From NCBI GenBank assembly GCA_021794595.1, contig JAJYQN010000099.1:1-55903 (forward strand): a stretch of 55,903 nucleotides of DNA. The letters are read 5' to 3'. The position numbers were made by a program, and so were the translations under genes. Positions 1-55,903 of the stretch are shown here, piece by piece. Under the pieces are notes generated by a model. It was not told where the DNA came from, made no database searches, and saw only the letters and a program-made list of their open reading frames with translations. Origin of the DNA: Pseudomonadota bacterium (GTDB lineage: Bacteria > Pseudomonadota > Gammaproteobacteria > Acidiferrobacterales > Acidiferrobacteraceae). Within the stretch, counting starts at the first letter, position 1, and every line of letters begins with the position of its first letter.

Positions 1-26
1 GTGCGGGTCAGTGAGAGTCGAGGCGG

Positions 27-256
<230 letters not shown>

Positions 257-344
257 CCATCCGTGGCCATCCGAGCATTGATTGCTTTACACGACAAGTA
301 TAGGATGTAATGGATATCCCTCAGTAACACTGGAGTCTGCTTTT

Positions 345-707
345 ATGGCCAAATATGTCTCCGCAAGAGCGTCCACGATCCATAGTCCAGCCCGTGATTT
401 TCTGACAAACCTGTTTCCTGGAGCCTATTTTATTAGCATTGAAGAGGCGGCGCGAGTGACAGGCTTTAGTCCGAAGTCGATTTACCATTTGGCCGCCCGA
501 AACGAGGCGCCGTTCCCGACAGTGAAGATGGGCCGGCGTCGTTTGGTCCCCCTGCTGTCGTTGGCGGATTTGCTGGATGCGGCGACGACTGGTGCGGATC
601 CACGGGCATTACGTTGCGGATTGCGGCGGGGCGGTCGCTCAAGGCTTCCAGCGGAGGAGGGCTTGGGCTCGCCCGTGTCCGTAGCGCATGATACAAACAA
701 AGGATAG
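345..707 (+). CDS. AlpA/excisionase-like DNA-binding protein
   Basis: A 120-residue protein. Residues 29-78 form a compact winged-HTH signature of the AlpA/MerR-like type (HTH_17): FISIEEAARVTGFSPKSIYH, then a basic KMGRRR turn and a leucine-rich helix. Proteins of this family act as recombination directionality factors or small transcription regulators on phages and ICEs. The start at 345 is preferred because TGGAG lies 9 bases upstream; an in-frame start at 282 would only add an unstructured leader. It is the first gene inside the attachment scar, which fits a role in excision or in control of the neighbouring genes. The C-terminal 40 residues are arginine- and glycine-rich and not recognised. 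Confidence 0.6.
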   Translation: MAKYVSARASTIHSPARDFLTNLFPGAYFISIEEAARVTGFSPKSIYHLAARNEAPFPTVKMGRRRLVPLLSLADLLDAATTGADPRALRCGLRRGGRSRLPAEEGLGSPVSVAHDTNKG

Positions 708-715
708 AATATAGC

Positions 716-732
716 GTATATCCCCTATATAC
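716..732 (+). promoter_or_regulatory. Palindromic AT-rich site before the 386-aa gene
   Basis: GTATATCCCCTATATAC is an inverted repeat of six bases each side (GTATAT / ATATAC) around CCCCT. It lies immediately before a very strong ribosome binding site (GGAAAGGAGGG, 733-743) and the start at 748. It could be a -10 region with an overlapping operator. It resembles the TATA-CCC-ATA motifs found elsewhere in this element. Function is inferred. Confidence 0.35.
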
Positions 733-747
733 AGGAAAGGAGGGTTT

Positions 748-1908
748 ATGGCGGACTATGGGCTAGGGCTTAAGATTTTGGCGATCGATGAAAAGGAGCA
801 GATTATTCGGGGCACGGCCATGTTCAGTAATGCGGTGGCTCACGCGGGCGAAGAGGTGATGGTCACGTTTCGGGATGCGCCCGGTGCGAAAAAAGGGCAG
901 GGTTGGGACCAGGCTCTGGCGAATCTCAACAAGGGTATGGCGAAGCCACTGGCCTGGCCCGGGGCCCGGGCTCCCGAGGTCATGATCGAGAACGTCTTCG
1001 TGGAAACTCAGGACGGTCAAAAAATCCTTTCCGGGAAATGGGTGCGCACGGCCTTTTCTCCCATGAAATCCCTGGATGCGACCACCGCCCATGATCGGCG
1101 GTCCTTGCAGACGGGTTGGGTGACGCAGCCCGTACTCCGGTTTTCGAACCCGAACAAGGATAGTCCCAACGAACCCGACACCATTATCTGGCCCGTAACG
1201 GCCACGAGTCATGTCCTTAAGACACGTTCGGGCGAACGCACGCACTTCGGCTTGACCTGGTTGTCCGAGCGGCTGGAAGAAGCGCGCAAAATGGCAGACG
1301 TCATGATCTCCATAAGTACCCAGATGTATGCTATCAACCACAAGGCCGCCGCGCGCCTCTTGACGGCAGAACAGGCGCAGCAGGCGGTGGCGACCCTCTT
1401 CAGCAAGGGACAGGCAGCACTCGTTATACCCACCGATACTGAAGGTACGCCCATAGGTCCTGATGGCGCCACGCCCTCGTTGGACGGCGCCCGGTACCTG
1501 TGGGCGAAGGAGGGTACGCAACCGGAGTTGCCCGTGGGGAGCTGTTTGCGTGTCATTCCGGTCAATACACTCTATTTCGGGAAAAACTCGGTGCAGTCCA
1601 TCACTGAGGGGATGTTCTCCCAGGACAAGGCCAAGAAGGCGCGGCTCAATGGATACCGGTGGCTTTTCCCGGAACCGTTTCGCCGCGACACGGTGGCGCA
1701 TGTCATGTTGCCGATCGAGCAGTACACGGATAAGGCCACCGGCCAACTTCGGTTTGCGATCTGGTCGCCAGATCTTCCGAAGTTTGAGCCCGGCAACCGG
1801 CAGGCGGCAACTCTGGCCGTTCTCTGCGCTGAGCGGGAGAAGGCGCCAATGGCCAAAGTGAACGAAGAGGCCCACACGGAAGCCAAGCCAGCTGTCATGG
1901 GCGCTTAA
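748..1908 (+). CDS. Conserved-looking protein of unknown function (386 aa)
   Basis: A 386-residue protein I do not recognise. It starts at 748 behind GGAAAGGAGGG, one of the strongest ribosome binding sites in the window, so high expression is likely. There is no signal peptide or membrane segment. The sequence is mixed alpha/beta, with a central helical, alanine- and glutamine-rich stretch (about residues 190-220) and a charged C-terminal tail (last 20 residues). It ends 3 bases before the topoisomerase-like gene, so the two are almost certainly co-translated and may act together on DNA during replication or transfer. That partnership is inferred from spacing only. Confidence 0.55.
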   Translation: MADYGLGLKILAIDEKEQIIRGTAMFSNAVAHAGEEVMVTFRDAPGAKKGQGWDQALANLNKGMAKPLAWPGARAPEVMIENVFVETQDGQKILSGKWVRTAFSPMKSLDATTAHDRRSLQTGWVTQPVLRFSNPNKDSPNEPDTIIWPVTATSHVLKTRSGERTHFGLTWLSERLEEARKMADVMISISTQMYAINHKAAARLLTAEQAQQAVATLFSKGQAALVIPTDTEGTPIGPDGATPSLDGARYLWAKEGTQPELPVGSCLRVIPVNTLYFGKNSVQSITEGMFSQDKAKKARLNGYRWLFPEPFRRDTVAHVMLPIEQYTDKATGQLRFAIWSPDLPKFEPGNRQAATLAVLCAEREKAPMAKVNEEAHTEAKPAVMGA

Positions 1909-1911
1909 CTG

Positions 1912-3288
1912 ATGGTGCCTCTCCCGGAGACGGATCACCGCGCGCTTATTCTGATCGAGTCGTCTGGGTTGCGGGACCGTCTTCGCGAGATCGTCCGGTT
2001 CCCCGTATTCGCCACCGGGGGCCATATTTTTCGCGACGTCCCGTTGGGTGAAGGCCCCGTGTTTGATCGCGAGGGTATGGCGCGGCGGATCCCGCGCCAC
2101 CTTGCTACGATGAAAGCCCTCTGGGAAATGATGAGCCGTCCCTGGGAGGCGTTGCTGATCGCCACGGATCCGGATGATGAAGGCGACGTCATTGCCGCGG
2201 ATTTGGTGGATATTGCGCGGACCACATGCCCGCGCGCCGCCTTATTTCGAGTTCATTGGCAGACCATGGAAAAGGAGGCCGTTCATCACGCCCTCGGGCA
2301 AGCCACCGAAATCAACCTGGTGAAAGATTCGCCCTTGGGTGCGGCCGGCCTTGCGCGTGCTACTATCGATCGCATCTTGATTGAGCAGGCCCGGCGGGTG
2401 CCAGGGGGCGGTCGTGTGGCGGGCCCTTTGCTGAATGCGCTGGCGCGATCCGATTTGCCGGTAGGGCCCCCGCGCCTGGCCTTTGATCGACCCTGGACGC
2501 TCCGCGATCTTTTGGTCATCGGTCGTGGCGTAGATACCGGTCAGCGTTATGCGCTCGCCGAATCCCTTTATTTGAGTGGGCGACTGTCCTACCCACGGAC
2601 CGCGGCCCAAGGTTACTGGCCGGAAACACAGGCGATCCTGGTCGACCGTGCCCCCACGCGCTCGCCGCAATCCCTTCCCCCATCGTTGTCCTTATCTCTG
2701 CCCCACGAGGCTCTCTGGGCCACGGGGCCGGTATTGCTCGATACCTCTCCCGACATGCTTTCTGCGCCCGACGCAGTTTTAGCGTCCGTTATGGCCGCGG
2801 CCTGGGTCTCGCAAGGGATTGTTCCGCCGGAAGAGCTGCCGGCGCCGCCCACGGCGGCCACAGGCATCGATGCCCGGCTCGTGGATTGGCAGGCCCGTGA
2901 GGGTTTGGGACGCCCTTCGACCTGGGCGCAACGGGCTATGGCGTTCTGGGAGAGAGGGTGGGTAACGCCTGAGGGAACGCTTACCCCGGAAGGGACTCGG
3001 GTCCATCAGAAAATCCCTGACCTTCTGCGTGACGCAGATTTTTCACGTGCCATTGAGACACATATTGCGGAAAAGGCTGCCGAAGGCTGGGATGCCCGTG
3101 CCATTGTAATGTCAGCTTTTGCTCGTTTCAGCCTCGACCTGGTCCCACCGCCTTTGCACCTGTGTGATCGTGCGCTGAATCACGACATTGGGCGCGGCGG
3201 TCATACTGTTGGTCATGTCGAAGATGAGGGCGCGATAGGCGAACCGCGGTCAGGGTTATTGCCGGCATCCCAGGTTGGTGGCTGCTAG
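1912..3288 (+). CDS. Minimal type IA topoisomerase (TopB/TraE-like)
   Basis: A 458-residue protein with the parts of a type IA topoisomerase in the right order. It has an N-terminal Toprim strand with the catalytic glutamate (ALILIESS, Glu16), the Toprim acidic triad in TDPDDEGD (Asp86, Asp88, Glu90), and a helix resembling the conserved ARxxxDRL region (GLARATIDRIL, about 147-157). The nucleophile motif is GRLSYPRT, with Tyr227 as the predicted DNA-linking tyrosine. Family members such as TopB or plasmid TraE usually run well over 600 residues and often carry C-terminal zinc fingers, which are absent here. It relaxes or decatenates DNA and would help element replication or strand transfer. 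It is coupled to the gene ending at 1908. The assignment rests on motifs, and activity is not certain. Confidence 0.75.
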   Translation: MVPLPETDHRALILIESSGLRDRLREIVRFPVFATGGHIFRDVPLGEGPVFDREGMARRIPRHLATMKALWEMMSRPWEALLIATDPDDEGDVIAADLVDIARTTCPRAALFRVHWQTMEKEAVHHALGQATEINLVKDSPLGAAGLARATIDRILIEQARRVPGGGRVAGPLLNALARSDLPVGPPRLAFDRPWTLRDLLVIGRGVDTGQRYALAESLYLSGRLSYPRTAAQGYWPETQAILVDRAPTRSPQSLPPSLSLSLPHEALWATGPVLLDTSPDMLSAPDAVLASVMAAAWVSQGIVPPEELPAPPTAATGIDARLVDWQAREGLGRPSTWAQRAMAFWERGWVTPEGTLTPEGTRVHQKIPDLLRDADFSRAIETHIAEKAAEGWDARAIVMSAFARFSLDLVPPPLHLCDRALNHDIGRGGHTVGHVEDEGAIGEPRSGLLPASQVGGC

Positions 3289-3305
3289 TGTGCTAAAATT
3301 ACGCT

Positions 3306-3419
3306 ATGAATCCCGTAACGACATCGAGGCCTGCCACCATCCGCACTCATGCGCAGCTTATGCGTCTTGGTCGTCATGACAAATCTCCTGTAGGGCTTTA
3401 TACCCGACTGCAGCATTGA
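3306..3419 (+). CDS. Possible small ORF (37 aa) or gene remnant
   Basis: A 37-codon open frame starting at 3306, 18 bases after the topoisomerase stop. It encodes a basic peptide beginning MNPVTTSRPATIRTH and containing GRHDKSPVGLYTRL. There is no good ribosome binding site and no recognised family. It may be the 5' stub of a longer gene lost when the following minus-strand gene was acquired. The rest of the 3289-3545 interval shows nothing else recognisable. Confidence 0.2.
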   Translation: MNPVTTSRPATIRTHAQLMRLGRHDKSPVGLYTRLQH

Positions 3420-3545
3420 GTTGAACCGTAGTCGCCAACGTGGTTGAAGGGGCGGTTCGCCACATGGGCTATACCAGTCCGGTATCGATTTTGGAAGTTC
3501 CTCGCTGCTTCCCCCAAATTAACGGCAGGCACTGAAGAAGTGGCA

Positions 3546-5216
3546 CTACAGCCCGCCGGCGCTTTCGACTTGTGCATCTGAGGCCTGAAATTCTTCTCCA
3601 TGGGTCGAGCTAATGACATAGGCATGCAGGTGTCTCGGCAGTAGGTTCTTAACGACACCTGATGCTCCGGCGTGGGGACCAGCTACGACCGATAGTTGGT
3701 CACCGACGCGAAAGCGCAATTTCGACAGCGCAGCTTCATTGAGAGCGCGTTCCCACATAGCCTTTTTGCTGAGCGCCTCTTGCGCCTGAGTACCGAGCAT
3801 TCGATCAGAAAACACATAGGCCTTTCGCAATGGCTCGACTGCCTCTGCAGGTTTACCGGCTTCCAACAGATTAGTTCCGACCCGAAAAGAGTCAGTACGG
3901 ATCTTTTCAAGGGACGCATCATCGAAAGGATAGGTGAATGGCACCCATTCCGACGTGCGCCCTTCGGGGTTCTTCACCAGAAATTCATAGTTACGCCAAC
4001 TGAGTGCGGCCTCAGGTTCGTTATCGCCACTTGAAACCTCCAGGTAGCTCCCAAAGTAGATGTTTGGGAGCCGCCAGAAGTAATCATCGTTTCCAGCTCG
4101 GGAATCGCTTTCGCCACAACGGCGCCACGTATAGACGACACCCGGAACGAAATTATCCCCCTTGAATATGATAGCTGCATTGTAGCCGCGATGAAGGCCG
4201 TTTTCATTGTATGGAACGAGTGACCACGTCACTTCGCGCAGCAGAGGCACGATGTTTTGACCGCCCGCAGCCGCATGATATCCGCGCAGCGCTACCTCGA
4301 CGGAGTTGTGGAAAGGCACGCGCCCGGGTTGAGGGGGGACCATCGTTCGGCGGATAAAGTCTAGCCATGAGATGTCCTTCATCACGGATCGCGCTAGGAG
4401 CATGCGTGCTTGATCCAATTGACCTGAAACGGTAGACAGGCGACCGTGAACCTCACTTTTCTCCTTTTCGAGATCAAAGATACGCTCTTCTGTCTTCCCT
4501 CTTGTTTTTTCTAGTTCCTCTTCGATTTCGGATAGCCGAGATCGAAGTGCCTCTCGATCTGCCACTAACGCGGGATTTAGGCCGACAGTGATCTTCTCAC
4601 GTACTTCGGGCGCCGTCTCGATAATTTTATCGAGGAAATACCCGGCTGTATCTGCGGTCTGCTTTTCGCGCTCTCGAAGGTGGACATATAGCTGATTTAC
4701 GAATTCCCGGTTTAAAGACTCCAAAAGAACGGTGACGTTGGCGAAGCGCTCTATCCAAGGCGCGGGGCTGCGCGTTTTAAACTCGTGCAGCATCCGAAGG
4801 GTAGCTTCCTCCAAGCCATAGGGCGCAGACGTCTTGAAAGCACCAGCATTTTCGCGCCAAACTTCGTAGAATGCCCAAATATCGCTATGGACAAAAAGAA
4901 GCAGCCGCTTCCCGGAATCGAGAGCGTGTCTAAGTTCGGCATGTGTTGGTGAAAGGCCACGATACTGTTCATATGGCCCCCAATCTTCAAAGGGGTGACC
5001 GTACTGTCTGTCAATCACTCCCACGACAAGGGGGCATGTCTCCAGAACGCGCAGACATGCTGCGTAGGGCGGCAGACCCTCTTCGTGTGGGAAGCCGCCT
5101 TCGTCGCTAAGTATGGGCGTAAGCCCAAGATTCTTCAGCCAAGACTGTACTGCAGCACGAAGGTCGCGCAGCTCGTAGCATGCAGAACTTACGAATACCT
5201 GAAGGCTATAACTCAT
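3546..5216 (-). CDS. DUF4062 (TIR-like) protein with coiled coil and KOW-like end
   Basis: A 556-residue protein. The N-terminus, LQVFVSSACYELRDLRAAV, followed by TPILSDEGGF and CPLVVGVIDRQYG, is a clear DUF4062 domain (about residues 1-115), a Rossmann-like fold related to TIR/SIR2-type domains and common in bacterial defence proteins. Residues of about 215-275 form a strongly charged coiled coil (EIEEELEKTRGKTEER). A middle beta-rich region is unassigned. The last 55 residues contain VGDQLSVVAGPHAGASGVV, which matches a KOW motif as in NusG and ribosomal proteins. The start at 5216 places the domain at the N-terminus; an upstream in-frame start at 5285 adds 23 residues of doubtful value. 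It stands alone between the topoisomerase gene and the pilus operon. A role as an abortive-infection sensor/effector is inferred. Confidence 0.65.
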   Translation of the reverse strand: MSYSLQVFVSSACYELRDLRAAVQSWLKNLGLTPILSDEGGFPHEEGLPPYAACLRVLETCPLVVGVIDRQYGHPFEDWGPYEQYRGLSPTHAELRHALDSGKRLLLFVHSDIWAFYEVWRENAGAFKTSAPYGLEEATLRMLHEFKTRSPAPWIERFANVTVLLESLNREFVNQLYVHLREREKQTADTAGYFLDKIIETAPEVREKITVGLNPALVADREALRSRLSEIEEELEKTRGKTEERIFDLEKEKSEVHGRLSTVSGQLDQARMLLARSVMKDISWLDFIRRTMVPPQPGRVPFHNSVEVALRGYHAAAGGQNIVPLLREVTWSLVPYNENGLHRGYNAAIIFKGDNFVPGVVYTWRRCGESDSRAGNDDYFWRLPNIYFGSYLEVSSGDNEPEAALSWRNYEFLVKNPEGRTSEWVPFTYPFDDASLEKIRTDSFRVGTNLLEAGKPAEAVEPLRKAYVFSDRMLGTQAQEALSKKAMWERALNEAALSKLRFRVGDQLSVVAGPHAGASGVVKNLLPRHLHAYVISSTHGEEFQASDAQVESAGGL

Positions 5217-5386
5217 CGCGAAAGAAACTCTTTGGCAATAGAGGTAAGACACTATGTCCGAGACTGATCGGCTATTGTGGCACATTGTTTCGTCGAAGGG
5301 CTAGGCTGGCGCTCGCTTAATGACTCGGAAGCTATTGTCGTTAAGTGTTTGTGAAACAGGTGTAGTGGCCAGAGGAGTGTTAGGAT

Positions 5387-6361
5387 CTATTGCATCCGCC
5401 TCACATTCTGCGTATAGACCACCTGCTGAATCTGAGCGATCTCATGCCGCTCTATGGCGGAACGCAATCCGGCGTCCTCGGGGCGTAGGCGCAGGAGCTG
5501 CGTAGAAAGCACCAGGAGGGATGCCGGTGTCACACCGTGGCGACGCGAGGTCTCGACCGGTCGCGAGGAGAGCGTCAAGTGCACCACGGCCGCTAGGTGC
5601 GCTGCTACTTGTGAAGCGGCCCCTTCCGGTCCCATCTCTCGAGCGGCGAGCGCCATCAAGCGTTCAATGGCGGTTTCCACGGACTCAGCGTGAATCGTCG
5701 TTATGATCGGGCCGCCGATTCCCGCTTGTAGGACCACGGCCGCGGCCTCGGCCGGGCCGCGCACCTCACCCATAAAGAGCATGTCGGTCGATGAGCGGAC
5801 CGCGTTGCGCGTATGCCACGCCAGGCGTTCTGGGGAGGGCACCCCTGTAGCGGAATGGATGTCGACCTGCTGGATCAGACCGTATGGCATGACGCCATTG
5901 ATCGCCATCTCGGGCGGATCCTCGATGACTTGGGCGGCCCCGCCGTAACGTTGGATGCGCGCTTGGACCAGGGCCCCCGCGAGCGTGGTCTTACCCGCCC
6001 CTTGCTTGCCGGCAATCAATACCAATCCCTCAAGGCTGGGCTCCAACAATATCGCGGAGACCGCATCGGGCACACCCAGGTCACCGAGTGAGCGGGCCAA
6101 AGGCAGCGCGCGCAGGATGTAATGCACACCGTCGACGGTTGTGACGCGCTGAGCGCGGCACGGATGGCCATTGAAGTGGATGCGGGTGCTATCCGGTCGC
6201 GTGGCCAATGTGGCATGCAAGGATTGCAGCGTCTCGCGGTCAGATTCAGGGACCGGCAACAATCGGAGATCCTGAGCGTCGCGAGGACGGTAGCGGCAAA
6301 GGGTCGGGTCGCTGTAAAGCCAGAGTGTGGACCATGGTAACGACGACGCGGCGGCCATCAT
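5387..6361 (-). CDS. PilT-like secretion/pilus ATPase
   Basis: A 324-residue ATPase of the type II/IV secretion (VirB11/PilT/DotB) superfamily. Visible motifs are Walker A GKQGAGKTT (118-126), the Asp box VIEDPPE, a Walker B-like MLFMGEVRG and the His box TTIHAESVETA. It would act as a cytoplasmic hexamer that drives pilus retraction or secretion. The start at 6361 is chosen because ATGA overlaps the pilV stop. It is the last gene of the operon. The classical IncI pil operon has no retraction ATPase at this place, where its pilT gene codes for a transglycosylase, so this protein should not be read as the IncI PilT. It differs from both PilQ and the DotB-like ATPase upstream, so the operon has three such motors. 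Confidence 0.75.
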   Translation of the reverse strand: MMAAASSLPWSTLWLYSDPTLCRYRPRDAQDLRLLPVPESDRETLQSLHATLATRPDSTRIHFNGHPCRAQRVTTVDGVHYILRALPLARSLGDLGVPDAVSAILLEPSLEGLVLIAGKQGAGKTTLAGALVQARIQRYGGAAQVIEDPPEMAINGVMPYGLIQQVDIHSATGVPSPERLAWHTRNAVRSSTDMLFMGEVRGPAEAAAVVLQAGIGGPIITTIHAESVETAIERLMALAAREMGPEGAASQVAAHLAAVVHLTLSSRPVETSRRHGVTPASLLVLSTQLLRLRPEDAGLRSAIERHEIAQIQQVVYTQNVRRMQ

Positions 6362-7527
6362 GGATACAGAACCCATCCACCTGGTTGGCCCTGCCAGGGA
6401 ATAAAGATATCAAAGCCCGGGAAGTTTCCGCCCGTGGATCGCGTGCGCCAAGAGAACATGGAGGATGCGACGACACCCGACAAGGTGGCCTTGACCGCCG
6501 CCGGTTGGCAGCCGTTATAGCCGTCATAAGACCCGCCCTCGAGACCACCGGGCTCATAAACGGCCCCCTGTACGCCCCAGGCACCGGACCAGGTGCCGCA
6601 TGAATCGGCTAAGGTGACAGTAGGGATGCCGTTAGTGACCGTTTGAGCGATATAAAAATATCCGCCCGGAAAGGCCCCGTCATACCACGTGGCGCTTTGT
6701 CCGTTATAGGCATCCCAGGGATTACCGGCGCTCGATGTCCACACGCCCCCCTGGCAGACCATCAGTTGCCCGCTGCCGTTGCTGTTGGTGGCGATGGCAC
6801 CTGTGGACGGGCAGGCGCTGCCTTGTGTCACGACTCCACTCACCGGGCTTGTCGTGAACTGCACGACACCCGTATTCGTCACATTGTTTCCCCCTGCATT
6901 GAGATTGGTCTGCATGGTGTTGACTTGCGGTTCGCCGGGGACCGCGACCCGATACAAATACGTGCTCGAGAGCGTGCCGCTGTTGTAGTACAGGAGATCG
7001 GCCGGTGAGCCGGGATTGGCGGGGATGCCGAACTGGCTGACTGGGACCTTCCAACCCCCATAGGCGCCGATGGCGTCCCCCCCGTCGCTGGCGTAAGGGC
7101 CTGTGGCGTCGGGTTGAAGACCCCCGCGCGCGCCCATCTCGGCCGCGGCCTCTGGGAGATCCAGGGTGGGGATGGGATTTCCGCCTGTGGTATGGATCAA
7201 CACCTCCAGATCCTGGGCGGCCGGCTGATAAAACGAGATCTCCCATGTCTGGTTATAGGCATCGATCGCGTTGGTCGAAGGGGGCAAATACCCCGTGGTG
7301 ACCAGGGCAGATAAGGGAATGGTCTGGGGGCCACTGGCAGTCGATGTGAGCAAGGCGCCATAATTGGCTTTGACGTAGGCATCGGTCGCCTCGATGATCT
7401 CGTGGCCCTGGGAGGCGACCGCGTGGATGCGTATGGTGCGCGCCCCCTCGCGTAGCGCTTGGTCGGCGATGGGCACGACGCCGGCCACCAGGAGAATCGC
7501 GAGCAAGGCCGAGAGGATATAAGGCAT
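6358..7527 (-). CDS. pilV: PilV-type minor pilin / tip adhesin
   Basis: A 389-residue protein resembling PilV of IncI thin pili (shufflon-protein N-terminal domain). It has a hydrophobic N-terminal helix (ILSALLAILLVAGVVP), an alanine-rich amphipathic stretch (QGHEIIEATDAYVKANYGA), and a middle part rich in Asn, Thr and Gly. A GQLMVCQGGVWTSS segment, a hallmark near the constant/variable boundary of shufflon PilVs, comes next, followed by a cysteine-containing receptor-like C-terminus. PilV sits at the pilus tip and selects recipient cells in liquid mating. No Rci recombinase or inverted alternative 3' ends are visible nearby, so this PilV seems fixed. It starts 3 bases after the preceding minor-pilin gene. 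Confidence 0.75.
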   Translation of the reverse strand: MPYILSALLAILLVAGVVPIADQALREGARTIRIHAVASQGHEIIEATDAYVKANYGALLTSTASGPQTIPLSALVTTGYLPPSTNAIDAYNQTWEISFYQPAAQDLEVLIHTTGGNPIPTLDLPEAAAEMGARGGLQPDATGPYASDGGDAIGAYGGWKVPVSQFGIPANPGSPADLLYYNSGTLSSTYLYRVAVPGEPQVNTMQTNLNAGGNNVTNTGVVQFTTSPVSGVVTQGSACPSTGAIATNSNGSGQLMVCQGGVWTSSAGNPWDAYNGQSATWYDGAFPGGYFYIAQTVTNGIPTVTLADSCGTWSGAWGVQGAVYEPGGLEGGSYDGYNGCQPAAVKATLSGVVASSMFSWRTRSTGGNFPGFDIFIPWQGQPGGWVLYP

Positions 7528-7530
7528 GAC

Positions 7531-8397
7531 TCAACTCCAGGGTACGAAATCGTTTTGGGGGGCGGCGTCCGATTGGGTGCCGGCACCGGTGAGCCCCTGC
7601 GGCGACGTATCCGCTGTCAGCATGAAGGCGCCACTGGCGTCGGCCGCAGACAGCGGTCCGACCGCAAACGTGCCCGAGCCGCTCGCCACGGGGTTACTCG
7701 ACGTGGAGCACGGAGAGCCCTTGGAGCAAAAGGTTTGCACCTGCACGATTTGGGCGGCAACGAAGGGGGTTCCGCCGCTTACGGAGGCGGAAAATTGTGC
7801 TTCCATATATCCCGTGGTGGTGGAAAAGCAAAAAGTGCAACTCGGGCCATAGTAGGAGCCACTAAAAATGAACGCGCCATCAGCGGATTTTCCGTTCAAG
7901 GTGTTCCAATTGAATGGCGGGGCGGAGAACCCGAGGACGGCCACCGTATCGCCGGACGGTATGGCGGGCGGCACCGCGATGCTCGTTGGGCCCGCCCCCG
8001 GGATGCTGATGGTCGCCGTGCCGTTCTGATCGACGCCAAACATCGCCCCTTGCGGCATGGACAGCAAAGAGGCCAAGGTCGGTGCAGGCAAGTCTCCATA
8101 GGTCCAAAAGAGATTCTGGGAGGCGGTGTTTTGCGGCAGGCACCCCCACGAGGCGGGCAGGGTAAATCCCGGCGCCAGTCCGAGCGTTTGTGCGGAATAA
8201 CAGGACGCCGGCGGGGTGGTGCCTCCCTCGTATTGATCTTGGGCGGACCGACTGAAGTTGGCGAATTGCCGGGCTTCGACGCGGATCCGGCGTTGTTCCG
8301 GGGGTGTCCCGCCGGCGGGTTTTGTGCCGACCTGCGTCAGCACGCCACCCGCCAGAAGGAGGCTCATGAGTCCCAATGCCAATAAGATCAGCGGCAT
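7531..8397 (-). CDS. Minor pilin-like pilus operon protein
   Basis: A 288-residue protein between pilS and pilV. It has a hydrophobic N-terminal segment, MPLILLALGLMSLLLAGGV, resembling a type IV pilin stalk or uncleaved anchor, and a secreted part rich in Ser, Thr, Gly and Pro with paired cysteines (CYSAQ, WGCLP, CTFCF, CSKGSPC), consistent with disulfide bonds outside the membrane. IncI pil operons have no exact counterpart known to me. By place it is a minor pilin or pilus-assembly accessory, perhaps priming assembly with PilV. The assignment rests on context and topology, not on a recognised domain. Confidence 0.55.
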   Translation of the reverse strand: MPLILLALGLMSLLLAGGVLTQVGTKPAGGTPPEQRRIRVEARQFANFSRSAQDQYEGGTTPPASCYSAQTLGLAPGFTLPASWGCLPQNTASQNLFWTYGDLPAPTLASLLSMPQGAMFGVDQNGTATISIPGAGPTSIAVPPAIPSGDTVAVLGFSAPPFNWNTLNGKSADGAFIFSGSYYGPSCTFCFSTTTGYMEAQFSASVSGGTPFVAAQIVQVQTFCSKGSPCSTSSNPVASGSGTFAVGPLSAADASGAFMLTADTSPQGLTGAGTQSDAAPQNDFVPWS

Positions 8398-8406
8398 GAC
8401 CGGGCC

Positions 8407-8910
8407 TTAGTTGATACTGAAGGCCAGCGTGTTGCCGCCGGTGGCGCCGACCCCTGCCACCGTGCAGTCGGCCGCCGCTTCTGGCGGCGTGATCGGTGGG
8501 GTCAGAGTCGCGCCATTGATGGCGAGCGATAAGACATCGGCGCCGGAATACGACGTCGCGACATGGGTGCAGTCCGCGTCCGGCACGCCATCCAGGGTCA
8601 CCGTAAAGCCGGTGGCCGCGGCATCGTCGTGCACAGCGCCACCCCAGATGTCGGTGGCGGTAGTGGTACCGGCGGTCGCCATATCGGCTGGGAACACACC
8701 CCCCTGCACCGCGCTTGCGGTATCAAGGCCGGTATAATTGGGTTGACCCGCGTACAGCGATTTGGTGTTGGCAATCACGGTCGCCAACTGCATGCTGCCG
8801 GTGGTTTGATTGCTCGAGCTTTGCGCCGACTCATACATGACGACCCCAAAAATGATGCCGGCTAAGACCAGTACGGTCGTCAGCAGATAGCCAATCAGAT
8901 TATCACTCAT
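8407..8910 (-). CDS. pilS: PilS-like major type IVb prepilin
   Basis: A 167-residue pilin. The N-terminus MSDNLIG, followed by YLLTTVLVLAGIIFGVVMYE, gives a short leader and a long hydrophobic stalk helix, then a globular domain with two late cysteines (ADCTH, ADCTV) that fit the usual C-terminal disulfide loop. It would be the thin-pilus shaft subunit. The ribosome binding site AGGAGGG, 8 bases before the start, is the best in this operon, as expected for a major subunit. The residue at +5 after the likely Gly-Tyr cleavage site is Thr, not the conserved Glu. No prepilin peptidase (pilU) lies in the window, so processing must use a host or distant enzyme. Confidence 0.75.
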   Translation of the reverse strand: MSDNLIGYLLTTVLVLAGIIFGVVMYESAQSSSNQTTGSMQLATVIANTKSLYAGQPNYTGLDTASAVQGGVFPADMATAGTTTATDIWGGAVHDDAAATGFTVTLDGVPDADCTHVATSYSGADVLSLAINGATLTPPITPPEAAADCTVAGVGATGGNTLAFSIN

Positions 8911-8956
8911 CGAAAACCCTCCTGTTATCGTTCGATAGGCCGGTCGAACCCCGGTC

Positions 8957-10042
8957 TCATGGGCCTGAAACGCTCGCCATCAGCGTCTGCAGGATGCTGA
9001 AAATGCCAAAGACCATGCCGATCATGAGAAGACTCGACGCGGCCTGCATGACAACGCTTAAGGATTTGGTGGAAAGCGCGATGGCGTCTTCTGTCTCCTG
9101 CATCGTCTCCTGGGAGAGTTCGGCCATCCGGCTGCTGTAATCGGGGTAGTTCGCCATCACCGCGAGATCATCCAGGGTGTCCGAGTCCGGAAAGAGGAAA
9201 TGGGCGTTGGCGAGTGATTCCCCGACCGAGCGCCCGGCCAGCAGCCCATTGCGCGCTGCTTGTAACCGTTCGCGCACATAGGGCACGGCATCTTTCATCA
9301 TCTGCTCCATCGCATCTTTTTCCTGCATGCCGGCTTGGGACAGGGCCGCGAAGCTCGATAGCCAGAGCGCCCCCTGAATCCGGCGATAGAAAGACCACGG
9401 CGGAAAGCGATCACAAAAGCGGCGCAGGCGGCCGGTCCAGCGGGGCAAGGAGAAGAGAAACCCCGCCACGCTCAGAATGAGGACTGCCGGAAGACCGATC
9501 ACAAACACTTGGCTGCGAATGACCTGGGAGAGATTCATGATGAGCGCGCCCAATCCCGTCAGCGCATGACCTTTTAAGAGGGGCTTGAAGACCGGCATGA
9601 CCTTGGCCGATAGGTACCAGAGCATGCCCAGGGCCGCGAGACCGGTAGAGACCGGCGAGATCAGGCCCTTCAAGGCGGTTCGGGTCAGGTTCTTATGCGA
9701 TTGCCCCAACCTCATGATGAGCCGTAGCATATCGGGGACACGACCTGTGGCCTCACCTATGGCCAGCAGGATGATGTCTTCTTGGGGGACCCAGTCCGCA
9801 AAGACCGGGGCGATGGCCCGGCCATTGCGCAATCCGTACGCCATACTGATCAACATCTGGGTGACGGGGTCACGGCGCCCATGGCGCCGCTCTGACCGTT
9901 GGGCCAATTCGGCCATGACGTCTTTGATCGGGCGTCCCGCCGACATCTGGATGATGACGCGTCGGTAAAGACGGGCGCGCAATCGGGCGCCCCCCATCGT
10001 AATGGCGAGACGAATCACGCGCTGCGAGAGAGGGGCGCTCAT
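8957..10042 (-). CDS. pilR: PilR-like inner-membrane pilus assembly protein
   Basis: A 361-residue polytopic inner-membrane protein of the GspF/PilC/PilR (T2SF) family. It has two cytoplasmic T2SF-like repeats, the first around MSAGRPIKDVMAELAQRS and DIILLAIGEATGRVPDML, the second around SFAALSQAGMQEKDAMEQMM. Hydrophobic segments lie between them (about 150-165 and 185-205), and one is C-terminal (MQAASSLLMIGMVFGIFSIL). It would form the platform on which the PilQ ATPase works. It follows pilQ after 48 bases, one of the few real gaps in the operon, and precedes pilS after 46 bases. Confidence 0.85.
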   Translation of the reverse strand: MSAPLSQRVIRLAITMGGARLRARLYRRVIIQMSAGRPIKDVMAELAQRSERRHGRRDPVTQMLISMAYGLRNGRAIAPVFADWVPQEDIILLAIGEATGRVPDMLRLIMRLGQSHKNLTRTALKGLISPVSTGLAALGMLWYLSAKVMPVFKPLLKGHALTGLGALIMNLSQVIRSQVFVIGLPAVLILSVAGFLFSLPRWTGRLRRFCDRFPPWSFYRRIQGALWLSSFAALSQAGMQEKDAMEQMMKDAVPYVRERLQAARNGLLAGRSVGESLANAHFLFPDSDTLDDLAVMANYPDYSSRMAELSQETMQETEDAIALSTKSLSVVMQAASSLLMIGMVFGIFSILQTLMASVSGP

Positions 10043-10090
10043 AAGGGCACTTTGTTTGTGGTCAGGGTTAAGGGCAGCATATAAGACATA

Positions 10091-11707
10091 TTATATCCTA
10101 TCATTCAGTGTTGGCGAAGCCCATTGGGCGCGTAAAGCCGGGGATAGGGTGGCGGGAAAATAGCCGCTTTCGGCCACCAGATGCGCGGGATCGCAGCGGC
10201 CAGCCAAAAGATGCATGACCGCATGCTCGGAAAAGGACAAATTCCCCTCCTGGGCGCGCCAGGCGGCGCAGGCGGCCCCGACGTCTTCACGGAGGCGGGC
10301 CGTCAACTCGGACGTAACCTCGACCACTTCGGCGATAATGGCGCGGCCCTCGATGCCCGTGTGATGGCAGTGTGGGCATCCCTGCGGATGGGCCATGCGC
10401 ACCCGCTCAAGCGGCACATCCCATCCGCGCAGGGTCTCGACGATATCCGCATCCACGTGGGCGTGATACTGCGTGAAAGGGAGCGCGCAGTGGGTACAGA
10501 GGGTCGGCACGAGGCGCTGTCCGACCAGGACCCGTAAAATCGTGGGATTGAGGAAGTCGCGGGGATCGAGCCCCAAACGAATCAAGCGGGTGGCAATCAA
10601 AAAGGCATCCTGCGTATGCACGGTGCTCCACATCTGATGACCCGTGAGGACCGCATCGAAGGCGAGCCCCGCCGTGGTCTCATCCCGGATTTCACCGACC
10701 ATAATGATATCGGGATCGGCGCGCATGACGACGCGCAAGGTCTTACCAAAGAGCAGGCGGCGTTCTTCCTCGTTATTGACGTTGGCAAGAGAAATCTGCA
10801 CGGCGCCGGCAATGGGATACTCGGCCGGATCCTCAATGGTGTAGATCGATTTGGTGGGATAGAGCCCATGCTGGAACTCGAGCGCAGTCTTCAGTGCCGA
10901 GCTTTTGGCTGACCCCGTGGGACCGGAGAACACGGAGAGACCAAACGGCTGGCGCGAAATCTTCGCCAAAATCCGGGCCTGTCCCTGCGTGTACCCAAAG
11001 CGGCGAAAGAGCGTAATGCCGTCCTGCAAGCTGCGCAGGTGTGTCGGGCGTTCGGTTCTGGTTCTGTGCGCGGTGCCCCGGTACAGGAGGCGTAGCACCA
11101 TGAATTCGCCGCCCAGCATAGGGCCGCGTTGTACGCGGACGCCGAGCACCGTATCCGGCAGAATGCCGCTCGATGCGGTGATTTGCGCGGCCTGCGATTC
11201 GTGTTCGAGATAACTGGAATCCGCCGAGATCGACAGGCCTTGGTAGAGGGCCCGCAGCAGGGTTTGGCCGTCCTCCCGAGTCATCTGGCTGATCGGGCGC
11301 AAGGCGCCATTGACGCGCATAAAGATATCGGTATGGCGCGCGCGGACATGCAGATGGATATCGGACACCAGAAGAGCGGCGGCCTCGGCGAATAAGGACC
11401 GGGCTACGGAGACGATGCGGGCATCGAGATCCGCCGTACCCTGGGTATGGGCGCTGCGCTCCGTGGCCAGACTCAAGTCTTCCGCGGAAACGGGCAGGAC
11501 CTCGACACGGAAACCGGCCCGGCGCAATCGCTCGATTTCCGACAAGACCATGCTGTCTGAACGGCGCGAGGCGAGAACGGAGACTTGGGCCATGGTCCCC
11601 AAAGGGACCACCGCCATGACGGACCGCAAGGCCTCCGGCAAGGGCGGGACCGCCAAGGCTGGGCGCGTGTCGTTTTCCATCACCAGGGATAAGCTCGGGC
11701 CGGTCAT
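10091..11707 (-). CDS. pilQ: PilQ pilus assembly ATPase
   Basis: A 538-residue GspE/PilB/PilQ-family ATPase that powers thin-pilus extension from the cytoplasmic face. Motifs are Walker A SGPTGSAKSS (261-270), the Asp box YTIEDPAEYP (289-298), Walker B DPDIIMVGEIRD (331-342) and the His box STVHTQDA (361-368). A four-cysteine zinc site near the C-terminus (CTHC and CPHC) is typical of GspE-type enzymes. The start at 11707 gives an ATGA overlap with pilO; a longer in-frame reading to 12151 runs antiparallel-free through pilO in another frame and is rejected. The Walker A has Ala in place of the usual Gly before the catalytic Lys (GSAKS), an uncommon but tolerated variant. Confidence 0.85.
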   Translation of the reverse strand: MTGPSLSLVMENDTRPALAVPPLPEALRSVMAVVPLGTMAQVSVLASRRSDSMVLSEIERLRRAGFRVEVLPVSAEDLSLATERSAHTQGTADLDARIVSVARSLFAEAAALLVSDIHLHVRARHTDIFMRVNGALRPISQMTREDGQTLLRALYQGLSISADSSYLEHESQAAQITASSGILPDTVLGVRVQRGPMLGGEFMVLRLLYRGTAHRTRTERPTHLRSLQDGITLFRRFGYTQGQARILAKISRQPFGLSVFSGPTGSAKSSALKTALEFQHGLYPTKSIYTIEDPAEYPIAGAVQISLANVNNEEERRLLFGKTLRVVMRADPDIIMVGEIRDETTAGLAFDAVLTGHQMWSTVHTQDAFLIATRLIRLGLDPRDFLNPTILRVLVGQRLVPTLCTHCALPFTQYHAHVDADIVETLRGWDVPLERVRMAHPQGCPHCHHTGIEGRAIIAEVVEVTSELTARLREDVGAACAAWRAQEGNLSFSEHAVMHLLAGRCDPAHLVAESGYFPATLSPALRAQWASPTLNDRI

Positions 11708-12981
11708 GATGCGGGGGGCCTCGTCACCCAATAGCGCAGCTGCGCCGTCCACACGGGCGAGGCCCCCAGGGGGTCGGCTACCGCAAGGTGCGTGACGCGC
11801 ACACCCGGCAGGCGATCGAGGCGCAATAAAGCGCGCGGGTGAGTGATCGTGACCCCGGCGTCGCGGGAAGCATATAGCGATGGGCTGTGGGAGGCCGGCG
11901 CGGATGTCGCCATCACCCCGGGTAAGTGTGCGGAAGGTGTCGCGGTCGTGAAGGTGAGGCGTGCGGATTCGGCTTGTGCCCAGGCATAGAGGTCCCGTTT
12001 CAGGCGGGCCGCGGCCGGAAGGGCGCGTGCCACTCGGTGCGGTAGGGCCACCGGGAAGGCTGCGGGCCATACGCGGCGGATCGTGTCCCCGCCGGCCTGT
12101 AATTGGCCGCGGGGTGCGATGGCGGGGGTCGCCCCACGGCCGCGCCGCCACATCAGGATCGCAGTGCCGGTCCGCTCACACTGGATAGATTGCGGGGACC
12201 AGCCCCAGAGATCGATCGGAATCCGGCCGACAAAGTGAAGACAGGCGATCGTGAAGGCGCCCGGACGGGTCTCATGGTGCCAGGGCTTGCGCGCGGCCGC
12301 GCGAACCTGCGCGAGTGAGAGTCGATCCCGCGCGGCCTCGAGACGCAACCGGGCCGCCGCGAGTGCTGCGCGTTGCGCCGTTACCGCCTCATGCGTTTGC
12401 CAGGCCATTCCCCCGACCACGGCACTCATGAGGGTGGCCACCGCCGCCAGATGCCAGATGCTGGGACGCCAGACAAAGACGTGCGCCACGGCCGGTTTAC
12501 CCGAGGCCGCGCGGGCATCCGTGAGATACCCCTGCAGATCGGTGAGGTCGCCGTCATAAAAGACCCAATCTTTAAGCCCACTGATGGCCTTGCGCGCGGA
12601 TTCGATCTCCGCGCGAGTTCCTACGATATCCCCGCCGGGAATGATCGATTGGCCTTCGGTGATCGCCACCATCCACCAACGATCCGCTTCGGCATCCAGA
12701 CAAAATAGGCCGATCCAAGGTTGTTTCCGGGCATCGGCCACGGCGCCAGCCAACGCCGGATAGGAGGGTGCCCGTCGCCTGTCTTGAGGAGGACCGGCAT
12801 ATCCGAGCGAGAGCATGTCATAACCGGGACACGGGCGGATGCAGCGCAAACCGCGCCGTCCGACCGCGTCCTGCAGTTCACGAAACCGGGCCTTGTGGTT
12901 TTCGTTCGCCGGGATCGTTTCCCAATCCAGATTGGCCCAATAACGGGCACGACCCACGGTCACCACGATCGGCGTGCGCAT
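11704..12981 (-). CDS. pilO: PilO-like pilus accessory protein
   Basis: A 425-residue bitopic inner-membrane protein resembling PilO of IncI/type IVb systems. It has a cytoplasmic domain of about 165 residues, a single membrane segment (IWHLAAVATLMSAVVGGMAW, about 170-190), an Ala/Arg-rich periplasmic coiled coil (QRAALAAARLRLEAARDRL), and a periplasmic C-terminal domain. PilO links the cytoplasmic motor to the secretin PilN. It follows pilP with a 1-base gap and overlaps pilQ by ATGA. The order here is pilN-P-O-Q, whereas IncI plasmids have N-O-P-Q. Family assignment comes from topology and place; the sequence is diverged. Confidence 0.65.
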   Translation of the reverse strand: MRTPIVVTVGRARYWANLDWETIPANENHKARFRELQDAVGRRGLRCIRPCPGYDMLSLGYAGPPQDRRRAPSYPALAGAVADARKQPWIGLFCLDAEADRWWMVAITEGQSIIPGGDIVGTRAEIESARKAISGLKDWVFYDGDLTDLQGYLTDARAASGKPAVAHVFVWRPSIWHLAAVATLMSAVVGGMAWQTHEAVTAQRAALAAARLRLEAARDRLSLAQVRAAARKPWHHETRPGAFTIACLHFVGRIPIDLWGWSPQSIQCERTGTAILMWRRGRGATPAIAPRGQLQAGGDTIRRVWPAAFPVALPHRVARALPAAARLKRDLYAWAQAESARLTFTTATPSAHLPGVMATSAPASHSPSLYASRDAGVTITHPRALLRLDRLPGVRVTHLAVADPLGASPVWTAQLRYWVTRPPAS

Positions 12982-12982
12982 A

Positions 12983-13636
12983 TCAGGAACCCGGTTTGAC
13001 AGGGGCTGATGCGGGTATGGGCGAAGGTCCTGGCATCATCGGGAGGGGTGAGGTGGCCGACTCTTCTGTCAAACCCGGAGTGCCGAGCAAAAGGGATCGC
13101 AGATTGGCGGTCGGCGATAGGCCGCCCATCCTCCCCATTGGTCCCCCTTCCCTTGAAGGCGATTCCGGGATCCACGCCAAAGCCTGGGCGGGGGCACGTC
13201 CTAACGCCACCCACACAGTGCGAGACGTGATGCGCATCACATGACCCCCATCGGTCAAGCGGCTGCCGGTGTGCACGGTCTGCACCGAACCATCCGGGTT
13301 CGTGAGGCTCGCTTCCATCCGATCTCTTGTGCCCGTAATAGACCGGATCTTGGGGAGGAGGAGGGTTTCGCGGCCGGTGGGGAGGACGCTCTCTCCTATG
13401 AGGGCCACCGGCGCGCGGACCTTGTGGATCTGGGCGCGCAATTGGGCAATTTTGAGATCTTGTTTCAAGATCACGGTCTCATTGCGCAACCGCATCAGCG
13501 TACTGAGGGTGCTGTCCTTCGGCGCTTGGGTGCCGGCGTGAGGGATCGCCCAGGCCGGTGGACACGCCAGGAGCAGAAGGACGATTGCTGGTTGACCACT
13601 CCATCGGATGGAAGTGATTGAACGATGATGACTCAT
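12983..13636 (-). CDS. pilP: PilP-like periplasmic pilus protein
   Basis: A 217-residue exported protein. It has a signal peptide (AIVLLLLACPPAWA) and then a short coiled coil with the characteristic PilP pattern LMRLRNETVILKQDLKIAQL, in which IncI PilP proteins have a similar LxxLxxETxILK run. After it comes a compact beta domain (about 90-160) and a proline-rich tail. PilP bridges the inner-membrane complex and the PilN secretin. The start at 13636 (ATGA overlap with pilN) is preferred to an in-frame start at 13675 because it puts the signal peptide near the N-terminus. Confidence 0.75.
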   Translation of the reverse strand: MSHHRSITSIRWSGQPAIVLLLLACPPAWAIPHAGTQAPKDSTLSTLMRLRNETVILKQDLKIAQLRAQIHKVRAPVALIGESVLPTGRETLLLPKIRSITGTRDRMEASLTNPDGSVQTVHTGSRLTDGGHVMRITSRTVWVALGRAPAQALAWIPESPSREGGPMGRMGGLSPTANLRSLLLGTPGLTEESATSPLPMMPGPSPIPASAPVKPGS

Positions 13637-15231
13637 GCGCGGACCTCGTTGACGTGTATGATGATGACCATCCATTGCCGGGTGCTGTTGTGGGTCGCAT
13701 AGCCACTCAGAAGCCCCACCCCGTTATTGCGTTTCTTTTGGGTTTGCCCAAATCCCGCCAACACCAAGGTCTCCCCGTTTTTCAGAACCACCGATTGAGA
13801 CGCGGACTGTTCGGCAATAGTCGGTACCTGGATGCTGTTGCCGCCTGAGGACACGGTATCGAGCGAGACGAGCGAGGAGAGCTGCAGGGCGTACTGCAAC
13901 AAGATGCGGTGGCGGCCGAGCAGGCGCGGTAAGAAGTTACTGGTAAAGCCCACGGTGACTGTGCCCGGTGTCAAGGTCGAGGTCGACCCCACATTGGCGG
14001 ACAGGGTCGATCCTTCCGAGGCCAGATAACCCACCTGATTAGCGACCTGAATAGGGGCGGGCTGCCCATTGCCGGTGATGGCGGAACCTGAAGTCACCAA
14101 CCGAACCTGGCCGACCGTGGCCAGGGCTTGCACAATGGCCTGGGACCCGGCGGTGTGTTCGGCGGTGCCTGTCGCATTACTGGGTACGATCAAAGAAAGA
14201 CTCGAGAGCCCCGTGCCGGCGGCCGAGGGGATCGTGACCCCGGCGACGGTCGCTACGAGGTTTTTGTGCAAGGTCTGGAAGGCCGCGTTTAAGGATCCGC
14301 CCAGGGTATTCGTGTGGGTCACAGTGACCTGATAAACACGCACCGTCACGGCGATATTCTGTTCGGCCTCACGGTCTTGTTGGTGGACGTAAGCGCGGAC
14401 CAGGGCCTGGACCGGCGGGGGCGCCAAGACCGTCACCACCCCGAGCGCGGCGCCCGTCACCACCAGGCCGCCGCCGCTACTGGCATCAATTATGGATTTC
14501 AATCCCGCCAACACATCCTTGTAGGGGTCGATGGTGCCCGATTGCTTGATGGACAAAGAGCCCGCACCTAAAGACGAACCCGAAGCACCGGTGCTACCCG
14601 TCAGGCCGCCCCCACCTCCATTGGTGGATCCCACGCCGCCGGTGGCGGTGATGGTGTTCGAGAGGGTTTCGGATTGACCGGATACGCTCAAGCGGTAGGT
14701 ACGGCTCTCGAAGCGGAAAAGGCGAATAGCACCATGGCGTACCCGCCAATAAACGCCATACTGATTGGCGACACGATCCAAAAGACCCGTCAGAGACCCG
14801 TGGTAGGAGAGTCGCGCGGTGACCGTGCCGGGGATCCGGATCCCCGGCATGGTGGTGAGCGCCATCGAGGAACCCCCTGTGACCGGCAGCGAAAGCGCGC
14901 GCACTGAGACCGGCACGCCGGCGGCGCGGGAGATGAGATCCGCGGCCTGATAGATCAACACGGGGCGCCCGGTGCGCACCGTCACGATTTGCCGCAGCCA
15001 GGCCGGCTGATGAGCCCGCAAGGCAAAACCCGTGCCGACGAGGTAGGGTTGGCGGCTGCGCGTCAACGGCACCCAAGGGTGGGCGCGGTGGGTGTGGGCT
15101 TGGCGCTCCTCTTGTGTCGCGTGGGGACTCAGGGTATGCGGCAAGATCGACGCGCATCCCCCCAATAACAGGGCCAGGAGACATCCGGCCAAAGGCCGCG
15201 CGCGACCGCGCATTATTCGATGAAAACTCAT
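13633..15231 (-). CDS. pilN: PilN outer-membrane secretin lipoprotein
   Basis: A 532-residue secretin that forms the outer-membrane pore for the thin pilus. The signal peptide ends in a lipobox, LLLGGCAS, giving a lipidated cysteine. A Gly/Ser-rich hinge (NGGGGGLTGSTGASGSS) precedes the N3-like domain and the C-terminal secretin beta domain. The typical late secretin segment is QVPTIAEQSASQSVVLKNGE followed by LVLAGF. The start at 15231 creates an ATGA overlap with the pilL stop and puts the lipobox at about residue 25; the open frame extending to 15588 runs through pilL in another frame. Confidence 0.85.
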   Translation of the reverse strand: MSFHRIMRGRARPLAGCLLALLLGGCASILPHTLSPHATQEERQAHTHRAHPWVPLTRSRQPYLVGTGFALRAHQPAWLRQIVTVRTGRPVLIYQAADLISRAAGVPVSVRALSLPVTGGSSMALTTMPGIRIPGTVTARLSYHGSLTGLLDRVANQYGVYWRVRHGAIRLFRFESRTYRLSVSGQSETLSNTITATGGVGSTNGGGGGLTGSTGASGSSLGAGSLSIKQSGTIDPYKDVLAGLKSIIDASSGGGLVVTGAALGVVTVLAPPPVQALVRAYVHQQDREAEQNIAVTVRVYQVTVTHTNTLGGSLNAAFQTLHKNLVATVAGVTIPSAAGTGLSSLSLIVPSNATGTAEHTAGSQAIVQALATVGQVRLVTSGSAITGNGQPAPIQVANQVGYLASEGSTLSANVGSTSTLTPGTVTVGFTSNFLPRLLGRHRILLQYALQLSSLVSLDTVSSGGNSIQVPTIAEQSASQSVVLKNGETLVLAGFGQTQKKRNNGVGLLSGYATHNSTRQWMVIIIHVNEVRA

Positions 15232-16010
15232 GAACCCGCCTTTGTGGTGGAGACCACCAACACGTGATTGGCATACAGGCGTGCGGAGATCGAAACGCCC
15301 TGCGCGACCATCGCCGAGAGCAGGGCCTGTGCGGCGTGCGCAAAGGAGCCAGCAAAATAGGCATTGGCCACGACCGGCCAATCGTGCGGGGATCGCCAGA
15401 TCACGCGGACATGCGCCCGCTGCCCCCATCGTTTCAGGGTGGCCCGAATCGTGTTGCCGGCATGGGCTTGCCAAGGTCTCAGGGGGGCTTGAGTTAGCGC
15501 GCCGTGGTCTTGGGGTGTGGGCCCGCCCGCCGCGAAGGCGGAGGGCGACGCGAAGGTCGCGCCTCGCGCGCCGGGGGCCATGGCCCAAGATTGGCAGACG
15601 TTACCGCCCACGAGCGTGGGGCGGGGATGCAGCAAGACCACATGTCGGGGCCACACCACCTGCGCTTGCGCGCCGGACTGATCCATGAGATGCGCAAGAG
15701 CGCGCGTCCAGGGGAGGGGTCCTGACCAGGACACGGGGCAGGACCAAGAGAGCCCCTTGCCGTAGACCGTCCACCCCTTGGGTACGAGGCTTGCGACCGC
15801 AACCGACAGCGGAATGTTGCGGACGAAGCCCTGAGCGATGCCGACCGTCCCCCGGCCCACTTGCGTGACCGAGGGCTCGGTGAGGAGCGTGTACCCGGTG
15901 ACCGATACGCGGGGCGCGGGCGCTGCCGGAACGGGCGCCGTATACAAAAAGGAGGCCTGGGCGGTGGGTATCGCCACGGCCAGCATCATAATAAGTTCAA
16001 GGTGTCGCAT
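15228..16010 (-). CDS. pilL: PilL/TcpQ-like pilus biogenesis protein
   Basis: A 260-residue exported protein with a signal peptide (MRHLELIMMLAVAIPTAQAS). Its C-terminal half, from LRPWQAHAGNTIRATLKRWG to the end, matches the TcpQ / PilL C-terminal domain, a secretin-associated fold with the WxAxxGxTLRxxLxxW pattern. Such proteins help PilN assemble in the outer membrane. It is shorter than IncI PilL, which fits the TcpQ form. GAGGAG lies before the start, and the start overlaps the previous gene by 25 bases. Confidence 0.7.
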   Translation of the reverse strand: MRHLELIMMLAVAIPTAQASFLYTAPVPAAPAPRVSVTGYTLLTEPSVTQVGRGTVGIAQGFVRNIPLSVAVASLVPKGWTVYGKGLSWSCPVSWSGPLPWTRALAHLMDQSGAQAQVVWPRHVVLLHPRPTLVGGNVCQSWAMAPGARGATFASPSAFAAGGPTPQDHGALTQAPLRPWQAHAGNTIRATLKRWGQRAHVRVIWRSPHDWPVVANAYFAGSFAHAAQALLSAMVAQGVSISARLYANHVLVVSTTKAGS

Positions 16011-16336
16011 GGTTCGAACTCCTCAGAAGGATGCGGGGAACGGGGGAGCGCCCCGTCGCGGGTGGGCGTCGTGAGTTCCTTATGGGCTCGATGCGGCGGG
16101 GCGGGATCGGCCTGCGTAGGGGGCTCGCGCACCGGAACCAGCACGCCGGGCATGTGTGCCCGCAGCCGTGTAGACCAGTGGTCGTAAGAGCCCACCTTGC
16201 GATAACCGGCGATCAGGATGTCATGCAGCCATTGACGCCGACCGGACCGATTGGGCACGTCCTCGATGGCCTCGATGAGCCTCGCTTCGTCGGGACGGTC
16301 TTGTGACAAATACATCGTCAGGCGGTAGCTTTTCAT
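15986..16336 (-). CDS. Small protein downstream of parM-like gene, StbB-like
   Basis: A 116-residue protein. The N-terminal 60 residues are helical and charged (LSQDRPDEARLIEAIEDV and RRQWLHDILIAGYRKVG), and the second half is proline-rich and probably disordered. It directly follows the actin-like gene with an ATGA overlap. In plasmids such as R388, or others with StbA/ParM, a small DNA-binding or adaptor protein (StbB/ParR) sits at this place. That supports an adaptor role, but there is no clear ribbon-helix-helix signature, so this is by context. Confidence 0.45.
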   Translation of the reverse strand: MKSYRLTMYLSQDRPDEARLIEAIEDVPNRSGRRQWLHDILIAGYRKVGSYDHWSTRLRAHMPGVLVPVREPPTQADPAPPHRAHKELTTPTRDGALPRSPHPSEEFEPCDTLNLL

Positions 16337-17400
16337 GCGCGCCCTCGCGTGCGCCCCTCACGAATGCGCTCACGCGCCTTATAAAAGAATCCCCGCGCAT
16401 TGGCCGTTTGGGGATCGTTGACGATCTCCACGCCCCGAATGCGCAGAAAGCGCCCCAGGGCGTCCGCCCCGCCGCCGGCCACCAGGATCAGATCGATATC
16501 CGCCGAGGCTGCGGCTAGCAGGCGATCGGCTTGGCGGCCGATGACCGCTCCCACAGCGGCCAATGAGTCCGCGACTAATTCCGAGATGTCCTGGTCTTGG
16601 CGCTCGAGGCGCACGAGCGCACGTTGTGTGTGGGTAAATTGGCGTAAGGCGTCTTCACACGCTCGGCGGGACAGTCCAGGGATCTTCTGCCGCATATAAT
16701 CGTGAACCGACAGCATCGCGGTCGGCGCGGTCGCGGAGTGGGCGTGGTCGATCGTCACGCCATCGGTGTTGCGCGTGACCAACACGATATCGGTGGTCTG
16801 ACCGCCGATATCGATCACCGCCGACCAACGTCCACCGGGGTTGCGGGTCTCGACATTATGGGCGGCGAGGGCGGCCACCGCTTCTGGTGACACCGTGTGC
16901 CATACGATTCGCGCGATCGGCGATTCGTTCAGACGCACCACGGGTTGCTGGTAATGGAGGGTCTTGGCCTCGATCTGCGCGTTGTCGCGCGTCCCCACAG
17001 CGGTAAAGTAGCGACTATAGGGAAGTCCTGTGACAAGACAGAGCCCGCGGCCGCGGGCGGCTGGCTCATCGAGTCCGGCCCGGTACAAGGCGTGAAAGAC
17101 CACGGCCCGATTGAGTGCTGAGGTTTTGTACTGTTCGCCGCGCGTCTCCTCGGGATCGATGAGGCCCGCGTCCACGGTCACCAGCTCGTGGCCGCAGCGG
17201 TAGACGCTGGGCGGGACATCGCCTTCGGCGCCCCCCATGCTGGCCGGACCGGTACGGCCTCGTGAGGGAATGACAAGCGGCAGTCCCGGCACGTCAGGGC
17301 GTAAAGACGCCGGATCCGGACTACAGACCTTGGTCTGGGCATAGCCATCATCCACCCCCACGGGGATCGCCTGGCTGATATCGCTTTCGGCAATGGTCAC
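16333..17400 (-). CDS. ParM/StbA-like actin homologue
   Basis: A 355-residue protein of the ParM/StbA/Alp actin-like ATPase family. The phosphate-1 loop is GVDDGYAQTKV (14-24), phosphate-2 is VIDIGGQTTDIVLV (about 204-217), and the adenosine motif is LILVAGGGADAL near the C-terminus. Such proteins polymerise with ATP to segregate plasmid copies. It begins with GTG at 17400, overlapping the dotB stop. It is embedded between dotB and pilL in a conjugation/pilus operon, which is unusual and ties plasmid maintenance to transfer gene expression. Confidence 0.8.
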   Translation of the reverse strand: MTIAESDISQAIPVGVDDGYAQTKVCSPDPASLRPDVPGLPLVIPSRGRTGPASMGGAEGDVPPSVYRCGHELVTVDAGLIDPEETRGEQYKTSALNRAVVFHALYRAGLDEPAARGRGLCLVTGLPYSRYFTAVGTRDNAQIEAKTLHYQQPVVRLNESPIARIVWHTVSPEAVAALAAHNVETRNPGGRWSAVIDIGGQTTDIVLVTRNTDGVTIDHAHSATAPTAMLSVHDYMRQKIPGLSRRACEDALRQFTHTQRALVRLERQDQDISELVADSLAAVGAVIGRQADRLLAAASADIDLILVAGGGADALGRFLRIRGVEIVNDPQTANARGFFYKARERIREGRTRGRA

Positions 17401-18545
17401 AATAACCCTCCGGTTACGCGGAGTGCTTCCTCCGCTGTGATGACACCCTGATCGACGAGTCGCGCGGCCTCGGACGCCAGATCCGTGCCCGCGCGCTTCA
17501 TGGCGTCCGCCAGACACGCTTCCGCCTCCGCTGCGGATAAGGGGAGAAGCGTGCGCCGCAGCGCCTGCGTCATGATGAGGTATTCGCGCACCGCGACCCG
17601 GCCCGTGCCATCGGCCCGCTTGGCCAGTCGCTGGTAGACGGCCGCCGACAGCACGCCGGTCACGCGCGCCAGCATGCTGGCGTCATTGCCGGTGCGGGCC
17701 GCGATCTCGGTTGGGATCGCCGCCACCCCATCCACATGCATGGTCGAATACAGCAAGTGCCCGGTCCGCACGAACTCCACCGCCGCTGTGATCGATTCGG
17801 CATCACGCATCTCGCCCACCAGCAGGACCTGCGGGCCCGAGCGCAGGGCCGAGCGCAAGGCCATCGACCAGGTTGCAAAATGACGGCCGATTTCCGATTG
17901 CGAGACCGTCGCGCGCCAGGGCCCCTCGGCCAAGAGCAGCCGGGGGCGATAGACGAATTCGATCGGCTGCTCGAAGGTGAAGATGGTGTCGGCCCGGGTT
18001 TGCCCGAGCCGCCGGATGATGCCGGCGAGCAAAGTGGACTTGCCGGTCCCAGTGCCGCCGACGACGAGCACCATGCCGCGATGTGGCAGGACGGCCGCCT
18101 GCAGGTCGGCCGGCAGGCCGGGATTCTGATTTTCGAGGGCGGCCACGGCCGAGGGCAGATAGCGAAAGACCACCCGGGGCGCCGTGTCGGCGAGGTACTC
18201 GCAGGCCGCGGCCTCGGTACGAAAACGCAAGGATCCCTTGTGGATCGCCTCACCCTCTTGGAGAGGAATCTCGGTGGAATAAGAGACGGCCTCACCGCCC
18301 CGGACCAAGGACTCTCCTTCGACGCCGCGGGTCGCCACGACGACGGCCGCGGTATCGTATTGGGAGAGTGGGCGCACCATGAGATCCTGCAACTCCCCCA
18401 GGATGGCTGCGCGCGCTGGATAGCCGGGTATAAATTGCACGTCGGAAGCCGCATGAACCGCGGCTGCGTGCCGCAACAGCGTATGAACCGCAGCAGGCGT
18501 CAGCACCGGGGGGTCGGACGGGAAGGCGCGGAAATCAGTAGTCAT
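17397..18545 (-). CDS. dotB: DotB-like type IVB secretion ATPase (IncI TraJ)
   Basis: A 382-residue VirB11-superfamily ATPase. Motifs are Walker A GGTGTGKS (163-170), an Asp-box equivalent IFTFEQPIEF (188-197), Walker B VLLVGEMRDAES and the His box LYSTMHVDG. Placed after dotD and dotC in that order, it corresponds to DotB / TraJ of the Dot/Icm-IncI apparatus, a cytoplasmic hexamer that energises substrate transfer. ATGA couples it to dotC, and its stop overlaps the GTG of the actin-like gene. Confidence 0.85.
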   Translation of the reverse strand: MTTDFRAFPSDPPVLTPAAVHTLLRHAAAVHAASDVQFIPGYPARAAILGELQDLMVRPLSQYDTAAVVVATRGVEGESLVRGGEAVSYSTEIPLQEGEAIHKGSLRFRTEAAACEYLADTAPRVVFRYLPSAVAALENQNPGLPADLQAAVLPHRGMVLVVGGTGTGKSTLLAGIIRRLGQTRADTIFTFEQPIEFVYRPRLLLAEGPWRATVSQSEIGRHFATWSMALRSALRSGPQVLLVGEMRDAESITAAVEFVRTGHLLYSTMHVDGVAAIPTEIAARTGNDASMLARVTGVLSAAVYQRLAKRADGTGRVAVREYLIMTQALRRTLLPLSAAEAEACLADAMKRAGTDLASEAARLVDQGVITAEEALRVTGGLL

Positions 18546-19399
18546 GGCCGCCCTCCGCGTGGCCTGTCACCGGCGCCGGTGACAGGCGTGCGCCAACCCG
18601 CGGTCGCGAGGAACCGCGCCGGCGCCATCACCCGAAAGAGACGCACACCATCACGCAACACATGAGGACCGACCTTTATGCCGTAATTGCCGACCCCGAG
18701 GCGAGGCACGGACACCAACCCCGCATTCGCCAGACGCAAGAAGAGCAAGCGCCCGAGGAGCGCGCGCCGCAGACGGCGTACCCGCTCCTGAAACAATCGA
18801 TCCCCCTGGCGGATACCGTCCTGCCAGCCTTGATAAACAGCCTTTTGCCACCAACGGCGCTCTGGGGCCGTGTGGGGCAAAAGGGCCAAGGGGATTTCAT
18901 CGGGTTGTGGGGGCAAAAGCGGCATCCATAACCATTGTTGCCAAGTGGGTGCCACCGCCACCAAGCGGGCCGGGCGTAGAATGCGGTACACCGCGAGCAC
19001 CTGCGTCATCGACAGGGCCTGGGCGGAAAGATGGCTCGTTGGGGCTATGCGGGCCACGAGTGGGGGTAACACCTGGCCATGCAGGAGCAGGGGCGTGAAA
19101 TTGAAGATCTGGGAAAGGCGCACCGATTCCGCTTTGAGAAAGCGGTTGATTTGCTGCGAGCGATAATAGAGGCCGCCCTGGGCCCCTAGAGAGATCGCCT
19201 CCTCGCGCAAGGCCCGTTGACGCAAGGTGACCCCTAAGCCCCCATAAAAAAGACCGCGACCGGGTTTCACGGTCTGTAACGAGGCGAGCAGCCGAGAATG
19301 GCGGCCATCCCGGGGCGTAATGGCCGCTGGGATCGTGAGGGCGGGAGGCGGCATGGGTGAGGCGTTGGGGATGCGGCAAGAAAAACAAGACATGCTCAT
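18542..19399 (-). CDS. dotC: DotC-like protein (IncI TraI)
   Basis: A 285-residue protein. The segments LRQRALREEAISLGAQGGLYYRS, NFTPLLLHGQVLPPLV and WQKAVYQGWQDGIRQGDRLF are characteristic of DotC, which with DotD and DotH forms the outer-membrane ring of type IVB systems. The ATGA overlap with dotD fixes the start at 19399. DotC is normally a lipoprotein, but here the N-terminus (MSMSCFSCRIPNAS) shows no evident hydrophobic signal or lipobox. Either export is atypical or it relies on DotD. Confidence 0.75.
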   Translation of the reverse strand: MSMSCFSCRIPNASPMPPPALTIPAAITPRDGRHSRLLASLQTVKPGRGLFYGGLGVTLRQRALREEAISLGAQGGLYYRSQQINRFLKAESVRLSQIFNFTPLLLHGQVLPPLVARIAPTSHLSAQALSMTQVLAVYRILRPARLVAVAPTWQQWLWMPLLPPQPDEIPLALLPHTAPERRWWQKAVYQGWQDGIRQGDRLFQERVRRLRRALLGRLLFLRLANAGLVSVPRLGVGNYGIKVGPHVLRDGVRLFRVMAPARFLATAGWRTPVTGAGDRPRGGRP

Positions 19400-19842
19400 G
19401 GGCCCTCCCAATCGATCGCCACCACACGCGTGCGCGCGTTGACGATTAGGCGGCCATTGGTGATCTGGGAGCCGACCTGTTCTAAGAAGACCAGAAGGGG
19501 ATGGCGACCGCGTACGGTCACCACCGACTCGTTGGGTGGGGGTGTGCCCAGTTCCCGGAAGGCCCAGCCGGCGCGGTGCGCCAAGGCCCGTACCAAGGGA
19601 GCAGGAGGACCGACCCAATCGGCGCGCACCGTTTCCTGGAGCCCTGGCGGGGCCTCCATCAAGGCGGGGAGGTGCGGTACCGGCTGGAAGACGTGCGATT
19701 CGCGGGCGGTCACCCCCCAGGCCGCGCTCACCTGACGGGCGGCCGATGACAGGACAGCCGCATACGGAGGATCTACCGGCGCGCGCGCGGGCGCACTGGC
19801 GCACCCCGTCAAGAGACTCACCACACTTATGGTAACCCCCAT
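19396..19842 (-). CDS. dotD: DotD-like outer-membrane lipoprotein
   Basis: A 148-residue lipoprotein: a short signal peptide (MGVTISVVSLLTGCAS, lipobox LLTGC) and then a domain ending GRLIVNARTRVVAIDW. Its RALAHRAGWAFRELG segment and the PLLVFLEQVGSQI helix fit the DotD/N0-like fold that stabilises DotH in the outer membrane. It is the first gene of the 14-kb minus-strand operon. GGAGG lies about 10 bases upstream of 19842. The open frame continuing to 20142 crosses the repeat-rich control region and is not taken as coding. Confidence 0.75.
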   Translation of the reverse strand: MGVTISVVSLLTGCASAPARAPVDPPYAAVLSSAARQVSAAWGVTARESHVFQPVPHLPALMEAPPGLQETVRADWVGPPAPLVRALAHRAGWAFRELGTPPPNESVVTVRGRHPLLVFLEQVGSQITNGRLIVNARTRVVAIDWEGP

Positions 19843-19907
19843 CTGCTTTATGCCTCCCCAGATCCATGAACCCAACGTGATCTCCTTAACGAAGAATAGA
19901 ACACCAC

Positions 19908-19926
19908 TTATATACCCGTCATAGGA
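19908..19926 (-). promoter_or_regulatory. Conserved TATA-CCCG-CATAGG motif upstream of dotD
   Basis: The plus-strand reading TTATATACCCGTCATAGGA lies 66 bases upstream of the dotD start. Near-identical motifs occur at 20227-20245 (by the recombinase start) and 53331-53349 (before the 133-aa gene). The recurrence at the heads of three separate units suggests a shared promoter or operator for an element-encoded regulator. Confidence 0.45.
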
Positions 19927-19969
19927 CACCCGGAACTGTCTCGGGTGACCCCGCAAAGCGGCCGTGACT

Positions 19970-20143
19970 GTCGCTTTGCGTACGCGTTTCGCCCCTCTAC
20001 AGTCATTTTTCGGTCGCTTTTGTGTCGTAAGCGTGCGTTTATCGGTCGTTTGCTTTACGTTTTTCGTACGGAATTCGCACATTCCCTTACGTTTTGCGGT
20101 CGCTTTTGTGTCGGGAACGGGCGATTGGCTGTCGTTTTGCAAC
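19970..20143. repeat. Iteron-like GTCGYTTT repeats in control region
   Basis: The 17-mer CGGTCGCTTTTGTGTCG occurs twice (20011-20027 and 20097-20113, 86 bases apart). Related copies are GTCGCTTTGCG at 19970, CGGTCGTTTGCTTTACG at about 20043 and GTCGTTTTGCAAC at 20131. TTACGTTTT is also repeated at 20055 and 20088. The cluster fills the gap between the minus-strand dotD operon and the plus-strand recombinase. It may be a set of regulator sites or an origin-like iteron array. Roughly 19843-20241 holds no supported gene. Confidence 0.45.
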
Positions 20144-20226
20144 CCATCGGCGACACAATAACGTGCGTTGTCGGAAGGATAGGGGGTCCGCGAATGTTTG
20201 GCAAGTGGTCAGGATAGGAATACCTC

Positions 20227-20245
20227 TATATACTCGCCATTATGG
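20227..20245 (+). promoter_or_regulatory. TATA-CTCG-CAT motif at the recombinase start
   Basis: TATATACTCGCCATTATGG is a close variant of the motif upstream of dotD and of the 133-aa gene at 53358. Here it overlaps the proposed ATG at 20242. If it is a promoter, transcription would be nearly leaderless or translation would begin further downstream. Confidence 0.35.
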
Positions 20246-21285
20246 AATACCCAAAAGCGTTACTAGGTCGCGTGCTTCGTCCCAGTAACGGGGTGGCTAA
20301 CAGCCACCCCGTTACTGGTGGTGCGCGTACGCAGGAAACGGAGACCCAATACAAGCGCCGCGTCCAACAACTCATTCGACGCTACCGGAAGGCCACAGGA
20401 CGGGGGGATGTGGCGGGTCTAATGGAATGGATTACCCAAAAGCGTTGTGCAGGGGAGTTTTCTGGATCGACGTGGCGCCAATATCGCGCCGCACTCGAGG
20501 CGATTTTGGGCGGAATGGGAGTCGATACGAGCGCGTTACGCAGGAACGCAGCGCCGAAGGGCGCGGCCGAGGAGTCGGCATTGCCGGTCGCGCGGAGGCG
20601 CGCACGCCCTGTGAAGGCTGTCGGGATTAACGGACGCCGGGCTTTGCAGGGCGCCTGCCGCCATCTCGCCGCCGCGACGCAAGAGGACATCATGGCCTGG
20701 ATGGAGGCGGGGATCCGGACAGGGCTGCGGCCGGGGGAGTGGGCGCAGGCGACCTTGGATCACCCCAACCAGGGGGGAATGGCAGTCCTTACCGTGCACA
20801 ATGCCAAGCACACCAATGGCCGCGGGCATGGGGTGCTGCGGCGATTGGCACTCCTCACGCCCGAAACGGAGGAGTGGGTGCGCCGTCACCTGGCTTTATT
20901 GAGGGAGCGCCAGACACAAGGGATATCCTTCGTGACGCACTATCGGAACACCCGGCGCGCGTTGAACCGGGCCTACCAACGCGCCGGGACGCGCGGACCG
21001 TCTCTTTACTCGGCGCGGCATCAGTTCAAGATCAACGCGCGCGCAGCCGGGATATCCGCCTGGGATCTGGCCTACCTCATGGGGCATGCCTCCACAATCA
21101 CGGCTCAGTGCCACTATGGTCGAGGGCGCACCCAAACAGGCGTTTTCACCGTGGCGCCGGCACCGGGCGCCGGCGACCCTGCGCCTATGATTCGCATGGG
21201 CGAGGCCCCAGAGCGTCCCGATCAACGGATTGGGCGCATGCGGGACAACTCACGACCCAGTGGGTACCCACCAGGCACGGGTTAG
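20242..21285 (+). CDS. Tyrosine recombinase / integrase-like protein
   Basis: A 347-residue tyrosine recombinase. An N-terminal SAM-like core-binding region (about 35-95) precedes the catalytic domain: box I TGLRPGEW with Arg163, a beta-hairpin lysine at about 189 (NAKHTNGRG), box II YSARH with Arg259, LMGHAS with His282 and the nucleophile CHYGRG with Tyr292. The first histidine of the usual HxxR pair is Tyr256 here. It may integrate, excise or resolve the element. It is not beside the tRNA scar, and its sequence is unlike shufflon Rci or canonical phage integrases. The 5' end carries a perfect hairpin (20282-20318), so the true start is uncertain. A 42-bp palindrome follows the gene. Confidence 0.75.
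   Translation: MEYPKALLGRVLRPSNGVANSHPVTGGARTQETETQYKRRVQQLIRRYRKATGRGDVAGLMEWITQKRCAGEFSGSTWRQYRAALEAILGGMGVDTSALRRNAAPKGAAEESALPVARRRARPVKAVGINGRRALQGACRHLAAATQEDIMAWMEAGIRTGLRPGEWAQATLDHPNQGGMAVLTVHNAKHTNGRGHGVLRRLALLTPETEEWVRRHLALLRERQTQGISFVTHYRNTRRALNRAYQRAGTRGPSLYSARHQFKINARAAGISAWDLAYLMGHASTITAQCHYGRGRTQTGVFTVAPAPGAGDPAPMIRMGEAPERPDQRIGRMRDNSRPSGYPPGTG
20282..20318. repeat. Perfect 17-bp inverted repeat with 3-base loop
   Basis: CCAGTAACGGGGTGGCT at 20282-20298 and its exact complement at 20302-20318 are separated by AAC. It is GC-rich but has no T-tract, so it is not a typical terminator. It lies within the first 26 codons of the recombinase frame. It could fold in single-stranded DNA or mRNA as a recombination site, single-strand origin or attenuator. 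Confidence 0.85.
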
Positions 21286-21344
21286 GTCCGCCTATGCCGG
21301 TGCCTCAGGTGATCCTCGGGGATTGCTATGGGTGTAGGGCCGAG

Positions 21345-21386
21345 AACAGCACGAGTATGTGCCACGTGGAACATACTAGTGCTGTT
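21345..21386. repeat. 42-bp near-perfect palindrome
   Basis: AACAGCACGAGTATGT at 21345-21360 pairs with 21371-21386 with one mismatch. The ten bases between are themselves almost palindromic, with CCACGTGG at the centre. It lies 60 bases after the recombinase stop. There is no U-run after it, so a simple terminator is unlikely. It could be a recombinase or regulator binding site, or a cruciform. The rest of 21286-21477 shows nothing else. Confidence 0.8.
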
Positions 21387-21477
21387 GTATCCTATACACT
21401 GTGGCAGGGTCATGAGTTTATGAAACAGGGGAAGGGCGCCAGTAGTAGCAGGGACGTACGGCTTCTCCTACGGTGCG

Positions 21478-21807
21478 CTAACAGCCAATCACATTGCCCA
21501 CCGCCGCCGCGATTTGCGGCTTGTTAAAGCCCAGTGCCGTCAGTTTTTCCTCAAAACCGAGCTGGCGCATGCTGGCTAGTGCAACGTGCTCCACGCCTAC
21601 CGTGCGTGGGCGAACTTGCTCCAGGGTGCTTAACGGGCGGCCAAGACCGGCCATTCAGCTTGTGGCAAGTTTAAAGTGACACCCCAGATTGAGCAATGTC
21701 TGTTGCTTGACGGTATGGCCATCACTGCGACGGGTTTCCACCAGACGATAGGATAAGTAAGATTCTCCGCTTGCGCGTTTGCGGGTATTGGTGCGACGAA
21801 TAAACAT
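21478..21807 (-). pseudogene. Decayed IS1634-family transposase fragment
   Basis: Translating the minus strand from 21807 gives MFIRRTNTRKRASGESYLSY then RLVETRRSDGHTVKQQTLLN, which is the N-terminus typical of IS1634-family transposases. After a stop and a deletion, reading resumes with RPRTVGVEHVALASMRQLGF and LGFNKPQIAAAVGNVIGC, the next conserved stretch of that family, and ends at a stop at 21478. Only about 100 of some 500 codons remain, so it is inactive. It marks the left edge of the cargo region. Confidence 0.75.
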
Positions 21808-21845
21808 CGCCGCAGATCACAGCAAAGATGTTCTAAGGGTCCGTG

Positions 21846-22460
21846 TTACGGCTTTGTCGTAGCAATCAATTGGGTAGCGGGATGCATATTTATGTCGGTA
21901 GTCCACCGATGGAGGTGGGCGTAGTCATGAAGATCGATGTCGGCGATGTCTTCTAAGATGCCGCACCAGGGGTAGAGTGCGATATCGGCTATAGAGTAGT
22001 CGCCGCACAAGTAGCGTTGCCGTTTGAGTTGTTCATCGAGTAGGGCGCAGAAGCGAGAGAGTTTGTCTCGATATCGCGGTAGATGGTGTTCAGTGAACGC
22101 GGGGTTATCCATGAGGAGCCCGTGGTACAACTCGCCCATGACAGGCCCCACGTTGGCCACTTCGAACATAAGCCATTTCATGACCTCTGTGCGCGCCTTG
22201 ATCTCTTTGGGTAGGAGTTGACCAGATTTTTCCGCTAGGTAATACAAGATAGCGCCCGATTCGAAGACGGAAACGCCGTTATCTTGATCAAGGATGGCGG
22301 GTACGGTGGCATTCGGATTGATTGCGCGGAAACTGTTGACAAACGCCCCATCAGGCTCCCGGTCGACGCTTTGAGCGACATAAGGTAGGCGAGTTTCGGC
22401 GAGCATGAGGGCGATCTTCTGTATGTTGGGGCTAGCGGTGTTTCGATAAAATATGATCAT
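21846..22460 (-). CDS. Glutathione S-transferase family protein
   Basis: A 204-residue protein with an N-terminal thioredoxin-like domain (MIIFYRNTASPNIQKIALML, the cis-Pro region PNATVPAI and the glutathione-contact motif FESGAILYYLAE) and an all-helical C-terminal domain with the family N-capping signature YSIADIALYPW. It would conjugate or reduce electrophiles with glutathione in the cytoplasm. A GGAGGG ribosome binding site precedes 22460. It lies downstream of the oxidoreductase gene on the same strand with a gap of 118 bases, so both are probably controlled by the divergent TetR protein. Confidence 0.85.
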   Translation of the reverse strand: MIIFYRNTASPNIQKIALMLAETRLPYVAQSVDREPDGAFVNSFRAINPNATVPAILDQDNGVSVFESGAILYYLAEKSGQLLPKEIKARTEVMKWLMFEVANVGPVMGELYHGLLMDNPAFTEHHLPRYRDKLSRFCALLDEQLKRQRYLCGDYSIADIALYPWCGILEDIADIDLHDYAHLHRWTTDINMHPATQLIATTKP

Positions 22461-22578
22461 GTGAGAGATCCCTCCGTTGTGGGCAGCTTGACGCCATTGC
22501 CACGCGACGCTGTTGCGAGTGGTCTGGAACGTCAGATTTGTGTACCCCCGGTTTTCTTGACGCACCGGGGTAATTTTC

Positions 22579-23610
22579 TTAATTGTCGTTACTCATATCG
22601 ATAACTACCTTGCCAAAGTGCTGGGCACTCTCTAGATGGGCGTAGGCGGCCGGAGTCTCCCCGAAATCAAAGGTTCGATCGATTACGGGTCTTATGGCAT
22701 GCGTGGCCATGAATTGGTGCAAATCAGAAAAGTGCTCGCGCGAGCCCACACAGATCCCGCAAATGGTGGCGTTCTTAAACTGCAATGGTAAGAGGTTGGA
22801 CTGGGGGCCAAAACCCGTGAGGACGCCGATCTGCGCTATGGTTCCACCACCGGCGACGGCCGCTAAAGATCGATCGAAAGTATCAGGGCCACCCAGTTCC
22901 AATACACAAGAGACTCCTTCGTTATCGGTGAAGCGATGCACGGCCTGATCCCATCTAGGCTCTTTGTGATAGTTGATGGTCTTCCAAGCGCCTAGGGCCG
23001 TGGCGCGCTCGAGTTTCTGATCTGATGATGAAACGACGATGGCCCGTATGCCCTGGGCTGCGGCGAGTTGCAGGGCGAAGATTGCGACGCCGCCAGTCCC
23101 TTGGATGAGGACGGTGTCTCCGTTCTTGAGATGGGCGCGTACGAATAGGGCGTGCCACGCCGTTACGGCAGCACAGGGGAGCGTTGCGGCCTCGGATAGT
23201 GTGAGATAGGCGGGGATTGCGACGAGCGCGCGATCGGAAACTATGATCTCATCGCTTAACACCCCATCCGTTTGCCCACCTCCTAGGGCAGACTGTAAGT
23301 AGGAGGCATGGAACGGCCCGCTATCCCAATGCGGGAAAAAGCAAGGCGATACCCGGTCACCAACCTGCCAAGCGGTAACATCAGGGCCTATTGCGGAAAT
23401 GACGCCCGCGGCGTCGGAGAGTGGGATCAGGCCTTCCTTTAAGTCAGCGGGATTGTGCAGAGCCAAGAGATCCCGATAATTCAAGCTTGCCGCGCGCACC
23501 TGCACGAGGACTTGATGGGGTGCCAACGCCGGCATAGTCAGTCGTGATGGCGTGAGCTGTCCGCGGGTACTGGTTTTTTTGATCTGATACGCGCGCGGCG
23601 CAGGGTGCAT
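22579..23610 (-). CDS. Zinc-free MDR oxidoreductase (quinone/alcohol dehydrogenase family)
   Basis: A 343-residue medium-chain dehydrogenase/reductase. The N-terminal GroES-like part has ASLNYRDLLALHN, typical of quinone-oxidoreductase-like members. The Rossmann domain has VLIQGTGGVAIFALQLAAAQG, a nucleotide-binding GTGGVA motif, followed by the family segment FGKVVIDM at the end. The catalytic zinc ligands of alcohol dehydrogenases are not evident. It probably reduces quinones or enals with NAD(P)H. An AGGAGA site precedes 23610. The promoter carries a TAGTGATCACTA palindrome that the neighbouring TetR regulator likely binds. Confidence 0.85.
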   Translation of the reverse strand: MHPAPRAYQIKKTSTRGQLTPSRLTMPALAPHQVLVQVRAASLNYRDLLALHNPADLKEGLIPLSDAAGVISAIGPDVTAWQVGDRVSPCFFPHWDSGPFHASYLQSALGGGQTDGVLSDEIIVSDRALVAIPAYLTLSEAATLPCAAVTAWHALFVRAHLKNGDTVLIQGTGGVAIFALQLAAAQGIRAIVVSSSDQKLERATALGAWKTINYHKEPRWDQAVHRFTDNEGVSCVLELGGPDTFDRSLAAVAGGGTIAQIGVLTGFGPQSNLLPLQFKNATICGICVGSREHFSDLHQFMATHAIRPVIDRTFDFGETPAAYAHLESAQHFGKVVIDMSNDN

Positions 23611-23630
23611 GGCGTCTCCTTTTATATATG

Positions 23631-23670
23631 TAGTGATCACTATATAATACAGTCGCTCAGTCATTGTCAA
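23631..23670 (-). promoter_or_regulatory. Promoter and TetR-type operator of the oxidoreductase gene
   Basis: On the minus strand a perfect -35 TTGACA (23670-23665) and a -10 TTATAT (23647-23642) are 17 bases apart. They are followed at once by the perfect 12-base palindrome TAGTGATCACTA (23642-23631), flanked by AT-rich bases. The operator covers the expected transcription start, as in TetR-repressed detoxification genes. Confidence 0.7.
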
Positions 23671-23888
23671 TGAGGGTCAAGGACGGGACATCGGTGTTAC
23701 CGTTTGCGCATGGTCTAAGAAACTCGCGGTGAACAGCGGATCGCAGGTATTCTTCGGGGTATGACGGAAAGATGAGACGGCGGCCCAGGATCGTCGGGTG
23801 AGGTGAGAGGTAAAAGCGCGCTTAGCGGACCAGTCCGCTATGTAGGGGATATCATGGTGTTTCGCTTTGGGATTATGGAGCATGGGTT

Positions 23889-24494
23889 ATGAAAAAGGCC
23901 GTGCGGCGCCCAAGGGGCCGTCCCCGAATCTTTGATAAGGCCAAGGCCTTAGAAAGGGCTATGGTTCTCTTCTGGCGCCAAGGGTACGAGGGCACAGCCA
24001 TCGCCCAGCTCACGAAGGCTATGCACATTACCGCACCCAGTCTTTATGCCGCTTTTGGTTCAAAGGAACAACTCTATAGTGACGTTCTTGAGCTCTATCT
24101 TTCGACGCATGCTGATTTTCTTACGCGTGCGCTCGAGGCTCCGGGCGCGGTCCGGGACGCGATAGGGCAGTTATTAACGGCAGCTGCTCAGCAATTTACG
24201 CGTAATGAGTGGCCGTCCGGTTGTCTTGCTGCCAGCGGATCGCTCCATTGTGCGCAAGAGAACCGATCAGTGGCTAAAGCGACCGCCGCGCTACGCCGTA
24301 TGGGTCAAGATGCTATTGCGTCACGATTGGCGTTGGCGGTGCGAGGGCAAGAGCTTCCGTTTGATACTGATACCGAAGGATTGGCGGCATTTTATGCCGC
24401 CATAATACAAGGGATGTCCGTACAAGCTATAGATGGTGCGTCTTACGAACAGTTACTGAGAATCGGTGCGCTCGCCATGGCGGCATGGCCATAA
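23889..24494 (+). CDS. TetR-family transcriptional regulator
   Basis: A 201-residue regulator. The N-terminal HTH, GRPRIFDKAKALERAMVLFW followed by GYEGTAIAQLTKAMHITAPSLYAAFGSKE, is a textbook TetR/AcrR DNA-binding domain (about 12-60). The helical C-terminal part, with a WPSGCLAASGSL segment, matches the YcdC/TetR_C_16-like group whose members often sense electrophiles. GGAG lies 9 bases before 23889. It is transcribed away from the oxidoreductase/GST pair, with 278 bases between them holding the palindromic operator, and presumably represses that pair. Confidence 0.9.
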   Translation: MKKAVRRPRGRPRIFDKAKALERAMVLFWRQGYEGTAIAQLTKAMHITAPSLYAAFGSKEQLYSDVLELYLSTHADFLTRALEAPGAVRDAIGQLLTAAAQQFTRNEWPSGCLAASGSLHCAQENRSVAKATAALRRMGQDAIASRLALAVRGQELPFDTDTEGLAAFYAAIIQGMSVQAIDGASYEQLLRIGALAMAAWP

Positions 24495-24692
24495 GACTGT
24501 GCCCCATGAGTGGTCGTTGTCGACAATGCCAAAGTGCGCAGCAAGTGGGCCGCATAAGGCTTAGCGAATGATGCTGCAAGGAGGGATTCTTCAACATACG
24601 TTATATTGTGTACTGGTGGGGCTCTCACATGGTGATGAAAGCGAAGGCTCTTTGTAGCGGTGTTTGTCAACATATCTGTCGTATGGAACAAC

Positions 24693-25754
24693 TTAAGCAG
24701 CCTCCGATAACGACCCTGGATTGACACGCTCAGGATTGAGCCATACCTCGGTCGGTAGATCCCAGTTGCGGATGTTCTGCGACCACCGTTCAGGGTGTTG
24801 GGCACGGGCCTTTTGGTAGACTTGTTTGCGCTGTTCGACAATCTTTTGAGCTGCACCGTTGTGACGCTGCTCGGGGGTCACGAAACGAATGCCACTGTGT
24901 TGATGGTCTTCGTTATACCAACGGACAAACCGCAACACCCACGCTTGAGCTGCCGCTAAGTCTGCGAAGGGTTTCGTCGGATATTCAGGACGATATTTCC
25001 CGGTACGGAAGAGCGCTTCCGCATAAGGGTTATCGTTACTGACCCGGGGGCGGCTAAAGGACGGGGCGATCCCTAAGGTCTCCAGGGTCGCCAGCATCGT
25101 TGATCCTTTCATGGCACTGCCATTATCGGCGTGTAGTACCAGCGGTCGTCCTGACAGGCTCTCAGCAAGACTGGCGCGACGGATCAAGTGACTGGCATGG
25201 TCTGCAGACTCGGTGGTGTGCACCTCGTGGGCTACGATCTTACGGCTATAGATATCCAACACCATATACCAATAAGTGTAAGTTCCTTTGATAGCGGCGG
25301 GTAGCCAGGTTATATCCCAACACCACACTGGATTCGGACCCGTCGCACAATGGCTGGTGGGACGCCGACGGACAGGGGCTTTAGCCCGGCCTCGATGGTG
25401 GTGCAGATCGGCTGCTTTGAGGACCCGATAGAATGTCGACTCTGAGGCCACATAACGCCCTTGATCGGCGAGTTTAGGCACGATTTGGCTGGGGGGCAGG
25501 CTGGCAAATGGCGGTAAGGTAGTGACTCTTAGGATCTCGGTCCGTTCCGCGGCGGTCAAACGATTAACCGGTGGGCGACGCACCGCGGTAGGTCTATGGT
25601 CAGCGCGCACCATACCGGTTCCTTCAGCACGCCACCGTTCCACTGTGCGGACACTCAAGCCCAGGATTTCTGCGGCGGGCATCCGCCGCGCACCGTTCTC
25701 TACGGCCTCATCAATAAGGGCCACGGCATGTTGACGATCTGTGAGTACGGTCAT
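24693..25754 (-). CDS. IS3-family transposase OrfB (DDE)
   Basis: A 353-residue rve-type integrase. After an N-terminal HTH-like part (LGLSVRTVERWRAEGTG) comes the DDE core: WDITWLPA (first Asp), LVLHADNGSAMKG (second Asp), and NPYAEALFRTGKY (Glu, with the following Arg and Lys usual in IS3). It starts with ATGA overlapping the end of OrfA in the -1 frame. An A8 run in OrfA, about 30 bases before the overlap, could allow programmed frameshifting to an OrfAB fusion. Confidence 0.9.
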   Translation of the reverse strand: MTVLTDRQHAVALIDEAVENGARRMPAAEILGLSVRTVERWRAEGTGMVRADHRPTAVRRPPVNRLTAAERTEILRVTTLPPFASLPPSQIVPKLADQGRYVASESTFYRVLKAADLHHHRGRAKAPVRRRPTSHCATGPNPVWCWDITWLPAAIKGTYTYWYMVLDIYSRKIVAHEVHTTESADHASHLIRRASLAESLSGRPLVLHADNGSAMKGSTMLATLETLGIAPSFSRPRVSNDNPYAEALFRTGKYRPEYPTKPFADLAAAQAWVLRFVRWYNEDHQHSGIRFVTPEQRHNGAAQKIVEQRKQVYQKARAQHPERWSQNIRNWDLPTEVWLNPERVNPGSLSEAA

Positions 25755-26233
25755 ACGTCCTCGCCCCCCCAGATCGTGCGGGCTTTTTTTTGGAGGACCA
25801 GCAATGCCGCGGCTTCTGCCAACGCCCTCTCTTTACGATTCAGTTCGCGCTCGAGTTCATGAATCCGCTTTTTGTCAGCGCGGTTCTCCGGACGCTCTAC
25901 TAAGGCGCCATTGGCATCCCGGCAGGCGATAGTCCAGGCCGCGATCTGTTCGACAAATAAGCCCTTGCGCCGGGCGTATTCGGCCCGTTCAGCCTCATTC
26001 ATTGCTGCGGTCTCTAAGACCACCGCAAACTTCTCCGCTGAAGACCATTGTTTACGGGGCTTATTCGATTTGGACATCACGACTCCTGGGGTGGTTTGAC
26101 GCTCCTGGTGCCAATGATAAAGCGTACTCTCTCCGATCCCGGTATCGCGAGCGAGTTGGGCGATACAGACGCCCTCGGATGCGAACAGCTGACGACAAAT
26201 AGCTTCTTTTCTTTCTGGTGGATAAGTGGCCAT
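25751..26233 (-). CDS. IS3-family transposase OrfA
   Basis: A 160-residue DNA-binding subunit with two HTH-like parts: MATYPPERKEAICRQLFASE with a homeodomain-like TGIGESTLYHWH, and a second around SSAEKFAVVLETAAMNEAER. These are followed by a leucine-zipper-like helix (KKRIHELERELNRKERALAE). A slippery CCAAAAAAAAG lies close to its 3' end. It binds the inverted repeats for the OrfB catalytic protein. It is longer than many OrfA proteins because of the tandem HTH. Confidence 0.85.
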   Translation of the reverse strand: MATYPPERKEAICRQLFASEGVCIAQLARDTGIGESTLYHWHQERQTTPGVVMSKSNKPRKQWSSAEKFAVVLETAAMNEAERAEYARRKGLFVEQIAAWTIACRDANGALVERPENRADKKRIHELERELNRKERALAEAAALLVLQKKARTIWGGEDV

Positions 26234-26482
26234 AGGACTCTCTTTTTCCCGTCCCCTGTGGATGGACTTCTATGAAAAAACCATACGACAACTATGCTGG
26301 CACAGGGGGGTAGGCGGTCACTAAGAGCCGTGTCTTTGTGCCAAAAAGGTGCAAATCGACATGATTGTTAACGCTCACGAGAGCGTCGCCGGTACCCCTC
26401 CGAATAACGGGCTGTTCTGTGGGGCCAGAGGCGCTATCCTGGGCTCGCCATATCCTGGCATATCAGAAGGGGAGTGCGGACA

Positions 26483-26713
26483 ATGAATAATAATCTCAAT
26501 CTGCCGCTTGAACTGTATCGCGATATGCGCACGGGTGATGTCTTTGTCTGGGCGCCCCAAAAGGGGGAGGGGTGTCCTATCCATCTACGTTTTTTGGATT
26601 CGGTTCCCGGTGATCCCGATGGCGTTCTCATCTACGATGTCCGGACATTTCTGCGGTTGGTGGCGACGGGTATCCTGGAAAATGTTTCTTGTCATATTAT
26701 TTGCGATTCCTGA
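26483..26713 (+). CDS. Small hypothetical protein (76 aa)
   Basis: A 76-residue, acidic, soluble protein with an alternating strand pattern (DVFVWAPQKGEGCPIHLRFL, DGVLIYDVRTFLRLV) and no recognised domain. AAGGGGAG precedes the start at 26483; GTG at 26474 is a weaker option. It sits between the IS3 element and the DnaA-box cluster. The 26291-26482 leader contains a possible stem (CTCACGAGAGCGTC) but nothing else of note. Confidence 0.5.
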   Translation: MNNNLNLPLELYRDMRTGDVFVWAPQKGEGCPIHLRFLDSVPGDPDGVLIYDVRTFLRLVATGILENVSCHIICDS

Positions 26714-26782
26714 TACGTGTGCCGGGGTTGCCTTTGTTTTGGGCATGGCGCCATTCGGGCGTCCTTACGTGGGTTGCTGACC

Positions 26783-26817
26783 TTATCCCCAGGTCTATCC
26801 CCAAAATCTGTGGATAA
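26783..26817. promoter_or_regulatory. Cluster of three DnaA-box-like sites
   Basis: TTATCCCCA (26783-26791) and CTATCCCCA (26795-26803) lie on the plus strand, and TGTGGATAA (26809-26817) is an exact consensus DnaA box TTATCCACA on the minus strand. Three sites in 35 bases are more than chance would usually give. They may belong to an origin or to DnaA-dependent regulation of the DUF488 gene downstream. Confidence 0.45.
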
Positions 26818-26894
26818 CGCGAAACGCTAGAGTGCAGAATATAAAATCGGCTGACCCTGCGCCATTATCGCGTAACATTGCCCCTGGCGAGGAC

Positions 26895-27383
26895 ATGGCA
26901 ATGACCGTTTTTACTATCGGCTATGAAGGACTGGGCATTGACAGCTTCCTGTCATTGCTCGCACAACACGGGATCGACACCATCGTCGATGTCCGCGAGT
27001 ATCCTGTGTCGCGCAAGCCTGGCTTCTCAAAGAAAAGCTTGGCGAGCGTGCTTCACCTCTCCGGCCGGAAGTATGTTCACATAGGCGAGCTTGGTTGCCC
27101 GAAGCAGATCCGCGATCGTTATCGTGAAGACGGGAACTGGAAACGCTACACCGAGAGTTTTCTCAAGTATTTGCAAACGCAGACACCGGCGATCGCGGCA
27201 CTTTCGGAGCGTACACAGTTATCCCGCTGTGCGCTGTTGTGCTTTGAGGCTAATCACAACTTTTGCCACCGTTCTATGGTGGCTGACGCTGTACATACGT
27301 ATTGTGGCGCCCATGTTCGGCATATCGAGATTTCTTGCGCTAAAAGAGGGATCCCTGTGCTCCCTCAGTTGGCTTTTTGTTAA
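26895..27383 (+). CDS. DUF488 family protein
   Basis: A 162-residue protein with the DUF488 signatures: TVFTIGYEGLGIDSFLSLL at the start, the strand IDTIVDVREYPVSRKPGFSK, YVHIGELGCP, and the late CALLCFEANHNFCHRSMVAD, which has the conserved Cys-Glu and Cys-His-Arg residues. Function is unknown; a phosphatase- or nuclease-like role near DNA-processing genes has been suggested for the family. It ends 6 bases before the convergent res gene, with no room for a terminator. The start at 26895 matches the family N-terminus. Confidence 0.8.
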   Translation: MAMTVFTIGYEGLGIDSFLSLLAQHGIDTIVDVREYPVSRKPGFSKKSLASVLHLSGRKYVHIGELGCPKQIRDRYREDGNWKRYTESFLKYLQTQTPAIAALSERTQLSRCALLCFEANHNFCHRSMVADAVHTYCGAHVRHIEISCAKRGIPVLPQLAFC

Positions 27384-27389
27384 CCTGAT

Positions 27390-30380
27390 TTATGTCGCCC
27401 CATCCTGCGCGTTTTTCAAAACATCCGCAACAAAACGCGCAACCACGTACCTGGCCGGATTCTCACCGACGGCCAGTGCATGAAAATGCGCCTTGCCGCA
27501 GGCAATATTGGCGCTTTCCTTATTGCGCAAGTCGTCTGTGTACAGACTACTCTTGGTTTCGACTACGAAGTACAGGCGCTGCGTGTCGTCCTGCTCCACC
27601 AATACCGCCCAGTCGGGGTTGTAGCTACCCAGCGGCGTGGGCACTTTGAACCAGCCGGGCAGTTTGGCATACAACTTGATGGCGTCATTCTTCTCCAGTG
27701 CATCAGCAAAGTCCCGCTCGGTGCTGGAGTCGTACACCACGTGCTCGTAGATGGATTTTTCTGTGTCCATCAGCATGTTTTTGAGGTAGCCCGTGAGTTC
27801 TTCCTGGTCGAACAATTCCTGGGCATAGAAATGTTCGTCGCCCAGCTTCTGGTACTTGATGCCATCCACCAGCGCCAGCCGCTTGCAGCGGTTAACGGTT
27901 TCGGCAGCCAGCTCGATGAACTGGTGAGGATTACGCTTGAAGTCGTCAAGACGCCCGCTGCCGGTCAGGATGCTCGTAATGGTGCGGCGTGTGAGTTGGG
28001 TTCGGTCCTGCAAATCGGTGAGCAAGTCTGGAAGCTCGATGTCCGTCTCGTCCAGGACGATGGTCGCTGCACCCGCCTTTTCCGTGGCTTCCACGCCTGC
28101 CTTGCCAATGGCGATATCGGCCTTGCGCCACTGTAGGCGAGCCTTGGCGATCGCTGGGGCCTCCTGCAAAGCCGCGATGCAGTCCGATACCAGCTTGGCG
28201 TTGTCGAACTGCACGCGGTACGTGGTCTGGTGCTTGATCCGATCCCACAAGGCCTTGAACTCGACGCTGAGATAGATGGCCTTGCGTACCGGAACTTGCT
28301 TACGCTCGTCGGCGTTCTTGATCTCCAGACGGCCCGATACTTTGCGCAGCACCTCGGCGATTTGACCGCGTTGCGCATCGAACTCTGCCGGCAGCGCCAG
28401 TGTTCCGTTTTTCAGCGCAGTCTTCAGCGAATCCTGCACCTTGCCCTTGGCGTCAATGTGGCCGACGGCTTTCAGGTGTTCCCACAGCACCTTTGATTGA
28501 TCGATGCCCAAGGGCACGGTCTGGCCATCGGCAGATGTCACGGCAATCGCAGCAAACTGGTGCTGCTCGACGATGCCAAAGCGTACGCCCGTGTCGGCCT
28601 CGATCTCCTTCTGCAGGTTCTCGGCGAACTGCTCGTAGTTCTCGGTGGCAATCACGGTTAGCGTGTTGACTTCGAAGCCCCGCACGCGCTCGCCGTGCTG
28701 ATTGACGGCAAGGCGCAGTCCCCGGCCGATGGTCTGGCGACGCTCCCGCTCGGTCTGAATGTCGCGCAGCGTGCAGATTTGGAATACGTTGGGATTATCC
28801 CAGCCTTCCTTTAACGCCGAGTGGGAGAAGATAAACTTGAGCGGCGTCTCAAAACCCAGCAGCTTCTCCTTCTCCTTCATGATTAGGTTGTAGGCTCGCT
28901 CGGCGTTCTCACGGCTGCCTGCATTGCTTTCGCTGGTGTCCGTCCAGCCGCCTTTCTTGTCGATGGAGAAGTAGCCGTTATGTACTTCCTCAGCGGCACT
29001 CGCCCAATCAATTTCGGCGAACAGACTCTGATACGCAGGCAGCTTGGCCGCGCGCCGGTATTCCTCTTCAAAGATGCGGGCATAGTCACCCTTCACCGGA
29101 TTGCCATCGGCGTCGTACTGGCGGTATCTGTCCACCGCATCGATGAAAAACAGCGATAACACTTTGATGCCCAGGGGGCGCAGGCGCTTTTCCTTGTCTA
29201 GGTGCTCCTTGATGGTGCGGCGGATCATTTGCCGTTGCACCGCCAGGGCATCGACGTCGCCATGCGCCTGGCCCAAGGCCAAGTAGGCTTCACCACCGGG
29301 ATAGCGCAGTTCCAGAAATTCCTCGTCTTTGGCGGTGTTGATCTCGCCAATGCGAAAATCAGCGTAGATGGCTCTTTTGGCGGCCTGCTCCAGATCATCG
29401 CCGTCGCACACAGTGACTTCCTGCCTCTTCACCCCACTCGCAGTGCCCACGTCGAGCTCGACCTTGGCGCTGACTGTGCCGCGCTTGCTGCTCACCGACA
29501 CCAGCCGCACAAAAGGCTTGTTGTGGGCATCCTCTACGGTGGCCGAAGCCACCTCGATCTGCTTCACCAGCTTGCGTTCGTAGGCATCCACGGCATCGAG
29601 GCGAAACACCATGTGGTGCTTGTCCACGTGGGTGGCTGAATAGCGCAGCGTACAGAGCGGATTCATCGCGTTGAGCGCAGTCTTGCCCGCCCCTGAAAGG
29701 CCGCCGTCTACGCTTTGTGGTTCATCGACGATGACGATGGGACAAGTGGCCTTAATCAGGTCGATCGGTTTTTCACCGTCGGTCTTCTCGCTGTCCTTGT
29801 AAAGGTTATTGACGTCCTTCTTGTTGATTGCCCCAACGGTGACCACCATGATCTGGATGTTGGCGCTGGTGGCAAAGTTGCGCACCTGCCCGAGTTTGCT
29901 GGAGTCGTAGAGGAAGTAGTCGAACGGCACCCCGGCATACAAACCCTTGAAGTGCTCCTCGGTAATCTGTAAGGTCTTGTAGACGCCTTCCTTGATCGCC
30001 ACCGATGGCACTACGATGACGAACTTGCTGAATCCGTAGCGCTTGTTCAACTCGAAGATTATACGCAGGTACACATAGGTCTTGCCTGTGCCGGTTTCCA
30101 TTTCTACCGTGAAGTTGCCCGAGGCTAGGGACGCCGAAGGCGCGAGGCCGCCGCGAAGCTGGATGGCGTTGAGATTCTTCACGATTTCGTCGTCCAGCAG
30201 GGTCAGCCGGTTGCCGATGCCCATATCGTTCTCGGCAAAGTCCATTCGTTGCTGCGGATCGGCCGGGTCGCGAATGACGGTGAACTCTGTCCGACACATC
30301 TCCTGCCCGCGAAACAGGTCGCACACTGCTTCAATAGCCTGCAACTGATAGTCGAGATTTGGCTCGAAGTGCAGTTTCAT
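27390..30380 (-). CDS. Type III restriction enzyme Res subunit
   Basis: A 996-residue SF2 helicase-nuclease. The Q-like region QLQAIEAVCDLF precedes Walker A METGTGKTYVY (94-104). The DExx box is IVIVDEPQSV, motif VI is QTIGRGLRLAVN, and the C-terminal PD-(D/E)XK nuclease has NPDWAVL with Asp923 and VVETKS with Glu941 and Lys943. All catalytic motifs are present, so it is probably active. In type III systems Res needs Mod to recognise two head-to-head sites. It overlaps the 252-aa gene by ATGA. It is the last gene of the defence operon and is separated from mod by that gene and an IS5 element. Confidence 0.9.
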   Translation of the reverse strand: MKLHFEPNLDYQLQAIEAVCDLFRGQEMCRTEFTVIRDPADPQQRMDFAENDMGIGNRLTLLDDEIVKNLNAIQLRGGLAPSASLASGNFTVEMETGTGKTYVYLRIIFELNKRYGFSKFVIVVPSVAIKEGVYKTLQITEEHFKGLYAGVPFDYFLYDSSKLGQVRNFATSANIQIMVVTVGAINKKDVNNLYKDSEKTDGEKPIDLIKATCPIVIVDEPQSVDGGLSGAGKTALNAMNPLCTLRYSATHVDKHHMVFRLDAVDAYERKLVKQIEVASATVEDAHNKPFVRLVSVSSKRGTVSAKVELDVGTASGVKRQEVTVCDGDDLEQAAKRAIYADFRIGEINTAKDEEFLELRYPGGEAYLALGQAHGDVDALAVQRQMIRRTIKEHLDKEKRLRPLGIKVLSLFFIDAVDRYRQYDADGNPVKGDYARIFEEEYRRAAKLPAYQSLFAEIDWASAAEEVHNGYFSIDKKGGWTDTSESNAGSRENAERAYNLIMKEKEKLLGFETPLKFIFSHSALKEGWDNPNVFQICTLRDIQTERERRQTIGRGLRLAVNQHGERVRGFEVNTLTVIATENYEQFAENLQKEIEADTGVRFGIVEQHQFAAIAVTSADGQTVPLGIDQSKVLWEHLKAVGHIDAKGKVQDSLKTALKNGTLALPAEFDAQRGQIAEVLRKVSGRLEIKNADERKQVPVRKAIYLSVEFKALWDRIKHQTTYRVQFDNAKLVSDCIAALQEAPAIAKARLQWRKADIAIGKAGVEATEKAGAATIVLDETDIELPDLLTDLQDRTQLTRRTITSILTGSGRLDDFKRNPHQFIELAAETVNRCKRLALVDGIKYQKLGDEHFYAQELFDQEELTGYLKNMLMDTEKSIYEHVVYDSSTERDFADALEKNDAIKLYAKLPGWFKVPTPLGSYNPDWAVLVEQDDTQRLYFVVETKSSLYTDDLRNKESANIACGKAHFHALAVGENPARYVVARFVADVLKNAQDGAT

Positions 30381-31135
30381 GAGAGATACGCTCCTTTCAC
30401 AAACTGATCAAAGGTGACCACGCCGAGTATCTGTGGCCCATTACTCTTTGAGTACGAAAACAAACTTAGTCTCGACGCGTCATCTCCAATTTCTGTCTTA
30501 CTTACACGCTGGTTATAGGCAATCGTGAATTTTGCTCCGATACGGTTTGCGAGATTCGCAACGACGTTGAAATTGTCAAAGTCTTGTGGATAGGGCTTCC
30601 ATTTCTCTAGTGGATCGAAAGAGCGCTTCAATTCGACTAGCTCTGCGACTGATTTTGCACCAGCGTCGATCCGTATTAGATCAACGTCCGAAACCTTGAT
30701 TGAGCCGAGATTGTTGCGCTGCCAATTATGGTAGGCACTGCTTTCGGCAGAGTTAATTGGCTTCTGGGTTGCTCCTGCGTTCACTGGCAGCCCGACCTTT
30801 GAAAACCAATCTCTCAATGCCGATAGCTCGATCGAATTACCGTTCAGTTCTACTCGATCAATTGACGCCGCCCTATTATCAAACTGAATTACAGCAAATG
30901 GTAACTGGGCGATCTCTGCAAGCAGGTTTGCTGTTGTCTCGGCAGCCTTCAATCTGTCTACGATTTGCGAATCTGTGCTCCCCATGGAATGGCCAGACAC
31001 GAACGCCACCGCTCTAACATGTGCTGTATTGTCGGCGTAAAGTAGAATCCAGGCAGTTCCTGACGCCCAGATAAACTGCTCATTGCGATGAGCTTCCAGT
31101 AACTTATAAACGGCATTTGTAGCGTAGTAACTCAT
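30377..31135 (-). CDS. Putative PD-(D/E)XK-fold protein in RM operon
   Basis: A 252-residue protein without a recognised family name. Residues 150-200 read SDVDLIRIDAGAKSVAELVELKRS and then WKPYPQDFDNFN. An aspartate on one strand (Asp152) followed by ELVELK (Glu168, Lys170) is the layout of a PD-(D/E)XK nuclease core, and the following WKPYPQDF helix resembles helical parts of such enzymes. The N-terminal 120 residues are alpha/beta and unassigned. It starts exactly where IS5 has inserted and overlaps res by ATGA, so it belongs to the mod-res operon. It may be a second nuclease or a specificity factor. Its base composition looks more AT-rich than that of its neighbours. Confidence 0.55.
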   Translation of the reverse strand: MSYYATNAVYKLLEAHRNEQFIWASGTAWILLYADNTAHVRAVAFVSGHSMGSTDSQIVDRLKAAETTANLLAEIAQLPFAVIQFDNRAASIDRVELNGNSIELSALRDWFSKVGLPVNAGATQKPINSAESSAYHNWQRNNLGSIKVSDVDLIRIDAGAKSVAELVELKRSFDPLEKWKPYPQDFDNFNVVANLANRIGAKFTIAYNQRVSKTEIGDDASRLSLFSYSKSNGPQILGVVTFDQFVKGAYLS

Positions 31136-31137
31136 TA

Positions 31138-32413
31138 GGGAACCTCTATCAATCGGTCGTCAATAGTCTCATGAGGACTGAAAGCGATGAAAATTACTGG
31201 CCGAATCGATACACCGGGCAATTCGCCCTGAATTTCGCCATCTCTTTGACTCTGCGGAGGCGTTCCGTTGCCTCCCCTGTGCCGTTGCCCATCAGGCAGG
31301 CACACCTATCCCGTCAATCGGCATCTTCCGCGTCCTGATCAGAACCTCCAGACGCTTCAGGTTGTAGCTCAGCGCCTTCATTGTTGACCAGACCCGCATC
31401 CGCTCGATGCCAATAGTGCGCACCGTCATGCCACCCATTTGCGTCATCGTCGCAAACACATGCTCGACCCGCGCGCGCACGCGCGACTTGCGTCGATTCT
31501 TCCGCTGCTGCGTTGCGGTGAGCGGCCGACCCCGATAGGCTCTTTCGTGGACATGACTGCGAAATCCTCGACGCTTCAAGCGCTGTTCCTGCTCGGCGCT
31601 TCGGTACGCGCTATCGGCCCACACCTCCGGCCCTCGTTTCTGGGGCTTGCCTAGCAACTCGTCGAAAACCTGGCTGTCATGCACATGGGCCGCCGTCGAG
31701 CGTTCCTCGATCACCAGTTTCGTCTTCCGATCCACGCTCACGTGAGTCTTGTACCCGTAGTGGTCCCAGTCGTTCTTCTTCGTCCAGCGCGCATCGATGT
31801 CCTTCTGGCACCGCTTCGCAGCGTTCTTGGTCCAATCCTTCGGTATCGCCCCGTCCTTGATCGTCTCGTTCTCCTCCCGGGAATTGTGCTGCCTCGGTGC
31901 CTCCACAAAGCTCGCATCCACGATCTGTCCGCTGGTGAGCTTCACCCCCTGGGTGGCCAGGGCACGGTGAAACTGCTCGAACAGTCGATCGAAGACCTGA
32001 CCCTCGCGTAGCCGTTCGCGAAACAGCCACACGGTCTTGGCATCCGGCACCGTGCCAGCCAGGTCGATCCCGAGAAACCGCATGAACGTCAGTCGGTCGC
32101 TCACCTGATACTCCAGCGCCTCGTCCGATAGCCCGTACAAGTTCTGCAAGACCAACATCTTGAACATCACCACCCGGTCGATCGGCTTGCGCCCGGCTGC
32201 CGATTTGCGCTCCTTGTCGTCTATCCGCTCAAGTGCCGGTCGGAACATCTCCCAATCGATCACCGCATCGAGCCGCTCGAGCGCATCGCCCGCCTCGGAG
32301 AGCTTGGAGAAGCGCTTGTGTAGGTCATAGAAGCCGAATTGAATGTTCATGCCTCATTATAACTCCAACGACTTCATCACTGAAGGCAACAGAGCCAATT
32401 TTTCGAGGGGCCC
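31138..32413 (-). mobile_element. IS5-family insertion sequence with ATTA target duplication
   Basis: A complete element of 1276 bp. The ends are imperfect inverted repeats (GGGAACCTCTATCAATCGG at the left, complement of CCAATTTTTCGAGGGGCCC at the right). They are flanked by the 4-base direct repeat ATTA at 31134-31137 and 32414-32417, as expected for IS5. The target was the TAATG stop/start overlap of mod and the next gene, so duplication of ATTA restored both the mod stop and the downstream start. Confidence 0.85.
31292..32350 (-). CDS. IS5-family transposase
   Basis: A 352-residue transposase. It has an N-terminal DUF772-type region (RKPIDRVVMFKMLVLQNLYG and DRLTFMRFLGIDLAGTVPDA) and a DDE_Tnp_1 catalytic domain with IVDASFVEAP, WADSAYRS (second Asp), and the terminal RVEHVFATMTQMGG, which carries the Glu. 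Full length with no frameshift, so it is likely active or recently so. It is transcribed in the same direction as the defence operon, so read-through could supply some expression of the nuclease and res genes downstream. Confidence 0.95.
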   Translation of the reverse strand: MNIQFGFYDLHKRFSKLSEAGDALERLDAVIDWEMFRPALERIDDKERKSAAGRKPIDRVVMFKMLVLQNLYGLSDEALEYQVSDRLTFMRFLGIDLAGTVPDAKTVWLFRERLREGQVFDRLFEQFHRALATQGVKLTSGQIVDASFVEAPRQHNSREENETIKDGAIPKDWTKNAAKRCQKDIDARWTKKNDWDHYGYKTHVSVDRKTKLVIEERSTAAHVHDSQVFDELLGKPQKRGPEVWADSAYRSAEQEQRLKRRGFRSHVHERAYRGRPLTATQQRKNRRKSRVRARVEHVFATMTQMGGMTVRTIGIERMRVWSTMKALSYNLKRLEVLIRTRKMPIDGIGVPA

Positions 32414-32414
32414 A

Positions 32415-34442
32415 TTACAAACTCCGTATGTTACGAATGCCGTTCTGTTCCAAGATGGCAGTGAGATTTGTCTTGACGACATCGTCGGTGAACGCACTAT
32501 CACGGAAGACGCAAGTGGTGTCGCCCCCCGGGGTCAGCGCCTTGTGCCAGTCCGCGATGCCTTGCGCCAGCAGTTCAACTTCTTTGCGGGACAACTTTTC
32601 CGCGAGGCAGGCGATCAACACACCGCCGCCAATGGCATGGACTTCCTTACGGGCGATCTGGCGTTTCTCAATCGGCACGCAAAGATCGAGCCCAAGTTTC
32701 AGCAACAGCTCGCAAAGAATGTCTGCCTCGGTGCGATCCGGCAGGATGTGCTCCATGTGGTCAGTCAGTGTTTGCTTCAGGTTATCGCGGTTGGGGTTCC
32801 AGGCGCGGATGTTCGAGATGTCGAGCCTGAAGACACGGAAGCCGAGGTCACCCTTAAATTTGGGACTGTCCTTTTGAACGGCCTTTGCTGCACGACGCAG
32901 GCGTTCCTTGGTTATCTCAGCAAGATTCCGCGGTTCTTCCAGACTGTCGCAAAAGGCGGCTGCGGTTTTTTGTTCCTTGTTTTCGGGATCTAAGGGCTCT
33001 GGTAGCTGCACTAGAATATACCGGCGATTTCCGCCGTCTACGGCATTTTGAGTCATTACTGCGTGACCTGTGGTGCCTGAGCCGGCAAAAAAATCCATGA
33101 CCACGTCCTGTTCTTTTGTGCAACAGCCAATAAGAGAGGCGACAAGTTCCATCGGTTTTGGCTGATCAAACGGTATAGCAAGCTCCTTGAGGAGAGCATC
33201 GTCAGACCCGCCGAACGGAATGATCGATGGGACGTTTTCATACATATTTTCATCAAGAAAATAGATACGCTGTGGCTGAGTATTTTCGTCCGGGCCAAAC
33301 TCGATAAGCCCTCTCCGCAAGAGATCCTGCATAGTCTCCGGGGGATTGCGCCAGCCCCTTTCAGGTATGGGGCAAGGCCGTCTTGTCTTGGGATGAATCA
33401 GCGGTCTGAAATACTCATCGGGAGCTCTTTTCTTGTTTGGCCAAGCCATAGAAACAAGCCTATAAACCCGGCCGTCTGCGGAGATACGGTCGTACATAGC
33501 TTCCCCGCCCGACAGCCCATCTTGCGCCTTGAGCCAGTTTCGATATTGTTTAGCGGCCTCTCTTGTGCTCTTAGCTGTTCGCAAGGCTTCTTGCGTGTAA
33601 TCGAGCATTCTTTGTGCATTTCGCTTGGGCCGCTTTAATGGGGCTTGCTCAAACAAGATATCGGCATTGCGAGCGACCATAACAATCGATTCATGCTGAT
33701 ATGCGAGCCCACGTGCGTCACCCTTTGGGTTGCGCTTATCCCAAACGCCTACTCCTAGTTCGTTCTCTTCCCCAAATATTTCGCGTAGTATTATCACTAA
33801 TGAGTGGAGTTCGTGCTCATCGATGTGAATGACGATCAAGCCTTCTGGGGAAAGGAGGTCACGCGCGAGCTTCAATCTTGGGTACATCATGTTCAACCAG
33901 TTAGCGTGAAAGCGCCCACTGGCTTCGGTGTTGCTGCTGATCTTCTGCCCGCCTTCGACCTGCCCAGTCAGTTCTAGATAGTTCTTAATGTTGTCCTGGA
34001 AGTTGTCCGGGTACACGAAGTCCTTGCCGGTGTTGTAGGGCGGGTCGATGTAGATGAGCTTGACCTTGCCTGCGTAGCTCTTCTGCAGGAGCTTCAACAC
34101 CTCTAGGTTGTCGCCTTCGATCATCAGATTCTGGGTGGTGTCCCAGTCCACGCTTCCTTTCTTGCAAGGACGCAGGGTGCCGGTGCTGGGCGTAAGCGCC
34201 AGTTGCCGCGCGCGGCGCTTGCCATGCCAGTTAAGGCCATACTTTTCCTCAACATCCGTCACCGTCTGATCGCCTACGAGTTGTTTGAGCACGTCGAGAT
34301 TCACGGTCACGCCGCCCTTGCCCTCTGTGACAAGTTCGGGAAAAATGGCTTTGAGCTGGGCGAGGTTCTCGGCAACCAAGTCGCGCGACTTCGTTTCAGG
34401 GTCGTTATCGGACAGCTTCTTCATTGGATCCTCATCGTTCAC
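32415..34442 (-). CDS. Type III Mod-like adenine-N6 DNA methyltransferase
   Basis: A 675-residue beta-class adenine methyltransferase. The catalytic motif IYIDPPYNTG (131-140, DPPY 133-136) comes first, and the SAM-binding motif VMDFFAGSGTTGHAV follows near residue 450, the order typical of type III Mod. The DNTAS-like middle region carries target recognition. It would both specify and protect the recognition site for Res. GTG at 34442 overlaps the DUF4391 stop; ATG at 34424 after GAGGATCC is an alternative start. The stop TAA is reformed by the IS5 target duplication. Confidence 0.9.
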   Translation of the reverse strand: MNDEDPMKKLSDNDPETKSRDLVAENLAQLKAIFPELVTEGKGGVTVNLDVLKQLVGDQTVTDVEEKYGLNWHGKRRARQLALTPSTGTLRPCKKGSVDWDTTQNLMIEGDNLEVLKLLQKSYAGKVKLIYIDPPYNTGKDFVYPDNFQDNIKNYLELTGQVEGGQKISSNTEASGRFHANWLNMMYPRLKLARDLLSPEGLIVIHIDEHELHSLVIILREIFGEENELGVGVWDKRNPKGDARGLAYQHESIVMVARNADILFEQAPLKRPKRNAQRMLDYTQEALRTAKSTREAAKQYRNWLKAQDGLSGGEAMYDRISADGRVYRLVSMAWPNKKRAPDEYFRPLIHPKTRRPCPIPERGWRNPPETMQDLLRRGLIEFGPDENTQPQRIYFLDENMYENVPSIIPFGGSDDALLKELAIPFDQPKPMELVASLIGCCTKEQDVVMDFFAGSGTTGHAVMTQNAVDGGNRRYILVQLPEPLDPENKEQKTAAAFCDSLEEPRNLAEITKERLRRAAKAVQKDSPKFKGDLGFRVFRLDISNIRAWNPNRDNLKQTLTDHMEHILPDRTEADILCELLLKLGLDLCVPIEKRQIARKEVHAIGGGVLIACLAEKLSRKEVELLAQGIADWHKALTPGGDTTCVFRDSAFTDDVVKTNLTAILEQNGIRNIRSL

Positions 34443-35197
34443 AGCTTAGTGCGGACCGCGACCTGGATCGCCTCCACACGTTTTAGCTCTAAGTTCAGTT
34501 CCATTTGCCGCGCCATCTGCCTCTCTCTTGCGGCAGCGGCCCGTAAGCGGGCGATCTCCGCATCAAGCCGAGCGCATTCCCGCAAAGCATCGTGCCGGGT
34601 GGTAGCTTGTTCCGCGTTAGTGGCAACTGCGAATACCCCGGTCATACGGGCCGCGGTGAGCGCAAGTAATGTGTCTATCCAACCCTGATATAACGCATAA
34701 AGCGTTGTACGCGGCTGCCGGCCCAGCGCTAGCCCATTATGAAAGGCGGGCCAGCGTTCGCCATCGCGCTTTGCGTCCCATTCAACGGCAACAACATCAC
34801 CCTCCAACACCGCCTTGCCCGCCTCCCCCTGTGACCACCGTTTGTGGGCGGCAGAAAGTTCAGACCATTCACCCCGTTCCGTTAACAACAGTAACGGATA
34901 GGGTATTGCCCGGTGTAGCAGCTCCACCAATCGTGGCATCTTTGCCGCGCTGCGTAACGTGAGGCGCAGCACCGCGATCTCCAGGTATTCGCGCACGTCG
35001 TCGCGGTACTCAGGCACGCCGACGGTAGCGGGCTTAAGCACCGCCAGCCAAAGCAGATCCTCGACACCCTCATTGATGTGGCGCTTGTCAGCGGCGGTCA
35101 CCGCGCCATTTTCGAGCAACAACTTCTTGGGTACGCGCTGGTCCACGCGACTACTGGTCGGCAAATCGAGAGCGGCGAGGAGGGTGTCGCTGGTCAT
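34439..35197 (-). CDS. DUF4391 domain protein
   Basis: A 252-residue protein resembling DUF4391. It begins with LLAALDLPTSSRVDQRVPKK, then a pattern of a lysine-rich loop, VEDLLWLAVLKPATVGVPEY and LLLLTERGEWSEL, and ends in a coiled coil (CARLDAEIARLRAAAARERQ) with a basic tail. DUF4391 genes are often seen between a SNF2-type helicase and a type III-like methyltransferase, as here. The function is not known; the coiled coil suggests that it bridges subunits. It is coupled to the helicase gene by ATGA and to mod by GTGA. Confidence 0.75.
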   Translation of the reverse strand: MTSDTLLAALDLPTSSRVDQRVPKKLLLENGAVTAADKRHINEGVEDLLWLAVLKPATVGVPEYRDDVREYLEIAVLRLTLRSAAKMPRLVELLHRAIPYPLLLLTERGEWSELSAAHKRWSQGEAGKAVLEGDVVAVEWDAKRDGERWPAFHNGLALGRQPRTTLYALYQGWIDTLLALTAARMTGVFAVATNAEQATTRHDALRECARLDAEIARLRAAAARERQMARQMELNLELKRVEAIQVAVRTKL

Positions 35198-38100
35198 TCA
35201 GCCACCTCCGGCAGTACCGCCAACCAGGCCAGCACTTCAAAATCGTTGATGCCTGCGAACTCACCCTTCAGAACATGGGTGCCACCTGGGGTAAACAGGC
35301 TCGTGATAGCGCGCGCTTCGCTCATACCAACGACCGAGGCCACGGCGGCGGCGAGCAGGCGCTGCGCCACACGTATGTCCTCGCCCTGCTTGCTCGCCTT
35401 GTCGAAGCGGGCGCAGGCATCGACATCAGGGAGTTCGCGTCCGAGGCAGAGCCGCTTAAGCCGGTCGAGGATCTGCTTGGCCTGCGTGTAGGGAAGCAGC
35501 ACTGTGCCATCGTCACCCACATGCACCAGATACTGGGCTCCGAGCGGGTAGCCGGCCTCGACGTTGCGATGGGCGACAGCGCTCTCAGCACGAAGACAAA
35601 AAATGATACCCGGTGCGATCTCCGCTTCAGTGGTAGTCGTGACCGCGCAGGTACCGACCGGCAGATTCTCCAGTACGCCGGGATGCGCCTGAAGGTATTG
35701 CGCCAGATCGATACGGAAGTCGGTGAGCGTCAGATCAGCGATTGAGACACCGGTAGAAAGGTCTTCCAGATCAATCACGGCATCCTGGAGTTTTAGCAGT
35801 TGCTTACGGCGGTATTCCAAGTCATTCATCTGGTTGCCGGATTGCTGCTCAATCAGGTTCTCTTCACCTGTCGCGGAGATATCGAGCAACACCATGCGGC
35901 CGCTGACCCGCTGCTCCAGGTTGATGTACTCATCCAGTTCCATGTTGGGCCAAAAATTCACGAGCTGGATGCGTTCGTTGGGTGAGCCTATGCGGTCAAT
36001 ACGACCAAAGCGCTGAATAATGCGTACAGGGTTCCAGTGAATGTCATAATTGATCAACCAATCACAGTCCTGAAGGTTCTGCCCTTCAGAAATGCAGTCC
36101 GTGGCGATGAGCAAATCCAATTCGCCCTCACCGGCGAGTTCTTCCGGCCGCTCCTTCGCCCGAGGGGCGAACGCGGTAAGGATCGATGAAAGATCCCTAC
36201 GCAGGCCGGCGAGCGTGGTCTGGTTGCCGCCGGTGCCGGTAACCAGTGCTGCATCAATACCGAGAGTTGTCTTTACCCAAGGGGCAAGCTGGTCATAGAG
36301 ATAACGGGCGGTATCCGCAAAGGCCGTGAATACGATCACCTTGCGGTTACCGGGGTTGATCGGGTTACAGCACTTGTGTTCGATCAACTCGCGCAGGGCA
36401 GCGAGCTTGGCGTCACGGGAGGAGTCAACCTGGGCCGCCGCCGCATGCAGAGTTGCCAAGCGATTGCGGTCCTCGATCAGATCCTGCCTCCAGCGGATGA
36501 GGTCCACATCCTTCAGTAGCACTTTGACCTTGCGCCCGACCAGCAAACTCTCGAAGGCCGTATCATCGAGATCCACATCTTCAATGTCGATCTCCTCCAG
36601 TTCCTCGGCGTGGCCCTCAATACGGGCCAGCGTTGCTTCCACGTCCCGCAACTGGCGCTGTACGGTGAGCGCAAACGATGGCACTGCGCTTTCCATCCGC
36701 TTGAGCACGTTGACGCGCAACAAGTGGATCAAACTCTCTTCACGGTCGACCTGACGGAAAAAACCCTCGCCGCCGCGAATCTGGGTGCTGTACTTCTTGT
36801 CGTAAGCCCCCTGCTTGTGCGGCAGGACGTACCGAAGTGGCGCGTAGGAGGCGAGATTCAAGCGACGGATCTCGTTGTTGATCTCTCGTATGGAGCGGAA
36901 GTCGCCGGCGACGTCTACGTCCGCCTTGATGTTGATCGGCTTCAGTCGGTCCGGAAAGCGGCCAGTCTCGGCGGTTCCATAGTACTTTTCAATGTGCTTG
37001 CGTGACCGTGCGATGGTGAGCAGGTCGAGTAAGGTGAAGTAATCGAACCCAAGCATTTCGATCAGTCGCGAAGGCGTCCGGTCTGCGTCATTAAGATCGA
37101 GCCAGCGATTGAACTGCTTCTGTGCAAGGCGTGTGGTGCTATCGATGCTGCCGATACCGTGATCCCGTAAAGCCGTGTCGTTGCCCTCGGTGGCGAAGGC
37201 GATCTGGTTACGTAAATCCGCCATGCGATTATTGACCGGCGTCGCTGAAAGCATGAGTACGCGCGTCTTGACCCCTTCCTTGATGATCTTACGCATCAGG
37301 CGGTCGTAACGGGTCTCACTGCCCACTCGTGGCGTCTTCTTGTTGCGGAAATTGTGTGACTCATCGATCACAACAAGGTCATAGTTGCCCCAGTTCACGT
37401 GGGCTAGATCAATATCGCCCGATAACCCGCCATCTCGCGAGAGGTCAGTGTGATTTAATACGTCGTAGTTGAAGCGGTCGGGCGCCAAAACATTGCGGCG
37501 GTCATTGGCCTTATAGAGAGTCCAGTTGTCGCGCAGGCGCTTGGGCACTAATACAAGTACACGATCATTTCGCAACTCATAGTACTTGATGATCGCGAGC
37601 GCCTCGAATGTCTTACCGAGGCCAACGCTATCGGCGATAATACAGCCACCGAAACGGTCAAGCTTGTCAATCGCGCCGACTACGCCGTCCCGCTGAAACC
37701 TGTAGAGCTTCTTCCAGACTACCGTATTGCGGATGCCAGTCGCGGACTTGATAATGCGCTCTTCGTCAAGATCGTCGCCATGATCGCGGAAAAGATGGTG
37801 TAGGATTGACGCATAGACAAGAAATGGATCTCGGTGTGCTGCGAGCGCTTGCAGTACGGCGATCACCTCGGACTTTGCATCACCATCTGACGGCAGCCTC
37901 GACCACTGGGCATCGAACCACTGACTCAATAGCAACGCTTCTTCGGGCGTCTCCGACGTCTGGATCAGGCTCAAAGGGTTGCCCGGCGTCAATCCGAGAC
38001 CGTCAGTACTAAAGGACAGTGAGCCAAGGAGCACCTGCAACGGCTGTGCGGTCTCGTCACGAATTACGAAGGCACCCTGGGGTACTGCGCTAAGCGCTTG

Positions 38101-38391
38101 CCGGACTTCCGATTTGCTCTGAAGCCATTGTATTAAACGATCGGCAAGCCACCGCGTTTGCAGTCGGTTGCGTGCGGCACGGTCGGCGTCCGATCCTAAA
38201 ACCATAAGTTCCGCGCTAGCGGGCGGCAATAGTAGGCGGCATTGCGTTAGTGCGGCCACTTCACGCAATATCTCAGAAAAAGCGAAGAGCGAAAGAACCG
38301 GGGTGACAATGTCGAGTTGTCGCCCTGCTGTGAGTCCCGGGCGAAGCAGATCAATGACGCGGTCAGTGCCTGTGTTGCGAACAAGCCTCAC
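35194..38391 (-). CDS. SNF2-type helicase with PLD-like N-terminus
   Basis: A 1065-residue protein. Residues 1-140 resemble a PLD-like domain (LDIVTPVLSLFAFSEIL, LLGSLSFSTDGLGL) in which the HKD residues are degenerate. After it come an SNF2/SF2 helicase core with Walker A ADSVGLGKTFEALAI (Lys260), VVIDESHNFRN (DESH), SATPVNNR, and a C-terminal RecA domain with ITATDCISEGQNLQ-like and IQRFGRIDRIGS motifs. Such proteins translocate on double-stranded DNA and are common in DISARM, BREX-like and related defence loci. GTG at 38391 follows GAGGGGAG. It opens the five-gene operon. Confidence 0.9.
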   Translation of the reverse strand: MRLVRNTGTDRVIDLLRPGLTAGRQLDIVTPVLSLFAFSEILREVAALTQCRLLLPPASAELMVLGSDADRAARNRLQTRWLADRLIQWLQSKSEVRQALSAVPQGAFVIRDETAQPLQVLLGSLSFSTDGLGLTPGNPLSLIQTSETPEEALLLSQWFDAQWSRLPSDGDAKSEVIAVLQALAAHRDPFLVYASILHHLFRDHGDDLDEERIIKSATGIRNTVVWKKLYRFQRDGVVGAIDKLDRFGGCIIADSVGLGKTFEALAIIKYYELRNDRVLVLVPKRLRDNWTLYKANDRRNVLAPDRFNYDVLNHTDLSRDGGLSGDIDLAHVNWGNYDLVVIDESHNFRNKKTPRVGSETRYDRLMRKIIKEGVKTRVLMLSATPVNNRMADLRNQIAFATEGNDTALRDHGIGSIDSTTRLAQKQFNRWLDLNDADRTPSRLIEMLGFDYFTLLDLLTIARSRKHIEKYYGTAETGRFPDRLKPINIKADVDVAGDFRSIREINNEIRRLNLASYAPLRYVLPHKQGAYDKKYSTQIRGGEGFFRQVDREESLIHLLRVNVLKRMESAVPSFALTVQRQLRDVEATLARIEGHAEELEEIDIEDVDLDDTAFESLLVGRKVKVLLKDVDLIRWRQDLIEDRNRLATLHAAAAQVDSSRDAKLAALRELIEHKCCNPINPGNRKVIVFTAFADTARYLYDQLAPWVKTTLGIDAALVTGTGGNQTTLAGLRRDLSSILTAFAPRAKERPEELAGEGELDLLIATDCISEGQNLQDCDWLINYDIHWNPVRIIQRFGRIDRIGSPNERIQLVNFWPNMELDEYINLEQRVSGRMVLLDISATGEENLIEQQSGNQMNDLEYRRKQLLKLQDAVIDLEDLSTGVSIADLTLTDFRIDLAQYLQAHPGVLENLPVGTCAVTTTTEAEIAPGIIFCLRAESAVAHRNVEAGYPLGAQYLVHVGDDGTVLLPYTQAKQILDRLKRLCLGRELPDVDACARFDKASKQGEDIRVAQRLLAAAVASVVGMSEARAITSLFTPGGTHVLKGEFAGINDFEVLAWLAVLPEVAE

Positions 38392-38447
38392 GAGTCTCCC
38401 CTCACGTTAACCTCTACTCTTTCTGCAAAATACCATCCCGCTCCCAC

Positions 38448-38654
38448 CTACTTGGTGCTAGGGCGTTTCTGGCGTTTTTCAGGCACCATACCCGGGCCGG
38501 GAATCGCAATACCATTTCGGCCACAGTAATCCCGAATCAACACCTCGACCATATTGACGATGGACCGATGTTCACGAACCGCCGCCGTGCGCAGCGCTTC
38601 TTTCAGCCGTGGCTCAATACGAAAGGTCAACGTGGTGGTTTTGGCGGTTGCCAT
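38448..38654 (-). CDS. Ribbon-helix-helix regulator
   Basis: A 68-residue protein with an Arc/CopG-like fold. The strand TTTLTFRIEP is followed by helices KEALRTAAVREHRSIVNMVEVLIRDYC and a basic C-terminal tail. Proteins of this kind bind operators as dimers. It ends 57 bases before the helicase start on the same strand, so it may repress the defence operon that follows. The start at 38654 puts the strand at the N-terminus; the longer frame to 38741 is not needed. Confidence 0.7.
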   Translation of the reverse strand: MATAKTTTLTFRIEPRLKEALRTAAVREHRSIVNMVEVLIRDYCGRNGIAIPGPGMVPEKRQKRPSTK

Positions 38655-38904
38655 GGCGCCCTTCCCAAATAGGTTGCTGGAGATGTACTGCAATGTACAG
38701 TAAAGTCCGGCATAATCCAACGACTTACCACCACGGGACACGGAGGGGCGCTGCGTGATGCCGAAAATTTACCTCAACCAATATTGCGCCTTGTATACTG
38801 CCAGTTTCGGGGCGGGGTAGAAAGGTGGCGGGAGCCTTTTGGATACGGACAAACTGTCTTGTTCATAGCCGGGAACTTCATGGCGGTAACGGGGAATCGG
38901 GACC

Positions 38905-41900
38905 ATGACGCGCTTTGCCAGTTTGATGACCGTCCCCACTGAAACACGTCGCCTTCTACGAACACGGTTCGCGCGGTTCCTGCCGTCCCCACACGATGCC
39001 CCATACCAACCCGGACAACCAAGCACTCTTCCGGACGAGGACGTCCTTCAGATTTTCCTGAGTCTCACAATCGAAAGCGCCAGTGGCGTGGCTCGTGCCC
39101 GGCACATTTATACAGAGGCGGCCACGGAAACAGCTGACGCGCCCAAGATCGACACCCTCCTCGCCGCGGAAGGGTGTCGTGTCGTATGGGACCGCATTTT
39201 TATCTCCTTTGACACAGCACGTGCCGCACAAAAGGCCGACGATGTCCCTGCTTGGTTCAAGTCGTTCTTGGAACAGCGTTATGATGACCGTTATCACGCA
39301 GCCCTTGCGACAGGTGGAAGCCGCGAACTTCGCGAGGCCGTTGCGGCCGTTAACGCAGGGACCCTTCAACCACGCAATGTTCTCTGCCAATCACCAGACT
39401 GGGTGGCCGCCCGTCTTTGGGATCGCGCGCTGCCGGAGCCTTCCGATGCACCCCGTGCTCTGCGGACATGGGTGGATCGACGGGCACTTCTGGCCTATCG
39501 CTCACTGATACCAAGCCAAATTTGGGACGATATTGCCGCACAGACTTTTCGTGACGCCGCGATAGGCACCCTTGAGACAGCCTACCCATTAGGATGGGAC
39601 ACCGCCCGTGGTCTGTTCGTCCGCGAGTTAGCAATGGCAAGAAGGCAACCCCAATCAAGCTACGAGGGATTTATAGCCCCCGTTCCGGAGACTCTCGTTG
39701 ATCGGGTCCTGTGGCTGGAACAGCATACTCTAGAGCATGCTGTGTGGTCGGCACGATTCGCCGTTGAGGCCCTGTCGAGCCTGGTACATCTTCTGCTCGC
39801 GGACGTCGCGGCCGCCGACAACGCGCCGGCCCCTCATCCCCTCGTGCGCCGCCTCGTCAATTTGGCCCTTGACCGACCTGATCTCTTGCTTTCCCTTGTT
39901 AACCAAGCTCGCGCGGACGCGCGCCTCCTCGCCGACCTACTTTTCTGCCCGGAGACCTGTACTCTGGCGTGTTTACTGGTGGCACAGTGGACAGTTCGAC
40001 ACAGCGCTTGGGACACGGAACTGGTCCGACGTGATGGCGAAGTTGCCAAAGAAACGGCCTTTTCCGATGCTGTCTCGATCCTAGGGTCTTTCTTGCGGCA
40101 GGGGGCAGTGCCTCCCGCCGAAGCGGCGGCATTGCTAACCTGGATACATGCCAGCGGAAAACCCGGGTTTATTGAGGACCTGAGTACTGAGACAATGCGG
40201 TCCTCTCTACGAAGCGAGCTTGCCGGACAACCTCTGGACACACTGCGCGCATTAACAGCTGCCTTGGCCACAAACATGCCCGCATCTGGTTTGGGAACAC
40301 CCCTCTTTGCGGCCGCGCTTGATGTAATAGACGTTGGCCAACTGGCCGCAGATATCACCCCGGAACCCCTTGTTTTGGCCTACATTCAGTCAATCAAGGC
40401 GGGCGAATACCGTTTATCTGCACACCGAATCAGTAAAGGCGCCGCCGCCTCTCTCTTTGCGCTAGCCACCCGTACATCACGGGAATTATATCAACAATTC
40501 CTGTCTCCCCTCGATATTTCAACGCAGGTCAGGGAAGCCCATGCCTCTGAAGAAGAAAAGTATTCCTTACTTGATACCCTCGCTCGTGCGCTTCGTGCCC
40601 ATATACGCATGCTATGTCGAGCGATGGCCGGTTATGGTGACGCTATACCAGACGACCTCCGGGATACCCTCATTGCCACCGTGCGTGCGGGCGCAATCGA
40701 CTGCGCCGAAAGGAGCCAGATCTGCGTATTCGCCGCGCGCTTTGAGGTGAGCCCTTTTGGTGGCACTACGGACCGCCCGATTGCTGTTGATCTTTCCGCT
40801 GCGCTTCAGGCGTTGAACGGTGAAAACCAACGACTACTACTAACCGCGATCCTGGCAACCAACGAGCCTCTGGTGCTTGCGCAACTTCTATCCACAGCCC
40901 CCCACGATACCCGCGCACATATTAAAGAACGGCTCAATGTACTTACCCCCACAGACGCGAACGCCATACGTTCACTGACAGAGGTCCAGGCGCGTATTCA
41001 GGCACTCTTATCGTCTGGTGCTACTGACGCCGCGGCGCGCTTCATTGAAGCTGAACACACTGTTACCACCTTTGGTAAGGTTCCTGGCCGTGAATTGGCC
41101 CGCCTCGGAACTTCTCTGCAGCTTCAATTGTTACGTGAGGATTGGGACTCCCTTGCAAAGGCGGTCATATCGCCCGATATCGCTCCTTCCGAGCAAGCTT
41201 CGGCCAGAGATATCGTTCAGTTCTACCAAGCTGTCGCCGAAGTGAGGAAACCCAGCGGATCGCTAGAGCGGGCAGAAACGCTTTTTGCCAGCCTTCAAAC
41301 GCGACACTCCTATGTTGCCGCTTATGCGACGAATTTGTTCGCGACGCGGCTCAATCGCCTCCAAAGCAGCAATGCCTTTGCCTTGATTCGTGGTGAATCT
41401 CTCCGTCAAGGTCTAACCATACTGGCTGATGGGGAAGATATGATGGCAAATATCCGAGGCGCCGGACCATCTGAGTCCGACATTTTCACCTGCAACAAAG
41501 CTCAGTTACTGCTTGCCTTGGGTCAGCCCGAACGAGCCTATGAACTACTGGAGCCCATTTATACCGCTCGCCCGCGGGATTCCGTGGCGGCATATTGCGC
41601 CGTGGCGCTCTCGAGGATGGGGCGCTCCACAGAAGCGTTGGGTGTTTTGGGCCACGCCGAGCAAATGTTTGGTACAACAGATGTAGTACGCGCCGCTCGG
41701 TCACTGCTCCACGGGGATTCCACCGCTGTTGCCCGCATCAACCTCATTACGGACACGAAAAACATAGCGGCCATTAAACAAGCCTTGTTTGATTTGTCTC
41801 AGCTGGATCATATTTCCCAAACGAGCGTTTTTAAACCCCCGCCGGAATCGTTTGAGGCGTGGGTTATCGAGCAGGTCCGGTCAGCAGCCGCGAGCGTCGT

Positions 41901-42450
41901 ATCCCTCGTTCCCATGATGAAAGTCATTGTTCTTGACGAATGCGAGGATAATCTAAGCGCCTTAATCCGTGAATTGCTCACTGGCCGACTGGCCTTCATA
42001 GGGTGGTCCATAGTCGACCAAACCAAGGGTGGATTCACGTCAAAAGGTAATCCCGGTGAACGGGACCTCGTCATCAAGAGGCAGGAAACCGAGCTTACTG
42101 TGATCGAATCTGTTGTGTGTGGCCGCCCAGTTGATCGCGCATGGGAAAACGGGAAGCGCCATTTCCGGAAATTATTTTCTTATTCGTCATGCCACCTATT
42201 CTTCCATTTGACGTATGCGTACGTTGCAAATATCGTGTCTCTTATTGCTACACTAAAAGTTATCTCAGAACACGATGCACCAGCGGGGTTTGAGTTTTCC
42301 GGCTCGGAAGACATCCCACATACCGACTCTCGCCCTCACGGGTTTATGGCCCGCTACAACTCGCAGCTTGGCGAGGTAAAGGTCGTATTTCTTGTGCTAG
42401 ACCTAGAACAATCGGCACAAAAGACCGCTGCAAAAGTAGCCGGCCCCTAG
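38905..42450 (+). CDS. Large solenoid protein with nuclease-like C-terminus (1181 aa)
   Basis: An 1181-residue protein that I cannot name. Residues of about 60-1000 are alpha-helical, Ala/Leu-rich and repeat-like. Towards the end they resemble TPR units (KAQLLLALGQPERAYELLEP, YCAVALSRMGRSTEALGVLG). The last 170 residues are different: a strand FIGWSIVDQTKGGF, then GERDLVI (Asp1054), LTVIESVV (Glu1068), and a helix WENGKRHFRKLF with Lys1084. This is the outline of a PD-(D/E)XK fold with the lysine missing from the usual ExK place. It lies next to the RM/helicase operon, divergent from it. A phage-sensing effector is plausible but inferred. GGGGA precedes the start. Confidence 0.55.
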   Translation: MTRFASLMTVPTETRRLLRTRFARFLPSPHDAPYQPGQPSTLPDEDVLQIFLSLTIESASGVARARHIYTEAATETADAPKIDTLLAAEGCRVVWDRIFISFDTARAAQKADDVPAWFKSFLEQRYDDRYHAALATGGSRELREAVAAVNAGTLQPRNVLCQSPDWVAARLWDRALPEPSDAPRALRTWVDRRALLAYRSLIPSQIWDDIAAQTFRDAAIGTLETAYPLGWDTARGLFVRELAMARRQPQSSYEGFIAPVPETLVDRVLWLEQHTLEHAVWSARFAVEALSSLVHLLLADVAAADNAPAPHPLVRRLVNLALDRPDLLLSLVNQARADARLLADLLFCPETCTLACLLVAQWTVRHSAWDTELVRRDGEVAKETAFSDAVSILGSFLRQGAVPPAEAAALLTWIHASGKPGFIEDLSTETMRSSLRSELAGQPLDTLRALTAALATNMPASGLGTPLFAAALDVIDVGQLAADITPEPLVLAYIQSIKAGEYRLSAHRISKGAAASLFALATRTSRELYQQFLSPLDISTQVREAHASEEEKYSLLDTLARALRAHIRMLCRAMAGYGDAIPDDLRDTLIATVRAGAIDCAERSQICVFAARFEVSPFGGTTDRPIAVDLSAALQALNGENQRLLLTAILATNEPLVLAQLLSTAPHDTRAHIKERLNVLTPTDANAIRSLTEVQARIQALLSSGATDAAARFIEAEHTVTTFGKVPGRELARLGTSLQLQLLREDWDSLAKAVISPDIAPSEQASARDIVQFYQAVAEVRKPSGSLERAETLFASLQTRHSYVAAYATNLFATRLNRLQSSNAFALIRGESLRQGLTILADGEDMMANIRGAGPSESDIFTCNKAQLLLALGQPERAYELLEPIYTARPRDSVAAYCAVALSRMGRSTEALGVLGHAEQMFGTTDVVRAARSLLHGDSTAVARINLITDTKNIAAIKQALFDLSQLDHISQTSVFKPPPESFEAWVIEQVRSAAASVVSLVPMMKVIVLDECEDNLSALIRELLTGRLAFIGWSIVDQTKGGFTSKGNPGERDLVIKRQETELTVIESVVCGRPVDRAWENGKRHFRKLFSYSSCHLFFHLTYAYVANIVSLIATLKVISEHDAPAGFEFSGSEDIPHTDSRPHGFMARYNSQLGEVKVVFLVLDLEQSAQKTAAKVAGP

Positions 42451-42716
42451 ACCACGCAGAAAGACACGCCGTTCTGCACGGCGCTCGTGACGGGTCTCAA
42501 GAAAAACTCATTACGCCTATGCTCGTACCGTTTTCCAGTACGTTTCCTATATCCTTATCCTTTTCGCCCGCTTCTTAGGGGCTCATCAGTGGGTTTTTGC
42601 CCATTCTGAAAACGACAAATGGCCGAGCATTCGAGTTTTATGGCGCGGTTTTGGAAATAAGGACTAACACAGCCTCGGACCGCTATTCGTTCACCCGGCT
42701 GGCTTCTCTTGTCCCC

Positions 42717-43352
42717 TCAATACACCCGCATCTTCATCACCACAACTCCCACAATCACCATATCCGGGGTAACTGGGATAAGAGAATAGCGTTGATTCGC
42801 CGGTTTGAGGTATTTCTGGTCGTTGACCTCAACGATCAGCTGTTTAAACGTAGGCTCCGCTGAAGGCTTACCGATCACGATCACGTAATCCCCGCCCTTG
42901 GGTTCGCGATCGGGATCCACAGTGATGGCATCCCCTTCGCGAAAAACTGGCTCCATGGAGTCGTCGCACACATGGAGCGCGAACGTGCGCGGGCCGAACG
43001 TGCCCACTATAGCGACCCGATCCCCCGGGCCGCTCGAGTGAGGCGCGCCAGCCATCTCGTGCCAATCTCTTACCTGGGCCCAAGTGAGGAGGGGGATTAA
43101 GGACGCTGTGGGTTCTGCTCCCTTATCCATATCTTGGGTACGGTGTTTTGATCCCCTACCGGTAACCAGCCAGTCTGGAGAAACGTTGAGTGTTTTGGCA
43201 GCTGCCAGGAGATGGTCAGCTTTGAGTTCTTTTATGCTGCCATTCTCCCATTGACTCACAGCAGATTTCGTTACCCTGGCTCGTTTTGCAAGCTCCGGTT
43301 GCGAAATACGCAGATCTTCTCGCGCTTCTTTGATTCGTTGGCCGCAGGACAT
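42717..43352 (-). CDS. CI/LexA-type repressor with S24 peptidase domain
   Basis: A 211-residue phage-type repressor. An N-terminal Xre HTH (ISQPELAKRARVTKSAVSQWENG, about 17-39) precedes an S24 domain with the nucleophile in CDDSMEPVFREGD (Ser132) and the general base in TFKQLIV (Lys170). An Ala101-Gly102 pair lies before the peptidase domain as a candidate cleavage site. Such repressors self-cleave when RecA is activated by DNA damage. It faces the cro-like gene at 43416 across a 63-base operator region, so it probably keeps replication and transfer genes silent until SOS induction. 42451-42716 upstream of its end holds no gene I can support. Confidence 0.9.
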   Translation of the reverse strand: MSCGQRIKEAREDLRISQPELAKRARVTKSAVSQWENGSIKELKADHLLAAAKTLNVSPDWLVTGRGSKHRTQDMDKGAEPTASLIPLLTWAQVRDWHEMAGAPHSSGPGDRVAIVGTFGPRTFALHVCDDSMEPVFREGDAITVDPDREPKGGDYVIVIGKPSAEPTFKQLIVEVNDQKYLKPANQRYSLIPVTPDMVIVGVVVMKMRVY

Positions 43353-43415
43353 GTGTTAAGCGTACTTATCGATTGGTGCAGTGCGCTTGACTGTAAGTGT
43401 GCTGTACTCCTTTCC
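43353..43415. promoter_or_regulatory. Divergent operator region between repressor and cro-like gene
   Basis: The 63 bases between the divergent starts contain two related half-palindromes, TTAAGCGTACTTATC (43366-43380) and CTTGACTGTAAGTGT (43386-43400). Each has AAG/CTT- or ACT/AGT-type arms about 4 bases apart. This is where CI- and Cro-type proteins would compete. Confidence 0.5.
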
Positions 43416-43640
43416 ATGCGTAAGTCCGAAGCAGTCAGCATCTTTGGCAGAACTCAGAGTGACCTCGCACGGGCTCTAGGGATTTCCAAGTCCGCGGTGA
43501 GTCAATGGCCAGACGAGCTTGATCAAGAAAAAACGGATCGTGTGCTTGGTGCGGCTTTGCGTCTCGGTGTTGCTATGCCAGCCGCTTTTATCGGTCTTGA
43601 CGCCCCACTGCGGTGTAGCAATGAGACGGACCATGAATGA
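43416..43640 (+). CDS. Cro-like HTH regulator
   Basis: A 74-residue protein with a DicB/Cro-type helix-turn-helix: FGRTQSDLARALGISKSAVSQW, followed by a DELDQEKTDRVLGAALRLG dimerisation-type helix. It is the first rightward gene opposite the CI/LexA-type repressor, the classic place of Cro. It likely locks the switch in the active state by blocking repressor synthesis. It overlaps the next gene by 8 bases. Confidence 0.8.
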   Translation: MRKSEAVSIFGRTQSDLARALGISKSAVSQWPDELDQEKTDRVLGAALRLGVAMPAAFIGLDAPLRCSNETDHE

Positions 43641-43818
43641 CACCAATGCAGAAAGGCTCGGGTTAAACCCAGGGTTTCTCCGCCAGATGGCAAAAGGTCG
43701 GCGGAACCCGTTGCCAGAAACGGTAATGGCTATTGAGTGCGCTACCGAGGGCGTCGTAACCCGTGAGGAACTACGGCTCGATATGTTTTTGGCGCCACGC
43801 AGGCAATCGCGACCATGA
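43633..43818 (+). CDS. Small YdaS-like HTH protein
   Basis: A 61-residue protein. The run LNPGFLRQMAKGRRNPLPET, then MAIECATEGVVTREELRLDM, matches the second half of YdaS/Cro-like HTH proteins, whose members end in a VSREELRPD-type motif. It starts inside the end of the cro-like gene. It may be a second regulator of the early operon or a toxin-antitoxin-type partner. It is followed by a strong terminator, so it closes a short two-gene immediate-early unit. Confidence 0.6.
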   Translation: MNDTNAERLGLNPGFLRQMAKGRRNPLPETVMAIECATEGVVTREELRLDMFLAPRRQSRP

Positions 43819-43846
43819 CTAACCATCGCACTCCCATGGTGGGCAT

Positions 43847-43873
43847 GCCCTCGCAAGGACGCGGGGGCTTTTT
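43847..43873 (+). terminator. Rho-independent terminator
   Basis: GCCCTCGC (43847-43854) pairs with GCGGGGGC (43861-43868) around a 6-base loop, with one G-T pair, and is followed by TTTTT. It ends the cro/ydaS-like unit, so the next genes (from 44105) need their own promoter or antitermination. No other element is visible in 43874-44104 apart from a good ribosome binding site at 44094. Confidence 0.8.
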
Positions 43874-44104
43874 ATGCATCGCGCATGATCCCATAGGCCT
43901 CGGAAAACAGCCTGTCAGGTAATCGAGGAGCGACTTTCTGGAGCGGGTTACGTGGGAGGGTAGGGCTGATGTGGCGTTATGACGAGCGGGCGGAAACGAG
44001 TAAACGACAGCCCAGTGTCCGGAATCTTGCCGGAATGGGCCACCCGACGAAATCTGGCCAAGGGTGGACAGGGGGAGGGGTGACGTGTTGAGACAGGAGG
44101 GGCT

Positions 44105-44428
44105 ATGCGAAACCGACTGATGGGGGGCGATTTGGTCGAAAGTCCGATCCAGGGCCACGGCCCCGTCGTAGAGGAGAGGATCTCTCTGGAACCGAGCGCC
44201 ACTTCGGCCTCGGTCGATCTGGAAATCGCGAGTGACGATCGCGTCATTACTCTATCTCTCACGGCGCAAGATGCCCGTCAGCTCATTTTCTCGCTGCACC
44301 GAGCCGTTCATGACCATTACTGCGAACAGGCCCGTGCCGCACGGTGGCAGCGACAGCAGCACGCACAATGCGCTCAGAGAAAACGCCCTGACGTTTCCCA
44401 GCAGGGTGGCGGTGACGGCCATGGTTGA
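44105..44428 (+). CDS. Small protein, paralogue of the 44671 gene
   Basis: A 107-residue protein of unknown function. Residues 45-78, DDRVITLSLTAQDARQLIF and SLHRAVHDHYCEQARAAR, match residues of about 42-75 of the 78-residue protein at 44671 (SFLVFLSEPDASRLIF, QLHRALMDSHAERCQAVQ). The shared unit is a beta-strand, a turn, and a helix with an invariant LIF-x-LHRA. ACAGGAGG precedes the start. Its stop overlaps the start of the HTH gene by 8 bases. Confidence 0.6.
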   Translation: MRNRLMGGDLVESPIQGHGPVVEERISLEPSATSASVDLEIASDDRVITLSLTAQDARQLIFSLHRAVHDHYCEQARAARWQRQQHAQCAQRKRPDVSQQGGGDGHG

Positions 44429-44654
44429 CACCAATACCGAAGCGGTTGCGCGCGCGGTGGCCGTTCTGGGAAGCCAAGGGCGGCTTGCGCAGGCCTGTGG
44501 CGTGTCGCAGGCCGCGGTATGGAAATGGTTACAGGGTCAGCCACCCAAGGGCGAGCATGCCGTCGCGATCGAGGTCGCGACAGGAGGCCAGGTCAGCCGC
44601 GAGGCGATCCGGCCCGACCTGTTTGTGGGCGCGCTCGGCCTCGTTCGACGATAA
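44421..44654 (+). CDS. YdaS-like HTH regulator
   Basis: A 77-residue Cro/YdaS-family protein: VAVLGSQGRLAQACGVSQAA (HTH), VWKWLQGQPPKGEHAVAIEV, and the family end GGQVSREAIRPDLF. Such proteins regulate prophage early operons and some act as toxin-antitoxin partners. It is sandwiched between two paralogous small genes in an arrangement that looks like a tandem duplication of a regulator-plus-partner unit. Confidence 0.75.
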   Translation: MVDTNTEAVARAVAVLGSQGRLAQACGVSQAAVWKWLQGQPPKGEHAVAIEVATGGQVSREAIRPDLFVGALGLVRR

Positions 44655-44670
44655 AGGGGAAAGGGGGACT

Positions 44671-44907
44671 ATGGCGAATAAACCGTTAATTCCAGTAATT
44701 TTATGCGGATTACCGACCGCTGACCGGGAGCTGTCTGGCGAACTTAATGTGGGAAGCGACCCAGGGTGTGTACACATTGAAGTCCGCACCAAGGACGATT
44801 CATTTCTGGTGTTTTTAAGCGAGCCGGATGCCAGTCGGCTCATTTTTCAGCTGCACCGCGCCCTCATGGATAGCCACGCCGAACGATGCCAGGCGGTGCA
44901 ATCATGA
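44671..44907 (+). CDS. Small protein, paralogue of the 44105 gene
   Basis: A 78-residue protein with a beta-rich N-terminus (PLIPVILCGLPTADRELSG, HIEVRTKDDSFLVFLSEP) and the helix DASRLIFQLHRALMDSHAER shared with the gene at 44105. No known family is recognised. It begins after AAAGGGGGA and its stop overlaps the ATG of the DUF1376 gene (ATGA), tying it to the replication genes. Confidence 0.6.
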   Translation: MANKPLIPVILCGLPTADRELSGELNVGSDPGCVHIEVRTKDDSFLVFLSEPDASRLIFQLHRALMDSHAERCQAVQS

Positions 44908-45872
44908 ACTTCTTCAAATTCTATATTGGTGATTATCAGCGCGATACCGCGCACCTTTCCATTGCGGAGCATGGCGCCTACGCACTTATGCTCCAGCACT
45001 ACTACGCGACTGAAAAGCCGCTCCCCTCTGGCAGACTTTTACACCGCATGTTGCGCGCGCAAGACAAGTGCGAGCGTGACGCAATCGATGCGGTAGCGTC
45101 TCAGTTTTGGAAGGAAACCCCCGAGGGCCTGGTCAACGAGAGAGCGGATGCCGAAATCAGGAAGGCCAAGGCCCAAGCCGAGACGAATGCGCGTATATCC
45201 CGTGAACGAGAGGACAGACGAAAGGGGGTACGTGAACAGCACAAAAAGAGCACGATTCGTTCAACGGTTCGTGCTCTCGATGGATTGGGAGTTTCTCAAA
45301 AAATGGCGGAAAAAACGGAAAAAAAAGGAGAAATCCAGAGAAAAAGTGGTGAGAGCTCAGATCACAGTAACGCTTCTTTTATCCGTCTTGGTGACGATAC
45401 CCCTGTGACACAGCAACTTATTGATTTTCAACGAAACAGGGAACACGAATCGTACTCTGTTCGTGCAACGAACGACGCACGCACGGAACACAAACCGGAC
45501 ACGATTCATGGAACGATTGGTCAACCTAACCATAGCCATAGCCAGACTAAAGAAAAACCTAAAACCTCTCGTCGCGCTGACAACGCGCGACTGCCGATTC
45601 TCGATCCCCAAGTCGAGGGCCTCGATCTTGAGGCCTGGAGGCAGTTTGTGGAGTACCGCCGTGGTATTGGCAAGAGCATCAAACCGCCTTCCGTAAAAGC
45701 GGCGCAACGGCGCCTGGTACGGCTTGCCCAGGACGGGAGCTCCCAGACGGCCATCGTCGCGCAGTCGGTCGAGAACGGCTGGCAAGGCCTCTTCGCCTTG
45801 AAGCAGGAGGCCACACAGGGGGTACGTCCCCGCATGGACAACCGAACCTATGGGCCGGGAGGCAAGATATGA
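44904..45872 (+). CDS. DUF1376 (YdaU-like) phage replication protein
   Basis: A 322-residue protein. The first 95 residues are a classic DUF1376 domain: MNFFKFYIGDYQRDTAHLSI, EHGAYALMLQHYYATEKPLP, and SQFWKETPEGLVNERADAEI. This domain is found in prophage YdaU-type initiators next to DnaC-like loaders. A long charged linker with a lysine-rich KKWRKK-like patch follows, and the C-terminal 90 residues (DLEAWRQFVEYRRGIGKSIK) resemble a DNA-binding end of primosomal proteins. It probably recognises an origin in or near its own sequence. ATGA overlaps couple it on both sides. Confidence 0.8.
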   Translation: MNFFKFYIGDYQRDTAHLSIAEHGAYALMLQHYYATEKPLPSGRLLHRMLRAQDKCERDAIDAVASQFWKETPEGLVNERADAEIRKAKAQAETNARISREREDRRKGVREQHKKSTIRSTVRALDGLGVSQKMAEKTEKKGEIQRKSGESSDHSNASFIRLGDDTPVTQQLIDFQRNREHESYSVRATNDARTEHKPDTIHGTIGQPNHSHSQTKEKPKTSRRADNARLPILDPQVEGLDLEAWRQFVEYRRGIGKSIKPPSVKAAQRRLVRLAQDGSSQTAIVAQSVENGWQGLFALKQEATQGVRPRMDNRTYGPGGKI

Positions 45873-46681
45873 AAAACGATCACGTCCTGTGGGAGCCACC
45901 AATATCAGCGCCGCGCCCGCTATCTGTCCTGTTGCACAACCCGCCCCTTACTGAGCCGCGGATGTGCGGAGTCCATGGCGCCTACGTCGCCCAGTGTCAC
46001 TTCGGCACGTGTTGGTCGCGTTGTCCGACTTGTGCGGCCGCAGATCGCATCGATGAGCGCCAACGCGAGGTGCGAGCGGCGCAGTGTCACGTGGCTGAGG
46101 CGTGGCAGCGACGTCTCGGGCGCGCCGGGATCCCATTGCGTTTTCAGGATCGCACGCTCGATCGCTTCGTCGTAACCCATGTCGCACAAGAGAGGGCACT
46201 CTGTTTTGCGCGCGCCTACGTCGCACAGTTCGACCAGGTTCTGACTACGGGACGCAGCGCCATTTTTGTCGGGAAGCCGGGTACTGGGAAAACGCATCTG
46301 GCGGCGGGAATCGGACTGGCTCTTATGGCTCGTCATTACCATGTGCTCTTCCTTACGGTGCTGCGTGCCTTGCGTTTGGTGAAGGATACGTGGTCGCGCG
46401 GAAGTGAGTGGACTGAATCGGAGGTTGTCGCGCGCCTAGCGCGTCCCGACCTCTTAATTTTAGACGAGATCGGTATGCAGTTCGGTTCGCGAACGGAAGA
46501 AAACATTCTCTTCGATGTCCTGAACGAACGCTACGAATCTCGTCGCCCTACGCTTTTGATCTCCAACCTAGTGGTGGATGAGGTCCGTGATGTGATGGGG
46601 GAACGAATTTGGGATCGGCTCCGCGAGGATGGTGGGGACATCGTCACGTTCGATTGGGTCTCGTATAGGGGGAAATTATGA
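45869..46681 (+). CDS. DnaC-like AAA+ helicase loader
   Basis: A 270-residue protein. An N-terminal zinc-like cluster (MCGVHGAYVAQCHFGTCW and RCPTC) precedes the IstB/DnaC-type AAA+ domain with Walker A VGKPGTGKTHLAAG (134-147), Walker B PDLLILDEIGMQ and sensor segments RRPTLLISNLV and GERIWDRLRED. It loads the host DnaB helicase at the element origin together with the DUF1376 protein. ATGA overlaps at both ends show strict co-translation with its neighbours. Confidence 0.9.
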   Translation: MKNDHVLWEPPISAPRPLSVLLHNPPLTEPRMCGVHGAYVAQCHFGTCWSRCPTCAAADRIDERQREVRAAQCHVAEAWQRRLGRAGIPLRFQDRTLDRFVVTHVAQERALCFARAYVAQFDQVLTTGRSAIFVGKPGTGKTHLAAGIGLALMARHYHVLFLTVLRALRLVKDTWSRGSEWTESEVVARLARPDLLILDEIGMQFGSRTEENILFDVLNERYESRRPTLLISNLVVDEVRDVMGERIWDRLREDGGDIVTFDWVSYRGKL

Positions 46682-46863
46682 GTGAGCTCACACGGATTCG
46701 GGAAACTGAATCACGCGCGGTTCGCGCCGTGCGAAAGGCTATCCGTGCCAATGCCCACTGCGTGCCCGGTCTGCTCTTTCGGGACCGGGTGGTGGCCACC
46801 CAGCACGATGAATTGTCGCACAAGTACGATCAGGATCAACCACAGGAAGTGTATACGAGATGA
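46678..46863 (+). CDS. Small basic hypothetical protein (61 aa)
   Basis: A 61-residue protein, RETESRAVRAVRKAIRANAH, then a polar tail; no recognised domain. It is fixed in the operon by ATGA overlaps with the DnaC-like gene before it and the DotI gene after it, which supports it being real. It could be a small adaptor between replication and transfer functions. Confidence 0.5.
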   Translation: MSELTRIRETESRAVRAVRKAIRANAHCVPGLLFRDRVVATQHDELSHKYDQDQPQEVYTR

Positions 46864-47534
46864 GCGCATCCAGCCGCCCCCAGACGCCGGCGCATGTCGC
46901 CTCGGAGATTGCCCTCTCGGTGGACCACTATCGACGCGGCTACTATGCGGCACTCGCTTTAGCGTTGATCTTGGCGGGGGTGACGGTTGGATCGTTAATC
47001 CTGGCCTATATCGGCTGGTCGCGTCCAGTCGTGACTCGCTACTTTGCGACCTCCAACAACGGTCGCATCGTCACCTTGCGGCCGCTGACAACACCACTTC
47101 TGAGCCGTCTCGCTATCACGAGTTTCGCGACCGATGCCGCTACGCGGTTATATACCCTCGATTTCGCGCGTTGGCGTGCGGACATCGGCCGGACCCGCCA
47201 GGATTTTCTGCCACAGCCGTTTGCGGAATGGCGACAATCGATTCAGAAAACGCTATTGCCTTCGATCATTCAGGAACGGTTGATTGCCTCGGCGGCGCCC
47301 GCTGCGGCGCCCACCCTCCTGGGTCAGGGCGTTTTGGGCCAGGCGGGGTCGCTATCGGGTCGCTACGGCTGGTCAGTCCGGGTGCGACTCATTGTGAGTT
47401 ATCTCGGGGTGCAAGGCACGACGTCGCAGCACGTCACCGTGACGATGCTGATCGTGCGTGTGAACCCCGATACCTATCCGCATGGGGTAGCGATCGCACA
47501 TCTCACGATTACGCAATCAAAGGGGGAGGGGTAG
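46860..47534 (+). CDS. dotI: DotI/IcmL-like inner-membrane protein (IncI TraM)
   Basis: A 224-residue bitopic membrane protein of the DotI/IcmL/TraM family. It has a short cytoplasmic part, one membrane segment (AALALALILAGVTVGSLILAYI), and a periplasmic NTF2-like domain with the family features NNGRIVTLRPLTTPLLS and VTVTMLIVRVNPDTYPHGVAI. It forms inner-membrane rings of the type IVB channel. It is the first transfer gene of the right operon and is coupled directly to the replication genes upstream. Confidence 0.85.
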   Translation: MSASSRPQTPAHVASEIALSVDHYRRGYYAALALALILAGVTVGSLILAYIGWSRPVVTRYFATSNNGRIVTLRPLTTPLLSRLAITSFATDAATRLYTLDFARWRADIGRTRQDFLPQPFAEWRQSIQKTLLPSIIQERLIASAAPAAAPTLLGQGVLGQAGSLSGRYGWSVRVRLIVSYLGVQGTTSQHVTVTMLIVRVNPDTYPHGVAIAHLTITQSKGEG

Positions 47535-47536
47535 AT

Positions 47537-47803
47537 ATGTCGAATAGGGAATTCCTGTGTGGGGGAGCGCCATCGGCGGACGATGTCCATCGTGCGCGCG
47601 ATCTCTGGGTCCAGCTCGCAGATTGCGCCGGTGGCGAGGACACAGCGGAGATATTTGTGGAGCTGGTCGACACGGTGATCGCGGGACATCTGTCATCTCC
47701 CGAGATCGAGGTATTGGTGACCTTCGGTTATCTCCTGTCTTCCTATTCCCCGGACGTGGCCGGCACGCTGGCGTCGTTGCAGGCGTTGCGTCATGGTGGA
47801 TAA
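47537..47803 (+). CDS. Small hypothetical acidic protein (88 aa)
   Basis: An 88-residue helical acidic protein (ADDVHRARDLWVQLADCAGG, EIFVELVDTVIAGHLSSPEI) with no recognised family and no signal peptide. It starts 2 bases after the dotI stop, behind GGGGGAGGGG. In Dot/Icm loci small cytoplasmic chaperone-like proteins (IcmS/IcmW type) are acidic and helical; whether this is an analogue is only a guess. The longer frame that begins at 46682 is a shadow through dotI. Confidence 0.5.
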   Translation: MSNREFLCGGAPSADDVHRARDLWVQLADCAGGEDTAEIFVELVDTVIAGHLSSPEIEVLVTFGYLLSSYSPDVAGTLASLQALRHGG

Positions 47804-47897
47804 GGTCAGCATTGTCGGGACCGAAGACAGGGACGCTCCTAACAGGGCGGTGGAGGACACTCATGGCCTGTCTTGCGCAAGGGAGGCCTGCTTGTGA
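47793..47897 (+). CDS. Possible 34-codon leader ORF
   Basis: A short frame from ATG 47793 to TGA 47897 (MVDKVSIVGTEDRDAPNRAV at its start). It overlaps the previous stop by 11 bases and shares GTGA with the start of the next gene, so it may only serve to couple translation. No family is recognised and coding is uncertain. Confidence 0.25.
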   Translation: MVDKVSIVGTEDRDAPNRAVEDTHGLSCAREACL

Positions 47898-48172
47898 ACC
47901 GGCGCTCCGATTTTTGGTGTGGCCTCCCGCGCTTTGCCACCGAAGTGCGATTCCTCGTGTGGGCCTTGGGGCATGCAGCATACATTACATCCCTTGTCGT
48001 GGCGTTGTGGTTGATGCTTGTCGAAGGAGGTGTTCTGTTCAACGCGCTGCGGCACCCCCAGGACCCCATGCCGCACAAAGGGCTTCTGATAGGGGCGGCC
48101 GTGTATTTCTGTATGGGAAGCTTGATCTCGCTCTACCGCCGCATCGTGCGATTGGGGAAGCGGCCGTGGTGA
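47894..48172 (+). CDS. Small membrane protein with two TM segments
   Basis: A 92-residue protein with two predicted membrane helices (VWALGHAAYITSLVVALWLML and LLIGAAVYFCMGSLISLYR), the second ending in a positive cytoplasmic tail (RRIVRLGKRPW). GTG at 47894 follows GGAGG by 7 bases; TTG at 47873 is another option. Its stop overlaps the GTG of dotH. Small two-helix proteins are scattered in Dot/Icm loci, for example IcmV or IcmC types, and IncI TraP/TraQ. Exact identity unknown. Confidence 0.55.
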   Translation: MNRRSDFWCGLPRFATEVRFLVWALGHAAYITSLVVALWLMLVEGGVLFNALRHPQDPMPHKGLLIGAAVYFCMGSLISLYRRIVRLGKRPW

Positions 48173-49152
48173 GCGTCGGTAATGTCTCCGCGTGTCGTAA
48201 GTCCCTTACGTACCGTGTGGTTTTGATGGCGAGTCTGCTCATGTTGGTCATGACCTGTGCGCAGGCGCAATCGTCACCTACGCCACTCCCGGCCCAAACC
48301 GGTTCGGTGGGATCCTCCGAGTCCGGACTGCCGGATACGACATTTCGGCAGATATTGCTAGGACAGCTCCCCCTATCCCCTGGGCAGATTCAGGCCTTGA
48401 AGAAGCGCTGGCGCGCCAGCCAACATGCAGCGGTGGCCCCCGTGCGGCCTGTGCAGGATCGGTCATTGGTCGTGGCCGTGACTCCGGCCCCGGGGATGCG
48501 CGCGGTGCGGGTGAAGATTGCGCGGGGCTATGTCTCGGCCATCACGTTCGTAGACCAGGCCGGACACGCGTGGCCTGTCGCGGCGGCTTATTCACCGGAT
48601 CCCCGGGCCCTGCAGGTGTTGCCATCGCAGCCGGCCCCCAACACCATTTTGCTGAACATCCTCTCACGTAACCCCTTTGCCCGCGCCATCGGCTTTGATG
48701 TGATCTTAGCGGGCCTAGATATCCCGATCACCTTGATCGCCGAAAGTGGCCACCGGAGCGTGGACACCCTGACCGTCTTGCGCGTGGCGGGTCTTTCCCC
48801 GCAAGACCGCAAGGCCTTGTCGGGCGGCAGTCTCGCGGTGCCGACTACTGTGGGTTTTGGGTTAACCGCTTCACGCGCCCTCATGCGCACCTTGGCGGGG
48901 ATCGCGCCGCACGGCGCTCAGGCCGTGTTCCGTGGGTATCCGGGGGTCTTGGCTTGGCGCCAAAAGTCCCAACTCTTTATGCGCTTGGCGACGGGCATGC
49001 AACTGCTCTCACCCGCGTGGGCCTCGCGCGCCGCGGCGCATCACTACACCGCCTATGGGCTGCCGATGATCGATGACGTGCTCATCATGAATAACGGGCA
49101 CGTCGTGTCCCTGCGTGCGACTCGACCATCTGAGGAGCCTTCCCATGGGTGA
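48169..49152 (+). CDS. dotH: DotH/IcmK-like outer-membrane protein (IncI TraN)
   Basis: A 327-residue exported protein. It starts with GTG at 48169 (GTGA overlap) and a signal peptide (VVLMASLLMLVMTCAQAQ). The segments LPDTTFRQILLGQLPLSPGQ, VRVKIARGYVSAITFVDQAG and the late DDVLIMNNGHVVSLR are characteristic of DotH/IcmK. DotH, held by DotC and DotD, forms the outer-membrane part of the type IVB channel. Its partners are in the other operon on the minus strand, so both transcripts are needed for assembly. Stop and dotG start overlap by 8 bases. Confidence 0.85.
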   Translation: MSVGNVSACRKSLTYRVVLMASLLMLVMTCAQAQSSPTPLPAQTGSVGSSESGLPDTTFRQILLGQLPLSPGQIQALKKRWRASQHAAVAPVRPVQDRSLVVAVTPAPGMRAVRVKIARGYVSAITFVDQAGHAWPVAAAYSPDPRALQVLPSQPAPNTILLNILSRNPFARAIGFDVILAGLDIPITLIAESGHRSVDTLTVLRVAGLSPQDRKALSGGSLAVPTTVGFGLTASRALMRTLAGIAPHGAQAVFRGYPGVLAWRQKSQLFMRLATGMQLLSPAWASRAAAHHYTAYGLPMIDDVLIMNNGHVVSLRATRPSEEPSHG

Positions 49153-50329
49153 TACCACATCCGTCCCCCACAACGCACAGCCCGCGCCCCCCATACCGCG
49201 CGCGCCCTCCCCGGTGGAGCGCGTGCGGACCTCGACCGGCGTACGGGTGGCGCTCATCCTGACCGTGGTATTGATGGCGCTGGCGGTCGGCGTATTTGTC
49301 ATGGTGCATAAGAGTCACCCGCAGGCGACAAGCCCGCCGGTCGCCCCACCTCGGACCCGGGCGGGCCTCATCGGAGGCGCGGGTTACGGCAATCACTACT
49401 ATCGTCATAAAGCGCGCCAGTATGTCGATCGCCAAGAGAAAAAGGCGGCGGCGCAAGGGAAAATGATGGCGCCGCCGCCCACGAATCAATTCCATCGCAC
49501 GCATCATCATCCCAAAAAAGTGGTGCGCGCCGCCCAAGCGACACTCATTCGGGGGGAGAAGGGGCCCGCGACCCCCTCTCGCCCCCCGGCCCTGGGGGAA
49601 ATGCAGGATCTGATGGCCTCCTGGCGTCGCCCTGGGGTACCGATTGCGGTGATAGGGCTGTCGCCCCGCAAATCTGTGCGACGGCACACAGCGGGTACCA
49701 CGGGATTACCTGGCAGGTCTCAGGGCCTTTCCGTTGCGGCTTCTGTGAAGCCAATGCCTGCAGTATCTGCCGGAACGCCCGCCATACTCATTCCGGCCGG
49801 TCAGATCGATTACGCCATTACGATCCTGGCGGTCAATTCCAATGTCCCAGGGCCCGTGGAGTGCCGACTGACGTCCGGCCCCTTCCGCGGCGACAATATG
49901 CTGGGATCGTTTCAAGACGTGCATGAACGGCTCGTATTGGCGCTCCATCAGATCATTCTGGCGAACGGCCAATCAGAGGCCATTTCCGCGTTGGCCATCA
50001 GTCCAAAATCCGGACTGCCGGCGGTGCGGGGTACGGTGGATCACCACTATCTCGAGCGCTACGGACTCTTATTCGCAGGCGCCTATCTGCAGGGATATGG
50101 GCAGGCCTTCCAGCAGAATGGCAGCACCGCGGTGACTGGGAGTGGGCTCGCGATCACGACGAATAACACCGCGCAATACGCAAGCCGCGCCGCCTTGGGG
50201 TCCTTGGGTCAGACCCTGGCGCAGCAGTTTACGCAGGACGCCAATATTCCGGCCACCGTGTCGCTGCCGAGTGGTGCCGGCATGGGGGTTCTCTTCATGA
50301 AGCCCGTCACCGCACAGGGTGCGCCATGA
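49145..50329 (+). CDS. dotG: DotG/IcmE-like channel protein (IncI TraO)
   Basis: A 394-residue bitopic protein: a proline-rich cytoplasmic N-terminus, one membrane helix (ALILTVVLMALAVGVFVMV, about 35-53), a long Gly/Pro/Lys/His-rich periplasmic stalk, and a C-terminal TrbI/VirB10-like domain (PAILIPAGQIDYAITILAVN, PFRGDNMLGSF, GYGQAFQQ). DotG is the central cylinder of the type IVB channel. It lacks the long pentapeptide-like repeat region of Legionella DotG and is about as short as conjugative TraO proteins get. Confidence 0.85.
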   Translation: MGDTTSVPHNAQPAPPIPRAPSPVERVRTSTGVRVALILTVVLMALAVGVFVMVHKSHPQATSPPVAPPRTRAGLIGGAGYGNHYYRHKARQYVDRQEKKAAAQGKMMAPPPTNQFHRTHHHPKKVVRAAQATLIRGEKGPATPSRPPALGEMQDLMASWRRPGVPIAVIGLSPRKSVRRHTAGTTGLPGRSQGLSVAASVKPMPAVSAGTPAILIPAGQIDYAITILAVNSNVPGPVECRLTSGPFRGDNMLGSFQDVHERLVLALHQIILANGQSEAISALAISPKSGLPAVRGTVDHHYLERYGLLFAGAYLQGYGQAFQQNGSTAVTGSGLAITTNNTAQYASRAALGSLGQTLAQQFTQDANIPATVSLPSGAGMGVLFMKPVTAQGAP

Positions 50330-53310
50330 TCGAATGGTCGCGGCGATTCGCTGACAGCCTGTTATGGGCCCTCACCGATATGACAGGCGGTAACGGCCAA
50401 CGGTTTTGTGATGTGATGGCGCCGGACCGGGATAGTGACGGAAAGAGCACGTTGCTGATCCTAGGCGATGGTTCCTATGGCTCGATCCTGGAGGGCCGTG
50501 GCCTGAAAGGCTTGCCGGCCGACAGTATGCCGAGCCTGATTGCGGGCATGACCGAGGCGATCACAAACCTCCTGGGGACCGGCACGATCGTCACCGTGGA
50601 TTTTGAACGGGATCCGGAGGGGGCGCTGGCGGCCTTTCGGGCGAACGCCAGTTATGCGCGGGAGTCTGCCCGTATCCATGGTCTGGATTTGGGCGATCTC
50701 TTTGAGGAACGCGAACGGTTGATGGCAGGGAAGACCGTCGAAGAGCACACCTTCCTCGGCATCTGGACCCCGCGCCCCGCGGATAAGCGTGAGCGGGAAG
50801 TGATGAGGAAGTCGTTGGAGGCGGATCGGAAAAAGGCGCCGCCCGGACTGCGCGAGTTCATCCGCGCCAATGATGTCTTGCGGGCCCGTCACGAGTCTTC
50901 GGTGCGGGCGTTTATCGCCGAGGCCGAGACCCGGGGTTATGATGCGCGGCCCGTGACCGCCCACGAAGCCTTGGCGGTCTCCCGCCGTGCGCTTTTTCCA
51001 CACATCACGCCGCCTGATTGGCGCCCGTTCCTGCTGGGGGATCCCGTGCGCGGGTCCATCGGTCTGCGTGGTCGCCTGGCGGATTTGATCGCGCCGTCCA
51101 TTGCGGCCCAGGTCGTCCCGGGCGAGTTGGTGCGGGTGGAGGGCGGGGTGTGGGCCGATGGTCGACATTATCGGGTGTTGGGCATGCGTATCGGCCCTAC
51201 ACAGACGGAGCCATTTTCGCGTCTCATGGCGCGGGCAGGGCGGTTGCCACTGCGGATCCGGCTGCGCTTGGCCGGCGGCGGCCTGGAACACGCCTTGGGT
51301 CTCAAGCGTGCTCTGGCGCAGGCCTTGGGGCCCCTGTCTGCAACCAATCGGCAGATCACGGCCGCAGCCAAGGCGTTGCGCGAATGGGTGGAGCGGGATC
51401 ACGGGTTTGTGGCGGATCTGCGCGTGCTATTTGCCACCTGGGGTGCAACCCCGGAGGAGGCGGAAAGTCGCGCTGCGCAGCTGCGGACCCTGGTGTCATC
51501 CTGGGGGTCGGGTTCGGCCCGCCCTGAGGCCTCCGATCGCTTGGCGCGGCCCGCACGGGCCCTTGCCCGCATGGTGCCGGCCTTCTCTTCACAGGTCGAG
51601 TCGTGGGCGATCCCAGCACCCCTCAATGAGGCCGTTTGGATGCTGCCCTGGTCGCGTCCCGTATCCCCGTGGAGCACGGGGACCATCGATCTGCGGACCG
51701 AAGACGGCCGCCTGTACCCCCTGGATCCGGCCTCGCGCATTCAGACCGCGCGCGTGACCTTGGGTTTCGCGCCGATGCGCATGGGGAAGTCGCTCTTCAG
51801 TAATGGACGGATTCTCTCGTTTATTCTGCAGCCTGGCCAGGAGCGCCTACCGCGCGTATTGATCGTGGATTCCGGCTGGTCATCGTCGGGTCTCATCCGG
51901 TTGCTGCAGGATGCCGCGCCGCCAGAAAAACGCGGACAGTTTCAGCACTACCGCGTCCAGATGGATCCGGCCCGTTTCGCCATCAACCCGTTTGATCTGC
52001 CCTTGGGGTTGCGCGCCCCTCTGGGGCAGCAACGGCAGTTTGTCATCAATCTCATCACGACCTTGTGCACGCCGCTCGATGCCAAGACCCCGCCCGGTCC
52101 GGTCGTGGGTTTTGTGGAGGCGTTGGTCGATGCGGCCTACCACCACTATGGGCCGGCCTCCCATCCGCGGCTCTATTACCCCGGCGTCTGTCCGGACGTA
52201 GATGCCGCCTTGACGGTATTGGCCTCGGATGTGGTACCCGAAACCTGGTGGGAGGTGGCGGACAGTCTTTTCGATGCCGGCCAGATCGCCTTGGCACGCC
52301 AGGCACAGGCGCAGGCCATGCCGCTCTTGCAAGAGGTGGCGGGTCTCGCGCGCGATCCCCAGATCAATAGCCTCTATGCCCAAGGGGCCACACCATCGGG
52401 TGAGAGCGTGCCCAATTATATTTTCCGAACGATCACAGAAAGCCTGCGATCACTGCCCATTTTGACGGTGGCCACGCGTTTCGATCCCCAAGGCGCGCGC
52501 GTGCTGGCGCTCGATCTCGGGGATGTGACGATTCCGAGCAACAATCCGCGCGACCACCGGCAAGCGGCCATCATGTATTTGTTGGCGCGCCAAATGGGGG
52601 CGGCGGCCTTCTATTCCCGGCAGGAAGATGTGAAAAATCTGCTGGAGATGATTCTGCCCGCCCGATACCGTTTGTATGTCGAGGCGGCCGCGCGTGATAT
52701 GGAGCGTGACTTAAAGGAAATCATCTACGATGAGTTTCATCGTACGGGGGGGCATGCCGGTGTCCGTTCTCAGGTCCTGGTGGATATCCGCGAAGGGCCC
52801 AAGTACAACGTGGGTGTCGCGCTCTTCTCGCAGCGCCCCGATGATTTTGATGACTCCATGCGCAATTTGGCGACGACCACCCTGGTGTTCGGGGCCGGCG
52901 AGGGGGATGACGTCGACCGCATGCAGTCGCTGTTCAAGTTTTCGGATGCGGCGATTGCGGCAATCAAGCGTATGCGCAAACCCGATAGCGACGGATCCCA
53001 TGTCTTTGGGCGCTTTGTCACCCAGTTTGGCACCTATGAGGCCAAGCTTCGGTACACCCGGGGGCCCACTGAGCTTTGGGCGCTATCCACAACGCCGGCG
53101 GACAACGCGGTCATGAAGATGGTGGCCGCCGCCTTGGGGGCGATGGAGGCCCGCCGCAGGCTGGCTCTTCAATATCCAGGAGGGACCGTTGAAAACGAGG
53201 TGGAGCGTCGGTTACGTGCGCTTATGGATCGCGGGATCGAGGCCGATGCCAGTGCCGCAAGCGGTCAGGTGCTGACCGAGATCGCAAACGAAGTGATTGC
53301 GCGCGCCTAA
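50326..53310 (+). CDS. dotO: DotO/IcmB-like ATPase (IncI TraU)
   Basis: A 994-residue cytoplasmic ATPase of the VirB4-like DotO/IcmB/TraU family. The N-terminal half (FCDVMAPDRDSDGKSTLLIL, MLPWSRPVSPWSTGTIDLRT) is typical. The nucleotide-binding part has FAPMRMGKSLFSN (Lys488), in which the first glycine of the P-loop is Ala482, and a late DEFHRTGGH Walker B-type segment. It energises assembly of the channel and protein or DNA transfer. It is the last transfer gene in this operon, coupled to dotG by ATGA. Base use matches neighbouring transfer genes. Confidence 0.9.
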   Translation: MIEWSRRFADSLLWALTDMTGGNGQRFCDVMAPDRDSDGKSTLLILGDGSYGSILEGRGLKGLPADSMPSLIAGMTEAITNLLGTGTIVTVDFERDPEGALAAFRANASYARESARIHGLDLGDLFEERERLMAGKTVEEHTFLGIWTPRPADKREREVMRKSLEADRKKAPPGLREFIRANDVLRARHESSVRAFIAEAETRGYDARPVTAHEALAVSRRALFPHITPPDWRPFLLGDPVRGSIGLRGRLADLIAPSIAAQVVPGELVRVEGGVWADGRHYRVLGMRIGPTQTEPFSRLMARAGRLPLRIRLRLAGGGLEHALGLKRALAQALGPLSATNRQITAAAKALREWVERDHGFVADLRVLFATWGATPEEAESRAAQLRTLVSSWGSGSARPEASDRLARPARALARMVPAFSSQVESWAIPAPLNEAVWMLPWSRPVSPWSTGTIDLRTEDGRLYPLDPASRIQTARVTLGFAPMRMGKSLFSNGRILSFILQPGQERLPRVLIVDSGWSSSGLIRLLQDAAPPEKRGQFQHYRVQMDPARFAINPFDLPLGLRAPLGQQRQFVINLITTLCTPLDAKTPPGPVVGFVEALVDAAYHHYGPASHPRLYYPGVCPDVDAALTVLASDVVPETWWEVADSLFDAGQIALARQAQAQAMPLLQEVAGLARDPQINSLYAQGATPSGESVPNYIFRTITESLRSLPILTVATRFDPQGARVLALDLGDVTIPSNNPRDHRQAAIMYLLARQMGAAAFYSRQEDVKNLLEMILPARYRLYVEAAARDMERDLKEIIYDEFHRTGGHAGVRSQVLVDIREGPKYNVGVALFSQRPDDFDDSMRNLATTTLVFGAGEGDDVDRMQSLFKFSDAAIAAIKRMRKPDSDGSHVFGRFVTQFGTYEAKLRYTRGPTELWALSTTPADNAVMKMVAAALGAMEARRRLALQYPGGTVENEVERRLRALMDRGIEADASAASGQVLTEIANEVIARA

Positions 53311-53330
53311 TGTATTGCATATAATACCAT

Positions 53331-53349
53331 TAATATACCCGCCATAGGG
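53331..53349 (+). promoter_or_regulatory. TATACCCGCCATAGG motif before the 133-aa gene
   Basis: TAATATACCCGCCATAGGG lies 9 bases before the ATG at 53358 and is followed by GGAGAG. It shares TATACCCG-CATAGG with the motif upstream of dotD (19908) and closely matches the one at 20227. It probably marks a promoter/operator of a regulon that spans the element. Confidence 0.45.
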
Positions 53350-53357
53350 GGAGAGCC

Positions 53358-53759
53358 ATGGGAGCCAGTCCCGTACAGGAAGCGCCACGAGTACCTCGCC
53401 GGTTCGTGTTCGATCTCGATATGGCCCGGTTCGGTCCCGGAGTGAAAGGGCGGGTCTTTTGTGATACGAGTGGTGTCAATAGGGCCGATAGCGTAGTCAT
53501 CTTTACCATCCCGCCGATGTGCCAGACCTTTCCCTTCCCCGATCAGGATGAGGCGTGGGACAGGTTGAACTTTCGTATGGGCGCTCCTTGTACCCAGGGA
53601 CTGGATCGGGTGCTCGTGGTGGCCTTACCAGTCGGCCAGAGGCTCACTGTTTCGCTGCAGAATCTGGGTTTGATTTTAGGGAAGGAGGTGGTGCCCTCAT
53701 GGGTGGGCAAGGAGGTTGATGCGGTCACACTAGCAAATCCCAGCATGGGCATTGGGTAG
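53358..53759 (+). CDS. Hypothetical protein (133 aa)
   Basis: A 133-residue soluble protein, mostly beta (FVFDLDMARFGPGVKGRVFC, DSVVIFTIPPMCQTFPFP, RVLVVALPVGQRLTVSLQNL), with no recognised family. GGGGGAGAG precedes the start. It stands between dotO and ssb, with its own promoter-like motif. It may be a DNA-metabolism accessory gene like those next to ssb on conjugative plasmids; that is inference from place only. Confidence 0.5.
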   Translation: MGASPVQEAPRVPRRFVFDLDMARFGPGVKGRVFCDTSGVNRADSVVIFTIPPMCQTFPFPDQDEAWDRLNFRMGAPCTQGLDRVLVVALPVGQRLTVSLQNLGLILGKEVVPSWVGKEVDAVTLANPSMGIG

Positions 53760-53809
53760 TATAGAAATAGACGTAAACACCATAGTTCATTGAAATAGGA
53801 GATCAATCC

Positions 53810-54211
53810 ATGTCGAACAACAACAGCGTCAAGATGGTCGGTAATTTGGGCGCGGATCCTGAGGTCCGTGTAAATAGCGCGACAGGCAAGAGTTTTGCCT
53901 CCATCAGTTTGGGTGTCCATAAGAGCTGGGTCAAGGAAGGGGTCAAGGAGGAGAGGACCGATTGGTTCCGTTGCATTGTCGGCGGCAAGCTGGTCGAGGA
54001 GGTGAAGGCGCTTAAAAAGGGGACCTTCATCCAGATCGAAGGCGAAATGGGTACGCGCAAGTATGACGACAAGGCCGGTGTGGCGCATTACGAGACATTC
54101 GTTCGGCCCTATACCGTCAAAAAGATCGAAGCGAAGGCCAAGGCGGAGGCTGACGTGGCCCCCGAAGTATCGGAAGCGACCCCCGCCTTCGATGACGCCC
54201 TGCCATTTTAA
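53810..54211 (+). CDS. ssb: Single-stranded DNA-binding protein
   Basis: A 133-residue Ssb. The OB-fold has the usual KMVGNLGADPEVRVNSATGK, SFASISLGV and TDWFRCIVGGKLVEEV runs, followed by a short acidic tail ending DDALPF, the tip that recruits partner proteins. It is shorter than chromosomal E. coli Ssb, as is common for element-borne copies. It coats single-stranded DNA during transfer and replication. AGGAGA precedes the start at 53810. Confidence 0.9.
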   Translation: MSNNNSVKMVGNLGADPEVRVNSATGKSFASISLGVHKSWVKEGVKEERTDWFRCIVGGKLVEEVKALKKGTFIQIEGEMGTRKYDDKAGVAHYETFVRPYTVKKIEAKAKAEADVAPEVSEATPAFDDALPF

Positions 54212-54250
54212 TGAAGTTATGGGGCTCGCGCCGTGAGCCACCAGCCGTGT

Positions 54251-54285
54251 CCGGACTCTGGCTTTCCTAAGGCGCCAGAGTCCGG
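54251..54285 (+). terminator. Strong hairpin after ssb, possible terminator
   Basis: CCGGACTCTGGC (54251-54262) and its exact complement (54274-54285) form a 12-bp stem with an 11-base loop, 40 bases after the ssb stop. It is followed by TTTCCCCTTT, an interrupted T-tract. It is a plausible terminator for the ssb transcript. Confidence 0.6.
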
Positions 54286-54337
54286 TTTCCCCTTTACCGG
54301 CGAATCCTTGCGTCGGCGTTTTCAAAGGATGGACGCC

Positions 54338-54508
54338 ATGCCCACCTATTGCAACACACCGGAACAAGAGGCGATCATCACCGCGATTCGAGATGGACGG
54401 AATATGGGCGTGCAGGCCTGCGCAGGGGCCGGTAAGACCAGTACCCTGGTGGCAGCATCGCATGGTGTATCCGATGCAAAGCGATGTTCTTTGAATTCGT
54501 CACTGTAA
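54338..54508 (+). pseudogene. Truncated UvrD/PcrA-like helicase gene
   Basis: Reading from ATG 54338 gives MPTYCNTPEQEAIITAI and then VQACAGAGKTSTLVA, the Q-motif and Walker A (ACAGAGKTST) of a UvrD/Rep-family superfamily 1 helicase. After about 45 codons the frame enters insertion-sequence DNA and stops at 54508. Everything beyond motif I is missing, so it is a dead 5' stub. ATG at 54329 is an alternative start. Confidence 0.8.
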
Positions 54509-54549
54509 CGCTTCCGCATCGTCTTCTCAGTTTGTTTCTTGGCTTTCAT
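54472..54549 (-). pseudogene. IS3-family OrfA 5' stub
   Basis: On the minus strand from 54549: MKAKKQTEKTMRKRYSDEFK then EHRFASDTPC. This is the typical start of an IS3-family OrfA. It runs into the helicase stub after about 25 codons and the rest of the element is missing. With the junction at about 54.47 kb it shows an IS-mediated deletion that cut both the helicase gene and the DNA to its right. Confidence 0.7.
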
Positions 54550-54649
54550 CGTCTCACCTCAGGTCAAGAGTGTATTCTCTTAACCGGGTGTCCGGGAGAC
54601 CGGAGGAAAAACCATTAATGTCTTTACTCTGCTAAACTCGAAATCGAGA

Positions 54650-55177
54650 ATGCTTGAACGCATGTGTTGGCTGCAGGGCAGGCGGGGGGCGCAGATTCCG
54701 GTGCGGAAAGCACTCCAGGATGCGCCCTGGCAGATCGTCGTGTTCAGCCTGGGGATGTATCTGGTGGTCTACGGGCTGCGTAATGCCGGGCTCACGAATT
54801 ATGTAGCCATGGCCCTGCACTGGTTCGGCAACCACGGCGTGGCGGCGGCGCTGGGGGCGGGCTTTCTGGCGGCCTTACTGTCTTCCATCATGAACAATAT
54901 GCCGGCGGTACTCGTAGGTGCGCTCGCCATTCATCAGCTCCCGGCGGCCGATCCCATGCTGCGGGAGGTCATGGTGTACGCCAACATCATCGGCTGTGAC
55001 ATCGGCCCAAAGTTTACCCCTATCGGCAGTCTGGCTACCCTGCTCTGGCTGCATGTGCTCAGTCGCAAGGGCATGACCGTCACCTGGGGACAGTACATGA
55101 AAACGGGCCTGCTCATCACCCCACTGGTGCTGCTGGTCACTCTGCTGGCACTGGCCTGGTGGTTGCCTTTGGCTTAA
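54650..55177 (+). pseudogene. arsB: 5'-truncated arsB (arsenite efflux pump)
   Basis: The frame encodes 175 residues whose sequence [20 protein letters not shown], then [33 protein letters not shown] and [17 protein letters not shown], is the C-terminal part of ArsB, the 12-helix arsenite/antimonite antiporter of about 430 residues. The first 230 or so residues are absent, and the bases just upstream are unrelated IS-like DNA, so it is a remnant and not a working pump. 54509-54649 shows IS debris only. Confidence 0.85.
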
Positions 55178-55260
55178 TGGAGAAGAGGCCATGTCGGGGG
55201 TGTAAGCCCAAACGAGATTTCTAACCGCCATTGCAGCAACCGAGTGGCCCAAAATCAACC

Positions 55261-55903
55261 TTAAACCCAGAGCCTGGCTGCCATCAGCAGTATGATGATC
55301 GCCATCATTACCTTGATCCACAGTTCTCCGCGTCGGCTCACCGTAAGACTGGCAGCCAACCGTGCGCCTATCATGCCGCCTATGGCGATGACCAAGCCGA
55401 GTCCCCAGTGAACTTGTCCCATCCAGGCGAAGATAAGGATAGTAGGTAATGTATACAGCGCGACAATAAGAGTTTTGTACGCATTCACTTGCGCTAAGTT
55501 CTTGGTGAGTAAATGGCGCAGGGCAAAGATAAAGAGGAACCCGATACCGAGCTGTATAAAGCCGCCATAAAAACCCAGCCCCAGCATGGTGGGATACAGC
55601 CATGGTGACGCCATGCCATCGGGACGTGTATCTTTTTCTGTAGCCCTCGTTGGAAAAAACAGGCTGACTGTACAGAGCGCCAATACAATCACCAAAATGC
55701 GCTGAAACCAGAGATTGCCAATATGAACACTCGCAATGGCACCAAGGATAGCTCCCGGCAGTGTCCATAGGGCCAGCTTCATCCCTTTTTTCAAATCCAC
55801 CAAGTTGTGCCGGTAAAAGGTGCGAGCGGCGGTGAGATTTTCCAAAAGGATGCTGATGCGGTTGGTGCCGTTTGCGGTGATGGGGTCGAGGCCCACGAAG
55901 ATG
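55261..55903 (-). CDS. TauE/SafE-family permease, partial
   Basis: The reading frame continues beyond the window end, so the N-terminus is missing. The visible part of about 214 residues has the family repeats GTNRISILLENLTAARTFYR, PGAILGAIASVHIG, GFYGGFIQLGIGFLFIFALR and GLGLVIAIGGMIGARLAASL, with several membrane helices. TauE/SafE proteins export sulfite, sulfoacetate or related anions. It is convergent with the arsB remnant and may belong to the host or to another genomic segment. Confidence 0.85.
   Translation of the reverse strand, partial: IFVGLDPITANGTNRISILLENLTAARTFYRHNLVDLKKGMKLALWTLPGAILGAIASVHIGNLWFQRILVIVLALCTVSLFFPTRATEKDTRPDGMASPWLYPTMLGLGFYGGFIQLGIGFLFIFALRHLLTKNLAQVNAYKTLIVALYTLPTILIFAWMGQVHWGLGLVIAIGGMIGARLAASLTVSRRGELWIKVMMAIIILLMAARLWV

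Follow-up and report, generated by a model that had tools for sequence, protein, structure and literature searches.

Does an operon that places an SNF2 helicase and a DUF4391 gene in front of type III restriction-modification (RM) genes encode one defence system, two that share a transcript, or a chance assemblage? The question arises in a 55,903-nucleotide stretch of DNA from a Pseudomonadota bacterium, analysed here as a whole (the window), in which a sequence-only reading had described a five-gene defence set preceded by an RHH gene. All of the genes it named were found in place on the minus strand (Table 1). The 4-base overlaps that it described throughout the set, apart from the IS5 insertion, are present between SNF2 and DUF4391 and between ORF4 and Res, but between DUF4391 and Mod only if Mod starts at the GTG at 34442; use of the in-frame ATG at 34424 would abolish that overlap.

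Table 1. Genes of the operon and its flank, with positions in the window
Feature	Position	Strand	Description
RHH (Arc/CopG-like) small regulator	38448..38741	-	Ahead of the operon; alternative ATG start at 38654
SNF2 motor, 1065 aa	35194..38391	-	Pfam Helicase_C and SNF2-rel_dom; N-terminal PLD-like domain catalytically degenerate
DUF4391 protein, 252 aa	34439..35197	-	Pfam PF14335, E 2.2e-75
Mod, type III N6-adenine methyltransferase, 675 aa	32415..34442	-	PADLOC MTase_III, 785 bits
IS5-type transposase gene in the Mod-Res slot	31292..32350	-	Pfam DDE_Tnp_1 and DUF772
ORF4, 252-aa cargo, putative PD-(D/E)XK nuclease	30377..31135	-	Between Mod and Res
Res, type III restriction subunit, 996 aa	27390..30380	-	SF2 motor and C-terminal PD-(D/E)XK endonuclease; PADLOC REase_III, 1400 bits

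Judged by homology and motif content, Mod and Res are of EcoP15I type. Both are long-range homologs of the corresponding chains of the EcoP15I structure 4zcf (E 1.3e-70 for Mod and 8.3e-61 for Res) and carry the methylase, helicase, and endonuclease motifs: DPPY occurs in 103 of 105 Mod homologs, Walker A and DEPQ in 89/89 Res homologs, and PD..ETK in 88/89. The alignments used here contain only complete ORFs above a length limit (98 SNF2, 107 DUF4391, 105 Mod, and 89 Res sequences); they exclude L001 and L006, which are copies of the window, and retain the diverged locus L116 in the SNF2 set. Type III RM enzymes assemble as Mod2Res1, cleave DNA in a two-site, ATP-dependent reaction, and methylate a single strand. 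A standard member consists of mod and res alone, whereas the window operon has SNF2 and DUF4391 in front and cargo between its genes; because SNF2 and DUF4391 are regular partners, we regard it as a variant of type III RM.

The regularity of this partnership was counted from DUF4391, using only loci with enough flanking sequence. SNF2 lies upstream in 10/10 plasmid, 73/74 GTDB, and 18/18 phylum-sample loci; downstream, Mod is present in 9/9, 68/69, and 18/19 loci of the same sets, and Res in 7/8, 54/56, and 16/17. The three sets may share species, and the GTDB set comprises the best 80 of 221 loci and is hence biased to near relatives, with 13 named phyla represented among the 80. Seen from the SNF2 side, 20 of 21 matches above 340 bits in 398 genomes adjoin DUF4391; at most two SNF2 or Res candidates were scored per genome of the phylum sample, so that match counts are lower bounds (here, at least 21). 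The exceptions are L027, without SNF2; L057 and L121, without Mod; and L011, L033, L073, and L121, without Res. Pairwise distances of the four proteins correlate at r 0.90-0.97 over 73 loci, against a permutation maximum of 0.315, as raw distances that include shared host ancestry. The SNF2-DUF4391 pair thus belongs to the operon in nearly all loci, which bears out the earlier view that this is more than a type III RM system. The proposed set of five has to be reduced, however: ORF4, its small nuclease-like member, has no homolog in 137 other loci of the operon, and the core is therefore four genes, with ORF4 as cargo. On these comparisons of sequence and gene order, the conserved unit is one operon, SNF2-DUF4391-Mod-Res.

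It is very improbable that the four genes are merely neighbours in a defence island. Such a reading would draw on the occurrence of Mod-Res without the pair, but gene order and strand of the core are the same in unrelated replicons and phyla, and where SNF2 and DUF4391 adjoin directly, the two genes share 4 or 1 bases at 56 of 72 junctions. For the four-gene core, chance adjacency is refuted by the linkage across loci; ORF4 alone may be a chance neighbour.

Separate occurrence of the two halves, which the sequence-only reading had named as the mark of chance adjacency, turned out to be one-sided. Loci with the SNF2-DUF4391 pair but no Mod were rarely seen, namely L057, L121, and L116, which is diverged. 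Mod-Res, in contrast, is also found with no pair beside it: of 38 Res matches above 600 bits (at least 38 exist), 19 lack a DUF4391 gene within 10 kb, and 15 of these 19 are in genomes without any DUF4391 match. Type III restriction as such therefore probably does not require the motor. In a Res tree (FastTree, with long branches flagged), the DUF4391 loci do not form one clade, and there are 7 changes between the 73 loci with DUF4391 and the 13 without, compared with an average of 12.3 after shuffling; because several of the 13 end at contig edges and the Mod ORF of one (L124) is just 243 aa, the tree does not separate gain from loss. DUF4391 is present in 23 of the 398 sampled genomes of the phylum (~6%), the window's own included.

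What the pair contributes can be narrowed by the motifs of SNF2. Its best PADLOC family is C3a139 “HKD+Snf2” (356 bits), which models the helicase alone. The motor motifs Walker A, DESH, and motif VI are intact in 98/98 aligned proteins. HxK is the catalytic motif of PLD-family nucleases, and it is missing from the PLD-like domain of 97/98 homologs, including that of the window, where P104 occupies the histidine column and G106 the lysine column. One homolog (L011) keeps the histidine but not the lysine, and HxKx4-6D matches elsewhere in 8/98 proteins were judged to be chance. Since the motor motifs are kept and HxK is absent, SNF2 is probably a motor and not a nuclease; the label “PLD-like” given to it earlier is apt as a statement of ancestry but not of catalysis. 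The sole protein that keeps HxK (as HxKx4D) is that of L116, where SNF2 adjoins a weak DUF4391-like gene (17 bits, under the cut-off) and the stretch examined contains an Eco57I-type methyltransferase instead of Mod or Res.

The closest solved structures to SNF2 are those of RapA (E 4.7e-9). This match, together with the lack of an active nuclease motif, would suit a role of SNF2-DUF4391 as a regulator or safety device, for example as a remodeller like RapA, controlling expression or removing Mod-Res from host DNA against self-damage. However, the match covers only residues 250-349, which are the shared helicase core, and since some type III loci lack the pair, there is no general need for such protection; we consider this role improbable. 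DUF4391 itself was modelled with confidence by AlphaFold2 (pLDDT 93.6, pTM 0.89) as an alpha/beta domain with three long C-terminal helices. A fold search with it returned nothing at E<=0.001 among solved and viral structures (top E 0.029 and 0.023, with TM-scores <0.2), and PADLOC gave no match; it also matches phrog_37194 (function unknown) at E 2e-10. That DUF4391 is an adaptor is a guess from the model.

An SNF2-type helicase near a methyltransferase is also found in class 1 DISARM, and the sequence-only reading had seen DISARM-like logic mixed with type III restriction. The defining genes of DISARM are DrmA and DrmB (MZB/DUF1998), and class 1 is marked by DrmD/DrmMI. The window SNF2 does resemble DrmD weakly (128.6 bits with the PADLOC model, 155.2 bits with that of NCBIfam), but the NCBIfam cut-off is 610. 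Among the PADLOC matches listed for the operon proteins, up to 25 each for SNF2 and Mod, DrmB and DrmC are absent, and the one DrmA match is the SNF2 itself (80.6 bits). The MZB domain PF09369, which we take as the mark of DrmB, was not found in the window's genome assembly (92% complete), whereas control matches were obtained in 8/14. Fusion of type III RM with a variant of DISARM is very improbable, as is a chance neighbourhood, and the DISARM-like part of the earlier description is not supported. Membership in DISARM fails on two defining features, namely the DrmD cut-off and the presence of DrmA and DrmB with the locus.

Another parallel is offered by type-2 BREX-related systems, in which an HKD-Snf2 helicase is coupled to an N6 methyltransferase, the helicase with its HKD nuclease domain is described as the primary effector, and a DUF499 ATPase and DUF3780 are carried in addition (PMC12839542). 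Compared with that account, the window operon differs in its type III Mod-Res and its degenerate PLD domain. Pfam finds neither DUF499 nor DUF3780 in the window operon proteins; as a test for a BREX-related or Hma system, DUF499 ATPases were located on contigs C106, C72, and C15 of the assembly, and none on the window's contig C96. This parallel bears on whether two separate defences share one transcript, with SNF2-DUF4391 a system of its own (e.g., a modification-dependent restrictor) that rides with type III RM. HKD helicases acting as primary effectors, as the same source describes (PMC12839542), would fit such an arrangement, as would the existence of Mod-Res without the pair and the pairing of the only HxK-bearing SNF2 with another methyltransferase type. 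Yet the pair without Mod is rare (L057 and L121), it is left without a known nuclease of its own by the loss of HxK, and all four proteins are tightly co-inherited. We consider two separate defences unlikely, if somewhat less so than the regulatory role. The sequence-only reading knew of no established name for the set, and we likewise found none for the four-gene core in the open-licence literature searched, which mostly lacked bioRxiv preprints.

The genes that interrupt the core differ from locus to locus. Cargo, called mechanically as ORFs of >=100 aa on the operon strand, is present in 52 of 85 complete loci, in three slots, of which that between Mod and Res is the most used; among ORFs of >=150 aa between SNF2 and Res, 84/88 run in the operon direction (the window's transposase counted). 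Of 99 cargo ORFs, 38 (39 with the window's transposase) were scanned with Pfam and 18 with PADLOC, the rest being clustered with these. The Mod-Res slot of close relatives contains SoFic (L080) or is empty (L038), and DNA similarity of the window to these two loci ends <=2 bases from the Mod stop and restarts <=1 base from the Res start. Slot genes elsewhere include GmrSD, DarT, IetS, PsyrTA, AbiL, and RhuM. Known defence genes nested within another defence operon have been described as embedded defences (Payne et al. 2024, as cited in PMC12988326 and PMC12255303), and one case is a type I RM system that contains DarTG2 (PMC12255303); the carrier here is different, a type III core with SNF2 and DUF4391 that has three slots.

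ORF4 has a GC content of 0.473, compared with 0.53-0.60 in the four core genes. Neither the 298 other phylum-sample genomes nor phage records yielded a homolog, and exact peptide patterns did not find ORF4 in viral contigs. Its one distant homolog is plasmid-borne and embedded in another RM-type operon; used as a query, this homolog retrieved only itself from plasmids and, from the phylum sample, ORF4 of the window plus one marginal match (E 0.004 over 38 residues). The earlier putative assignment of ORF4 to the PD-(D/E)XK nucleases is based on a motif, D150/D152 ... E168-L-K170, common to these two sequences only; Pfam gave no family above cut-off, PHROG matches are weak, and a single-sequence AlphaFold2 model reached a pLDDT of 35.

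The reading we favour, with a probability of roughly 0.6, is that the operon encodes one type III restriction system that includes an accessory motor and has second-line defences embedded in it. Self DNA would be methylated by Mod at an asymmetric adenine site, whereas unmodified foreign sites would be bound by Mod-Res and cut by the Res nuclease. SNF2 and DUF4391 would form a subcomplex, with DUF4391 the adaptor through its C-terminal helices, and dock on Mod-Res, giving the complex an additional ATP-driven motor, which may translocate or remodel DNA, strip roadblocks, or lessen the requirement for a head-to-head pair of sites. With Res providing the cleavage, the PLD nuclease may no longer have been needed. 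The genes interposed in the core, ORF4 in this case, would be exchangeable second-line defences co-expressed with it. As for the hand-over from the PLD domain, one outgroup locus (L116) stands behind that account.

Since DUF4391 marks the four-gene operon in nearly every examined locus with enough flank, an annotation based solely on Mod and Res would return a plain type III RM system and overlook two of the four core genes. These operons allow type III restriction to be compared cleanly between systems that have an additional motor and systems that lack it. They may also show how a nuclease domain decays in nature once another nuclease has taken its place, and their slot genes are candidates for new defences. 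More tentatively, and with the odds somewhat against it, the operon may belong to a class of restriction enzymes that is widespread but has no name. In this class, DUF4391 and an SNF2 motor whose nuclease domain is dead would form an obligate third arm of the type III Mod-Res complex, derived from the motor-nuclease of another methyltransferase. The operon would then be a socketed chassis with three fixed slots for exchangeable back-up defences, and uncharacterised slot genes such as ORF4 would be new immune effectors.

Two smaller elements complete the locus. The IS5-type insertion, whose transposase was detected as a single copy in the whole assembly, lies within the 1.28 kb that separate Mod from ORF4 and leaves Mod and the downstream ORFs open. 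The RHH gene noted earlier in front of the operon matches an Arc-like repressor PHROG (E 3.9e-4; Pfam RHH_5 is under its cut-off) and ends 56 bases ahead of SNF2. It clusters with a small ORF ahead of SNF2 in five other loci, and a different cluster of small ORFs, with one member annotated as helix-turn-helix, is common to nine other loci.

The operon is a variant of a type III restriction-modification (RM) system in which extra genes are regular parts. The likeness to type III RM lies in Mod and Res, which match EcoP15I (4zcf; E 1.3e-70 and 8.3e-61, respectively), whereas the SNF2 helicase and DUF4391 (the pair) are the operon's own addition. RHH, SNF2, DUF4391, Mod, an IS5-type transposase, the 252-aa ORF4 (a putative PD-(D/E)XK nuclease) and Res all lie on the minus strand, where the sequence-only reading placed them (27390-38654). 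That reading counted ORF4 in a five-gene set, but the core has four genes, SNF2-DUF4391-Mod-Res, and none of the 137 other loci examined has a homolog of ORF4. In the window sequence, SNF2/DUF4391 and ORF4/Res overlap by 4 bases, DUF4391/Mod do so if Mod starts at GTG, and the IS sits between the Mod stop and ORF4, with the neighbouring ORFs still open. The proposed DISARM-like character is not supported by the PADLOC matches listed for the operon proteins, by the NCBIfam models or by an MZB domain search of the assembly.

The order helicase, DUF4391, methyltransferase is common to plasmids of Paraburkholderia, Acetobacter, Vibrio, Shewanella, E. coli, Enterococcus and the archaeon Methanomethylovorans; a Res-type helicase is annotated downstream in seven of the ten plasmid stretches compared, and Res of the Acetobacter plasmid is interrupted by a transposon. 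SNF2 precedes DUF4391 in 10/10 plasmid, 73/74 GTDB and 18/18 phylum-set loci whose sequence extends 1.5 kb or more on the upstream side. In the same three sets, Mod is downstream in 9/9, 68/69 and 18/19, and Res in 7/8, 54/56 and 16/17. The GTDB loci, the best 80 of 221, include 13 named phyla and one locus without phylum assignment. Over 73 loci, pairwise distances among the four core proteins correlate at 0.90-0.97, shared host history included, most strongly for SNF2 with DUF4391 (0.968); the maximum in 500 permutations per protein pair was 0.315.

Chance adjacency would be indicated if the pair and Mod-Res regularly occurred apart. Of 398 genomes sampled from the window's phylum, 23 carry DUF4391, and 20 of 21 SNF2 matches above 340 bits (numbers at least these) adjoin it; the five DUF4391 loci with no SNF2 match in this comparison are near contig ends. 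By the same at-least counts, 19 of 38 Res matches above 600 bits have no DUF4391 inside 10 kb, so Mod-Res can stand without the pair; four of these 19 are in genomes with DUF4391 on another contig. Separation is thus seen in one direction: Mod-Res occurs without the pair, but the pair seldom turned up without Mod-Res. In two divergent loci that lack DUF4391 (L131, L133), Mod-Res is preceded by a different SNF2-type gene, and SNF2-type III pairing may have more than one origin.

Alignments retain DPPY in 103/105 Mods, Walker A and DEPQ in 89/89 Res proteins (PD..ETK in 88/89), and Walker A, DESH and motif VI in 98/98 SNF2 proteins. In SNF2's N-terminal PLD-like domain a GLG turn persists (G133 in 98/98), but HxK is absent from 97 of the 98 aligned homologs; L011 retains the His and not the Lys. 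The sole exception is the outgroup locus L116, whose HGK aligns to window P104-Q105-G106 and whose neighbours are an Eco57I-type methyltransferase and a highly diverged DUF4391-like gene, with no Mod or Res in the stretch examined. This one locus suggests that the nuclease role shifted from the PLD-like domain to Res. DUF4391 was modelled with confidence (pLDDT 93.6) as an alpha/beta domain that leads into three long helices, and comparison with solved and viral structures gave no significant fold match. Its phrog_37194 match (see table) points to relatives in phages or prophages. In the open-licence literature searched, which takes in few preprints, DUF4391 appears in a single paper, in a table row with no function given.

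Defences embedded inside RM operons are an established principle (PMC12988326, PMC12255303). Extra ORFs occupy the SNF2-DUF4391, DUF4391-Mod and Mod-Res slots in 16/105, 23/105 and 40/92 loci, and 52 of 85 complete loci (window excluded) carry at least one; among slot ORFs of at least 150 aa, 84 follow the operon's direction and 4 oppose it. The 99 cargo ORFs fall into 39 clusters, including a 17-member GmrSD cluster found in all three slots by clustering and Pfam-checked for the first two. Cargo representatives also match RhuM/PDC-S05, SLFN-AlbA, YhcG/PDC-S02, SoFic, PDC-S68, Fic beside PDC-M59A, PsyrT with PsyrA, DarT, macro domains, IetS, AbiL, a Zeta-like kinase and UvrD-type helicases; other scanned cargo, e.g., from L035, L010, L056 and L047, had no family match.

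The loci closest to the window on the Res tree, L080 and L038, resemble its DNA up to the Mod stop and again from the Res start. Because similarity breaks at the slot edges, and the slot holds SoFic in L080 and nothing in L038, ORF4 and the IS lie at a site of exchange. ORF4 has a GC content of 0.473, versus 0.53-0.60 for the core genes. Its single distant homolog shares D...ExK and WKPY with it and comes from an Allomeiothermus silvanus plasmid, where it is flanked by an Eco57I-type methyltransferase gene set on one side and an SNF2 helicase on the other.

Because of the ATPases, DotH/IcmK-type protein, DUF1376 protein, repressor and weak integrase match tabulated below, the operon may be carried on an integrative or conjugative element. 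A DUF499 system was rejected for the operon; DUF499 in the window's own assembly lies on other contigs. Its three matches there (C106, C72, C15), with SNF2 similarity on C106 and C15, mean that this genome may have further BREX-related or Hma-type systems.

Positions of side observations in the window and in comparison loci
Stretch	Position	Strand	Observation
Window	3546-5285	-	DUF4062 protein; L032 slot cargo likewise includes a DUF4062 gene
Window	5387-12151; 20242-21285; 42717-53310	-; +; +/-	Two T2SSE-type ATPases, DotH/IcmK-type outer membrane core protein, DUF1376 protein, S24-type repressor, weak integrase match below cut-off
Window	26832-27383	+	DUF488 gene, convergent with Res, 6 bases from Res stop; matches PADLOC candidates PDC-M19A, PDC-M45
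Window	34439-35197	-	DUF4391; matches phrog_37194 (unknown function), E 2e-10
Window	38905-42450	+	1181-aa protein, divergent from operon; no match in Pfam or PADLOC
L012, Acinetobacter gerneri plasmid	11805-13491		Mod-Res slot: 453-aa ORF (clusters with GmrSD cargo), then 119-aa ORF; adjoins Tn7-like transposition genes
L131	12112-14961	-	Other SNF2-type helicase immediately 5' of Mod-Res; DUF4391 absent
L133	11068-13998	-	As L131
L139, Allomeiothermus silvanus plasmid	1325-8866		Compact RM-like operon: Eco57I-type methyltransferase, ORF4-like gene, PLD-SNF2 helicase with HAK motif
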